A stretch of DNA of 64,000 nucleotides. Origin: Rosa chinensis (Eukaryota > Streptophyta > Magnoliopsida > Rosales > Rosaceae). How positions within the stretch are numbered: the first letter of the stretch is position 1; every line of letters begins with the position of its first letter. The DNA is taken from NCBI RefSeq assembly GCF_002994745.2, contig NC_037091.1:27844289-27908288 (forward strand), read 5' to 3'. The position numbers and the translations under genes are program-made. Below the pieces are notes generated by a model. The model made no database searches and was not told where the DNA came from. It saw nothing but the letters and a program-made list of their open reading frames with translations. Shown one piece after another: positions 1 through 64,000 of the stretch.

Positions 1-1860
1 GTGTCATTGGATATCCATTTGCGTGAAATTGTTGAACTTGGGATCAAGAAATAGTCGTAGTGACGCCACGGGGTGTCCATAGTAATTCAAGTGGAAGTGC
101 TAGCTAGGTGATGTGGTTATGATCTTAATTTAAAATCTTTGAGTTCTGGCGAAGGTTTGGTAGTATTTTTCTTTGCGGGGCGACGATAGTCAACAAGTTT
201 CGGTTTATGGTAGCATTCAATGATGGGTTTCTCGATAAGTCTTTCGGGGTACTTTACGTTCACGTAACATGATGCGCTTTTGCTTACTTATCGAACCATT
301 TACAGGTTGCTTCAAACATAAGGTTTTTCAGTCACGAATGGAGGTAAACCTTTCTTTTGGGAGGATTGAGTTTGGCGGGGTTGCTATGGAATCGATCAAA
401 TTATTATGACTGGCATGATTTCAGTTTGAGAATCGTTCATTTCAAGTATTGAGTTTCTAATCTAGTTGGTCAACTCTTGGATCAGATTTGGAGCATCTAC
501 TGGTGTTGTTGGAGACATCGTAGTCCATTAAAGGAGTTGGTACATACAAGGTTTGGAAAATTTCCGCAATGTCGTATCTGTAATGAAATTGTCATAAGGT
601 TTTGTCAGACGGTTGGTTGGAGATGTTTCTACTTGAGGCTGGTGGAGTAGTTATAAGAGAGAGTCTTCCTAACTGAATAAGAAAGCTATTTTATTTTGGA
701 TTGATCAAAATTCGAGTCTAGCATCTAGCAATTCAGATTGTGGTGCTCTCGGTAGTGAGAATTACCTGGGTATATGAATTAAGAATATCATTTGGGGCAA
801 TAGAGATCAACGAGAACGATATGGATTCAACCAGATATCAGATCTATGACTATTAAAGAATTGTAGCGCTAAGAACAACTTGAGTGTGATGCATCTTCTT
901 TCGGACTTGAGTCGTCGAGCTGGAGTAGAGTTAATAGTTATAATTTTTTTGCTTGCACCAGATTTCTGAAGACGTGGTACATGATATGGCAGTTAAGTGA
1001 GTACTAACTTGTGAGAAATAGTAGCAGTTTTGATTGGAGACATTGGTGATTAGTAAATCTCTTGAGACACCTTTGATTTAGAACATTTTTTCACATTATG
1101 ATATTTATAAAAGTATTCGAGTGAGGTGTTATATGTGTGGCTAGCAAGGTAGCTATCAAATGAGTTTTCCTAATCGACTCGGAATGTCATCTCAAGGCCG
1201 GACCAATGATTTTAGTCAGGTATCAGAGTAGCACAGCGGAAGTGTATTGACCCCATAACCTACTTGATTAAGAACTTATAGGTTCGTTCGAGTTGACCTT
1301 TGTATGTTTGACAACTATGGGATCTTTATGTGAACGACCATCGATTAGGAATTTAAGCACAAACAACCAAGGAAGGAAGTGCTGTGTTGTGGTAGCTAAG
1401 GAAGTTATTTGTCTTGGAATTGCCGATTAGCAATGACCCTCTTGCGATTATCATAATATTGTTGGTGACCGGGTTGAATCTTCACCAAACGACTTTTATG
1501 AAAAGTTACGAATGCTATAATTTTAACAGAGTGGTTGGTGACGTCAATACCATGTGTTATCTGGGCTAACCATTGAATTGAATTTTCTTTTACACCGGAC
1601 TTCATGTGCTTGCAAGTTTATGGTGCAACATGGTTCAGCTAGTCAAGTGATTTGACTTTAGACGTTGATAATTTTGGATTATGAGCATGTTTTCCTTGCT
1701 TTTGTAGTGGGGATCATCAGAGTTTTGTTGGTTGTTGATTTGAGGTTACGAAAAGGAAAGCTTAATCTAAGGAAGAGTTTGATAAGTTTTGAGATTGTGG
1801 TATTAATCAATTGGTGTGCCTTTTCTAACCGGCATGAAATTTCGAGGGCGAAATTTTTAT
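1..1860 (+). mobile_element. 3' internal part of a non-coding gypsy-derived element (LARD-like)
   Basis: No long open frame is visible; all frames are short and broken. The stretch ends in a polypurine tract and an LTR start at 1874, so it is the 3' part of an internal domain. Positions 1-168 are nearly identical to 21719-21885, and about 1220-1360 resembles about 8280-8420 inside the complete element at 3263-12274. It therefore belongs to one family whose long internal domain is non-coding but conserved in sequence. I infer a large retrotransposon derivative (LARD) moved by proteins of another element. A decayed autonomous copy is the alternative, but the same non-coding content in a young copy argues against that. 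Confidence 0.75.
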
Positions 1861-1873
1861 AAGGAGGGGAGAA
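1837..1873 (+). promoter_or_regulatory. Pre-PPT hairpin and polypurine tract
   Basis: AAATTTCG (1837-1844) and CGAAATTT (1849-1856) form an 8-bp stem around loop AGGG. The purine tract AAGGAGGGGAGAA (1861-1873) lies directly before the LTR start TGTAACATCCCG. The PPT primes plus-strand DNA synthesis in LTR elements. Confidence 0.8.
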
Positions 1874-3262
1874 TGTAACATCCCGTATCTTAATTTATCC
1901 GTTTACTAGTCATTTGGACGGTAAACGACAACTATTTTCACTTTTACTATCGTTTTGGTACTTTTAGTGGCCATAAAAGTTGACTTTTTGTTCGGATCAA
2001 AATTTGAGAAAATTTCCTTCATGAAAGTTGTAGAGGACGTTAAACCGAGCGCGTGCATATGTGGTACGTAAAAATCGGAGTTCGTATGTGAAAGTTATAA
2101 GTGAAAAGGTGAATTTACTGTTCATGGTAACTCTCTATATATAAGGAAACTTACCGAGGTAAGTTCCCATTTTCAGAACTTACCCTGACCCTCTCTCTCT
2201 CCTCTCCCTCTTCCCCCGCGTCGCCCTCTCTTTTTCTTTTTCGGATTTCTTCACCGTCCGGCGTCCGATTGATGTGATTCCAGTTGTCCTTGGACCGTCT
2301 CTTCCTCCTCTATATGATGGTATCAGTGGGTATCGGTGATTTGGCCGGAAAACCCCGAATTTATGCAATCATTGTTACTGTAGCAATTTGCTTCTCCGGT
2401 GAAATTCTCCAGTTTTCGGCTATCTCCGGCGGGAAAATTGGTTCTATTAGGAGCGCCTCGAGTCACTGATCATATTCCCTCAAGACTTCTAGTTGAAATT
2501 TCCACGTTTGGAAGGTGAATTTGAAGGATTTCCAAATTGGTGGGTTTGGAGATTTCCGGGTTTGTGTTCATCAGAAAAATTGGAGTACTTCAAGGTATTT
2601 TCTCACTTGGTCACAGTTATGAAAAATGGTTAGAATGTTGAGATGATTATGTGGTTGAAATTTGGTGGCCGGAGGAGGAGTTAGCCGCGCATGAACAGTG
2701 TCATGCGTGAACCGTGCGGTGCGTGAACAGTGGTGGTGTTTAAACAATAATTTAAATTCTATTTTTTTTAGCCCATTAAATCCTATAAATTGTGTAGAGC
2801 TTGTATGTGAAGTTTGGTAATTTTTGGGGAAACTTGGAATTAATTATGAATTTTTGAAGTTTAGGGTTTCGATTATCAAATTACGAGAATCCGACCGTCG
2901 GATATCTCTCGGTTTTTCCTTGGAACCTTTAAATTAACGAATTGGTATTAGTGGTATAATTTGGGCTGAATCCGAGAAGAATTGGGGAGATGATTTATGA
3001 GGATTCGATTTTGAGAATCGTATTTAATTAGAATAGTTATTCACAGAATATATTTATGTACAGGGCGTCGTACCGAGCTATTGCTCGATGACGGAACTCG
3101 AATGCATGATCGTCGGAATAGTACTGTGAGTGGACTTTTGTTTTTAAATAATGATGCATGCATTTATTTCTTAAAGTAATGCTCTAGTTATTTATTATAT
3201 TACATTTTGAGCATATAATTGTTTTCGGATTCCTGATTTTGATTTATCACGAGGAATTACTT
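1874..3262 (+). repeat. Older LARD LTR, left segment (split by the insertion at 3263)
   Basis: Begins TGTAACATCCCG right after the PPT. It carries the conserved U3 block seen in the other chromovirus-type LTRs of the window (W-box-like TTGACT near 1980, then a GAAAGTTGTAGAGG motif), a TATA box at 2136-2144 and a CT-rich stretch after it. The LTR resumes at 12280 and ends at 13680, about 2.79 kb in total. The donor-like GTGAGTGGAC lies at 3126-3135. The left part ends in TACTT, the duplicated target of the inserted element. The internal domain before it and the PBS after 13680 make this the middle LTR of a tandem. Confidence 0.85.
2136..2144 (+). promoter_or_regulatory. LTR TATA box
   Basis: TATATATAA lies about 260 bp into the LTR and is followed about 50 nt later by a long CT-rich tract (about 2190-2240), as in plant LTR promoters. 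Transcription would start near 2170, leaving most of the LTR downstream of the start. Confidence 0.6.
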
Positions 3263-3523
3263 TGTAACGTCCCGAACCTAAATTTACCAGTTTACAAGTC
3301 TTTCGATGGGTAAACGACATTTACATTTACTTTTTGGCTCCGTTTCGACATTTTAGGGGGCCCTAAAAGTTGACTTTTTGTTCGGGTCAAAATTTGAGAA
3401 AATTTCCTTCATGAAAGTTGTAGAGGACGTTAAACCGAGCGCGTGCATATGTGGTACGTAAAAATCGGAGTTCGTATGCGAAAGTTATAAGCGAAATAAG
3501 AAAGTTACTGTTTATGGTAGATT

Positions 3524-3530
3524 TATATAA
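3524..3530 (+). promoter_or_regulatory. LTR TATA box
   Basis: TATATAA, repeated at 9703-9709 in the 3' LTR, lies about 30-40 bp before the CT-rich leader. It implies a short U3 of about 290 bp and a transcript containing the hairpin array. Confidence 0.6.
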
Positions 3531-4507
3531 ATTTGAAAAGTTACTGTGGCCGGGTAACTTTTCTTTCTTTTCTCTCTCCTTCCCCCCGTGCTCTCTCAGT
3601 CTCTCTTCTGCAACTCTTCTGCAACTCTCTCTTTCTCTCTTCTGCAACCTCCTCTTTCACCACCTCTAGACCACCAAAAAGCGTCAAATCGGTGGCTACG
3701 GACTCGTCTTGACCTCCTCTTGGCCCCTACGGTGGTTGCTCACTGCGGCTTGGCCGGAAAACGACGTATTGGGTCCTTGAAGTTTACTGTAGCAGGTGAC
3801 CGTTGACCCGAATTCCGGCCACCTCCGGCGACAAAGCCAGGCTTTTTAGAAGCGTCTTGAGGCGTACTTGAAGCTCCCCAAATATCTTGAAGCGATTTGC
3901 AGCGTGGAGGAAGAAAGCATAATTAGAAAATTTTACTCTACTTCGGTTTGCTTAATTGTTCGGCCACTTCAAGGTATTTTCTGACTTTGTCACAGTTGAG
4001 AAAGTTATTGGAAATGTTGATATGATGCTGTGGATGAAATTTGGTGGCCGGAGGAGGAGTTGGCCGCCGCATGAACAGTGTCATCGCATGAATAGTGCGA
4101 TTGTGAATAGTGCGGTGTATGAACAGTGATTTATATTATGTTTTTTATTAGCTAGTTAAATCCTATAATTTTGGTAGAAGTTGAATATGTGAATTTGGTT
4201 GGAATTGGAGAAGTTTTTAATTGATTATGAATTTTTGAAGTTTAGGGTTTCGATTATCGAATTACGAGAATCCGACCGTCGGATATCTCTCGGTTCTGTC
4301 TTGGAACCTTTAAATTAACGAATTGGTATTAGTGGTATAATTTGGGTTGCATCCAAGGAGAAGTGGAGATGTAATTATGAGGAATTGATTTTAGGAATCG
4401 TATTAATTTGTCGAATAACTATTCACGGAATATAATTGTGTACAGGGCGATGTACCGAGCTATTGCTCGACGAAGGAACTCGTATGCATGATCGCCTAAA
4501 TAGTACT

Positions 4508-5713
4508 GTGAGTGGACATTTGTTTTTAAATTAATTCCGCATGCAGTATTATTATTATTTTCTTCCAAATGAGATTTAATTATGTTTTGAATATTTGAGA
4601 TTTAGTTTATCGAGATTTATTTATGGATTACGAGATTAGTATTGAAATTCCTTCCCGAGGGCTTTTAGTAGATTTTTTGAGATAGTCATTCATGAGTTAT
4701 TGAGTTGGGAAATGATTTTCGGGAAGTGAATGATTCAGAAAAATATTATGAGAATTATTGTTTTCGAATATCAGTTTTTATGAAAATATACGAGTGCGAG
4801 GGATTTAGCAAATATTTGAGCATGATTGATTTATCGAGATTTATTGGGTTTTGAATTCCGCACTTATCAGACTTGGGTTAGATGGAGTTTTCTTTCCGAA
4901 AGCAATTATTGAATTATAGAGCATGTGATTATGCTTTCGAGGATTTATTGAGATATCGAGGATTGAGTTAGTGAGTTATTACTGAGTTATGCTTTCGATG
5001 AATTAGTATTGATTTATTGAGGTAATATCAAGTTTCTTTCCGAAAGCAAGTGATTGAAAGAGGTTATTTTCAGTTCTTGAGGAGGCTATTCAGTTTATTA
5101 AGGAGGCCAGTTTTGGCGCATGCGTACAGTATCTAGTCGGCAGTCCCCTCTAGGTAATAGTTTGGTCGGCAGTCCCCTCCAGACTATATCCCGGTCGGCA
5201 GTCCCCTTCGGTGAGTCATCTAGTCGGCAGTCCCCTCCAGATGATAAGAGGTAGTTAGTCGGCAGTCCCGTCTACTACCTGTGGTTAGTCGGCAGTCCCG
5301 TCTACTACATGTGGCTAGTTGGCAGTCCCATCTATCCACCGCCTCCTATTCCGGTTGGCAGTCCCTTCCGATGCGTCATCTGAGTGGCAGTCCCTCCTAG
5401 ATGGCATGAGATGACTAGACAGCAGTCCTTTCTAGTCATCAAACGAGCCTCATGAAAAGGATGTTTTTATAAGGATTGAGGATGAGATTTTAAGAGATTT
5501 CAAGATATTCTTGTTACGTGATGGAGATTTCAGTAAAGAAGATGATTAAGAGTGTTTTCAAGATTTGTACTGCATGCGAGATTTTAGAGAATAACTTGGG
5601 AAAGCATTAAGTTTTACTTATTCATTTGAAATCACTAATTTTTCGTCCACTCACTCTAACGGATTTTAAATGTTTTCCCCTGGGCCCTTCGGTTTTAAAT
5701 GCCCAGTTTGCAG
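4508..5713 (+). other. Putative LTR leader intron
   Basis: Donor-like GTGAGT at 4508. Branch-like CTAAC at 5656-5660, then a pyrimidine-rich stretch and TTTGCAG before G at 5713. The body is AT-rich and contains the whole hairpin array. The same order occurs in the 3' LTR (10687 to 11892) and in related LTRs at 3126/13313, 28163/29121 and 53758/55068. The donor segment GTGAGTGGAC is the exact reverse complement of GTCCACTCAC (5645-5654), just before the branch-like site. Splicing is inferred; no transcript data are available. Confidence 0.5.
5130..5440 (+). repeat. Array of ten hairpins with constant loop and covarying stems
   Basis: Ten units each hold a loop close to TCGGCAGTCCCCT, mostly 13 nt, flanked by complementary arms that differ between units. 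Examples: unit 2 arms ATAGTTTGG (5157-5165) and CCAGACTAT (5179-5187); unit 5 GGTAG-TTAG and CTACTACC with one bulge; unit 7 GTGGCTAG and CTATCCAC with one mismatch; unit 10 GATGACTAG (5410-5418) and CTAGTCATC (5432-5440), a perfect 9 bp. Units 3 and 8 are weak (3-4 bp). The repeat unit is thus the loop, while the stems vary by paired changes. The array lies inside the putative LTR intron. Confidence 0.85.
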
Positions 5714-6097
5714 GCCAGTTTAGCTTGAGGTCGAGCGTACTTGGGGTTGAGGCATAGCTGTCATAGCTTCCGCATTATAAAAGCATCGGTCATTTATCTT
5801 GCTTTATATTCTCTTGTTCGCCTGTATATTAAATTGCTCTGATAACCTATGAGATTAATATTCTTAAATTCAGAATTGTTTATGAAATGAGATATGTGAG
5901 ATGTTGTGATATAGGGAGCAGGGTGGCTCCAGGAGAATAAGGATGGATGATTTAGAAGTGTTGATGTTTTTCTACAGGTTTTGGGTTGTCCATTTTTAGG
6001 GGAAGTTCTGTCAAATTTTTGGTAGAATTTCTTTTAAAGTGGGCCCCGCAGGGCCTCTTCGGATTTCAGGGTGAAAACCGGGGTGGGTCCTGTCAGT

Positions 6098-6110
6098 TGG
6101 TATCAAAGCA
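6098..6110 (+). other. Primer-binding site (initiator Met tRNA type)
   Basis: TGGTATCAAAGCA begins two bases after the LTR end. It matches the usual plant TGGTATCAGAGC PBS with one change (G to A). Minus-strand DNA synthesis starts here. Confidence 0.85.
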
Positions 6111-6186
6111 CTAGGTTGTAAGATTCTGTAGACTTGTTTCGATCTGGTTACCTTATATGCTTGATGTTACTCAGTACCTCCCGAGT

Positions 6187-6214
6187 GATGGCCCGACTGC
6201 AGCGGTTCCCCATC
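6187..6214 (+). promoter_or_regulatory. Leader hairpin with palindromic loop (dimerisation-signal-like)
   Basis: Outer stem GATGG (6187-6191) with CCATC (6210-6214), inner stem CCG (6193-6195) with CGG (6203-6205), and a seven-base loop containing the self-complementary CTGCAG (6197-6202). It lies about 90 nt after the PBS start. The same design occurs at 13772, 29650 and 55454; at 29650 the palindrome is CCGCGG. Retroviral dimer initiation sites have this form. Function here is inferred. Confidence 0.5.
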
Positions 6215-6253
6215 GTTTACTCTTCGGTGCTGAAGTATTCATCAAGTATGTAA
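6188..6253 (+). other. Conserved upstream ORF, 21 codons
   Basis: An ATG in the leader opens a frame starting MARLQRFPIV and stopping at TAA (6251-6253). The same 21-codon length recurs at 13773-13838 and 29651-29716 (MARPRRIPIV start); at 55455 the frame stops after nine codons. It precedes the gag start. It could be a regulatory uORF or a by-product of the conserved hairpin it overlaps. Confidence 0.35.
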
Positions 6254-9200
6254 GGTACGTGGTTAGTTGATTTTCCTTCAGGTGCTATGCCTCTTATACG
6301 CCGACCTCATAGGGATCTGTCTGCATATCAGATTGTTTAAGTGTCTTGCACCTTTTCATGGTGATGGTGATGTTAGATTACCTTACAGGGTTGAGTTATG
6401 CTATGAAATGTGATCCGAGGGAATGTGGTGGTTATCTCTCCCTCGATGCCAACAAATTTGTTGGGGTAAGGTTTAAGGTGCAAGACTGGAGTTCGATTTC
6501 GTGTTTGATTGTTAGAGTTGAGTGGGCATAGATTTGGGTTGTCTCAGTTTGCTATAAATTGCTTTAGAATCAGAATTGTTGATGGAAATGGAACTAGTAA
6601 TATTAGTGGTTCTGACGTTGAACCAAGTTTCAGGAGATGTGTTACGTGATGTGATATGGCATGTATGTGACATTTGTGATATCATTGATAGTTGTTGGAG
6701 ATTACTTGGAAATCATGACTGGTTATCTTGGCTCTTTGACCTAACCATGATATTTGGATTTTGTTTTGTTCGGATTGGAAAAAATTGATTTTTGATACAT
6801 TGACTTATAATTGATCCTTTTGAAGTTGTGGATCGTATTGAGTAAGGAGATAGACAGAATTTAAGTTTGATATAGTTTTATGTTTGAAACTTGAGTATTT
6901 AGTTGGACGCATAGAGCTTTACAGTCGAGTTATGATCTTTGCCAGTATTTAATTGAGAAGATGAGAAACAACTTTTGTATATGAGATTGTATCGATTTGT
7001 GTACTTAATTAGTTATCCGTTTTTGGCTTAAATGGTTGTACCTAAAATTGGAGAATAGCGGTAGTGATTTCGTTGGATATTTATAATGGTGCAAGTGGAA
7101 TTACTTGTGATACAGAGTATGATTTGAGTTATAAATTGTGGAACCTTGAAGGTTAATTGTGATAGACTCTTGGTGAAGTTTTTGTTAGACAGTTAGATTG
7201 TGATATTGTAAGAGTGGTTAGTGGAATAACTTTGAGGAAATAAGTTTCTCAGTTGGCTTCGGAAATATTTCAGATTAAGGTTTGACCAGAATTCTTATTA
7301 TATGTGGGTCAAACGTAATGCGGTTTGTCTTTGCAGTGACGTATTTCAACGGTGATTTAATTGTGGAGTTGGATCGCCAGGTGGTTGGATTAATTTCAGA
7401 TCTAGGTACCGCTTGGTGTGATACGAGATGTTGGACGAGTGTCTATTTTTCATCAAGGTTGTTGTTCGAGGAAAGACTCTGTGAACGGTGTATTGTTATC
7501 TAGGAAAATTGGTTGTTGCTTGAGTTAAATACATATACTAACAGATTGCTTTGAAGGAATTAAGTGAATTTTACTACCTTGGTACCGTTACTGGTGGTAA
7601 TGGGTTAAACAGTTTGAAATTTAGTTTTCACTTTGATCGATCTTTCTACCGTATGGTGACCCTTGGTTGGAGAAGTATAGAAAGCTGTTGGTACGATTGA
7701 TCTTCGGTCACCATCACGGGTTTATAAGTACGATGACTTGGCAAAATGTTGGAGTTGAGTTTGGAAATTATTTGTTTGGACTTGAGTTTTATCAAGGGTT
7801 TCAACTGACACTTGAAGTACTAGATTGTTGAGCGACTATGATTGAGTTGTGTTGTTGGATTTATGCTTAGCGAGATGAGGTTTGGGAAATTTTGGTGCAA
7901 TCTTAGTTAGCGCAGATTAGTTTTTGGAATTGCTGTTGTAGCTGAAATATAATTGAATAAGTGTTGTTAGAGGGCGGATCTCCAGCTACTTCATCCTCAG
8001 TTTAGCGATGACAGTATCGTTTGGGGATATCGGCTTTGAGCCATGCAAGGAGAGTTGGCTATACTCAAATACTTGCAAGATTGACGTTGATTATTGGAAT
8101 ATTATGGTTTGGAAACGCGGAGAAGAAAGAATTGACTACTTTGCTAGCAGTCTGGTACAGAAATTTTGAACATGAACAGGTATGCGAAATGTGTCGCTTT
8201 ATGGCCAGCAGGATATGTATCTAGAAGTTTCTCTAGTTGACTTAGTTGTCATCTCAAAGCTTTGATCAATGTTTAGTTGGGTATCAAAGTAGCGCAAAGG
8301 AAGTGTAGTGACCCTATAACCTTCATGATTAAGAACTTATAGGTTGGTTCGAGGCTACTCTTTGATATGCTTGACAACTGTGGGACCTCTACGTGCACGA
8401 CATTCGATCAAAAATCCAAGCACAAATAGACAAAGAGGAAGTGTGGTTTTTGTGGTTGCTAAGGAAATTGGTTGTTTCAGACATGTGGGTTATCAGTGAA
8501 CATCTTGTGGTGTTTTATTAACTGTTGGACTTTTCCTAAACCCGTGTACGAATTGAAATTGTTTTAAGTATGGGTAAATGTATTATCATGTTGTTGGTAA
8601 ACAAAGTGGATCTTCACTGTACGAGTTATATGAAAAAGAGTATGAATGCTACTATTCAAACTGAATAGTTTGTGATATTGATACCATGAGTCATCTGAAC
8701 TATTATTTAACCTAAATTTCTTGACGTCGAAGTTGTGTACTTGTGAGTATGTACTACTACATAGTTAGGTAAGACAAGGGTATCCAACTTGGAACATTGA
8801 TACATTTGGGGTTCTAAGTATATGTTTTTGGTTGCTTGTGTAATCGAGATTGTCGAGATTATCAGCTACTCCAGTCGTTGACTTAAGATTGCAAAGGGAA
8901 AACTAAATCCAAAGAAGATTTGATTTTCGTTATGCAGTTTCAAGGTGTGGTTCGTTCAAGTAACCGACCTTGATTTAGCCTTGAGTCTTTATTCTGAGAA
9001 TTTTAGTAGGTGTTTCTGCTCACATAGTTGAACCACTTACAGGTTGCTTCAAACATAATGGTTTGACGATATTCTCCCTTAGTTGTTAAGGACGGTCAGT
9101 AATGAGTGGAAGTAAATCTATCTATTAAGACACTGAATTTAGTAAGAACGCTGTGAGAATTATTCAGATCGCAATAATTGGCTAGATTTCAACTAGAGAA

Positions 9201-9404
9201 TTGTTTCTTATAAGGGTTGATCTCCATGTTCTAATTGGTCAAGTTTTGGATCAGTTTTGAAGGTAATTTCTACATGATTTGAGCAGACTTGCACATCTTT
9301 TCTGTGCATTATCATCGCCACAGCCGTACGATTGATGTGCTATTCATCTTCGTGACTGTTTACTATGGATTGGCGTGTGCACCCATCTCTACTTCAACAG
9401 TATG
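6254..9404 (+). other. Non-coding internal domain of the LARD
   Basis: The first part keeps a gag-like start (ATGCCTCTTATACGCCG near 6285). After it no frame exceeds about 75 codons, and no gag, protease, RT or integrase motif is readable on either strand. Large parts align by eye with 13839-14610, 21468-21885 and 1-1836. Retained similarity without coding capacity is what defines a LARD. Confidence 0.8.
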
Positions 9405-9441
9405 GAATTTCGAGGACGAAATTTTTATAAGGTGGGGAGAT
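9405..9441 (+). promoter_or_regulatory. Pre-PPT hairpin and polypurine tract
   Basis: AATTTCG (9406-9412), loop AGGA, CGAAATT (9417-9423), extendable by a G-T pair. The purine tract AAGGTGGGGAGA (9429-9440) precedes the 3' LTR at 9442. Confidence 0.8.
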
Positions 9442-12274
9442 TGTAACGTCCCGAACCTAAATTTACCAGTTTACAAGTCTTTCGATGGGTAAACGACATT
9501 TACATTTACTTTTTGGCTCCGTTTCGACATTTTAGGGGGCCCTAAAAGTTGACTTTTTGTTCGGGTCAAAATTTGAGAAAATTTCCTTCATGAAAGTTGT
9601 AGAGGACGTTAAACCGAGCGCGTGCATATGTGGTACGTAAAAATCGGAGTTCGTATGCGAAAGTTATAAGCGAAATAAGAAAGTTACTGTTTATGGTAGA
9701 TTTATATAAATTTGAAAAGTTACTGTGGCCGGGTAACTTTTCTTTCTTTTCTCTCTCCTTCCCCCCGTGCTCTCTCAGTCTCTCTTCTGCAACTCTTCTG
9801 CAACTCTCTCTTTCTCTCTTCTGCAACCTCCTCTTTCACCACCTCTAGACCACCAAAAAGCGTCAAATCGGTGGCTACGGACTCGTCTTGACCTCCTCTT
9901 GGCCCCTACGGTGGTTGCTCACTGCGGCTTGGCCGGAAAACGACGTATTGGGTCCTTGAAGTTTACTGTAGCAGGTGACCGTTGACCCGAATTCCGGCCA
10001 CCTCCGGCGACAAAGCCAGGCTTTTTAGAAGCGTCTTGAGGCGTACTTGAAGCTCCCCAAATATCTTGAAGCGATTTGCAGCGTGGAGGAAGAAAGCATA
10101 ATTAGAAAATTTTACTCTACTTCGGTTTGCTTAATTGTTCGGCCACTTCAAGGTATTTTCTGACTTTGTCACAGTTGAGAAAGTTATTGGAAATGTTGAT
10201 ATGATGCTGTGGATGAAATTTGGTGGCCGGAGGAGGAGTTGGCCGCCGCATGAACAGTGTCATCGCATGAATAGTGCGATTGTGAATAGTGCGGTGTATG
10301 AACAGTGATTTATATTATGTTTTTTATTAGCTAGTTAAATCCTATAATTTTGGTAGAAGTTGAATATGTGAATTTGGTTGGAATTGGAGAAGTTTTTAAT
10401 TGATTATGAATTTTTGAAGTTTAGGGTTTCGATTATCGAATTACGAGAATCCGACCGTCGGATATCTCTCGGTTCTGTCTTGGAACCTTTAAATTAACGA
10501 ATTGGTATTAGTGGTATAATTTGGGTTGCATCCAAGGAGAAGTGGAGATGTAATTATGAGGAATTGATTTTAGGAATCGTATTAATTTGTCGAATAACTA
10601 TTCACGGAATATAATTGTGTACAGGGCGATGTACCGAGCTATTGCTCGACGAAGGAACTCGTATGCATGATCGCCTAAATAGTACTGTGAGTGGACATTT
10701 GTTTTTAAATTAATTCTGCATGCAGTATTATTATTATTTTCTTCCAAATGAGATTTAATTATGTTTTGAATATTTGAGATTTAGTTTATCGAGATTTATT
10801 TATGGATTACGAGATTAGTATTGAAATTCCTTCCCGATGGCTTTTAGTAGATTTTTTGAGATAGTCATTCATGAGTTATTGAGTTGGGAAATGATTTTCG
10901 GGAAGTGAATGATTCGGAAAAATATTATGAGAATTATTGTTTTCGAATATCAGTTTTTATGAAAATATACGAGTGCGAGGGATTTAGCAAATATTTGAGC
11001 ATGATTGATTTATCGAGATTTATTGGGTTTTGAATTCCGCACTTATCAGACTTGGGTTAGATGGAGTTTTCTTTCCGAAAGCAATTATTGAATTATAGAG
11101 CATGTGATTATGCTTTCGAGGATTTATTGAGATATCGAGGATTGAGTTAGTGAGTTATTACTGAGTTATGCTTTCGATGAATTAGTATTGATTTATTGAG
11201 GTAATATCAAGTTTCTTTCCGAAAGCAAGTGATTGAAAGAGATTATTTTCAGTTCTTGAGGAGGCTATTCAGTTTATTAAGGAGGCCAGTTTTGGCGCAT
11301 GCGTACAGTATCTAGTCGGCAGTCCCCTCTAGGTAATAGTTTGGTCGGCAGTCCCCTCCAGACTATATCCCGGTCGGCAGTCCCCTTCGGTGAGTCATCT
11401 AGTCGGCAGTCCCCTCCAGATGATAAGAGGTAGTTAGTCGGCAGTCCCGTCTACTACCTGTGGTTAGTCGGCAGTCCCGTCTACTACATGTGGCTAGTTG
11501 GCAGTCCCATCTATCCACCGCCTCCTATTCCGATTGGCAGTCCCTTCCGATGCGTCATCTGAGTGGCAGTCCCTCCTAGATGGCATGAGATGACTAGACA
11601 GCAGTCCTTTCTAGTCATCAAACGAGCCTCATGAAAAGGATGTTTTTATAAGGATTGAGGATGAGATTTTAAGAGATTTCAAGATATTCTTGTTACGTGA
11701 TGGAGATTTCAGTAAAGAAGATGATTAAGAGTGTTTTCAAGATTTGTACTGCATGCGAGATTTTAGAGAATAACTTGGGAAAGCATTAAGTTTTACTTAT
11801 TCATTTGAAATCACTAATTTTTCGTCCACTCACTCTAACGGATTTTAAATGTTTTCCCCTGGGCCCTTCGGTTTTAAATGCCCAGTTTGCAGGCCAGTTT
11901 AGCTTGAGGTCGAGCGTACTTGGGGTTGAGGCATAGCTGTCATAGCTTCCACATTATAAAAGCATCGGTCATTTATCTTGCTTTATATTCTCTTGTTCGC
12001 CTGTATATTAAATTGCTCTGATAACCTATGAGATTAATATTCTTAAATTCAGAATTGTTTATGAAATGAGATATGTGAGATGTTGTGATATAGGGAGCAG
12101 GGTGGCTCCAGGAGAATAAGGATGGATGATTTAGAAGTGTTGATGTTTTTCTACAGGTTTTGGGTTGTCCATTTTTAGGGGAAGTTCTGTCAAATTTTTG
12201 GTAGAATTTCTTTTAAAGTGGGCCCCGCAGGGCCTCTTCGGATTTCAGGGTGAAAACCGGGGCGGGTCCTGTCA
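9442..12274 (+). repeat. LARD 3' LTR
   Basis: Near-identical copy of 3263-6095 at offset 6179, ending CCTGTCA and followed by the TSD TACTT. Visible differences from the 5' LTR include a change in hairpin unit 8 (GGTTGGCAG to GATTGGCAG), which weakens an already weak stem, and one in the last 20 bp. Confidence 0.93.
11309..11619 (+). repeat. Hairpin array, 3' LTR copy
   Basis: Same ten units as 5130-5440 shifted by 6179, with all strong stems unchanged. See that entry for arms and loops. Confidence 0.85.
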
Positions 12275-13680
12275 TACTTTCAGTGATGAGTTTCATGAAG
12301 TGATTATGAATTATTCCGGTTGTGATTTTTGGATATTAATTTTGTTATGCCCGGATTCGAAACTTTGAATTATGTTGTTTTTCAACTAAGTATTTTCCAT
12401 GGTATTTTCCAAAATGAAATATTAGTTCATTATTGAACTTCCTTGCTTATTCATTATTGACCCGAGAATATTTTGGCATGTGGGACACGCCGTTGAGTTA
12501 TTGATCTTTCCTATTTATTTATCGACTTTCGATTTTGGCATTGGGAATGCCTTGATGATGATTTTAGAATTGGTTTTGTTTCGGTTTACGGGGATTACGA
12601 TTTATTATTATTTCTCGCCTTTCTGCTATTGATTTGGAGATATTTTTGGCGTGTGGGACACGTCGTTGGAAATTCTTTTACGAGAGATGGGGGAAGCCTT
12701 ATGTATTTTGGATTTACTGGATTTTCGGTTATGTTTCCCTGTGCCATACTGAGGGGTGATTTTATCATGCTAGCATTGATTTTTCCGCCTTTGTGGCGCG
12801 GTGATGGGATCACCGTAGCCCTCCGCCTTTGTGGCGCAGGTTACTGTCTCTGTGACAGTAATTCTGTAGCTCAGTATCCTATCGCTACACTTAGTGGCGT
12901 AAGGGTATATTACGGGAGTAATGGGAGTACTTTAGCCTGAGAGGCTCATTTGTATGGCTATCATCTTCCCCTACTTATACTATTTTTGACTAGCGGGGAC
13001 TAGTCTGAGTTTTCTTAACCAGCGGGGCTGGTCTTATATTTTCGAGTATTGAAATTTCAATCTTTTACTCTGTTGTTGTGGCTAGCGGGGCTAGTCGGTT
13101 TTCTGGAGTTCAACGTTTTTCGGATTACTTTCTTAAGTGTTTTATATATGTTGCATGCATCCGGATTTTTTTATATATCGAAAAATGTGGGAAAGTATGA
13201 AGTTTTATTTTGTTTTATTCATATTAAATTATTTATTTTTGTCCACTCACGCTAACGTGTTTTAAATTACTTTTCCCCTGGGCCCTTCGGTTTTCAAATG
13301 CCCAGTTTGCAAGCTAGGTTAATTGAGGTCGGGCATACATGGAGTCGAGGCATAGCCAACAGCATTGCTTCCGCGTACTCATTCTATTTCTGTGTTCTTT
13401 ACTACCTAATTGAATAGTATTGCTCTGATAACCTGTGAAATTAATCTTGTAATGTGGGTTGAGATTGTTATTTGTGAAATTGGAAGTTGATGTTATTTGG
13501 GGAGCAGGGTGGCTCCAGGAGAATAAGGATGGATGATTTAGAAGTGTAAATGTTTTCTACAGGTTTTGGGTAGTCCATTTTTAGGGGAAGTTCTGCCAAA
13601 TTTTTGGTAGAATTTCTTCTAAGGTGGGCCCCGCAGGGCCTTTTCGGATTTCGGGGTGAAATTCGGGGCGGGCCCTGTCA
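12275..13680 (+). repeat. Older LARD LTR, right segment
   Basis: TACTT (12275-12279) is the second TSD copy of the inserted LARD. The older LTR continues from 12280 to the terminal CCTGTCA at 13680. It shares its 3' end with the young LARD LTR: the TTTTAGGGGAAGTTCTG block, the GGGCCCCGC block, GTCCACTCAC (13241) and CTAAC (13252). Its middle is unrelated in sequence and carries GGG-loop and CGGGG-loop hairpins instead of the GGCAGTCCC array. Confidence 0.85.
12475..13096 (+). repeat. Hairpin array with GGG and CGGGG loops (older LARD LTR)
   Basis: Triloop GGG stems: GGCATGT/ACACGCC (12475-12491, one mismatch), GGCATT/AATGCC (12537-12551), GGCGTGT/ACACGTC (12648-12664, one G-T), GGTGAT/ATCACC (12800-12814). 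Other stems: TTACTGTC/GACAGTAA (12841-12861), ATTAC/GTAAT (12909-12922), AGCCT/AGGCT (12934-12946). Loop CGGGG or CGGGGA stems: GACTAG/CTAGTC (12988-13005), ACCAG/CTGGT (13018-13032), GGCTAG/CTAGTC (13080-13096). Loops repeat and stems differ with paired changes. Confidence 0.75.
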
Positions 13681-13682
13681 GT

Positions 13683-13695
13683 TGGTATCAGAGCA
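13683..13695 (+). other. Primer-binding site (initiator Met tRNA type)
   Basis: TGGTATCAGAGCA two bases after the older LTR end at 13680; exact plant consensus core. Confidence 0.85.
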
Positions 13696-13771
13696 TTAGG
13701 TTGTCAGATTCTGTAGGCTTGTTTCTATCCTGTTACCTTACATGCTTGATGTTACACAGTACCTCCCGAGT

Positions 13772-13838
13772 GATGGCCCGACTGCAGCGGTTCCCCATCG
13801 TTTACTCTTCAGTGCTGATGTATTCATTAAGTGTGTAA
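13772..13838 (+). promoter_or_regulatory. Leader hairpin and conserved uORF, older LARD copy
   Basis: GATGG (13772-13776) with CCATC (13795-13799), CCG with CGG, palindrome CTGCAG at 13782-13787. The overlapping 21-codon frame runs 13773-13838 and starts MARLQRFPIV. Position relative to the PBS is the same as in the young LARD. Confidence 0.5.
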
Positions 13839-14691
13839 GGTACATGTCTAGATGGTGTTCCTTTAGGTGCTATGCCTCTTGTATGCCGACCTCCTAGGGT
13901 TTTCGTTGCGTAGCGAATTGTTCGCATGTTTTGCACATTTTCCCTACTGATGGTAGAGTAAGACTACTCTACAATTTCGAGTTGTGCTACGAGGTGATTC
14001 GAGGAAATGTTGTGGTTATTTCTTCCTTGGTGCTAGTAAGTTTGTTGGGCAAGGGTTAAGGTGCGAGAATGGAGTTTGATTTCGTGTTTGAGTGATTGAG
14101 ACGAGCGACTATAGATTTGGATCGTCTCCAAATACCTAAAATCATAAGGGTTATTTGAAGTGGGACTAATAGTAATAGTGGTTTTGATTTGAACCGAGTT
14201 TCGGGAAATGTGTCACGTAGATGTGGTGGATGTTGCGAACATCATTTTGGAACGATACTTTGCAATTCACAAACAAAACAGGATTGGAAATTCCTCCATT
14301 TGGTCACCATGGGTTGTTGACCTGACCATGACTTGTGGACATATTGTGGTTCAAGTGAATTACCATGTGATACGGAGTTTGATTCGGATTCTGAAACGTG
14401 AAGTCATAGGGAGTGAATTGTAGTAAGTTCTTAATGGAGCAATTGATTGATGGAATGGTTGAGATTTTATAAGAGTAGTAAGTAGAGTAACTCTAAGGAC
14501 ATGGGTTTTCCCAGTTGACTCAGGAAGTATTTCAGGTCATAGTTTGACCGGAGTTCTAAGTCATATTTGGAGTAAAACTTCTTATGGGTTGAACTTGGAA
14601 ATTTGATCGTTGATAGGAGCATTTTAATGCGACATTTTAACTGTTATTTCCCTATATTTTTTGCGTTATTTCCTTAATAAAACTCTGTTTA

Positions 14692-14834
14692 GGAAAGTTT
14701 CCATTCTTCGAATGGGAAAGTTCCTAATTGTAGAAAGTTTATGTTTTGTAGTTTCTATTTTCCATTTTTAGAAAGTTTCCATTTTAGTTTAAGAAAGTTT
14801 CCATTTCTTATTTTAGAAAGCTTCTATTTTCAGG
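14692..14834 (+). repeat. Degenerate GAAAGTTTCCATT repeats in U3
   Basis: About six imperfect copies of GAAAGTTTCCATT spaced 15-30 bp. The same region is expanded in the - strand LTR at about 45040-45260. Confidence 0.6.
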
Positions 14835-15326
14835 TTTTTGGAATAAATAAGCAGAATTGAGTTCATAAATGGAACGAGAAGTTTCATGAAGATGACATGG
14901 CAAGGAGAGAATCAAGGAAGAGTATTTTTTTTAAAAAGGAAAATATATTTTCCTTGGGGATTAAATTTGCCATGTAATACTTAAGGAAAAACAAGGTGAC
15001 AACGTGGGAATTGAAGATGATTGATTGAGGATTTCAAGGAGAGATTTTCTTGGGAGACTTTTATGGAAAGAAATATTGTTGGAGGAATAATTTGGTGTGA
15101 TTGCCAACGTGAAAATCAGAAATAATCAAGGAGATGACGCCAAGAGAGATTCAAGGGAGATATTTATGGAAGGAAAATATGTGTGCACCAAGGAAAAGCT
15201 AAAAAGGCGTCTAGATTCATCCCTAAATTCCCTAAAGGAATGTTGGCCGAAATTCATGAAGAAAATCAGAATAATTTCAAGGAAATTCGGCAATTAAATA
15301 TTAGGGAGGTATTTTAGAGAATTATG

Positions 15327-15470
15327 ATTGGTTGGAACACATCACAAGGCTTACTTGGCATTCTATGATTGGTTGGACCACATCACAAGCTTACTTGGCG
15401 AATTATCATTGGTTGAAGCTATGTGGAAAATTCTGATTGCTTTGTGAACCCTAGCCATGATCCTATATAA
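15327..15470 (+). promoter_or_regulatory. Athila LTR promoter: tandem inverted CCAAT boxes and TATA
   Basis: ATTGG at 15327, 15368 and 15408 sits in imperfect direct repeats of about 41 bp (GATTGGTTGGA then CACATCACAAG). TATATAA is at 15464-15470. Copy number of the CCAAT unit differs between LTRs: three here and at 50220-50310 (- strand), two at 42400-42460 and about 44390. Confidence 0.6.
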
Positions 15471-16633
15471 AACTCCCCCTTTCTCAACGTCAAGGGCTCC
15501 TCTCCCATACAATTTACACTTTAGAAAAAAAATCAGAAAATCTTCTTAGCATAGCCGTGAGTTTCTCCATCCTCTAGTCATCTCCACGAGTTCAAGCAAG
15601 GCCGAGGGAGAAGAAGCATAGCCGTGAGCATCCATCATCCATCTCCAACCTTGAAGCTTGCTTTCGAGATTCAAGAGACCACCACATCAATCGTTCATCA
15701 CCATCTCCATCTCACGGTGTAATCCGATTCTCCTTTGTAACCTTTGCTTTGAATTTCGTTGGTTATGAACTAGTTGACATATGTGTTTGAACAAATATTA
15801 ATTTCTGAAATTTTTATGATTAATTGAGAATTTTCAGATTCATATTATTGTTCTTCGAGAGTTGCTTATGTGGGTTTGTTTAATTAAATTTGCGTTATAG
15901 ATAACTTTTGTATTTTAATCTTATGTGGTTGCAAACACTTAGGATTTCGATATAATTGGTGCTAGGTTTAAGAACATGAAATCGACTTTTCGTTTTGTGT
16001 AAACTTGAATCAAAGTAGTAAAGGTTTTGTGCAAAGACCGAATTTAATTAACGAGGATTGCAATTAGGTGGACTTTTCCACACTAAGTTGTACACTTGAG
16101 TTGATAGCCTTTCTCTATGTATAATGCGTTAAACATGACATGATTGACTAGCTTTCTAGGGTTTGATTGCATGTTTGATAGGATTAATCTAGGTGCTTTC
16201 GCTTAGGTTAAGTAGCATTGAAAAGTAAAAAATGGGAATTCATTTGCTTTCGAATGTTTCACATGATCAACTCCTTTCTCATGACTTAGATGAACAATAT
16301 TAGGGTTTGAATCGATTTTAATCATATGTTTCAGTTTTTGATCTTTGTTCTCTCATTCCATTTGTATTTTTATGTTTTTGCATTTTAATTGTTTTGTTAA
16401 CTTAGTTTTATTTTCGAAAAACCCAAAAACAAAATCCCCCCTTTTTCGTAAATAATGTTTATACTTGTGAATATCTTTGTGAATATTATACTTTGTTTTA
16501 ATTTTAATTGTTTAATTGTTTGACAATGACAGGTGTACCCTCAATCCCCGGAATAGAACGATCCCTACTTACTTTTACTACTAATGACATTTCAGGGTTA
16601 AATTATGCGCTTGCTTTTAGCTGCATCAATTTT

Positions 16634-16651
16634 TGGCGCCGTTGCCGGGGA
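16634..16651 (+). other. Primer-binding site (tRNA-Asp type)
   Basis: TGGCGCCGTTGCCGGGGA, five bases after the LTR end; the PBS class typical of Athila elements. Confidence 0.9.
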
Positions 16652-19430
16652 TTGAAAAATCACTTGTTAAATTGTGAATATTTGTTGTATATATTTTGTT
16701 CAAAACATAGATTAATTAATTTACTTAGGTTGTTTTTTATATTGTTGAATACGAGTTTTAATTGTAAGTTGTAAATTGAATGGAATAGGTGAAGTCGCGT
16801 TTGTTAATATTGGCCTAAACCCCTTATTGGTACCTAGTTCAGGTCTCTTAAGGTTGAGGGCGGCCTTTATTAACACTTGTTGAACTGTCTTCACACTTAG
16901 GACCTTTTTCATCTTAGTAAGTATAGCCTATGTGGAATGGTGTCTAGGAAGGGGACAACGTTCATGACAGGTTTTTGAATCCAGAAGTGCTTACAAATGG
17001 GCCTAAACCACTATGTGGGAGTAGCTCATGCCAAAATGGATTTTTCCTCTCGTGTTCGTCCTCCCCCACCTGGCCATTTCAGTAAGGTTGCCCAAAGGAT
17101 GTAAGAGGGACTTTGTGTCTAGACGACTATACTTGGGCCGCATGTCCAACTTGATTTACCGCTTGGAATTAGATTTGATATCAATAATATTTATGACAAA
17201 AGAAAATGTAACAAAATGTTGTGATACACTAAGCTAAAAAAAAACATTTGTGTAAATATTTTTCATGTTTTTTTTTTTACTCACTTGTGTACCTAACTTG
17301 TGTCGTATGTACAATGTACTTGTTAATTATTCTTGTATTTTGTAATTCATAGTTACTTGTTTATATATTTTGTAAATCTTTGTTAATTATAGTTACTAAC
17401 TTTTTAATTTCTATTCCGTCTGGCTGAAAGACGTCAAACTCAAGCGCTGCTTGGGAGGCAACCCAATTTAGAAGCAGCTGTGAAATAGTCAACAATACAG
17501 ATTTGCTTTCTCTTTCCCTATTTTCTTTTTTTTTTTTAATTTTTCTTCTTTGTTTTAATTTTCGTAAATATCTTCTATCTATGCTTATTTGTTTCATTGC
17601 ATGTTTATAATTGATTACATTGAGGACAATGCAATATTTAAGTGTGGGGGAAGGGATTTATAATTTTTTATTTTGAGTCATATATATTGGAAAATACAAA
17701 AAAATCAAAAAATGTCCAAAAAAAAAAAAATTGTTGCTTTTATTTATTGCGTCTTAGTCTTTTGTTTTTATTTTTGAGTCTTAGGATGCCCTTTCAACTG
17801 TCTAGGATGATTCTATATCTCTGAAATTTTGGCTAAAAGAGGATCACAATGTTGAGATGATTTTAACATGGTATTCTTTGGTTAATTGAGATATATGAAA
17901 AATGTGTGCATGAGTAGTGGATATGAATTTCGTAACCTTGGTACAGAATATGAGCATGTTAAGATGAGTTTTGATTCATAAAAGCCCATGTGAGATATTG
18001 AGCCCATGTCCCTTTTTCTTGGAGTGATAAATGAAAAATATATTCTTATTTTCTTGGTGATGTTTTGATGATCTCATTATTCTTTCATTTGATTGATTAC
18101 TTGCCATAGATTAAGTTTGATGGACTAGAGAATGCTAGAATTCACTCTTGTACTTGTTGAGACGTTTGTCAATATATGGCCCTGATTCTGGAAATAATAG
18201 AGGCACCCTAGGAATTATCACCATTGCCAAATAAGCCTGTGTCCCCATTTGTGCCCGTCGTGGGACTCCCCTAGTTTAACCCCTTTGAGCCTACATTAAG
18301 CCTTTTCTTTCATCACCCTTAAAATCCTTAACCCTGAACCTTAGTATAGCTACACTCCTACCCTTTGTTCTAAAAACTTAGTGGAGCTATCTTTTGGGAC
18401 TTTACTTGAGGATTTAGCGCAAGGATGAGGATTGAGAAGAGGTGAAAGTTCAAGTGTGAGGGTAGACTTGTCCATGAATAAGAAAAAATTGTGTGAAAGT
18501 TGTAAAAAAAAAGAATGAAAAAAAAAAAATGAAGAAAAGAAAAAAAAAATGTTTATGGATTTTAGTCCCCCATACTTGGTGAGTTTGGAGATTGTTTTGA
18601 ATTGAAGGCCCACTAATGAAAAATTTGGCCTTTGTCCAATTCACAAGAGTTCAAGAGAAGTTTAGAATGAAGGTTGGGCCCAACATGAAGACATTAGGCC
18701 CTTTTATTTTACCCCTAGGAAGGACATGACGTTTTGCTATGCCTTGGTGGATTTCTAGAAGTCTCTACATCTACATGAACTCTGCTAGGTTTTTATGACA
18801 CTTTGTTAAATTCCTTACCTTTCATTTCTTAAAACCTTGAGCCTTAGCCCCATTACAACCTTTGAGAGGACCTTCATGATCCTTTAGATGGGATAGCCTT
18901 TGATTTGTGGAGATGAGTTATAAGAGTTGAACCTATGGCTTGGGTCCATCAGTGCAAGTAGTTGATATCCTTCATGAGATCTTTTGAAAAAAAATAATAA
19001 TAATTATATTCACAAAGTGCTTTTCATTTCTTATATATGTGAGCTATTTGATTGCCTCAAAATATTTTCTCTCACATATAATTGAGTGATTATAAGCTTT
19101 TAAGCATTGCCTTGAATTCTGAGAGAAGAAAGAGTGGATATACCTTGTGAGGATATGAATCATACTTGTCTGAAACATGCTTAACATAACCCATCACCAT
19201 TGTTACAACCAAGTCCTACTTGTGTATGTGAAGATTATGTGTTTCAATTAACTCTCGAATGCTTAAACATTGATTCTTGGTTGAGTGCTAATCTTGGTGT
19301 TATGAAAGTAAGAGATTGCTGAGACAAAAAGTTGAAGGGCAATAGAGTCATTGTTTGTGTAGAGTCTTTAAATTTTCGTTGAGTCTTAGTTGAATCTTTG
19401 TGAGATTTTGCTAAGGGACTAGCAAAAGCT
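16652..19430 (+). other. Non-coding internal domain of the Athila derivative
   Basis: Leader-like sequence up to about 17170, then a junction, then 3' UTR-like sequence from about 17430 that matches the reverse complement of 45337-47540. No RT, integrase or gag motif is readable. An A-rich low-complexity tract lies at 18505-18550. The coding part was lost as one internal deletion near 17170-17430. Confidence 0.8.
17640..17656 (+). promoter_or_regulatory. Internal second polypurine tract
   Basis: AAGTGTGGGGGAAGGGA repeats the LTR-adjacent PPT word AAGTGTGGGGGA about 1.8 kb upstream of the 3' LTR. The same extra copy exists in the coding Athila on the - strand at 47317-47333. It could be a second plus-strand primer. 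Confidence 0.45.
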
Positions 19431-19445
19431 AAGTGTGGGGGAATT
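19431..19445 (+). promoter_or_regulatory. Polypurine tract of the Athila derivative
   Basis: AAGTGTGGGGGAATT directly before the 3' LTR start TGATAGGAGC. Confidence 0.8.
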
Positions 19446-21462
19446 TGATAGGAGCATTTTAATGCGACATTTTAACTGTTATTTCCCTATATTTTTTGCG
19501 TTATTTCCTTAATAAAACTCTGTTTAGGAAAGTTTCCATTCTTCGAATGGGAAAGTTCCTAATTGTAGAAAGTTTCTGTTTTGTAGTTTCTATTTTCCAT
19601 TTTTAGAAAGTTTCCATTTTAGTTTAAGAAAGTTTCCATTTCTTATTTTAGAAAGCTTCTATTTTCAGGTTTTTGGAATAAATAAGCAGAATTGAGTTCA
19701 TAAATGGAACGAGAAGTTTCATGAAGATGACATGGCAAGGAGAGAATCAAGGAAGAGTTTTTTAAAAAAAATAGAAAATATATTTTCCTTGGGGATTAAA
19801 TTTGCCATGTAATACTTAAGGAAAAACAAGGTGACAACGTGGGAATTGAAGATGATTGATTGAGGATTTCAAGGAGAGATTTTCTTGGGAGACTTTTATG
19901 GAAAGAAATATTGTTGGAGGAATAATTTGGTGTGATTGCCAACGTGAAAATCAGAAATAATCAAGGAGATGACGCCAAGAGAGATTCAAGGGAGATATTT
20001 ATGGAAGGAAAATATGTGTGCACCAAGGAAAAGCTAAAAAGGCGTCTAGATTCATCCCTAAATTCCCTAAAGGAATGTTGGCCGAAATTCATGAAGAAAA
20101 TCAGAATAATTTCAAGGAAATTCGGCAATTAAATATTAGGGAGGTATTTTAGAGAATTATGATTGGTTGGAACACATCACAAGGCTTACTTGGCATTCTA
20201 TGATTGGTTGGACCACATCACAAGCTTACTTGGCGAATTATCATTGGTTGAAGCTATGTGGAAAATTCTGATTGCTTTGTGAACCCTAGCCATGCTCCTA
20301 TATAAAACTCCCCCTTTCTCAACGTCAAGGGCTCCTCTCCCATACAATTTACACTTTAGAAAAAAAATCAGAAAATCTTCTTAGCATAGCCATGAGTTTC
20401 TCCATCCTCTAGTCATCTCCACGAGTTCAAGCAAGGCCAAGGGAGAAGAAGCATAGCCGTGAGCATCCATCATCCATCTCCAACCTTGAAGCTTGCATTC
20501 GAGATTCAAGAGACCACCACATCAATCGTTCATCACCATCTCCATCTCACGGTGTAATCCGATTCTCCTTTATAACCTTTGCTTTGAATTTCGTTGGTTA
20601 TGAACTAGTTGACATATGTGTTTGAACAAATATTAATTTCTGGAATTTTTATGATTAATTGAGAATTTTCAGATTCATATTATTGTTCTTCGAGAGTTGC
20701 TTATGTGGGTTTGTTTAATTAAATTTGCGTTATAGATAACTTTTGTATTTTAATCTTATGTGGTTGCAAACACTTAGGATTTCGATATAATTGGTGCTAG
20801 GTTTAAGAACATGAAAACGACTTTTCGTTTTGTGTAAACTTGAATCAAAGTAGTAAAGGTTTTGTGCAAAGACCGAATTTAATTAACGAGGATTGCAATT
20901 AGGTGGACTTTTCCATACTAAGTTGTACACTTGAGTTGATAGCCTTTCTCTATGTATAATGCGTTAAACATGACATGATTGACTAGCTTTCTAGGGTTTG
21001 ATTGCATGTTTGATAGGATTAATCTAGGTGTTTTCGCTTAGGTTAATTAGCATTGAAAAGTAAAAAATGGGAATTCATTTGCTTTCGAATGTTTCACATG
21101 ATCAACTCCTTTCTCATGACTTAGATGAACAATATTAGGGTTTGAATCGATTTTAATCATATGTTTCGGTTTTTGATCTTTGTTCTCTCATTCCATTTGT
21201 ATTTTTATGTTTTTGCATTTTAATTGTTTTGTTAACTTAGTTTTATTTTCGAAAAACCCAAAAACAAAATCCCCCTTTTTCGTAAATAATGTTTATACTT
21301 GTGAATATCTTTGTGAATATTATACTTTGTTTTAATTTTAATTGTTTAATTGTTTGACAATGACAGGTGTACCCTCAATCCCCGGAATAGAACGATCCCT
21401 ACTTACTTTTACTACTAATGACATTTCAGGGTTAAATTATGCGCTTGCTTTTAGCTGCATCA
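19446..21462 (+). repeat. Athila-type 3' LTR
   Basis: Copy of 14611-16628 at offset 4835, ending GCATCA and followed by the TSD ATCGT. Confidence 0.92.
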
Positions 21463-21467
21463 ATCGT

Positions 21468-21885
21468 AATGTGGTGGGACCACTGACGGATCCTGGTATC
21501 GTTAGAGGTGATACATGATGTTGGACGGGTGTCCTTCATCTTAAAACTGGTGATGTTGCCAGGGGAGGATGGCCTTGTGTAGCTAGAATTTGGATTTTGG
21601 AACCAATAAAAAGCACAAAAGGGAGTATTGAGGTTTTGAGAGGTTTCAGAAATCAAGGACATTCAGATGGTCTTACGATGGTTGCGATCACTTTTATCGC
21701 ACATGAGGGTATTATTAAGTGTCATTGGATATCCATTTGGTGAAATTGTTGAACTTGGGATCAAGAAATAGTCGTAGTGACGCCACGGTGTGTCCATAGT
21801 AATTCAAGTGGAAGTGCTAGCTAGGTGATGTGGTTATGATCTTAATTTAAAATCTTTGAGTTCTGGCGAAGGTTTGGTAGTATTT
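21468..21885 (+). mobile_element. Older LARD internal domain, continuation
   Basis: Resumes the LARD internal sequence after the inserted Athila derivative. From 21719 it repeats the first 168 bases of the window (one indel and one substitution seen), then stops abruptly at about 21885, where unrelated - strand LTR sequence begins. Confidence 0.75.
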
Positions 21886-22063
21886 AATTTATGCATTTAA
21901 TTTCACAACTATCCAACTAACAATCAATAACCCAGTAATCCAAAATCATGCTCCTTTTATCTCAACCGAATCATTGTCACCTCAGTAACCTTCCAAAAAC
22001 ATTGAAATCTCAACAAGCACTTCTCGAAAATATAAAGCAAGTATATTTCAAAACCAAAAAAAA

Positions 22064-22281
22064 GTAATCCCTGCATGTGAATTAGTTCAGGAGATCACAT
22101 CAAAAGCACATCAAGCAAATCATAGTAATCCCTGCGTATAGATTAGTTCAGGACATTACATTAAAAACAATCAATACAAGTCATAGTAATCCCTACATAT
22201 CGTTTAGTTCAGGAGATTACATTAAAAACAATCAATTCTGAAAACAGTAATCCCTGCATATAAGTTAGTTCAGGAGATTAC
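22064..22281 (-). repeat. Four hairpin repeats with 61-bp period
   Basis: Units start at 22064, 22125, 22186 and 22247. On the sense (-) strand each has GTAATC-T-CCTG facing CAGGGATTAC, a 10-bp stem with one bulged base in the best unit (22247-22281), around an AACTAA-containing loop. In the first unit the sense-strand change leaves a G-T pair. Confidence 0.65.
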
Positions 22282-22429
22282 GAAAGAAGACAGGCAAGTC
22301 CATAATAGAAATAAACTAAAAGTCAATACCATTCATCTATTAATAATTCTAAACACCACATCAACAATCTCAAACATTAATCACTCAACAATAATCCATA
22401 CTCTCTTCATAACAATCAACACATCAATT

Positions 22430-22590
22430 ATCGCCACTTTGGTCACCACTTTGGCACTACTGTATAAACTATCGCTACTTTGGTCGCCACTCTGGTATTA
22501 CAATATAAACTATCACCACTTTGGTATTACAATATAAACTATCGCCACTTTGGTCGCCACTTTGGTACTACTGTCTAGATTATCACTAAT
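22430..22590 (-). repeat. Short tandem repeats with CCACTTTGG core
   Basis: Repeats of TATCGCCACTTTGGT-like words with intervening ACTGTATAAAC or ACAATATAAAC. Each CCACTTTGG can fold as CCA-CTT-TGG. Same truncated LTR as the 61-bp repeats. Confidence 0.55.
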
Positions 22591-24225
22591 CGTACACCCT
22601 CCTTTCAAAATATAAATCTACAACACAATCACTTCCCTTTTCAAATTCATTTATTTTCTCCAAAATTACCTCTCAACCTAATAGTGATAAAATCACACAA
22701 AACAATGCTTTTCACTTCACCAAACAACTTCTACTGTATTTCCCAATCTACTCAAATTGAAAATCATTTATAACAAATCCTTGTTTTTACTTACCCATGA
22801 ACCGTTGACGATCAAGTTCATATATTTCAAAAACAAATATTTATTTTGCGACAGATATGATTTTGCAGCTAACAATTTATTCTACTAACTATCACTCAAC
22901 TAATTATCACCCAAACCAATGTGAGATTTAGTCATCTCCAAATCCTGCTGCGTCTTCACACAAATCAAGACAAGCACAAAATCATCCAAACTCCGCTCAC
23001 ACAATTCCGTCAGTCACCTAATCACATCAAGGTCACATTCAATACCACACAAAGTACACAATCATTTTAAAGTTCGAAACACGTCAACTATAAACCGAAA
23101 GATACTTCAATTGAAACTAAACCCCATCGGAGACCACCTAAGATCTTCGTAACACTTCTATAGTCAAAACATCAAAACTACAAGTCGATCGGACGGCCGG
23201 ATTCACACGGATCAAAAACCGATTGAACCGAAACCGCAAAAATCCTAACATGCTCGTATGATCTCCAAAAATTACAAACTATATATCAAAATGTTCGTAT
23301 CGACGAGTAGATCACAATGAGGGGCATAAATTTTTCTTGAGGTGGCCAGAAGCTGCCAGAAAACACCACCACAGTGGCGGCCCCGCAGCCGGTCAAAAGT
23401 CAGAATTTGGCCCAACTTCCTAAACAAAAGATCTTCATCTCAACTCCAATTACAACTTTCATAACTAGCACAAAGTTTAATTGAAGCCATATGGCCTGAA
23501 ATTACCTCGAAAGCTATGAAACTCGATGAACCTTAGAATCCCAATCTTCAAAATTCGACCTCTACACATTGAATCGTTGCAAACCACCTTGGGAAAAAGC
23601 ATCTACATCCTCTGGGCTCCAAAAGCCCTCAAGAAACACCGGCTATGATGGCCGGAATAGGAAGTTCCGATCTGGGATTGACGTAGCGCCGTCGCCAGAC
23701 TTCCCAGCCTTGCAGCGCTGTGCACGGGCAGACCCAAACTGTGAAACTTCCCAGACTTGTAGATGGAACTGAGGCAAAGAGAATGGAAGAAACGATTCGT
23801 CAATCGGTGGCCAGAGGAGGGAGAACGAGCTCTGCGAAAATGGCAGGGTGAAACGGGGGTCGGGACCGAAGAGAGAGAAAAAGTTTCCCATTTTGGAAAC
23901 TTCAGATATATTTTTTTTTTTCCTATTTCACCAAAATGGAATCTTGTTCCGATGGCCATAACTTCTTCATACGAACTCAGATTCTCGCGTTCCATATGTC
24001 CACGAACTCGTATCGACCCGCTCTACAACTTTCGTGAAGGAAGTTTTCAGAGAAACCCAACGAATAAAAAGTCAACCCTTTGACCCCTCGAAAATAAAAC
24101 GTTTCGAGTAATTATTCGTCCGAAATACTTTTTCTCCACCCTCGAACCACGAATCGTCCCAACAATCAACTTAATAAATTCCAGAAAATCACCATAAATT
24201 AATAATTAATTTTCGGGGTTCTACA

Positions 24226-25197
24226 TGGGTGTAGAGAGCGGAAGGTCGTGCAGCCTCAAGAGTAACTGCCCGAGCTTCAACCGCTTTGTGTTTGCCAGTT
24301 CTACCTCCCTGCTCGTGATCTTTTGACACTCCACCTCAACTTGAGATCTGTCAGGAATAAGCTCAGACCCTTCTGCCTCAAATTGGCTTCGTTTGCCTTC
24401 AACGGTTTCGATGAGAGCCTCTCCAAAATCAGGCTTTTGCAAATTCTTCTGAGCTAGGGGATGACCGACGCAGAGAGTTCAGCAGAGATAGAAGCTTGAA
24501 GCTGGGTGGAGGAAGAGACTCGCCAAGCTGGGCGGAGGCTTGCTTAGCAGTTGGCAGAGCGTTGGTTAGCGATAGCGGAGCTTTGGCCAGCTGTTGGTGG
24601 AGCTCTGGCTTGCACTCTTGACTTGGTGCCTTAGATTATCTTTTTTATTTGTTTTATTTTCCCTTATTTGCTTAGTGACCTTAGTTCCTACTACCCAAGA
24701 ATTGTGGGCTAGCCACTAATCTCCTTGGCACTATAATTTTTGGCTTAATACTTCCATATATTGACAACGATACATACATTTGCATAAATTTGTATCAAGT
24801 CTTTGAGGGAACTCTTTTCTAACTACTCCCTTTCGTCTTCCTCATATATGGCATTACAATATTTTCACAACCTTTGTTTGGTATGGCAAAGGCTGAGATG
24901 AGGAAGAGAGAAAAACAATGATGTGTTTTACTCCCAATAATAATATTCACTAATGACTCAAGTCAAAGAATATTATTTTTTTATCATAAGATCTTTGTTT
25001 TTGGCTAATAAAAAAAAAAATTTCAATTAGAGATAGGATTGAGCTCAGAAGAAGAAGACAATCAGAAAAATACTTTATTAAGACATCTCACAGTTGTTTT
25101 TGAAACGTTTCCAAATGACGACCGACTTCTTATTTTACTACAAGAACTGATAATTTATATACTTATTGGAAACACAAACTACAAACTTTACTTAGAC
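24226..25197. other. Unassigned host-like DNA downstream of the terpene synthase remnant
   Basis: No LTR or retroelement motif recognised. A - strand frame of about 73 codons (24221-24442; includes the run ELANTKRLKLGQLLL) is cut at its 3' end by the LTR at 24225; I do not recognise it. The rest is AT-rich and non-coding, consistent with 3' flank of the gene fragment that ends at 25198, with an A-tract near 25010. Confidence 0.35.
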
Positions 25198-25819
25198 TTA
25201 TATTGGTACAGGTCTGATCAGTACGGAAGCCACAAAACCCTTGACCACACCACTTGGATGAGTATAGCCATCTTCATTCTTGTACAGAACTTCAATCACC
25301 CGTGTGAGATTGAGAACTCGGAATAGGAGGGGCCTTGGAATAGTGTTAATCCTCAACAATTCTTTATTTATGTCCTTCCAAGCATTATCCACTTGTTTAG
25401 TCAGTGCGACTTTTGCTTCTTCTTCTGTGACACCATATTCTTTCATGTAGCATTCCACATCTGAGGTGACATGTCCTCTCTTTTGCTCAAACTACACAAA
25501 CATGAAGGAAAGTTAGGTTAGAAGGAAGGAAAGTAAACTAAATTAATTAATCAAAAGACACTGTACGTATCAATCTTTCTTCTAGAGTATTTGGCTTTCA
25601 AATCCCTCGGGTGTTCTCTTTTTCATTCAATAAAAATTTTCTTTCCACAAAAAAAAAAAGAAAAAAAAGAAAAAAGTAGGTATTATAATATAATAGTCAA
25701 GTACAGGTACCTTATGAGAAGCCATGTCATCTTTGAGTCTGCCACCTGACTCTGAAGCCTTGACAATTTCAGGAATATTGAACAACCACTCAAAGGAGTC
25801 CCTTGTAACAATATCCCCT
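25198..25819 (-). pseudogene. Terpene synthase (TPS-a type), last two exons, truncated
   Basis: Terminal exon 25198-25491 (97 codons, ending LIRPVPI and TAA) has the acceptor TTTGTGTAG before [11 protein letters not shown] and then [33 protein letters not shown] and SVLIRPVPI, all standard for the C-terminal alpha-domain of plant sesquiterpene synthases. The preceding exon is kept only as 25711-25819 (GDIVTRDSFEW to DDMASHK) with a GT donor. The phase-0 intron is 25492-25710. The second metal-binding motif (DDxxSxxxE) spans the junction and is intact. The exon is cut at 25820 by a - strand LTR, so the DDxxD exon and all upstream exons are absent here. The enzyme family cyclises farnesyl diphosphate in the cytosol. 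No stop lies in the visible exons, so the break may be recent. Confidence 0.88.
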
Positions 25820-26917
25820 GATACGAGCAAAAGCAATCGCCAATTTAAACCCTGAAAAATGTAGTTGTTAGTATAGAATAAGCAGGGATCGTTCAAGCCG
25901 GGGATTGAGGGTACTTACATGTGAAACGAAAATAAGAGAAAGAATTTACAAAACAAACGAAAATAACAAGTATATATAGACAACAATTCAAAATTTACAA
26001 AGAATCCAAGTTATAATTAGATTAGGAATCCTACTCCTACTAGAATACATTTTACAAGTCATAGTTATATTAGAAATCCACATACAACAAGGATTACTAG
26101 TCATACACTAATTAGGATTACTTAATCTACAAGAAAACAAATTATTGACCAAGTCAAACAAGAAATACAAGTTTAAAACTAACTCTAACTACTTTTCCTA
26201 AAAATTAGGAACCAATCCCTAAAAAATAGGAGCACACCCTAAAAAGTAGGAAAAATCCCTAAAAATTAGGAAACACATAACAAACACATATACATATATT
26301 ACTATTCACGGAACACTATTCACGAATTTAAAAACATATTTCCAGATTATTTATTTTATTATTTATGGCTTACATGCTACCTAAAAATTCTAAAATTAAT
26401 TTGATTTATTTACAAATATACAAAAACACAAAACATAAAAGATAGGGGGGTTTTGAAGATTGAAAACATAAATTTTCAGAAAACATTAAAAGATTAAAAA
26501 TCGTTTCTATACAAAGGTGGGAAAAGAAGAATTTTTGGAAAACAATTCATCAAGAACAATTCAAGATCAACATATTCATGCATCCCTTAATCTTGTTTAT
26601 TACCAAGAACGCCATCAACCAAGACACAAAGATCAAAGCAACCAATGTCCCTTTTAACTTTCTTTCTTATGTTAATCGAAATAGCAAAGCACCAAATCAA
26701 TTTATTTTGAAAACCTGAATACACACATACGTTGAAAATTCATTTTCAAATCATTAAGTTTAAGAAAGAATTGATGAACATGCGAATCCAAGCATGTCAA
26801 AACTATTCAACACATGCATAATCTGATTTCGACTCAAAGCAAGCCTTCACTACTTTTTCGAATTAGGTTTCACAAAGCATCAAACCTAATTACTAGCACG
26901 TTACATGCAATTCATCC
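25820..26917 (-). repeat. 3' part of an Athila/Tat-type LTR, inserted in the terpene synthase exon
   Basis: On the - strand the LTR end reads GGGTTTAAATTGGCG to CTCGTATCA (ending at 25820), preceded by the CCCTCAATCCCCGG and GAACGATCCCTGC words shared by the Athila-type LTRs here. The remainder is AT-rich LTR sequence containing several CCTAAAAATTAGGA inverted-repeat-like words (26210-26275). It is interrupted at 26918 by the chromovirus. Its 5' end is not found in the window. Confidence 0.7.
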
Positions 26918-27175
26918 TGTTATGTCCCGAACCTAGAATTAACGATTTACTCACTATTTGGACGGTAATTGTCGAATACTTTCAATTTTTACTTTTTATC
27001 GATATTTTAGTGGCCCTAAAAGTTGACTTTTTGTTCGGGTCAAAATTTGAGGAAATGTTCTTCGTGAAAGTTGTAGAGGACTTTAAACCGAGCGCGTGCA
27101 TATGTGGTGCGTAAAAATTGGACTTAGTATGTGAGAGTTATAGCCAAAAATGTAGAAGTTACTGTTCATGGTAAT

Positions 27176-27190
27176 TTATATATATATATA
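27176..27190 (+). promoter_or_regulatory. LTR TATA run
   Basis: An uninterrupted TA run about 260 bp into the LTR, followed at about 50-60 bp by the CT-rich leader; same layout as at 2136 and 3524. Recurs near 34743 in the 3' LTR. Confidence 0.6.
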
Positions 27191-28162
27191 GAAGTTACTG
27201 TTGGTAGATTTCCATTTTCGGAAAATCTACCTAGCCCCCCGGTAACTCTCTCTTCTCCTTCCCCGATCCTTCTCCCTTCCGGCCCGATTTTCTTCCTTCG
27301 ATTTCTCCCTCCTCCGGCCGACCCACGACGCAATCCGCCCATCCCCAAGCTCGTCTCCTTCCCCTTGTCACATCTATGGAGGTATTTGGCGGAGATTTGG
27401 CCGGAGAAGCTCGATTTTGAGCGGGGGAAATTACTGTAGCAGTTCGCCACTATTGTCGATTTCCGACGATTCCGGCCATCTCCGGTCACCATATCGGCGT
27501 CGAAGGCTCGGTTTTCGACGGAGATCATTTCGCCCCTAGCCTCGAATCAATATTTGCCGTGTAGAGGCCGAATCGATAACCTAGGGTTCTTGAATTTCTG
27601 GGTTATCTTCGCCGGCCGAATTCGACCATTTCCAGGTAAAATTGGGGTGTGTTGTAGTTGAGAAAATTAATCAATGGGTCGAGTTGTAGCTATACATGGA
27701 ATTTGGTAGCCGGTGGTGGAGGTTGGTACCGGCGCATGGGTGCCACGCGCCGCCACTGTTGGTGGCGCGTGAGACAGTCTTTGGCCGGACTTTAACTTCT
27801 GTTGTTGAGATAATTAATCAATTATACATCTAGTTTCATAATTGCAGCTTTGTGATAGAATTGGAGATGGAATGAATATGGATTTTGATGTTGTTCAATG
27901 GTGGAATTGTTAATTGAATTGCGAGGAATCCATCCATCGGATTTCCTTGATTCGGCCCTAAAGCCCATACATTAAGGGAATAATATTAGTGAAGAAGATT
28001 GGGAGGATTTGGGCAAATAATGATAATGTTAGGGTTGGTTTTATTTATCGTAATTTAGTTTTCCATCCAGTAATTATGGGTTTACGAATGTTATATTGTA
28101 CAGGACGTGAGGAGGATTCCCTCGAGGAGGGTTCGGATCGACGGCAGGCTTAGCCGTACACT

Positions 28163-29121
28163 GTGAGTGGAGTTTTGTTCTTGAATAAGTGATGCATGCA
28201 TTTATTTATTAAAGCATGTTCTATTTAATTAACATATTATTTTCCGAGCATAGGAATTTGATTACAATTTATCTCATGGATTTGTTTCCAATAATGATTT
28301 TGTGAAGTATTTATGATTTATACCGGTTGTGAGCTTCGGTTATTAAGTTGTTATGCTCGGATTCGAATTTATATTTGATGTTGATTTTTCGACGAATTGT
28401 TTTCGATGTGATTTCCGGATTTATACCATTTATATTATATTTATATTCGTCGATTTGAGACTTTATTTGCAAATTGAATTTTGTTGGAGTAAATCTCCAT
28501 GTCTATTTATCGATTTTCGATTTTAGCATTGGGAATGCCTCATTGACAATCTACTTATTTCTGTAGCGTGTGGGACACGCTGTTAGTTTATACGACTTTA
28601 CGAGAATTTCCGGGTACGGTTGGGAATCGTACCCGTGTTTTCTTTATTCGTGGGATATGGGGAAGCCTTACAGATTTATTGGATTTGAATAGTTTTTACC
28701 CACCATACCTGGGTCGCTATATTTTATTGCTAGCTAGCCTATTAGTACTCCTCCCTGCTTACTATGTGTTTGTGGGTGAGTAAGAGCAGAGCATGGGATG
28801 CTCCAGAGTGTGGGACACTCCGACCCGAGCATGGGAGGCTCCTTTCTTTGGTATGGTGAAATCTCTTCCCCATATTTTATCGTTACTTGACTAGCGGGCT
28901 AGTCTGTTTTCTTTTAACCAGCGGGGCTGGTATGTTTTTCACGAGTTTTAAATTTAAAGAAATACGTTTTATAACGTTGCATGCATCGAGTTTTTTTATA
29001 ATGTAAATTTGTGGGAAAGTATAAACTTTTCTTCCTTTATACTTATTTATTTTGTCCACTCACGCTAACGTTTTTATGTACATTCCCATGGGCCCTTTGG
29101 TTTCAATTGCCTAGATCGCAG
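28163..29121 (+). other. Putative LTR leader intron (chromovirus)
   Basis: GTGAGT donor at 28163, GTCCACTCAC (29054-29063), CTAAC branch-like site (29065-29069), and an acceptor-like ATCGCAG ending at 29121. Nine of the ten donor bases pair with GTCCACTCAC. The intron body holds the hairpin array. Inferred from motif order only. Confidence 0.45.
28525..28931 (+). repeat. Hairpin array with GGG and CGGGG loops (chromovirus LTR)
   Basis: GGG triloops: GCATT/AATGC (28526-28538); AGCGTGT/ACACGCT (28565-28581, 7 bp perfect); CGGGTACGGTT (28611-28621) with AATCGTACCCG (28625-28635), 11 bp with one G-T; GAGCAT/ATGCTC (28789-28803); GAGTGT/ACACTC (28806-28820); GAGCAT/AGGCTC (28827-28841, one mismatch). 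CGGG(G) loops: GACTAG/CTAGTC (28889-28904) and ACCAG/CTGGT (28917-28931). Compared with 12475-12664 the outer pair switches G-C to A-T, a compensated change. Confidence 0.8.
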
Positions 29122-29569
29122 CGTTGCTGACCGGCTTAGGAGTGGAGGCTAGCACCACCTTTGCCATCTATCCACAGTAGGTTATTTGTTAACCTACTTT
29201 ATGTATTACATTTCGAGGGTGTTCTTTAGGTTGCTCTGATTACTTTAAAAGGGTGGATTTATACATTTGTATAATTATGAGTGTATGGGAGTTGTATAAT
29301 ATTGGAGAAAGTTGAAAGATTTGATTTGCTGGGTTGTAATTTATATAAATGGTTATGTTTGTGTAGTACGAAGTTTATACTTGGAATTTGCGGATTGTTG
29401 CTTGGAAGCAGGGTGGCTTCAAGCATAGAAATTATTATACTTAGAAGTGTTTTCAGCAGGTTTAGGGTTGTCCACTTTTAGGGGAAGTTCTGTCGAATTT
29501 TTTCGAAAAGTGGGCCCCGCGGGTCCATCTTGGAGTTAGGAGGGTAATTCTGGGGTGGGTCCTAATAGT

Positions 29570-29582
29570 TGGTATCAGAGCA
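29570..29582 (+). other. Primer-binding site (initiator Met tRNA type)
   Basis: TGGTATCAGAGCA two bases after the LTR end. Confidence 0.88.
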
Positions 29583-29649
29583 TTAGGTTTTCCGTTTCCT
29601 GTCAATTATACTACTTTATATATTTGAGGACGTATAATATCTTCCGAGT

Positions 29650-29716
29650 GATGGCCCGACCGCGGCGGATCCCCATCGTGTGCTCTTCGATGCTAGTATG
29701 TTCTTCAAGTGTATAA
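29650..29716 (+). promoter_or_regulatory. Leader hairpin (CCGCGG loop) and conserved uORF
   Basis: GATGG (29650-29654) with CCATC (29673-29677), CCG with CGG, and loop palindrome CCGCGG (29660-29665) where the LARDs have CTGCAG. Two substitutions preserve self-complementarity. The overlapping 21-codon frame 29651-29716 starts MARPRRIPIV. Confidence 0.5.
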
Positions 29717-29775
29717 GGTAGTTATATTAGTACCTTGGATGTGAGTCATCTAATTCTTTTTCAATCTCAGGTGCT

Positions 29776-30909
29776 ATGCCTCCTAGACGTCGGACTCGTG
29801 GGGAGACCCCTCCCATTCCAGGAGATGAGAATGCTCCTAGAGGAATAGCGGAAGCTTTGGGACGTATTGTTCAGCAGTTGACTGCAGCGCTTCCGGGCTC
29901 CAGAACCGACTTTACCATGGAGCGAGCGAAGAGGCATGGAGCTTATAGCTTCTCCCATGCTCCTGATGCTATGGATGCTCAAAATTGGCTGAACAAAATG
30001 GAGAGGGTCTTTACTCAGATTCATTGCCCGGAGCACCGAAAAGTGGGTTTAGCAGTGGACTTCCTTGATGGTGTGGCTTTTGATTGGTGGGCTTATACTA
30101 GCCGGGAATTAGGGAATGATGGCCCAATCACTTGGGAACAGTTCAAGGAACATTTTACTGGGCGGTATTATGGTACAGCTATCCGTGACAGGATGAAATA
30201 TGAGTTCCTACATTTAGAGAAGGGGGACATGACTGTTACGGAGTTTGAGCAGCGGTTCACCCAGTTAGCTCAGTTTGTGCCTGATCTGGTTGGCACTGAG
30301 AGCGAACGGATCTACAGGTTTGTTGATGGATTGGGGTGCTAGTAATTACCGGCACTAAAATTGTTAATTGTTAACTGCCTGTAACGTGCTAGTAATTACC
30401 CTGATGGATCTACAGGTTTGTTGATGAATTGCAGTTAACAGGAGTGCCATTTAATACTTATCCTGAGGCAGTTAATGCTGCTCTGCGATTGGAGACTATG
30501 TTTCTATCTGGTGTCCGACCTCGAGATTTGGGTGGCCCCAGTCAGGGTCCATCCAAGAAGGCTGCTTCTACCTCTGGGTCTGGATCTTCAGTAGGCAGTG
30601 GACATAGTAGTGGATCTAGTGCCGGATATCGTTTTAGACGCGGGGCGTATCAGGAGATTCACTCGGGGACAGTCTAGTGGACGCCAGTTTGGGCAGAGCA
30701 GGGCTGGTTTTAGTAGTCAGCACAGGACTCCAGCAAGTCAGCCAGCCCAGTTTGGGCAATACCAGCCAGTTGGGTGCTTTGAGTGTGGACAGCGGGACCA
30801 CTTTAGGAGGGATTGCCCTCTATTGACCCAGAGAGTTGCATCTACCCCTTTTCAGACCGCTGGTCAGTCATCTGCCTGTACTTCTACTGGTGGTACTTGC
30901 TTCTTCTAG
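29776..30909 (+). pseudogene. gag: Chromovirus gag, disrupted
   Basis: Starts MPPRRRTRGETPP at 29776. The capsid-like region includes FDWWAYTSRELG, FKEHFTGRYYG and MTVTEFEQRFTQL, typical of plant gypsy Gag. The frame stops at 30340-30342 because of a 98-bp insertion (30329-30426), resumes in another frame (VNAALRLETMFLSGVRP) to 30677, then shifts again and includes one CCHC zinc knuckle, CFECGQRDHFRRDC (about 30775-30816), before stopping at 30909. Gag forms the cytoplasmic particle and binds the RNA. As it stands no full Gag can be made. Confidence 0.85.
30329..30426 (+). repeat. 98-bp insertion with duplicated flanks inside gag
   Basis: A 21-bp word (starts GGATCTACAGG, ends TTGATG) occurs at 30308-30328 and 30406-30426. 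Inside, GTGCTAGTAATTACC occurs at 30336-30350 and 30386-30400. Removal of 98 bp would rejoin the gag frame, so it is a later addition, probably templated repair filler. Confidence 0.7.
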
Positions 30910-31489
30910 CGGTACCCGTATCAGTTCAGCAGCTCGTGGCAGCCCGCAGCGGGGTAGGGGTCAGAGAGGACGTCCCACCACTCATGCTAGGTTGCATGCC
31001 ATGACTCAGCAGGAGGGTCGCGACTCACCAGATGTTATTATTGGTACGTTGTATGTTTTTGGTCAGCCTGCTTATACTTTAATTGATCCTGGTGCTTCGC
31101 ATTCTTTTATGTCAAGTAGATTTGCATGTTTTGCTAATGTGCCATCATCGCTTCTTATTGGTGAATGGTATGTATTATTGCCTGCGGGAGCGTCGTTTAA
31201 GATAGAGTGGGTTTTTAGAGGTTGTGGTGTTTTGATTGAGGGTGTTAATTTGGAAGTTGATTTAATTCCTTTAGATCTTGTTGAATTTGATGTAATCTTG
31301 GGGATGGAGTTTTTAGCGACTCACCGGGCCAATATTGATTGCTTCCGTAAGATTGTGGTTTTTCAAAGTCCAGGGAAGCAATTAATTACCTTTCAGGGTG
31401 ATCGTAATGTTCTAGCTTCTTGTATGATTTCCGCTTTGATCGCTGAGAAGCTGTTGAATAAGGGGAGTCAGGCTTATTTGCACATGTAG
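30890..31489 (+). pseudogene. Chromovirus protease region, frame-shifted from gag and pol
   Basis: A frame with TRISSAARGSPQRGRG, DVIIGTLYVFGQPAY and the aspartic protease core LIDPGASHSFMS (about 31070-31105). The DPG variant is common in plant gypsy. It then reads GVNLEVDLIPL and FDVILGMEFL, the usual second half of the retropepsin. It is out of frame with the zinc-knuckle frame upstream and ends at TAG (31487-31489). A one-base loss near 31478-31480 would explain the shift to the pol frame. The protease would cleave the polyprotein in the particle. Confidence 0.8.
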
Positions 31490-34400
31490 TGGATACTAAC
31501 AGGGAGGAGTTGAGTATTAGAGAGATACCGGTGGTTAGGAAATTTCCAGATGTATTTCCTGATGAATTACCTGGTTTACCCCCTGTTAGGGAGATAGATT
31601 TTACTATCGATTTGCTCCCTAGCACCACCCCCATATCTTTGGCACCATACCGGATGGCTCCAGCTGAATTAAAAGAGTTGAAGACCCAGTTACAGGAATT
31701 AGTGGATAAAGGATTCATCCAATCTAGTGTCCCTTGGGGTGCCCCGGTTTTATTTGTTAAGAAGAAGGATGGCTCTTTAAGGTTGTGCATTGATTATCGG
31801 AAGTTGAATAGGGTTACTGTGCAGAATAAATACCCTTTGCCTCGTATTGACGATCTCTTTGATCAGTTGAGAGGAGCCAAGGTCTTTTCTAAAATCGATT
31901 TGAGATCGGGTTATCATCAGTTGCGGATAAGGGAGTCTGATATACCCAAGACTGCTTTTCGATCACGTTATGGTCACTATGAATTCAGGGTAATGCCGTT
32001 TGGGTTAACTAATGCTCCTGCAGCTTTTATGGACCTCATGAATCGAGTGTTCCGCCCTTACCTTGATCGTTTCGTGATTGTGTTCATCGATGATATCTTG
32101 GTGTACTCTAAGGACGATAGTCAACACGCCAAACATCTAAGAATTGTATTGCGAACCTTGAGGGAGGCCCAGTTGTATGCGAAGTTCAATAAATGTGAAT
32201 TTTGGCTTAACAGCATAGGATTCTTGGGTCATATTGTTTCTGCAGAAGGTATTAGTGTGGACCCTCAGAAGGTAAAAGCGGTGTTAAATTGGGAAAGACC
32301 TACTTCAGTGACAGAGATTCGTAGTTTCTTGGGTTTGGCAGGTTATTACCAGCGATTCGTACAAGATTTCTCAAGGATTGCAACTCCTCTTACTAGGTTG
32401 ACTAGGAAGGGTGTGAAGTTTGTTTGGTCAGAAGAGTGTGAGCAAAGTTTTCAAGAGCTCAAGAGGCGTTTAACTAGTGCTCCGGTCCTAGCTTTGCCTG
32501 ATGATAGTGGGGAATATGTGGTATACAGTGACGCCTCGAGGGAAGGCTTGGGTTGTGTTCTGATGCAACATGGAAAAGTGATTGCCTATGCCTCTAGACA
32601 ATTGAAGCCGCATGAGTTAAATTATCCGACACATGACCTTGAATTAGCTGCGGTAGTACTTGCACTTAAACTTTGGAGGCACTATTTATATGGAGCTCGA
32701 TGTCAAATCTTTACGGACCACAAGAGTCTTCAATATTTACTTACACAAAAAGAGATAAATTTGAGGCAAAGAAGATGGTTGGAGTTGATTAAAGATTATT
32801 ATTGTACGATCGAGTATCATCCGGGAAGGGCCAATGTGGTAGCTGACGCTCTTAGTAGGAAATCTTATCCTTCCCTGTTACCCTCCCCTTCCTTGTCACA
32901 TTTGAGAACAGTCCGGGTTCCACTTCTTTATGAATTGCGAGCTACAGGAGTTAATTTGGAAGTGACTAATGAATCTGCAGCCTTAATAGCCAGTTTTCAT
33001 GTGAGACCAATCCTTATTGACAAAGTACGAGAGGCACAACTACATGATGAAGCTCTACAAGAATTGAGAGAGGTAGTGGAGAATGGAGCTAGAGAAGACT
33101 TTATTGTCAGAGGGGATGGAGCCTTGATGAGCGGGAATAGAATTTGTGTACCCGATCAGGATGATCGTAAACAGGAAATACTAGAGGAGGCTCATAGTTC
33201 TGCTTATGCCATGCATCCTGGTGGAACCAAAATGTATCGGACTCTTAAGGAATACTACTGGTGGCCTAACATAAAGAGGGAAATTGCAGCTTATGTAAGA
33301 AGATGTCTAGTGTGTCAACAAGTGAAAGCAGAAAGACAAAAGCCCTCAGGTTTGTTACAGCCATTACCGATACCAGAATGGAAGTGGGAGCACATTACTA
33401 TGGACTTCGTATCAGGGTTACCATGTAGTCGTAATGGTCATGATAGCATTTGGGTAATTGTGGACCGGCTTACTAAATCTGCACATTTCTTACCTGTCAG
33501 CAAGACTTATAAAATGGATAAATATGCAGAGTTATACATGAATGAGATAGTGAAACTCCACGGCACACCCGTCTCTATTACTTCTGATCGTGATCCTCGT
33601 TTCACTTCAAAGTTCTGGCGTGAGCTGATGGAGGCTTTGGGCACTCAGTCTCAGTTTAGTACCGCGTTTCACCCGCAAACAGATGGACAGACGGAAAGGA
33701 CCATTCAAACATTGGAAGACATGTTGAGAGCTTGTGTTTTGCAATTCAAAGGGAATTGGGATAATCATGTCACATTGATAGAGTTTGCGTATAATAACAG
33801 TTATCACTCCAGCATTGGCATGGCTCCTTATGAAGCCCTTTATGGTAAGCAATGTCGTACCCCTCTATGTTGGAATGAAGTAGGAGAAAGGAAACTTATT
33901 GGTCCAGAATTGGTACAAATTACAACTGAAAAGGTCAAAGTGATCAAGGAAAAACTTAAAACGGCTCAGAGTAGACAAAAGAGTTATGCAGATAACAGAA
34001 GGAAAGATTTGGAGTTTCAAGTAGGTGACTGGGTATTCTTGAAGCTATCTCCATGGAAGGGTATTGTAAGATTTGGGAAACGCGGGAAGCTTAGCCCTAG
34101 ATACATTGGACCATATGAAATCACGGAGCGAATTGGTGAAATTGCTTATCGTTTAGCACTACCTCCAAGATTATCCAGAGTACATGATGTCTTCCATGTC
34201 TCCATGCTTCGCAAGTATGTTGCTGATCCCTCTCATGTTCTACAAGAGCAACCTATCCGATTGAGGGAAGACTTGACATATGAAGAAAAACCGGTTCAAA
34301 TACTTGATAGGAGGGAGAAGATACTCAGGAACAAAACAATACCCTTGGTCAAGGTGCTTTGGAGTAATCATATGGTAGAAGAGGCTACTTGGGAACCAGA

Positions 34401-34503
34401 AGAGCAAATGAGAAGGCAGTATCCTCACCTATTTTCTAGCAGGTATGTTAATTTCGAGGTCGAAATTTTTTTAAGGGGGGAGATTGTTACGTCCCGAACC
34501 TAG
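31489..34503 (+). CDS. pol: Chromovirus pol: RT, RNase H, integrase, chromodomain
   Basis: A 1004-codon open frame. [11 protein letters not shown] (99-107), catalytic D137 in KIDLRSGY and D201/D202 in [10 protein letters not shown]. RNase H: D348, E385, D410 and D453 (YSDAS, DLELA, FTDHKS, VADALS). Integrase: zinc ligands H569, H576, C606 and C609; catalytic D639, D700 and E736 with the canonical 35-residue spacing; GPY motif at about 874. A chromodomain-like end (about 929-982: [26 protein letters not shown]) marks a Tekay/Del-type chromovirus; such domains steer integration to heterochromatin. The frame start is nominal, since pol is normally made as a fusion with gag-protease. The frame reads through the PPT into the 3' LTR. 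All catalytic residues are present. Confidence 0.93.
34450..34484 (+). promoter_or_regulatory. Pre-PPT hairpin and polypurine tract (chromovirus)
   Basis: AATTTCG (34450-34456), loop AGGT, CGAAATT (34461-34467), then purine-rich AAGGGGGGAGA before the 3' LTR at 34485. It overlaps the pol reading frame, but the hairpin is kept in non-coding relatives. Confidence 0.8.
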
Positions 34504-35390
34504 AATTAACGATTTACTCACTATTTGGACGGTAATTGTCGAATACTTTCAATTTTTACTTTTTATCGATATTTTAGTGGCCCTAAAAGTTGACTTTTTG
34601 TTCGGGTCAAAATTTGAGGAAATGTTCTCTGTAAAAGTTGTAGAGGACTTTAAACCGAGCGCGTGCATATGTGGTGCGTAAAAATTGGACTTAGTATGTG
34701 AGAGTTATGGCCAAAAATGTAGAAGTTACTGTTCATGGTAATTTATATATATATATAGAAGTTACTGTTGGTAGATTTCCATTTTCGGAAAATCTACCTA
34801 GCCCCCGGTAACTCTCTCTTCTCCTTCCCCGATCCTTCTCCCTTCCGGCCCGATTTTCTTCCTTCGATTTCTCCCTCCTCCGGCCGACCCACGACGCAAT
34901 CCGGCCATCCCCAAGCTCGTCTCCTTCCCCTTGTCACATCTGTGGAGGTATTTGGCGGAGATTTGGCCGGAGAAGCTCGATTTTAAGCGGTGGAAATTAC
35001 TGTAGTAGTTCGCCACTATTGTCGATTTCCGACGATTCCGGCCATCTCCGGTCACCATATCGGCGTCGAAGGCTCGATTTTCGACGGAGATCATTTCGCC
35101 CCTAGCCTCGAATCAAGATTTGCCGTGTAGAGGCCGAATCGATAACCTAGGGTTCTTGAATTTCTGGGTTATCTTCGCCGGCCGAATTCGACCATTTCCA
35201 GGTAATATTGGGGTGTGTTGTAGTTGAGAAAATTAATCAGTGGGTCGAGTTGTAGCTATACATGGAATTTGGTAGCCGGTGGTGGAGGTTGGTACCGGCG
35301 CGTGGGTGTCACGCGCCACCACTGTTGGTGGCGCGTGAGACAGTCTTTGGCAGTACTTTAACTTCTGTTGTTGAGATAATTAATCAATTA
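34485..35390 (+). repeat. Chromovirus 3' LTR, truncated
   Basis: Matches the first about 906 bp of 26918-29567 (offset about 7567), then switches at 35390 to - strand Athila sequence. The U3 block, TATA run and CT-rich leader are kept; the hairpin array is lost. Confidence 0.88.
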
Positions 35391-35893
35391 TGAAAATTAT
35401 ATATAATTATTTCTTTTCTTTTCTTTTATTTACAATTATTTCAACACTTAGGTACGGGAACAAGGAGTCTCGATGTGCAATGGGACTGAAACAGCTACCC
35501 TTTTCAAGACTATGTTTAATCCAATATACTTTAGTACATCACAACATTTTCTTTTGTTATAAATATCATTGATATCAAATTAAATTCCAAGTGGTAAATC
35601 AAGTGGACGTGCGGCCCAAGTATAGTTGTTTAGACACAAAGTCCCTCCTACATCCTTTGGGCAACCTTACTGAAATGGCCAGGTAGGGGAGGGCGAACAC
35701 AAGAGGCAGAATCCATTTTGGCATGAGCTACTCCCACAATGTGGTTTAGGCCAATTTGTAAGCACTTCTGGATCCAAACCCGTCATGGACGTTGTCCCCT
35801 TCCTAGACACCATCCCACATAGGCTATACTTACTTAGATGAAAAAGGTCCTAGGTGTGAAGACAGTTCAATGAATGTTAATAAAGACCGCCCT
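35391..35893 (-). mobile_element. Athila internal leader fragment (non-coding), left piece
   Basis: Reverse complement of sequence like 16860-17200 of the Athila derivative (for example the GGCCTAAACC and GGACAACGT words). It continues at 40927 after the inserted solo LTR; the flanking GCCCT (35889-35893) is the TSD. Confidence 0.75.
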
Positions 35894-38800
35894 TGTGGTG
35901 ACCCGAGAGGGGGGTCCCACAGCGCCGCGACTCCGAGCCAATGAGGAATCGACATGTCACGCATGACATCTCGATAGCTCATCAACCCGAAACCGCAAGG
36001 CCTTTTGAGTTTAGGTTGTTGGTTTACAAAACACTTTCTTGGACAAAAGTTGATAGGAGCAAAAAAGTGTAACAATATTATTAATTATGTGCCTCATTTT
36101 AGCCTTATTTCTCCCTTAGTTTAGTGTTTTGAGTCATTAAGTCATTTTGAAAGTCTTGTTGAGTGTTTGGAGTGAAATAGGCGGAAAAAGTAAAATTCAT
36201 GAAAAATCCTAGCTGGATCAGGATTCCTAACTGTCAACTATTTTTGCGGTCTTTACATTTTAATTTCCCTTTATTTTCTCTAGAAAATTCTGATATTCTC
36301 TTGCTTGTTGTAGGAAACGTTGCCTGGTTGAACTCTTGGAAACAACAATGATGGAGTCATAAAACAAAGCATTAAGATATTTGACCAAGCAATGAAGAAG
36401 GGAAATAAAGGAGAAAAGATGTTTTCAGTTGAGGAATAAAAGAGAAAGACGTTTCAGCTGGAAAATAAATAAGAGAAAGACGTTTTCAGTTGGGGAATAA
36501 AGGAGAAAAGACGTTTTCAGTTGAGGAATAAAAGAAAAAGATGTTTCAGCTGGAAAAATAAATAAGAGAAAAACGTTTCAACTTGGAAATTAAAGGAATT
36601 GCCCCATTATGAGAGGAGTTAAGGCCATAAAGAAGACGTTTCAGTTGGGAATGCCAACCAATGCTCCCCTATAAATAGACAACGTCCAGAACATAATTGG
36701 CATCGCTTCCCAGCCAAGATCACTTCCCAACCAAGATCACTTCCCAGCCAAGATCACTTCCTGGCCAAAAACCATTCCAAGACTGCCCAATTCACTCCTT
36801 AAACTTCCATCACCTACATGACCGTGACACCATCCATCCATCAATCTACAAAGCTCTAAGGCGCTGAGTCAAGGACGCTCCACCACCATCGCAGAGACGA
36901 GTTCATCACCGTGTTGCTAAGCCGCTGAGGAAAGCTTCAAAGTGTAACTATGACTCTACTTATAATTTTTGTTTCGGTTTTGTGTGTTTCAATTTGTGAG
37001 TTGTGTAATTGGAGACATGAAATTTTCAGAATATTTTTATTAATATTTTTGAGATTTTCAGTTTATTATTGAGTTAATTTTGAGAATTCTTTTATGATGC
37101 ATGTTACAATCTTGTGCCCTCTTACGTGTTTAGGTAATTTTCAGAGTTAGGTTCATAAGTTTACATGCTAGAATAACGGTGAGAGTTCTTGTGTGTTTTC
37201 TTAATTTGCCAAGAGTAATTGTTATTTGTTAAGACGCTGAGTTAAACAAGTAGCAATTAGTTCTAAAAAGTGGTAAAAACTATGTTCAATGGTTAAACGA
37301 TTCTGGAAATTACGTGTTAAATTCTATGTCTAATGGTTAATTTGCACGTGTGAGTTGATTCGAGGGTTAGATAATACTACTAGTTAAGAGAATTACGCTG
37401 AGTGTTTTCAAAAATTAGTAGTATTAGGCTTGGTAAGGACTTTTCCGATCCAAGCCTACATTAGAATGAATCAGATAAGTGGATTGATCCGCTGAGGCTT
37501 TTCATTTAGGCTGTTATCTAGGCATTTAAGATGGGCACATTTTTGTAGCATGTTGAAATGGATTTTCTGTTTTTACACTTAGTAATTTCTTAGTGGTATT
37601 GGTCAAGGTTAGGGAAGTCGATCATTGTAGATAATTTTATTTGTTTTGTTTTTATTTTAAGTAGATTAGAAACCAAATTCAAAAACCCCCCATTTTATTC
37701 GTTTATTTGTTAATTGACCTTTTTGTGTAGGTGTACCCTACAATCCCCGGACTGAACGATCCCTGCTTATCCTATACTGACAACTACATTTTGCAGGGTT
37801 AAATTGTGAGGCTATTTCAGCCGCATCAAAAGTCACAAAACATTCTAGCAACCGAACAACATATTTTCGCAAGCGGAATTTTTAAAGTGAGCTAAAAGAT
37901 TTGGGCTTACAATAGGAGTCCAATTTAGAAAATAACAAATCACAAAGTGAAAACAAGTATGAGAGACGCGCCCCAGGGTTACGGGTCTCTCGAAATTTTG
38001 TAAATGAGCGAATAGAAAACAAATAAACAAATGAATTAGTGAGAAAATAAATAACCAAGTTACTTCAAAATCCGATAAGGGACCAAAACCTTCCTTTTGA
38101 TAAAACTAAAGAGAAATGCGCCAAGCCGGGCCATGTGCCTCCCCTGTACGCTTCCCGACCACATGCTCGAAACCTGCACACTATAGTAGGGGTGAGCTTT
38201 CGTCCTCGCATGCCCAATAGGGGCCGACCCAACCATGCTAGGTTTGAAAACAATATACTTGAAAATATTTACTACATAATATTGTGCACGTTTCTCGAAA
38301 AATACTTTTAATAAGAGGCAACCACAAACATTTATTTTGTTTTATAAAGCATATGCAGTATGCTTCACACAATTTGGAGCTCCGAGATACTTACCTGCCG
38401 GCTAATATAAAACAAATCTGTGACCGACCTGGTTCGTCCTGAATTCGAGAACCGGCCAACTACTCTGTAGTACTTCTGACTACAAGTAGCGAAAGTGTCC
38501 ATTTCCTGGCCCTGAGTCTCCTATGACTGGTTCACTGTCTATACTAATCTTTCCTCGACAAACATAGGAGCACAGCCCCCTCCGGAGGTTCACGGTTATC
38601 GACACCGTGGGATCCCTAGGAATCTACGCGTCTAGGTCCCATTCACTTTCAGGTCACAAGTATAAACATACAAGGGTACAGTATCTCAACATGCAAGTCT
38701 AGCCTCGGTTTTCGTAATTAGCAATTATCAGTTCTGAAAACACATGTATCACGAGGCATCGACTAATGAACAACCAAAAACGTACTTGCATGCAGCTTAA

Positions 38801-40921
38801 TATATGTATAAGCATATACACGCACAAGAAAACCACTAACAAGATAGGGACGGCTCACCCTACCTGGAAATGCCGGCGTATTCCACACTCTGACGCTTTC
38901 CGCTTAAGCTTCCTTAACGATCGTGTTTCCTAAACCATTACTTAATTTGTAAGTAATTATCCAGGTAAACATCATGATCAACCATAAGTAACCGCGTACA
39001 CTAATTCCTTTTTATTTCAATGATGCCATTAATTATTTCTTTCAACCTTTACCAATTTGGGAAACTAACTTCTTTCTTAAAAAGGAAAACGTCCTTATCG
39101 CTCCGCAAAACTTTCGCCAATCCGAGCGACCAAAGTTGAGTCGATCCTCACGTTTTACGAGGTCGGTCAACTCTCAGAGTTGACTTTTGACTTTTGACTT
39201 TAACTTCTGACTTTTGACCAAGTATTCCTTTATTTACCATTATATCTTATTTATTAAAAATAAATAAGTAAATAATTATAAATAAAGTTTTACTTTCACT
39301 TTTACCAATTTACTTCTCCTATTTCACCTTTTCACTTTTACCATGAATTTCACCTCCACACTTACACTTTTACCTTTTACCTCCTTTTTACCGAATTTAC
39401 CTTTACTTTCACCTTCTTCACTTTTTTACCAATTTACCAAGGTAAAACTCATTTAATTTAACTTTTACTTTTTTCTTCATTTTCCTTATTTTCTTCCAGA
39501 AATAAAGCCATTTCTTTTCTTCTTCCTTTTCTTTTTCTTTTGGCCAAAATAACACAACAACAATCACCAAAATCTTCAACACCAATTTCCAATCCTTTGA
39601 AAATTAGACCAATAAAATCCTACTAATTAAACTCTCTTCAAATATCTAATTTTCACAATTTTTCCAACAACAACAATATCTCAACAAAAATCAAAATCAA
39701 CCAAATAAATTCCAAAAATTCTAGGGTTTGTCCAAAACCCATTCCTTACCCTTTCTTCTTCAAAACTCATGGCCTAATCCTCCTCATTGGCCTTCTTCAC
39801 CTACAAATTCGTCCAACATCAATACCACAACCAAAAATCTCGAAACAAGGTTGCATGGATAGATCCTTACCACAAATCCTTGCCAAACCCATAGCCTAGC
39901 CTCTTGATTTAGGGAAAATCGGGTTCATGCACCAAAAATCAAAAATGGAAATCAAAAACTCGAATTTGATAAGAAAGATGTATAGATCGAAGGAAGAGAG
40001 GCTAGATTAGGATGGATAATACCTTGATTTGAACTTGGAAAGAAGAAATCACAAAAAGCCCCAATTTAGCTTCGGGTTCTAAGGTTTTTGGAGGGTTGGA
40101 TGGCCAAATTTCTTGATTTTGGTTGGAGAATTGGAAAGAGGGGATGAAGAGAAGAAAATCTGGAAATTTTGGTGAGGATTGGGATTCCGGCGACGGCGGC
40201 CGGCGGCGGTGATTTCCGGCGAGAGGTAGAGAGAGAAGCTCTCGGGTAGAGAGAGAGAGGAAAGGGAGAAAATGAGGAAGAGGCTAGGGTTTTGAGAGAA
40301 GGTTTTCCTTTTATACCTCTCCCCAAATTTAATTATGAAATGTCTAAGTTGCCCCTCCTGTTGGGCCAATGGGCTTGGGCTGCATCATTTTCATTTTCCT
40401 TTTAATTTCCTCAAGCCCAATTCGAAAATACATCTTCAAACATCCTTATTTCTCCGACACTTCACCGAATCCATTCGGGAAATTTTTTTTTTTCCGGGCT
40501 TGTCCTAAGCCTCGATACTTTAAAAATAGTTTCCAAGACCCAAATTGGATTTTCTCTAATTTCTTAATCCTTTTAATGGCCTCAAAATCTTAATCTAATC
40601 TCGAATACATTCGTACCTTACGAATACGTAATTTCATACGTTATGCGACAAATTAAAATAACAAGAAAAAGTACGGGGGTCTACAGATCTCGTAACTTTT
40701 CTTTTATTCATTTTTTTGTCGGAAATTTCCAAGATCAATTCTTGACTTCGTCTTAGGCCCAAATGAAAGAACATTGGCCCAAACCTAAATTGTCGGCCCA
40801 ATAGGTGGTCTCGACACCAAAACAATTTCCAAAATCGATTTCTTCACTTAAATCACCTTGCGAAAATCTTATTAGCGAAAATTACATTCTAAAAATTAAA
40901 CAAAATTTTCGGGGGTTCACA
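35894..40921 (-). repeat. Solo LTR, chromovirus type, with a second solo LTR nested inside
   Basis: Bounded by TSD GCCCT (35889-35893 and 40922-40926). The - strand reading starts TGTGAACCCCCGAAAATTTT and ends GGGTCACCACA, TG to CA. Net length without the inner LTR and its TSD is about 3.25 kb. No PBS, PPT or coding motif is seen, hence solo. On the sense strand a TATAAAAGG lies near 40312 before a CTCTC-rich leader (40240-40210), and donor-like CAGGTAAGT lies at about 38398. A TGTAGACCCCCG word at 40685 could be the start of a further nested LTR, but I found no matching TSD. Confidence 0.8.
36051..37828 (+). repeat. Solo LTR (TGATAGGAGCAAAAA family)
   Basis: 1778 bp from TGATAGGAGC to CCGCATCA, TSD AAAGT on both sides (36046-36050 and 37829-37833). 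A second copy starts at 62355. Contains imperfect GACGTTTCAG and GGAATAAA repeats (36415-36590), three copies of a 21-bp GATCACTTCCCAGCCAA-type repeat (36710-36775), and five copies of CGCTGAG. Confidence 0.9.
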
Positions 40922-40926
40922 GCCCT

Positions 40927-41184
40927 CAACCTTAAGGGACCTGAACTAGGTACCAATAAGGGGTTTAGGTCAATATTACTAAACACGACTTCACCTATTC
41001 CTCTTTAATTTACAACTCACAATAAAACTCGTATTCAATAATATTGATAACAACCTAAGTATTTTACTAAATTTTCGAACACAATATGAACAAATATATA
41101 ATATTTACGAAATCAACAATATATCCAACAATTATTCACACTTCAACAAGTGATTTTTCAATCCCCGGCAACGGCGCCAAAAAT
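40927..41184 (-). mobile_element. Athila leader next to the LTR, with tRNA-Asp PBS
   Basis: - strand leader sequence; the PBS TGGCGCCGTTGCCGGGGA reads at 41179-41162, five bases from the LTR end at 41185. It continues leftward at 35893. This places an internal domain on the 3' side of the LTR 41185-45321. Confidence 0.8.
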
Positions 41185-44100
41185 TGATACACTCAAAGCA
41201 AGCATATAATTTAACCCTAGAAATATCATTAGTAGTATAAGCAAATAGGGATCGTTCTATTCCGGGGATCGAGGGTACACCTGTCAATGTAAGACAATTT
41301 AAACAATTAAAATAAAAACAAAGAATCATATTTACACATATATATATTATTTACGAATTCAAAGGGGGTTTTAGGGTTTGGTTTTTTGAAAATTAAAAGA
41401 AAGAATTAAAACTAAGTACAAACAAAAACACAAATACAAGAATGAAATGTAAGAAACAAAGATTAAAACCAAGATTATAATTGAATTCGAACGAACCCTA
41501 CATTGTTCTTTCAAGTCATGTGAAAGGAGTTGATCATGTGAAACATTAGAAAGCAAACGATATATTTCCCATATTTTACTTTCAACGCTAATTAATCTAA
41601 GTGAAAGCACAAAGACCAATCCTATTAAACATGCATTCAAGCTCTAGAAAGCTAGACAATCATACATATTCAACGCAATAAACACATAGAAAGGCTGATA
41701 GGAGCATTTTAATGCGACATTTTAACTGTTATTTCCCTATATTTTCTGCGTTATTTCCTTAATAAAACTCTGTTTAGGAAAGTTTCCATTCTTTGAATGG
41801 GAAAGTTCCTAATTGTTGAAAGTTTCCGTTTTGTAGTTTCTATTTTCCATTTTTAGAAAGTTTCCATTTTAGTTTAAGAAAGTTTCCATTTCTTATTTTA
41901 GAAAGCTTCTATTTTCAGGTTTTTGGAATAAATAAGCTGAATTGAGTTCATAAATGGAACGAGAAGCTTCATGAAGATGTCATGGCAAGGAGAGAATCAA
42001 GGAAGAGTTTTTTTTTTGAAAAGGAAAATATATTTTCCTTGGGGATTAAATTTGCCGTGTAATACTTAAGGAAAAACAAGGTGACAACGTGGGAATTAAA
42101 GATGATTGATTGAGGATTCAAAGGAGATATTTTTGGGAGACTTTTAAGGAAGAAATATTGTTAGAGGAATAATTTGGTGTGATTGCCAACGTGAAAAATC
42201 AGAAATAATCAAGGAGATGACGCAAAGAGAGATTCAAGGGAGATATTTATGGAAGGAAAATATATATGCATCAAGGAAAAGCTCAAAAGGCGTCTAGATT
42301 CATCCCTAAATTCCCTAAAGGAATGTTGGCCGAAATTCATGAAGAAAATCAGAATAATTTCAAGGAAATTCGGCAATTAAATATTAGGGAGGTATTTTAG
42401 AGAATTATGATTGGTTGGAACACATCACAAGGCTTACTTGGCGAATTATCATTGGTTGAAGCTATGTGGAAAATTCTGATTGCTTTGTGAACCCTAGCCA
42501 TGCTCCTATATATACCCACCTCTTTGACGTTGAGAGGGGTTCCACACACCTTAGAAAAAATCAGAAAATACATATTGTTGCCGTAAGCCTCTATCATCTT
42601 CTCTCCATCCTCTAAAGCAAGCCACGGATTTCAAGCAAGGCCGAAGCAAGAGAAGAAGGAGCCGTGACCTATTCCTCCACCATCCGCCATTGAAGACTTG
42701 CTTTCAAGCTTCAAGGATCACAACGAAAATCATCCATCCTCATCTTCCATCCACGGTGTAATTCGACCTCTACTTTGTAACCTTTGTTTGAATTTCGTTG
42801 TTTTTGTTTTAGTTGACATTCATGATTGAACAAAATTATTATTTCTGGAATTTTTATGATTAAATGAGAATTTCGACTCTTATATTGTAATTCGAGAGTT
42901 GCTTATGTGAGTTTGTTTAATTAAATTTGCTTTATAGATATCTTTTGTATTTTAATCTTATGTGGTTCGAAACACTTAGGGTTTTGATATGAATGGTGCT
43001 AGGTTTAAGAACATGAAATCAACTTTTTGTTTTGTGTAACTTGAATCGAAGTAGTAAAGGTTTTGGACAAAAACCGAATTTAATTAAAGAGGATTGCAAT
43101 TAGGTGGACTTTTTCATACTAAGTTGCACACTTGAGTTGATAGCCTTTCCTTGTTCTTAATGCGTTAAACATGTCATGATTGACTAGCTTTCTAGGGCTT
43201 GATTACATGTTTGATATGATTAATCTTTGTGCTTTTACTTAGGTTAATTAGCACTGAAAAGTAAAAAATGGGAAATTATTTACTTTCAAATATTTCACAT
43301 GATCAACTCCTTTCTCATGACTTAGATGAACAATATTAGGATTTAATCGAATTTGATCATAGTTTCGGTTTTGATCTTTGTTCTCTCATTCCACCCGTGT
43401 ATATATGTTTTTTACATTTTCTTTATTTTATTTATTTTAGTTTTTAATTTAATAATCCTAAAACCCCCTTTTGTGTTCATTTGTATATATTTTTATTCTT
43501 TGTTTTATTTTTGTAAATAATACTTTTTACTTTTATTAATTTGTTTTTGCAATTACAGGTGTACCCTCAATCCCCGGAATAGAACGATCCCTATTTACTA
43601 TATACTAACGATGACATTTCAGGGTTAAATTATGCGCTTGCTTTTAGCGTATCAAAGGCTATCAACTCAAGTGTACAACTTAGTATGAATAAGTTCATCT
43701 AATTGCAATCCTTTTCAATTGAATTCGATCTTTGTCCAAAACCTTTACTACTTTTGATTTAAGTTCATAACACAAAAAGTTGAATCATGTTCTTAAATCT
43801 AGCACCACTCATACATAAACCCTAAAAGTTTCGAACCAATTAAGATTAACATACAAGAGATATCAATAAAGCAAATTCAATCGAACAATCACACATAAGC
43901 AACTTTGGAATCACAACATAGGAATCGAAATTCTTTATTCAATCATAAATTTTCAGAATATAAACCTTGTTCAAACATCAATGTTAACTAGAACAATCTC
44001 TAACGGAATCAAACAAGGAGAATCAAAAGTGATTACAAGAAAGAAGGTTGAATTACACCGTGAATGGAGATGGTGATGAAGAACTCGAATGATGAACTAA

Positions 44101-45321
44101 TGAAACTCGAAAGCAAGCTTCAAAGTGCACGGCTTCAAGGTGGAATGGTGGAGATGCTCACGGCTTGGTCTTGCTTCTTCCTTCCTTGCATGAAAACGCA
44201 GAAGATGAACTAGAGAATGGAGAGAGCTTTCGCGTGTAAACTGATTTCTGAATTAGGGGAGTGGATTTTGAGACGTCTAGGGTGTAGAGTATATTTAGGG
44301 AACGGCCTCCTTGCTCTCCAAGCCGTGATTTTCTGTTTATTTTCCCAAGGAATTAATTTAATAACTCCACATAGCTTCCACCAATGATAAATTGCCAAGT
44401 AAGCCCTAGTGTGTCATCCAACCAATCAAAAAACTCCAAAATAAGTCTAAATCCCTTAAATATATATTATTGCCGAAATATATAGAGATATTTTCTGATT
44501 TTCTTTACCAATTTCGGCAACAATATATTTAGAGAAAATAGGGGACGAATCTAGACTTGATTTCTTTCCTTAAACTCCACCGTAGAAAATCTCTTGGCGT
44601 AATCTTTTATTTTCCTCTTGATTTTCACGCCATCTTTCTCTTCTCCCTTTGGTTTTCACGGCAAAACATCTCTAGGGTTACATCTTTGCGTCACAAACCC
44701 TAATTCCATGGGCTTTCATGGGCCTTGATCCATTTTGCCGAAAATCCAACTCAATTCGTAGGGTTCTTGGGCCTTGTTGCTTCAACTTCAAGCCTTTTTA
44801 TCTTCCAACGTCAAGACACTTTATTTTTCCATTTCTTTTTCATGGTTGCGTTGGAAACTTGCTTGGTAAGCCTTCCTCCATTTCGCAGGGTTTCCTGGTT
44901 GAAACAGGAAAGCTTATTTCTTCATTTCTGCTCATTTCTGTGACCCATTGTGTCATATTTGTTCGCCTTAACGTTCGCAAGGTTCTCTTTCCATTCGTGT
45001 ATTCATTTCCACTTTTTAGCTCGGAGGTCGTGAAAATAGAAACTAATATGAAAAATAGAAACTCTCTAAAATTGAGAAATGGAAAGTTTCTAAAAATGAA
45101 AAATAGAAACTTACTAAAAATGAAAAATAGAAACTTTCCTAAACTAAGAATGGAAATTTTCCAGAAATGAGAAATGGAAACTACAAAAATGGAAACTTTC
45201 TACAATAAGGAACTTTCCCAATCAAAGAATGGAAACTTTCCCAAACAGGGATTTTTCAAGGAAATGGCGCAGAAAATGTAGGGAAATGCAGTTAAAACGT
45301 CGCATTAAAATGCTCCTATCA
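41185..45321 (-). repeat. Athila LTR shared by two internal domains, split by a solo LTR
   Basis: Pieces 41185-41695 and 43660-45321 form one LTR of about 2.17 kb on the - strand (TGATAGGAGC at 45321 to GTATCA at 41185). The PPT of the coding copy lies just outside at 45322-45336, and the PBS of the non-coding copy lies just outside at 41179-41162. This is therefore the middle LTR of a tandem. The GAAACTTTCC-type repeats are expanded at 45040-45260. Confidence 0.85.
41696..43654 (+). repeat. Solo Athila-type LTR
   Basis: 1959 bp, TGATAGGAGC to GTATCA, TSD AAGGC (41691-41695 and 43655-43659), inserted in opposite orientation into an LTR of the same family. One CCAAT unit is missing relative to 14611. 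The 66-codon frame of that LTR is broken here. Confidence 0.9.
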
Positions 45322-47574
45322 AATTCCCCCACACTTAGCTTTTGCTAGTCCCTTAGCAAAATCACAACACAAACACGACTACGACTCAACAAAAATTTAA
45401 GACTCGACACATAACAGACTCTATTGGCCTTTAACTTTTTGTCTCAGCAATCTCTTACTTTCACAACACCAAGATTAGCACTTCACCAAGAGTCAATGTT
45501 TAGGCATTCGAGAGTTAATTAAAACACATAAGTTACATATACACAAGTAGGACTTGGTTGGAACAATGGTGATGGTTGCTGTTAAGCATGTTTCAAACAA
45601 GTATGATTCAATTCCTCACAAGGTATATCCACTCTTTCTTCTCTCAGATCATGGCAATGCTTAAAAGCTTATACACTCAAGTATATGTGAAAGATAGCAA
45701 GTATATCACATAATGTAAGAAACGAAAGCACATGTATAAATTTTTCTTTTAAAGATCTCATGAAAGATATCAACTACTTGCACAGATGGACCCAAGCCAT
45801 AGGTTCAACTCTTGTAACTCATCTCCACATCAAGGGCTGTCCCATCTTAAGAATCAAGAAGGTCTTATCAAGGGTTGTAATGGGGCCATGGCTCAAGGTT
45901 TTAAAGAAACGAAGGGTAAGGATTTTAACAAAGTGTTCTAAAAACCTAGTAGAGCTCATGCAAATGTAGAGAGACTTCTAGAAATCCACCAAGTATGCAA
46001 AAACGTCACTATCCCATGGGGGCGTTATAAAGGGGCCTAATATCTTCATGTTGGGCCCAAACTTCACTCTAAACTTCCTTTGATCTCTAGTAAGTTGGAC
46101 AAAGGCCAAATTTTTCTGTAATGGGCCTTCAATTCTAAGTAAACTCCAAACTCACCAAGTATGGGGGACTAAAATCCATGGAAATTTCTTTCTTTTCTTT
46201 TTCTTTTTAGCCGTGCAAATTTTTTTTTTCTTTTTCACTTTCTTTTTCTCGGCTTTGTCATGTATTTTTCTCTTATGGACAAGTCTACCCCCACACTTGA
46301 ACATTCACCTCTTCTCAATCTTCATTTTTTTGACACCAAAAATCTTCAAGTAAAGTCTCAATTTAGCTCCACTAAGTTCTTAGAACAAAGGATAGGGTTA
46401 TAGCTATACTAAGGTTCAGGTTAAAGATTTTAAGGGTGATGAAAGAAAAGGCTTAATGGAGGCTCAAAGGGGTTTATCTAAGGGAGTCCCACGACGGGCA
46501 CAAATAGGGGCACAAGTTTATATGGCAATGGTGGTAGTTCCTAGGGTGCCTCTATCCTTTCCAGAATTAGGGCCATGTATTGATAAAACGTCTCAACAAG
46601 CACAAGAGTGAATTCTAGCATTCTCTAGTCCATCAAACTTAATCTATGGCAAGCAGTCAATCAAATGAAAGAATAATGAGATCATCAAAACATCGCCAAG
46701 AAAATAAGAATATATTTTTCATTTCACTCCAAGAAAAAGGGACATGGTTCAAATATCTCACATGGGTTTGTATGAATCAAAACTCATCTTAACATGCTCA
46801 TATTCTGTACCAAAGTCACGAAATCCATATCCACTACAAGGCACACATTTTTCATATATCTCAATTAACCAAAGAATACCATTTTAAAATCATCTCAATC
46901 TTGTGATCATCTTTTAGCCATAATTTCAGAGATATAGAATCATCCTAAACAGTTGAAAGGGCATCCTATGACTCAAAACAAAATGACAAAAGACTTATCA
47001 AACGTTAACTAGGGACTAGGGTTATTTCCTTTCTCCTTTCGGTAACTCCTTTGGGATGTGACCAGGTAAGGAAGGGAACGATTTTGGCGGAGCTCAGCTC
47101 ACTTGTTTAGCAGGGGACGAGACCCTTTGCTAGCACTTCTCGTATCCAAACCAGACCTAGACATCACACCTTAATAGATGCGCCTATGATGAAGAAATTA
47201 TTTCACCCACAACATGACTCAATGACTCAATAAAGCAACGAAAATTTTTATTATTTTTGACATTTTTCGATTTTTTTGTATTTTTCAATATATATGACTC
47301 AAGATAAAAGTATAAATCCCTTCCCCCACACTTAAATATTGCATTGTCCTCAATGTAATCAATTATAAGCATGCAATGAAACAAGTAAGCATATAGGGAG
47401 GAGATTTACAAAAATAACTACTAAATTCAAAAAGAAAACATGAAGAGAAGGAGAAATAGGGAAGGAGAAATCAAATCTGCGTGTGTAGACTCCTTCACAG
47501 CTACTTCTGAATTGGGTTGCCTCCCAAGCAGAGCTTAATGTTTATAGTCTTTCAGCCTAGACTTGTACCTCCAT
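45322..47574 (-). other. Athila 3' non-coding region with two polypurine tracts
   Basis: PPT beside the LTR at 45322-45336 and a second AAGTGTGGGGGAAGGGA at 47333-47317. No env-like frame is visible, although many Athila elements have one. The same region is kept in the non-autonomous derivative (17430-19445). Confidence 0.75.
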
Positions 47575-49007
47575 TTAATCCTCAGGTTGTGGAGCATTTT
47601 GGAGGGGTACATCCTCCACTTGATGCTCCACAAACGCCTCATAGTAAGGCTTTAGGCGATGGCCATTCACTTTGAACTCGTTACCTGTTTGTTCACTCTT
47701 TATCTGCACAGCTCCATGAGGAAATACATGAGTAATAATGAATGGTCCAATCCAACGAGAACGAAGCTTACCTGGGAAGAGTTTAAGACGAGAATGGAAT
47801 AAAAGAACTTTCTGTCCCACAACAAAAGTCTTCCTACGAATCATCTTATCATGGAATGCCTTAGTCTTTTCTTTGTAAATCTTGGCACTTTCGAAAGCAT
47901 CATTCCTAATCTCCTCTAACTCTTGCAATTGCAATTTCCTATGTAGCCCAGCCTCATCAAGGTCCATGTTAAACTGCTTCACTGCCCACCAAGCTTTGTG
48001 CTCTAACTCCACAGGTAAATGGCAAGGTTTTCCATAGACAATTCGATATGGTGACATACCTATGGGAGTCTTATACGCAGTCCTGTATGCCCACAAAGCA
48101 TCTTCCAAACGCAAGGACCAATCCTTCCTGTTAGGATTCACAGTTTTTTCCAGTATCCCCTTGATTTCACGATTTGAGACCTCAGCTTGCCCACTTGTTT
48201 GGGGATGATAAGGTGTAGAAACCTTATGTGTCACATCATACTTCTTCAAGAGAGCCTCAATCGTTCGATTGCAAAAGTGGGAACCACCATCACTAATGAG
48301 AACTCTAAGCATTCCAAACCTGCTAAAGATGTTAGACTTTATAAAATCTGCAACAACCTTAGAGTCATTAGTTCGAGTGGCCTTGGCCTCCACCCATTTC
48401 GAAACATAATCCACAGCAAGCAAGATATAGAGAAATCCAAAAGATGAAGGAAAAGGCCCCATGAAATCTATACCCCAGACATCAAATATTTCAACAGTTA
48501 TGATATTAGATAAAGGCATTTGATCTCTAGAACTTAGATTTCCGGTTCTTTGGCATCTATCACAAGTTAAACAATATGCATATGCATCCTTAAATAACGT
48601 TGGCCAATAGAACCCAGACTCTAACACCTTAAACGCAGTCTTCTTAGACCTAAATTGACCCCCACATGCTTTAGAATGGCAAAAAGAAAGTATGGCATTA
48701 TGTTCATGTTCAGGCACACATCTCCTAATAAGTTGATCAGAGCAATATTTCCACAAATAAGGTTCATCCCAAACATATTGCCTAACAGTTTTCTTAAGCC
48801 TATCTCTATGAGCACGTGACATGGTATCAGGAATCTTTCTAGAAACAATGTAATTCACAATATCTGCATACCATGGTTCACTAACCTGGATTCCAAAGAG
48901 TTGTTCATCTGGAAACGTCTCCACCAAAGGGAGAGGGTCTTCTGCATGCACCAAACGACTCAAGTGGTCAGCTACCACGTTTTCACTACCCTTCTTGTCC
49001 TTGATTT
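47575..49007 (-). CDS. pol: Athila integrase (3' part of pol)
   Basis: Open frame ending at 47575. It begins in the RNase H tail ([14 protein letters not shown]), then the integrase zinc-binding region (H of [16 protein letters not shown]), catalytic core D in [10 protein letters not shown] in [10 protein letters not shown] in [11 protein letters not shown], then YHPQTSGQ and the C-terminal WIGPF motif near [17 protein letters not shown] sequence. The nominal ORF start at 49128 is false: the residues before about 49007 come from the solo LTR inserted at 49008-51024. The enzyme inserts the DNA copy into the nucleus. Length and motifs look complete. Confidence 0.88.
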
Positions 49008-51024
49008 TGATACGCCCAAAAGCAAGCGCATAATTTAACCCTGAAATTTCATTAGTAGTAAAAGTAAGTAGGGATCGTTCTATTCCGGGGATTGAGGGTA
49101 CACCTGTCATTATCAAACAATTAAACAATTAAAATTAAAACAAAGTATAATATTTACAAAGATATAACAAATTATATACATATTTACGAAAAGGGGGGAT
49201 TTTGTTTTTGGTTTTTCGAAAATAAAACTAAGTTAACAAAACAATTAAAATGCAAAAACATAAAAATACAAATGGAATGAGAGAACAAAGATCAAAACCG
49301 AAACATATGATTAAAATTGACTCAAACCCTAATATTGTTCATCTAAGTCATGAGAAAGGAGTTGATCATGTGAAACGTTCGAAAGCAAACAATTTCCCAT
49401 ATTTTACTTTTCAATGCTAATTAACCTAAGCGAAAGCACCTAGATTAATCCTATCAAACATGCAATCAAACCCTAGAAAACTAGTCAATCATGTCATGTT
49501 TAACGCATTACACATAGAGAAAGGCTATCAACTCAAGTGTACAACTTAGTATGGAAAAGTCCACCTAATTGCAATCCTCGTTAATTAAATTCGATCTTTG
49601 TACAAAACCTTTACTACTTTGATTCAAGTTTACACAAAACGAAAAGTCGATTTCATGTTCTTAAACCTAGCACCATTCATATCGAAACCCTAAGTGTTTG
49701 CAACCACATAAGATTAAAATACAAAAGTTATCTATAACGCAAATTTAATTAAACAAACCCACATAAGCAACTCTCGAAGAACAATAATATGAATCTGAAA
49801 ATTCTCAATTAATCATAAAAATTCCAGAAATTAATATTTGTTCAAACACATATGTCAACTAGTTCATAACCAACGAAATTCAAAGCAAAGGTTACAAAGG
49901 AGAATCGGATTACACCGTGAGATGGAGATGGTGATGAACGATTGATGTGGTGGTCTCTTGAATCTCGAAAGCAAGCTTCAAGGTTGGAGATGGATGATGG
50001 ATGCTCACGGCTTCTCTTCTTCTTCTTTGGCCATGCTTGAACTCGTGGCTTGCTCTAGAGGATGGAGAAACTCACAGCTATTCTAGAGAACTTTTCTGAT
50101 TTTTTTTCTAAAGTGTAAATTGTATGGGGGAGAGGAACCCCTCTCAACGTCAAAGAGGTGGGTATATATAGGAGCACGGCTAGGATTCACAAAGCAATCA
50201 GAAATTTCCACATAGCTTCCACCAATAGGAATTCGCCAAGTAAGCTTTGTGATGTGGTCCAACCAATCATAGAATGCCAAGTAAGCCTTGTGATGTGTTC
50301 CAACCAATCATAATTCTCTAAAATACCTCCCTAATATTTAATTGCCGAATTTCCTTGAAATTATTCTGATTTTCTTCATGAATTTCGGCCAACATTCCTT
50401 TAGGGAATTTAGGGATGTATCTAGACGCCTTTTTAGCTTTTCCTTGGTGCACACATATTTTCCTTCCATAAATATCTCCCTTGAATCTCTCTTTGCGTCA
50501 TCTCCTTGATTATTTCTGATTTTCACGTTGGCAATCACACCAAATTATTCCTCCAACAATATTTCTTTCCATAAAAGTCTCCCAAGAAAATCTCTCCTTG
50601 AAATCCTCAATCAATCATCTTTAATTCCCACGTTGTCACCTTGTTTTTCCTTAAGTATTACACGGCAAATTTAATCCCCAAGGAAAATATATTTTCCTTT
50701 TTTTAAAAAAAACTCTTCCTTGATTCTCTCCTTGCCATGTCATCTTCATGAAACTTCTCGTTCCATTTATGAACTCAATTCTGCTTATTTATTCCAAAAA
50801 CCTGAAAATAGAAGCTTTCTAAAATAAGAAATGGAAACTTTCTTAAACTAAAATGGAAACTTTCTAAAATTGGAAAATAGAAACTACAAAACGGAAACTT
50901 TCTACAATTAGGAACTTTCCCATTCGAAGAACGGAAACTTTCCTAAACAGAGTTTTATTAAGGAAATAACGCAGAAAATATAGGGAAATAACAGTTAAAA
51001 CGTCGCATTAAAATGCTCCTATCA
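49008..51024 (-). repeat. Solo Athila-type LTR inside pol
   Basis: 2017 bp with TSD GATTT (49003-49007 and 51025-51029), between RNase H and integrase of an element of the same family. TGATAGGAGC at 51024 to GGGCGTATCA at 49008. Three CCAAT units at 50220-50310. Confidence 0.92.
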
Positions 51025-52440
51025 GATTTCCACGTCAAACTCTTGTAAGAGTAGGATCCATCTAATAAGCCTTGGTTTCGCCTCCTTCTTGGTCATCAAG
51101 TACTTCAAAGCTGCATGGTCAGTATATATAATAACTTTGGTACCAAGTAAGTAAGAACAAAATTTTTCAAGTGCAAAGACAACTGCAAGGAGCTCTCTCT
51201 CTATAGTGGAGTAGTTCAGTTGTGCATCATTAAGAGTCCTTGAGGCGTAGTAGATGGCATAAGGTCGTTTGTCCTTCCTTTGCCCCAAAACAGCTCCAAC
51301 TGCATAGTCAGAGGCGTCACACATCAACTCAAAGGGCAAGGACCAATCTGGAGGTAGCATGATAGGGGCAGATGTCAATAATTCCTTGAGCTTGTCAAAA
51401 GCCTCTTGACACTCCTTGTCAAAAAAAAACGCCACATCCTTTTGGAGTAGTTGGCATAAAGGTCTCGAAATCTTTGAGAAGTCCTTGATAAACCTCCTGT
51501 AAAACCCTGCATGGCCAAGAAAAGAACAAACCTCTCTCACAGAAGTGGGAGAGGGTAAGTAACGCACAAGGTCTACCTTAGCTTTATCAACCTGTATTCC
51601 CCTAGAAGAGACAATATGCCCTAAAACTATACCTTGTCTAACCATGAAATGACATTTTTCCCAATTTAACACAAGGTTAGTTTCCACACAACGTTTCAAT
51701 ATAATTTCAAGATTATTAAGACAATCATCAAAGCTTTTTCTGAAAATAGAAAAGTCATCCATGAATACCTCTATGATTTTCTCAATATAATCTGAAAATA
51801 TACTTACCATACACCTCTGAAAGGTACCTGGGGCGTTGCATAGTCCAAAAGGCATGCGACGATAAGCAAATGTTCCAAAGGGGCAAGTGAATGTCGTCTT
51901 CTCTTGATCTTCATTGGCTATGGCAATCTGATTGTAACCTGAATAGCCATCTAGGAAGCAATAGTAATCATGTCCAGCCAAACGCTCAAGCATCTTATCA
52001 ATGAATGGAAGAGGAAAGTGATCTTTCCTTGTTGTTGCGTTGAGCTTCCTGTAGTCAATGCAAACTCTGTGGCCAGTAACTGTCCTTTGGGGCACCAGTT
52101 CATTCGCAGCATTCTTCACAACAGTCACCCCTGACTTCTTAGGTACAACTTGAACTGGGGACACCCATTTGGAGTCTGAAATGGGGTAGATGACGCCACA
52201 ATCTAGGAGTTTGATGACCTCCTTCTTCACAACTTCCATCATTGGAGGGTTGAGACGACGTTGAGCCTCTCTAGTGGGTTTTGTCCCCTCCTCAAGAAGT
52301 ATCCTATGGACGCAAGTTGTAGGGCTTATTCCCTTGATATCCGCCAATGTCCATCCTATGGCGGTCTTATGTTGCTTCAGCATCTCCACCAATCGCTCCT
52401 CTTGTGAAGAAGTAAGAGAGGAGGACACAATCACTGGTAA
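51025..52440 (-). CDS. pol: Athila reverse transcriptase and RNase H (middle part of pol)
   Basis: Open on the - strand from the insertion at 52440 to the solo LTR at 51025. RT motifs: [43 protein letters not shown] (first catalytic D), [16 protein letters not shown] and VFMDDFSIF (catalytic DD). RNase H motifs: [27 protein letters not shown] and [11 protein letters not shown]. The frame runs on, across the TSDs, from the protease side (60504) and into the integrase side (49007). Typical Athila-type sequence; catalytic residues are present. Confidence 0.9.
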
Positions 52441-52734
52441 TGTGATGCCCCAGAAATTCGTATTTATTTTCCGAGGATTTTCCGGAATCTAAATTGTGAT
52501 TTTTGGACGTTTCGTGGCTCGTGGATGGAGCGGAAGTGTTTCGGGCGAATAATTATTTGAAAAGTATGGTTTTAGGGGGTTGCCAAAGGTTGACTTTTTA
52601 TACGTTGGGATTCTCCGAAAACTTCCTTCACGAAAGTTGTAGAGCGCGTCGTTACGAGTTCGTGGACATGTGGAACGCGAGAATCGGAGTTCGTATGAGA
52701 AAGTTATGGCTAGCGGAAGAAGTTTCCATTTTAG

Positions 52735-52742
52735 TATATATA
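52735..52742 (+). promoter_or_regulatory. LTR TATA box
   Basis: TATATATA followed by the CT-rich tract 55-60 bp downstream; repeated at 57839-57846. Confidence 0.6.
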
Positions 52743-53757
52743 GGAAAAATCAGAAATATATATTCATTTTTCCACTTTCCTTTTCCGGAAACCACACTCT
52801 CTCTCTCTTCTCTCTCGTCCGCGTCTTCAGAGTCGAAGTTTTTCGACTGACCCGACCCGGACCCGGTCGATCCGACCCGACGTTTCCGGCGAGCTCCGGC
52901 CATCTCCGGCGACGAAATTTTCCAGACAGGATCGTCTCCGCCGTCTGGTGGTCCCTGTGGTGTTCTCTAGCGCCGATTCTCGGTGGTAGCGGCGGTAGAA
53001 GGCGGTGCAGGTTGGTGTTTTCGGACCCGGCCGGAAAACACAACTCCGGCGACTTCATGGCTTCAACGATTCCTTGGTTGAGCTCAGAGCGGCCTCGTTG
53101 ATCGATCCTTGGTGGTTGTTTGGATCGATTCACGTGAAACTTCGATCAACTCGGATTGGATCACTGTTCACGGCTTGTGAGGTAGTTTTCGATCCCTTAA
53201 GCTTGTTTTCTGACTTCGAGCTAGTTATGAGAATTCACAAGCATGCTTAGATGAAGCTTTTTGATGTTGGGAGTTTTGTGAAATAATGTGTTTTTGGCCG
53301 GCGGCGGTGCACCACCGTCTGTGGTGGCGTTCCGGCGGTGTTCCGGCCACTTAAGGAATTGGTTTTGGTATTATATATGTTCTACTCGTTGATACGAGCG
53401 TTTCGATATATAATATGCAAATTTTGGAGTTCGTATGGAATTGTTATGATTTTTGCAGTTTCATACCGATCGATTTATTCGATCCTTGAGGATTTGAGCG
53501 TCCGATCGACTTGTGGTTTGGTCACATCGATCGTGGACGTATTCCGAGGACTTTGGGAGGTCTCGGATGTGGTTTCGCCTCATTTGGCGTCACCTTGGGA
53601 ATTTTGGTTCGATTTAGGGTTTCGAACGTTATCCCTTGTGATTCGTTGACTGAATGAGAGCTGTAATTCCTTAGGTACGTGACGTAGTACTCCTCGGACG
53701 GCTATTTTGTGGATTGGCTGTCTTGTTCTGTATTGAAGACGCAGCGGGAGATTCAAG

Positions 53758-55068
53758 GTGAGTAATCTCACGAAGTTCATTTCACGAACGGGAATACCCT
53801 TATTGTTTTGAGAGTTATTTAGTTAACTACAAACTATAGATGGTATTAGTGGCACTTTAGAGTAGATGATTACGTGTGTGTATATATATATTATGGGATG
53901 TATATATATACATACGTATTCATGTATTAGTAGATATATGTTTACGTGAAATATATATGTTTTGGGTGGTTTGTGGATTTGTGAAAACAATATGCATGAA
54001 ATGATGCTTTTTATTGTTTTGGGGTGTGGCTTTTGGAAAACAAATGATTTGTGGAAATGATTGATTTCGATTTGTTTTGAAAAGCGTTGAGATTTGAGAA
54101 AAGTGTTGAGATTTGGGTATGAAAACAATAGGCATGAATTGATGCTTTTTATTGTTTTGTGTTATGGCTTTTTCGGAAAACAATAATTATGGAAATGTTG
54201 ATTTCGATTGTTTTCAAAAGCGTTGTGATTTGTGTAACATTTTGGGTCCAATGCGACTCCTTTAATGTTTTGCTCCAAGGGACATTGCGGCCCGAGGATC
54301 GAAGGTCTGAGACCTTGGGCAGAATACCAGGTGACCACGTCTTTGGCCGGACGAGTGGTTACGTTTTTCAGTTAGAGCTCTAATCTGTCTGCCATATAGG
54401 TAATTCATGGGGTAACGGGAATTGGTTATTTACAACTCATGACATTACGTATTTTTAGGGAACAAGGTGTGAGTTGCTTCCTTATTAATGGTTTTTAAGG
54501 GGACAAGGTGTGAGTTGTTTTCCTTATTAACGTTTTGATAGAAATCAAGGTGTGAGTTGCTTTCTATGGTACGATTATGGTACATTTGATAGGAAACAAG
54601 GTGTGAGTTGTTTTCTATGTTTTACTGATAGAAATCAAGGAGTGAGTTGTTTTCTATGTTTTACTGATAGAAATCAAGGAGTGAGTTGCTTTCTATGTTT
54701 TACTGATAGAAATCAAGGTGTGAGTTGCTTTCTAGGGTACGCTTATGGTACAACTGATAGAATTCAAGGTGTGCGTTGTTTTCTATGTTTTATTGATAGA
54801 ATTCAAGTGTGGGTTGTTTTCTATGTTTCGTTTTAAAAGGAAACAAGGTGTGAGTTGCTTTCTTTTATTTCGATTTGAAAGGAAATTAAAGTGTGAGTTA
54901 TTCTCCTTTATTTCGTGTTTTAAGGAATCAAAGCGTGAGTTGTTTTCCTTATTTTTGGCGTGAGTTGTGTGTGGTTTGAGTTACTCATACGGGCTTGCAA
55001 AAGCTTACCGGGTTTGTTGTGTGGCAACCCGGTGCACCATTCCAACGGTGTAGGGGTTAATCCTGCAG
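53758..55068 (+). other. Putative LTR leader intron (gag-only element)
   Basis: AAG before GTGAGT at 53758 is a strong donor. The acceptor-like TCCTGCAG ends at 55068, preceded by GGTTAAT. Donor bases GTGAGTAAT (53758-53766) pair with GTTACTCAT (54980-54988), seven Watson-Crick and two G-T pairs. Body: AT-rich stretch and the 12-unit hairpin array. Second copy 58862-60172. Splicing is inferred. Confidence 0.5.
54456..54960 (+). repeat. Array of about twelve hairpins with AAGGTGTGAGTTG-type loop
   Basis: Loop core CAAGGTGTGAGTTG is nearly constant; the arms differ. Examples: TAGGGAA/TTCCTTA, ATAGAAA/TTTCTAT, ATAGGAAAC/GTTTTCTAT, AAAAGGAAA/TTTCTTTT, TAAGGAA/TTCCTTA. Arm changes are compensated or become G-T pairs. 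Central units (54590-54830) are closer tandem copies, showing local amplification. Repeated at 59560-60064. Confidence 0.8.
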
Positions 55069-55402
55069 GTTAGGATAATCGAGGTTGAGGCAGCGAGCTA
55101 GCAGCTTTACGGTAGGAAGCCAATTTTGTGACTTTACCGTTATTTGGACTTCCGTTGTAGTGAGCTCTGAGGAGCATTACGTTTATCTTGTTGTTGACAA
55201 TTTAATTCGTAAGCTTGTGTAATATATAACTCTTTGGAGTGAGTGTATATTAACTTTGAGGGTTCAGGGCATCAATAAGTGTGTAAGTTTAAGGGAAAAA
55301 GATTTCAGGTATTTTGTATTGATGACTGGACGTTCATGCATATATAATTATGGGGTTATATATATCAATTTTCATGTGTGTAATATCAGGGGCGTGACAG
55401 AT

Positions 55403-55414
55403 TGGTATCAGAGC
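55403..55414 (+). other. Primer-binding site (initiator Met tRNA type)
   Basis: TGGTATCAGAGC three bases after the LTR end at 55399. Confidence 0.88.
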
Positions 55415-55453
55415 GTAAGGTGCATATTTGGTGACAATCAATACTCCTCGAGT

Positions 55454-55481
55454 GATGGCCCGTCTGCAGCGGATCCCCATC
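55454..55481 (+). promoter_or_regulatory. Leader hairpin with CTGCAG loop (gag-only element)
   Basis: GATGG (55454-55458) with CCATC (55477-55481), CCG (55460-55462) with CGG (55470-55472), palindrome CTGCAG 55464-55469, about 50 nt after the PBS. The overlapping uORF is only nine codons here. Confidence 0.5.
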
Positions 55482-55906
55482 TGATGCTCTTCGGTATTGA
55501 TATAGTCATTGGGTATGCAATGAGTGTTGGAATGTGAGTCTTCAGGGTAGTGTTGGCTCAGTGAATAAGTTGTAGGAGCTTAAGGTAGCTTCTAGGAGTT
55601 ATAGTCTTTTGAGGAATGAGGACCTTTAGATTTAACTCGAGATTTACGTAGGGGATAGAATTGTATCTTCTGACGTAGTGTTGCGGTTGATTTAGTCATA
55701 ACGTTGACTTATACTTGTGATTGGGAGAGTACCTTATGGTTACGCTATATTCTTTAGGTAATGGATCTTCAGGGAGACAGTGCTAAAGGTAGAGGCAGAT
55801 TTTTCCCTCTGAAGGAGTCTTACCGGAAAGATGAAGTGCAAGCACTGCTTTTGATGCAGCCTGTTCTGCCTGTTTTGAGGGCATTAATACTACTCGCCTA
55901 TCATGG

Positions 55907-57109
55907 TTGACTGGGGAAGTTACTAGATTGGGAGCAGTCGCATTTCATGGTGGTACAAACTACATGTTAGCTGAATGCTGGATCGAGAACATGGAGACCT
56001 ATTTTAAGATGATTATCTGTACTGACGTTGAGAGGTGGATAGTAGCTACATTTCTCCTCCAGGATGAGGCAAAGCAGTGGTGGGATTTTGTACTGAAGAC
56101 AAAGGATGTGGCCACCTTGACCTGGAGATGTTTTGTTGGACTCTTTCGAGATAAGTATTTTCCGGCTTCTGCTAGAGAGCAATTGGGGATCGACTTTATC
56201 TCACTAGTTCAAGGAACTATGAGTGTCAGAGACTATGAGGCTCGATTTTCACAACTGTATCGGTTTGTCTGGCCGATGGATGCAGAAAAGTTGGCTCGTA
56301 GGTTCGAACAAGGACTGAACTACGAGATCAGGGAGAGGATGATTATCCTTCGACTGCCTACTGTGGCAATGATATTGGATAGGGCTATGGCAATCGAGCG
56401 GGAGCTCCAGGCTTCTCGGAGGGAGTCATCAATCGTAGGAGATTCCCGAGGAAAGGGAAAGGCAATTGCGGAAGGCAGTGATGCACCAGGTACTCAGGAT
56501 GGGTCTCAGAAAAGACTGAAGACTTGTCAGCAGGCTCCTGTTGGTGTAGCCGCTGAACCTACTTGGATTGCACCTGTTGGGCAAGCTGTGCCTTTGAGAT
56601 GTTTTAACTGCAACGAGTTGGGGCATGTGGCTAGGAGTTGTGTGAAGCCGAAGTGCAGGAAATGTTACAAGTGTGGACTGAAGGGACATGTTGTTCGGGA
56701 GTGTACCCAACCTAAAGTTATGAGAGAGAGGACTCATCAGCAGGCGCCAGCTAGGGCTGCAGCTGCACCTGTTAGGGTTGCACCTGTGGGGCAAGTGGCA
56801 AACCATAAGTGCTTCAATTGCAATGAGATGGGCCATGTTGCTCGAGTTTGCACGAAACCGAAGAATTTGGTATGTTTCACATGTGGCCAGACAGGGCATT
56901 TCTCAAGGGATTGTACCCAGCAGCAGGGTAGGGGACAAGGGAACCAGCAGAGGCAACTGCCTCAGGGGCAGGCTAGGGTGTTTGCTATTGGTCAGCAGAA
57001 TACCGAGGAGGAAGGTACTTTATCTATTTCTACTTGGGTTGTTAGAATGATGTGTGATAGTTGCGTACTTCTTTCCGTATGTTGTGTTGTGATAGGTTTT
57101 ACTTGTTGA
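55907..57109 (+). CDS. gag: Gag with four CCHC zinc knuckles
   Basis: 400 codons. The capsid-like N-terminal half reads VTRLGAVAFHGGTN, ECWIENMETYF, KQWWDFV, FRDKYFP and MSVRDYEARFSQL, as in plant gypsy Gag. Four knuckles C-x2-C-x4-H-x4-C lie at about 232-245, 253-266, 302-315 and 323-336. Residues about 208-277 (linker QQAPVGVAA to knuckle 2) are duplicated as about 278-347, an in-frame 210-bp tandem duplication. The tail ARVFAIGQQNTEEEG resembles the Gag-protease junction, and then the frame ends. An upstream ATG at 55761 opens a different frame that stops just before 55911, so the original Gag start was probably there and one frame change may have removed it. Gag would assemble particles and bind RNA; no pol follows. 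Confidence 0.88.
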   Translation: MTGEVTRLGAVAFHGGTNYMLAECWIENMETYFKMIICTDVERWIVATFLLQDEAKQWWDFVLKTKDVATLTWRCFVGLFRDKYFPASAREQLGIDFISLVQGTMSVRDYEARFSQLYRFVWPMDAEKLARRFEQGLNYEIRERMIILRLPTVAMILDRAMAIERELQASRRESSIVGDSRGKGKAIAEGSDAPGTQDGSQKRLKTCQQAPVGVAAEPTWIAPVGQAVPLRCFNCNELGHVARSCVKPKCRKCYKCGLKGHVVRECTQPKVMRERTHQQAPARAAAAPVRVAPVGQVANHKCFNCNEMGHVARVCTKPKNLVCFTCGQTGHFSRDCTQQQGRGQGNQQRQLPQGQARVFAIGQQNTEEEGTLSISTWVVRMMCDSCVLLSVCCVVIGFTC

Positions 57110-57508
57110 TTATAGTTTGACCTATGAGTGTGGCATGTTGTGATGCATAGGCTTTGGTCGAATTGAACTGAATTGACGGTTTCATTTTCAATTCTAGTAA
57201 CGTAAGGGTTACATTATCGTTGAGTGGTGCAGATACTGTTGTGATAACAGGATTCTGGACTCTTGTGTGATTTGTGTGTAGTATTGCAGTCACAAGGTTT
57301 TAGTGGGCAGGGTTTGAGATTGGGAATTCAAGAATGATAGGATTACCACCAAGTGGTGTGGTAACGATACCTACTGTTGTGATACTAGGTGAGGTACCTA
57401 TATCCACTATTGATCGAGGAAGTTGTACATTGAGATGAAGGCATTCTTACTGAGAATGAAAATTGGATTTGAGTTTGGTTTATGCGTACTTGTGGGAATG
57501 GTACGTGT
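57110..57508 (+). other. Non-coding stretch between gag and the PPT
   Basis: About 400 bp with no recognisable pol remnant on either strand. Pol has been removed rather than mutated in place. Confidence 0.6.
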
Positions 57509-57544
57509 AAATTTCGGGACGAAATTTCTTTAAGGGGGGTAGAA
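57509..57544 (+). promoter_or_regulatory. Pre-PPT hairpin and polypurine tract (gag-only element)
   Basis: AAATTTCG (57509-57516), loop GGA, CGAAATTT (57520-57527), then AAGGGGGGTAGAA up to the LTR at 57545. Confidence 0.82.
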
Positions 57545-60503
57545 TGTGATGCCCCAGAAATTCGTATTTATTTTCCGAGGATTTTCCGGAATCTAAATTG
57601 TGATTTTTGGACGTTTCGTGGCTCGTGGATGGAGCGGAAGTGTTTCGGGCGAATAATTATTTGAAAAGTATGGTTTTAGGGGGTTGCCAAAGGTTGACTT
57701 TTTATACGTTGGGATTCTCCGAAAACGTCCTTCACGAAAGTTGTAGAGCGCGTCGTTACGAGTTCGTGGACATGTGGAACGCGAGAATCGGAGTTCGTAT
57801 GAGAAAGTTATGGCTAGCGGAAGAAGTTTCCATTTTAGTATATATAGGAAAAATCAGAAATATATATTCATTTTTCCACTTTCCTTTTCCGGAAACCACA
57901 CTCTCTCTCTCTTCTCTCTCGTCCGCGTCTTCAGAGTCGAAGTTTTTCGACTGACCCGACCCGGACCCGGTCGATCCGACCCGACGTTTCCGGCGAGCTC
58001 CGGCCATCTCCGGCGACGAAATTTTCCAGACAGGATCGTCTCCGCCGTCTGGTGGTCCCTGTGGTGTTCTCTAGCGCCGATTCTCGGTGGTAGCGGCGGT
58101 AGAAGGCGGTGCAGGTTGGTGTTTTCGGACCCGGCCGGAAAACACAACTCCGGCGACTTCATGGCTTCAACGATTCCTTGGTTGAGCTCAGAGCGGCCTC
58201 GTTGATCGATCCTTGGTGGTTGTTTGGATCGATTCACGTGAAACTTCGATCAACTCGGATTGGATCACTGTTCACGGCTTGTGAGGTAGTTTTCGATCCC
58301 TTAAGCTTGTTTTCTGACTTCGAGCTAGTTATGAGAATTCACAAGCATGCTTAGATGAAGCTTTTTGATGTTGGGAGTTTTGTGAAATAATGTGTTTTTG
58401 GCCGGCGGCGGTGCACCACCGTCTGTGGTGGCGTTCCGGCGGTGTTCCGGCCACTTAAGGAATTGGTTTTGGTATTATATATGTTCTACTCGTTGATACG
58501 AGCGTTTCGATATATAATATGCAAATTTTGGAGTTCGTATGGAATTGTTATGATTTTTGCAGTTTCATACCGATCGATTTATTCGATCCTTGAGGATTTG
58601 AGCGTCCGATCGACTTGTGGTTTGGTCACATCGATCGTGGACGTATTCCGAGGACTTTGGGAGGTCTCGGATGTGGTTTCGCCTCATTTGGCGTCACCTT
58701 GGGAATTTTGGTTCGATTTAGGGTTTCGAACGTTATCCCTTGTGATTCGTTGACTGAATGAGAGCTGTAATTCCTTAGGTACGTGACGTAGTACTCCTCG
58801 GACGGCTATTTTGTGGATTGGCTGTCTTGTTCTGTATTGAAGACGCAGCGGGAGATTCAAGGTGAGTAATCTCACGAAGTTCATTTCACGAACGGGAATA
58901 CCCTTATTGTTTTGAGAGTTATTTAGTTAACTACAAACTATAGATGGTATTAGTGGCACTTTAGAGTAGATGATTACGTGTGTGTATATATATATTATGG
59001 GATGTATATATATACATACGTATTCATGTATTAGTAGATATATGTTTACGTGAAATATATATGTTTTGGGTGGTTTGTGGATTTGTGAAAACAATATGCA
59101 TGAAATGATGCTTTTTATTGTTTTGGGGTGTGGCTTTTGGAAAACAAATGATTTGTGGAAATGATTGATTTCGATTTGTTTTGAAAAGCGTTGAGATTTG
59201 AGAAAAGTGTTGAGATTTGGGTATGAAAACAATAGGCATGAATTGATGCTTTTTATTGTTTTGTGTTATGGCTTTTTCGGAAAACAATAATTATGGAAAT
59301 GTTGATTTCGATTGTTTTCAAAAGCGTTGTGATTTGTGTAACATTTTGGGTCCAATGCGACTCCTTTAATGTTTTGCTCCAAGGGACATTGCGGCCCGAG
59401 GATCGAAGGTCTGAGACCTTGGGCAGAATACCAGGTGACCACGTCTTTGGCCGGACGAGTGGTTACGTTTTTCAGTTAGAGCTCTAATCTGTCTGCCATA
59501 TAGGTAATTCATGGGGTAACGGGAATTGGTTATTTACAACTCATGACATTACGTATTTTTAGGGAACAAGGTGTGAGTTGCTTCCTTATTAATGGTTTTT
59601 AAGGGGACAAGGTGTGAGTTGTTTTCCTTATTAACGTTTTGATAGAAATCAAGGTGTGAGTTGCTTTCTATGGTACGATTATGGTACATTTGATAGGAAA
59701 CAAGGTGTGAGTTGTTTTCTATGTTTTACTGATAGAAATCAAGGAGTGAGTTGTTTTCTATGTTTTACTGATAGAAATCAAGGAGTGAGTTGCTTTCTAT
59801 GTTTTACTGATAGAAATCAAGGTGTGAGTTGCTTTCTAGGGTACGCTTATGGTACAACTGATAGAATTCAAGGTGTGCGTTGTTTTCTATGTTTTATTGA
59901 TAGAATTCAAGTGTGGGTTGTTTTCTATGTTTCGTTTTAAAAGGAAACAAGGTGTGAGTTGCTTTCTTTTATTTCGATTTGAAAGGAAATTAAAGTGTGA
60001 GTTATTCTCCTTTATTTCGTGTTTTAAGGAATCAAAGCGTGAGTTGTTTTCCTTATTTTTGGCGTGAGTTGTGTGTGGTTTGAGTTACTCATACGGGCTT
60101 GCAAAAGCTTACCGGGTTTGTTGTGTGGCAACCCGGTGCACCATTCCAACGGTGTAGGGGTTAATCCTGCAGGTTAGGATAATCGAGGTTGAGGCAGCGA
60201 GCTAGCAGCTTTACGGTAGGAAGCCAATTTTGTGACTTTACCGTTATTTGGACTTCCGTTGTAGTGAGCTCTGAGGAGCATTACGTTTATCTTGTTGTTG
60301 ACAATTTAATTCGTAAGCTTGTGTAATATATAACTCTTTGGAGTGAGTGTATATTAACTTTGAGGGTTCAGGGCATCAATAAGTGTGTAAGTTTAAGGGA
60401 AAAAGATTTCAGGTATTTTGTATTGATGACTGGACGTTCACGCATATATAATTATGGGGTTATATATATCGATTTTCATGTGTGTAATATCAGGGGCGTG
60501 ACA
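57545..60503 (+). repeat. Gag-only element 3' LTR
   Basis: Near-identical to 52441-55399, ending GGGCGTGACA and followed by the TSD GGTAA. Contains the second copies of TATA (57839), donor (58862), hairpin array (59560-60064) and acceptor-like site (60172). Confidence 0.93.
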
Positions 60504-62354
60504 GGTAAGGTCTCCTTGTCCCCTAAGTAGACATACTTCAAGTGGTCTGGAAGAGGTTTAAGTTCAAGTTCTGGTGCCTGGACCACTAAAGGTAGAGTCT
60601 TATTAGTAGATAACTGAATGGACAAGGGTGGAGGGGACTTACCTACGAAGGGTTATGCTTCAAGGAAGGACACATTTGCAATGATTTTGTCCTCACAAGT
60701 TTCCTTGAGCACATCCTCTTGGAGTGTGATGCCATCTTTGGTGTAGCCCACTCCTTGCTCGAGTGTGGTGACCAAAGTATCCTCATTCATGATATCAAAC
60801 ATTTCCTGCGCAAGATTGTCCAGAATATCAATAGAAAAACAATCATGATCATCAAGAGGATACCTCATGGCTTCAAATATGTTGAAGCCAATAATGTCAC
60901 CATCAAATTCCATGGTGAGAGAGCCATCATATACATCTATCTTGGTCCTGGCCGTCCTTAAGAAAGGGCGACCCAATAGCAATGGTGTTGAACTCACAGG
61001 AGAGTCCTCCATTTCTAACACATAGAAGTCAGCTGGAAAGAAAAGATGATTAACCTGCACAAGAACATCTTCCAACAAACCTCTAGGGTATGCATTAGAC
61101 CTGTCAGCTAATTGAATGATAACATTATTAGATTTAAGCTCACCTAGACCTAGGGTTTCATAAACAGAATAGGGCATGACGTTCACAGATGCCCCTAAGT
61201 CTAACATGGCATTCTCAAACCTAGAGTTACCAATGGTGCATGAAATGGTGAAGCTTCCAGGATCCTTGCATTTGTGGGGTAGTTTCCTCTGAATCAAGGC
61301 AGAAACATTTTCACTTACCTTAACTACCTCCTTTTCACGATTACTCCTCCTTGTGGTACAAAGTTCTTTCAAGAACTTGGCGTATCTAGGCACTTGCTTT
61401 ATGGCCTCAAGGAGGGGTAAGTTTACCTGTACCTTCTTGAAAGTTTCCAAGATAGCTTGGTCACTCTCATCCTTCTTCGATTTAGCAAATCTGCGTGGAA
61501 AAGGCATACAAGAAGAAGAAGGGTTAGCAATAACTGAATTAGACAAGTTAGAATCATTACCTTTAGGTTTCGGATTTGCTTTGGAAGGTGAGGACGTCCT
61601 GGCTTCTCCCTTGGACGTTGCAGGGTCCTTCTCAAGGTTCAACTTGATAATATCTTGGTCTTCCTCAACTTCAATGACCACTTGAGCCTCCTTGGCTTTC
61701 TTAGGGTGATCCACTAACACCTTTCCACTCCTAGTAGTCACCACAGATGCATTCTCCACATTACCCTTTGGATTTCGTATGGTGTTACTTGGGAGCTTCC
61801 CAGTTTCATGAATCTTGCTCATAAAGTCCACAACTTGGCCCATTTGTGTCTTAAGGTCTGCAATATCCTTAGTATGGGTCTGTTGTCCTTGAACCAAGGC
61901 CTGAGTTGAATTGGTAAGAGCTTCAAACATCTTGTCATAGTTGAGATTCGAATTTGAACTCCCTGAAGCATGTTGATTATGCACATAAGGCCTTTGAAAG
62001 GATGGTCCTTGAAAGGGAGGCCCTTGAGGACGTTGAAAGCTTCCTCCAAGGGGATTCTGAGTGTTCTCATTGTTTGTCCACTTGAAGTTGGGGTGGTCCC
62101 TCCATCCAGGGTTGTAGGTATTCGAATAAGGATCATATCTTGGACATGGGGGACCCCCATGGTTCCCTTGGTACCCTCCAATGGCGTTCAAGGATTCCCA
62201 TCCTCCATTATCTGTCAGTTGAGGGCATTGATCAGTCACATGCCCTTGCATAGAACAGACCCCACAAGCTTGCACAAGTCCCTTAGCGTTCACAACTTGA
62301 TCTATGAGAAGGGTGAGTTTGTTCAATCTTTCCTCAATAACTGAATTAGTACCT
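60504..62354 (-). pseudogene. gag: Athila gag C-terminus and protease, with one premature stop
   Basis: The frame is open from the LTR insertion at 62354. One CCHC knuckle CGVCSMQGHVTDQC (about 62270-62229), then a glycine/proline/asparagine-rich stretch, a spacer with VTTRSGKVL and a lysine/glutamate-rich segment. The aspartic protease follows with DLGASVNVMPYSVYETLGLG (about 61205-61145) and LLLGRPFLRTARTKIDV. A TAA at 60655-60653 interrupts the frame; coding sequence continues after it (KSPPPLSIQLS, VYLGDKETLP) and stays in frame with the RT side at 52435. The Gag N-terminus lies beyond the LTR at 62355. The family makes one Gag-Pol protein cut by this protease. It looks functional apart from the stop and the insertions. 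Confidence 0.85.
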
Positions 62355-64000
62355 TGATAGGAGCAAAAAGTGTGACAATATTATTGAATATGTGCCCCAT
62401 TTTAGCCTTGTTTCTCCCTTAAGTTTAGTGTTTTGAGTCATTGAGTCGTTTTTAGAGTCTTGTTGAGTGTTTAGAGTGAAATAAGCGGAAAAAAAGTAAA
62501 ATTTATGAAAAATCCTACCTGGATCAGGATTCCTCACTGTCGACTGTTTTTGCGGTCTTTACATTTTAATTCCCTTTATTTTCTCTAGAAAATTCTGATA
62601 TTCTCCTGCTTGTTGTAGGAAACCTTGCCTGGTGGAACTCTTGGAAACAGCAATGATGGAGTCATAAAATAAAGTATTTAAGACATTTGACCAAGCAATG
62701 AAGAAGGGAAATAAAGGAGAAAGACGTTTTCAGCTGGAGAATAAAGGAGAAAGACGTTTTTTTTAGTTGGGGAATAAAGGAGAAAGATGTTTCAACTGGA
62801 AAATAAATAAGAGAAAAACGTTTCAGCTTGTTAAAAGACCCCATTATGAGAGGAATTAAGGCCATAAAGGAGACGTTTCAGTTGTGAAAGCCAACCAATG
62901 CTCCCCTATAAATAGGCAACGTCCAGAACTGAATTTGCATCACTTCCCAGCCAATATCACTTCCGAGACAAGATAATTCATTGCCTATCACTTCCTGGCC
63001 AAAAACCATTCCAAGACTGCCCAATTCACTCCTTAAACTTTCATCACCTACAAGACCGTGACACCATCCATCCATCAATCTACAAAGCTCTTAGGCGCTG
63101 AGTCAAGGACGCTCCACCACCATAGCAGAGACGAGTTCATCACCGTGTTGCTAAGCCGCTGAGGAAAGCTTCAAAGTGTAACTATGACTCTACTTACAAT
63201 TTTTATTTCGGTTTTGTGGGTTTGCATTTGTGAGTTGTGTAATTGGAGACACGAAATTTTTAGAATATTTTCATTAATATTTTTGAGATTTTCAGTTTAT
63301 TATTGAGTTAATTTCGAGAATTCTTTTATGATGCATGTTACAATCTTGTGCCCTTTTACTTGTTTAGGTAATTTTCAGAGTTAGGTTAATAAGTTTGCAT
63401 GCTAGAATAACGGTGAGAGTTCTTGTGTGTTTGCTTAATTTGCCAAGAGTAATTGTTATTTGTTAAGACGCTGAGTTAAACAAGTAGCAATTAGTTCTAA
63501 AAAGTGGTAAAAATCATGCTTTAATGATTAAATGATTCTGGAAATTACGTGTTAAATTCTATGTGTAATGGTTAATTTGCGCGTGTGAGTTGATTCGAGG
63601 GTTAGATAATACTACTAGTTAAGAGAATTACGCTGAGTGTTTTCGAAATTTAGTAGTATTAGGCTTGGTAAGGATTTTTCCGATCCAAACCTACATTAGA
63701 ACGAATCAGATAAATGGATTGATCCGCTGAGGCTTTTCAGTTGGGCTCTTATCTAGGCATTTAAGGTGGGCACATTTTTGTAGCATGTTGAAATGAATTT
63801 TCTGTTTTTACACTTAGTAATTTTCGAGTGGTATTGGTCTAGGTTAGGGAAGTCGATCATTGTATATAGTTTTATTTGTTTCGTTTTTATTTTAAGTAGA
63901 TTAGGAACCAAATTTCAAAACCCCCCATTTTATTTTTTATTTGTTAACTGACCTTTTTGTGTAGGTGTACCCTACAATCCCCGGACTAAACGATCCCTGC
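62355..64000 (+). repeat. LTR (TGATAGGAGCAAAAA family), cut by the window end
   Basis: Same family as 36051-37828. The window ends about 60 bp before the expected GCATCA end. The 5' flank TACCT (62350-62354) should reappear after the LTR if it is solo. The 21-bp repeats are degenerate here, but all five CGCTGAG copies are kept. The frame of the Athila gag is cut by this insertion. Confidence 0.82.

Follow-up and report, generated by a model that had tools for sequence, protein, structure and literature searches.

In the window, by which we mean the whole stretch of 64,000 nucleotides of Rosa chinensis DNA that was analysed, a young LTR retrotransposon without evident coding capacity carries in each of its LTRs an array of ten units with the loop core GCAGTCC. 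Across copies of this element the pairing of the stem arms is mostly conserved, and pairs covary beyond what phylogeny accounts for. Arrays built in the same way, but with unrelated loops (GGG and GTGTGAG), occur at a similar place in the LTRs of two further families of the window, which is a new finding. Our tentative reading, held at somewhat less than even confidence, is that the array is a selected cis-acting structural signal in the LTR of a non-coding Ty3/gypsy-type retrotransposon.

The array lies in an element with the following parts, positions being those of the window:

3258..3262, + strand: left copy of the target-site duplication, TACTT
3263..6095, + strand: 5' LTR, 2833 bp, TG...CA, a direct repeat of 9442-12274
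6096..9441, + strand: internal region, no evident coding capacity (stop-to-stop frames of at most 76 aa)
6098..6109, + strand: primer-binding site TGGTATCAAAGC, which we take to be of the initiator-Met tRNA type
9431..9440, + strand: polypurine tract GGTGGGGAGA
9442..12274, + strand: 3' LTR, with the second array copy inside
12275..12279, + strand: right copy of the target-site duplication, TACTT

The marks of an LTR retrotransposon are thus all present: two TG..CA LTRs, TACTT on both sides, the primer-binding site at 6098 and the polypurine tract at 9431-9440. The LTR aligns at 63-73%, in three stretches, with the LTR of a coding element of the window (26918-29567), and the host of the array is a non-autonomous LTR retrotransposon, probably of the Ty3/gypsy type. 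Its two LTRs (3263-6095 and 9442-12274, both 2833 bp) are 99.75% identical. Stop-to-stop frames longer than 76 aa are absent from the internal 3.35 kb, which leaves the element without gag-pol of its own. It appears to sit in the LTR of a relative, because both flanks resemble its own LTR and a primer-binding site is found at 13683. Near the LTR end, positions 5888-6037 fold strongly (z -4.8, sense), and 13475-13624 in the relative does likewise (z -4.6), perhaps as a structure near the primer-binding site. On contig C31 (G000, C31:22646-77325) near-identical copies of the GCAGTCC element and of the third family described below are spaced as in the window, which makes C31 a possible allele or duplicate of the region.

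The first-pass annotation had placed a ten-hairpin array in the 5' LTR, with a constant loop and a different stem in every unit. The array and two of its units are:

5130..5440, + strand: ten-unit array with loop core GCAGTCC in the 5' LTR
5157..5187, + strand: unit 2, arms ATAGTTTGG/CCAGACTAT, nine pairs including one G-U
5410..5440, + strand: unit 10, arms GATGACTAG/CTAGTCATC, a perfect 9-bp stem
11309..11619, + strand: the same ten-unit array in the 3' LTR, from core positions (LTR offset 6179)

Ten GCAGTCC cores are indeed present in the 5' LTR (5140, 5169, 5198, 5227, 5262, 5292, 5322, 5358, 5387 and 5422), and a second set of ten lies within 11319-11601 of the 3' LTR. In the genome searched (515 Mb, 53 contigs) the core TCGGCAGTCCC occurs 1,767 times (854+913), against 27 times (12+15) for the reversed pattern. 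The constant loop and the covarying arms hold up, but the variety of stems was overstated. Units 3-4 resemble units 8-9, and units 5, 6 and 7 resemble one another, so that there are about six independent stem types, and about eight of the ten units form good hairpins. Without a bulge, units 3 and 8 (cores 5198 and 5358) reach only 3-4 bp (-2.5 and -1.5 kcal). The shuffling of arms between units that the annotation had proposed comes out clearly: with the ten true arm pairs the folding energy is -57.6 kcal, with permuted arms -18.6±7.4 kcal, and one permutation in 20,000 is equally good. Only five of the ten 5' arms have their own 3' arm as best partner, because of the duplicated units; elsewhere the arm of a related unit scores higher. 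As a whole the array folds better than dinucleotide shuffles (z -4.07 sense, -2.69 antisense; 0 of 100 shuffles as low on each strand). Against the array as a row of local hairpins, the minimum-energy fold of the entire sense array pairs units 4 and 9 together and has no local hairpins there. Scanning the window for hairpin clusters gave none at a strict threshold, the GCAGTCC array included; at a laxer one the array is among the best 25 places of the window and is not the top scorer.

A 336-base array query gave 1,314 first-look candidates in the genome, 40 of which were scored. We parsed 80 arrays (60 distinct), then a further 40 to reach 100 distinct and a further 20 to reach 120; they were taken from the first sites listed on contig 1, from the best DNA matches and from hits to one older unit, and form a non-random sample. 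Between unit classes pairing is conserved: 23 representatives were drawn from the 60 distinct arrays parsed first, and of their 184 pairs 99 are Watson-Crick, against 69.6±7.2 with permuted arms (5/100,000). For the outer pairs alone of these representatives the count is 52 of 115 against 32.0±5.3 (15/100,000). Within classes, several pairs of the 100 distinct arrays exist in alternative forms: F pair 8 is GC in 48 or AT in 33 of 87 units, G pair 1 is GC in 56 or AT in 20 of 80, E pair 8 is GC in 24 or AT in 5 of 36, and A pair 2 is AT in 51, GC in 24, GT in 6 and AC in 1 of 82. The loop can change over a large part of an array, as is seen in eight arrays (L107, L108, L113, L126, L130, L131, L139 and L142) with the variant loop CAGTACCC in many of their units. 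We also looked for coding members with the GCAGTCC loop among four long stretches beside older arrays and rejected them as candidates: L079 and L080 match the non-coding interior of the element, L081 and L082 do not, and the frames in these stretches, where scanned, belong to other things. In L080 (4207-9805), broken caulimovirus-like pieces (movement protein, coat, RT, RNase H) adjoin the internal sequence of an element copy.

Changes were placed on trees of 112 of the 120 arrays, namely those with at least four classified units, after the removal of 103 hybrids, 27 units without a class and 24 second copies. Eight unit classes with 67 pairs were counted, leaving out the weakly paired C and C2, the one-base-deleted E/F and the shifted D2. 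The covariation test is our own simulation and not R-scape; it deals the changes of a column to the branches by load, and its units were picked by likeness to known arms. An excess of compensatory over other change in a multi-copy alignment was what the first-pass annotation had staked its claim on, and the array tree bears it out with 12 same-branch Watson-Crick doubles against 2.7±1.7 expected (0 of 500 simulations as many). Slid partners give 0-1 doubles per shift (six shifts, 43-67 pairs). On a tree from the flanking LTR sequence the doubles number 26 against 3.8±1.9 (0 of 500), with 0-2 for slid partners. At least one Watson-Crick double change against the majority pair is found in 13 of the 67 stem pairs of the 112 arrays. 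Each of the 13 consists of two transitions; in 11 a majority GC is replaced by AT. Seven of the 13 rest on one array each, most of these arrays being heavily mutated. Tested singly, A2, E8, F8 and G1 each reach p 0.007-0.03, uncorrected for 67 tests. A count of alternative-pair cells is weaker, a point against the claim (125 against 44.9±26, with a maximum of 166 in 300 simulations), because most such cells derive from few old splits. A comparison of conservation between array and flanks (stems ~0.038, loops ~0.044 and flanks ~0.08-0.10 changes per cell) was set aside, because likeness had guided the choice of units and the flanks are only roughly aligned.

Selection for structure, one of the two explanations offered by the first-pass annotation, is the better reading of this compensatory excess. 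The other, a copying process that preserves or corrects inverted repeats, keeps some standing through the uniform double transitions and the hybrid units. Here palindrome-correcting template switches in reverse transcription or replication would have made the arms complementary, and recombination through the identical loops would have shuffled and multiplied the units, all without selection. Hybrids that join two units within the loop are frequent, with 80 among the 884 units classified in 100 arrays; some copies have the series C-D-E-F twice; and the flank tree yields more doubles than the array tree, a pattern expected from exchange between lineages. Loop recombination, however, breaks stems. 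One-sided intermediates exist as well (the GT and AC forms of A pair 2), the common covarying classes differ by single pairs instead of whole arms perfected at once, and two other families keep the design with other loops. We consider copying alone unlikely.

Hybrids also count against a selected structure, and so do the mismatches that are common in numerous subfamilies, young ones included (F pair 4, D pair 5). With ten units in an array, the loss of one may be tolerated; selection may just as well be weak at present. Mismatches and hybrids across so many subfamilies are what would be expected if the stems had been selected in a protein-coding ancestor and were now decaying, but the compensated pair types of F pair 8, G pair 1, A pair 2 and E pair 8 divide subfamilies within the family, and a mere relic seems to us very improbable.

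The level at which the pairing acts, RNA or DNA, was approached through the strand. On the array tree, single changes from a Watson-Crick pair lead to G·U 111 times and to A·C 60 times (p 0.00012), with 32 pairs going that way against 10, and the flank tree gives 125 against 62. A per-haplotype count without a tree gives 65 G·U against 56 A·C, which speaks against sense RNA. By ancestral base the flanks have no C>T/G>A bias. In the CHH context C>T against G>A is 0.101 against 0.062 in the upstream flank, 0.095 against 0.074 in the downstream flank, 0.038 against 0.023 in unpaired arms, 0.040 against 0.025 in paired arms and 0.049 against 0.055 in loops. This bias is thus also found outside the stems, so the G·U excess is no proof of selection on RNA. 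With the context control mixed, we set it aside as proof of sense RNA. In the CHG context C>T and G>A are balanced in the flanks (0.098 against 0.093 upstream and 0.097 against 0.091 downstream) but not in the paired arms (0.082 against 0.049; unpaired arms, with few sites, 0.097 against 0.024), which leans towards sense RNA.

The strand test therefore gives no clean RNA signal, and this raises the question whether the units are palindromes at the DNA level, that is, inverted-repeat binding sites or cruciform DNA in U3, enhancer-like and with pairing kept for DNA symmetry. Both strands of the array fold. In 150-nt windows over the array the antisense strand folds no worse than the sense strand, a point against the sense-RNA reading, and in sliding fold z-scores the array does not stand out on one strand. 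Tandem repeats of U3 with a role in transcription are described (PMC3601003). The placing of the array depends on which of two candidate promoter sites is used:

3524..3531, + strand: TATA-like TATATAAA, LTR +262, with a CT-rich tract next at 3558-3617
5776..5781, + strand: second TATA-like site, TATAAA, 319 nt before the LTR end

If transcription started from TATAAA, the array would belong to U3; 38 of the 96 copies examined have a TATA-like site at roughly this distance from the array. The other LTRs, however, have no TATA-like site at -319; theirs near the LTR end are at -225 in the coding relative and at -177 in the third family. What all three full LTRs have in common is a TATA-like site between +260 and +297 and, after it, a CT-rich tract in the range +296 to +329, a match that is weakened by the ten TATA-like sites of the third-family LTR. 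These sequence elements make plausible a transcription start at about +295 with a transcribed leader. A further argument against DNA symmetry is that the constant part of the array is the non-palindromic loop and the symmetric part is what varies. DNA palindromes are to us rather unlikely. Separately, the block 3351-3538 (LTR +89 to +276) is common to the LTRs of all three families at 64-71% identity.

The other LTR families of the window have these arrays of like design:

12538..13095, + strand: GGG-loop hairpins beyond the right end of the element, in a stretch taken to be the 3' part of the relative's LTR (primer-binding site 13683)
28525..28935, + strand: GGG-loop hairpins (AGCGTGT-GGG-ACACGCT, GAGTGT-GGG-ACACTC) in the LTR 26918-29567 of a coding Ty3/gypsy-type element
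54450..54955, + strand: array of ~40-bp repeats with the loop AAGGTGTGAGTT (GTGTGAG) in the LTR 52439-55400 of a gag-bearing element; second copy 59554-60059

The coding relative has protease, RT, RNase H and integrase at 30836-34503, with Ty3 as best PDB match and a Chromo domain score of 19.9 bits, below the cut-off of 25.1. Its LTR (26918-29567) contains seven perfect hairpins with a loop of three, five of them GGG and with five different stems (shuffles: mean 0.07, maximum 1 in 200), and a stem score of at least 5 is found at 7 of 47 GGG sites against 0-2 sites for each of 11 other triplets. The stretch 12275-13680 likewise has seven, five of them GGG (shuffles: mean 0.02, maximum 1 in 200). 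The same scan finds one such hairpin in the LTR of the GCAGTCC element and none in the third-family LTR 52439-55400. In the third family, which has a gag with four zinc-knuckle stretches at 55907-57109, the outer stems include AAGG/CCTT, ATAG/CTAT and AAAAG/CTTTT. Permutation of its arms, with 12 of 13 units used, gives 69.5 against 58.0±3.5 (8 of 20,000 as good), and with eight further copies, giving 27 distinct arm pairs, 142.5 against 125.4±4.8 (3 of 20,000). Of its 1,004 first-look candidates in the genome 40 were scored. The GCAGTCC array lies 965-655 nt before the LTR end, the arrays of the coding relative and the third family 1036-632 and 950-445 nt before it, and the array at 12538-13095 lies 1142-585 nt before it. 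Like rows with different loops at about the same place of the LTR suggest a structural signal that is kept by these elements. In the third-family LTR we also observed strong local folding at 53264-54238 (+825 to +1800), in several windows more on the antisense strand, with z down to -7.7.

What such a signal might do can be considered from the side of the element. It codes for nothing evident and borrows all its proteins, and therefore only cis-functions can hold it under selection. The candidates are the promoter, the ends, the priming sites and whatever lets a foreign Gag take the RNA of the element. The array would be transcribed within the element RNA, perhaps in a leader if the promoter lies near LTR +260 and the leader runs to the primer-binding site, and otherwise at the 3' end of the RNA. 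Once folded, this RNA would show many copies of one G-containing loop, the exact sequence of the stems being irrelevant. Many loops with an unpaired G on stems of free sequence have the expected look of a many-site protein tag. The most likely use would be such a tag for Gag when genomic RNA is selected or dimerised, so that the array perhaps serves packaging or dimerisation. The zinc knuckles of retroviral nucleocapsid are described as binding the exposed guanosines of hairpin loops, and the nucleocapsid of MuLV did not bind isolated SL-C or SL-D, only a larger unit with a UCUG linker (PMC7599994). Hairpins with conserved GACG loops, a pair of them in the dimerisation region of MuLV, act in the dimerisation of gammaretroviral RNA (PMC5874298). 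Barley BARE2, which lacks Gag, is packaged in trans, and two TATA boxes serve the transcription of BARE (PMC3735527). A point against a shared Gag tag is that the loop of the GCAGTCC element differs from the GGG loop of the one coding relative that we found. The array RNA could also face the host, acting in stability, export, translation, escape from or triggering of small-RNA silencing, or binding of a host protein. A transcribed LTR and a family-specific loop are compatible with this, but as the element encodes no evident protein, control of translation is improbable, and we regard host-facing functions together as quite unlikely.

Non-autonomous elements with long LTRs are known as the LARD type. 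The element described here resembles them and BARE2 in being non-coding or Gag-less and mobilised in trans; BARE2 is a copia element, unlike the Ty3/gypsy-type element here, and the literature found by our search describes no such hairpin array for either. Retrozymes, too, are plant LTR elements that are non-autonomous and have structured RNA in their LTRs. They are described as containing a hammerhead, whereas across 3200-12400 no Rfam family reaches its curated score; three weak matches were obtained, none of them a hammerhead, the best at 21.6 bits against a curated 100. The tandem-repeat enhancers in U3 of retroviruses and of the plant retrotransposon Tnt1 share with the array that they are tandem repeats in an LTR; here, by contrast, the loop is constant and the arms covary. 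Closest in form are the SL-C and SL-D hairpins of MuLV leaders, with neighbouring hairpins, a conserved GACG loop and a position in the leader region (PMC5874298). There are two hairpins there and ten here, and the function shown there is proposed here by inference. The transposon-derived stem-loops described for enod40 (PMC10578108) are a different thing from the LTR arrays. Constant-loop hairpin arrays in LTRs are absent from the titles and abstracts found among open-licence PubMed Central papers, a set with most subscription journals outside it, and of 108 papers that contain the loop letters, the 20 titles listed are all unrelated to LTRs. This is weak evidence for novelty.

If the structural reading is extended to plant long-LTR Ty3/gypsy elements in general, such elements would carry a family-specific hairpin-array address at a fixed place before the primer-binding site, with one loop repeated on freely varying stems; the identity of the loop would tell Gag or another factor acting in trans which RNA to take, and non-coding families would carry the address that some coding family reads. 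We offer this as a speculative and rather improbable generalisation. How plant LTR retrotransposons choose their RNA, and how they share their machinery with non-coding families, is a little known field. The arrays also show that a structured repeat can hide behind a plain tandem-repeat annotation. With three loop types in one 64-kb window, there is now a concrete and countable candidate signal, which can be searched for across plant genomes and tested by binding.
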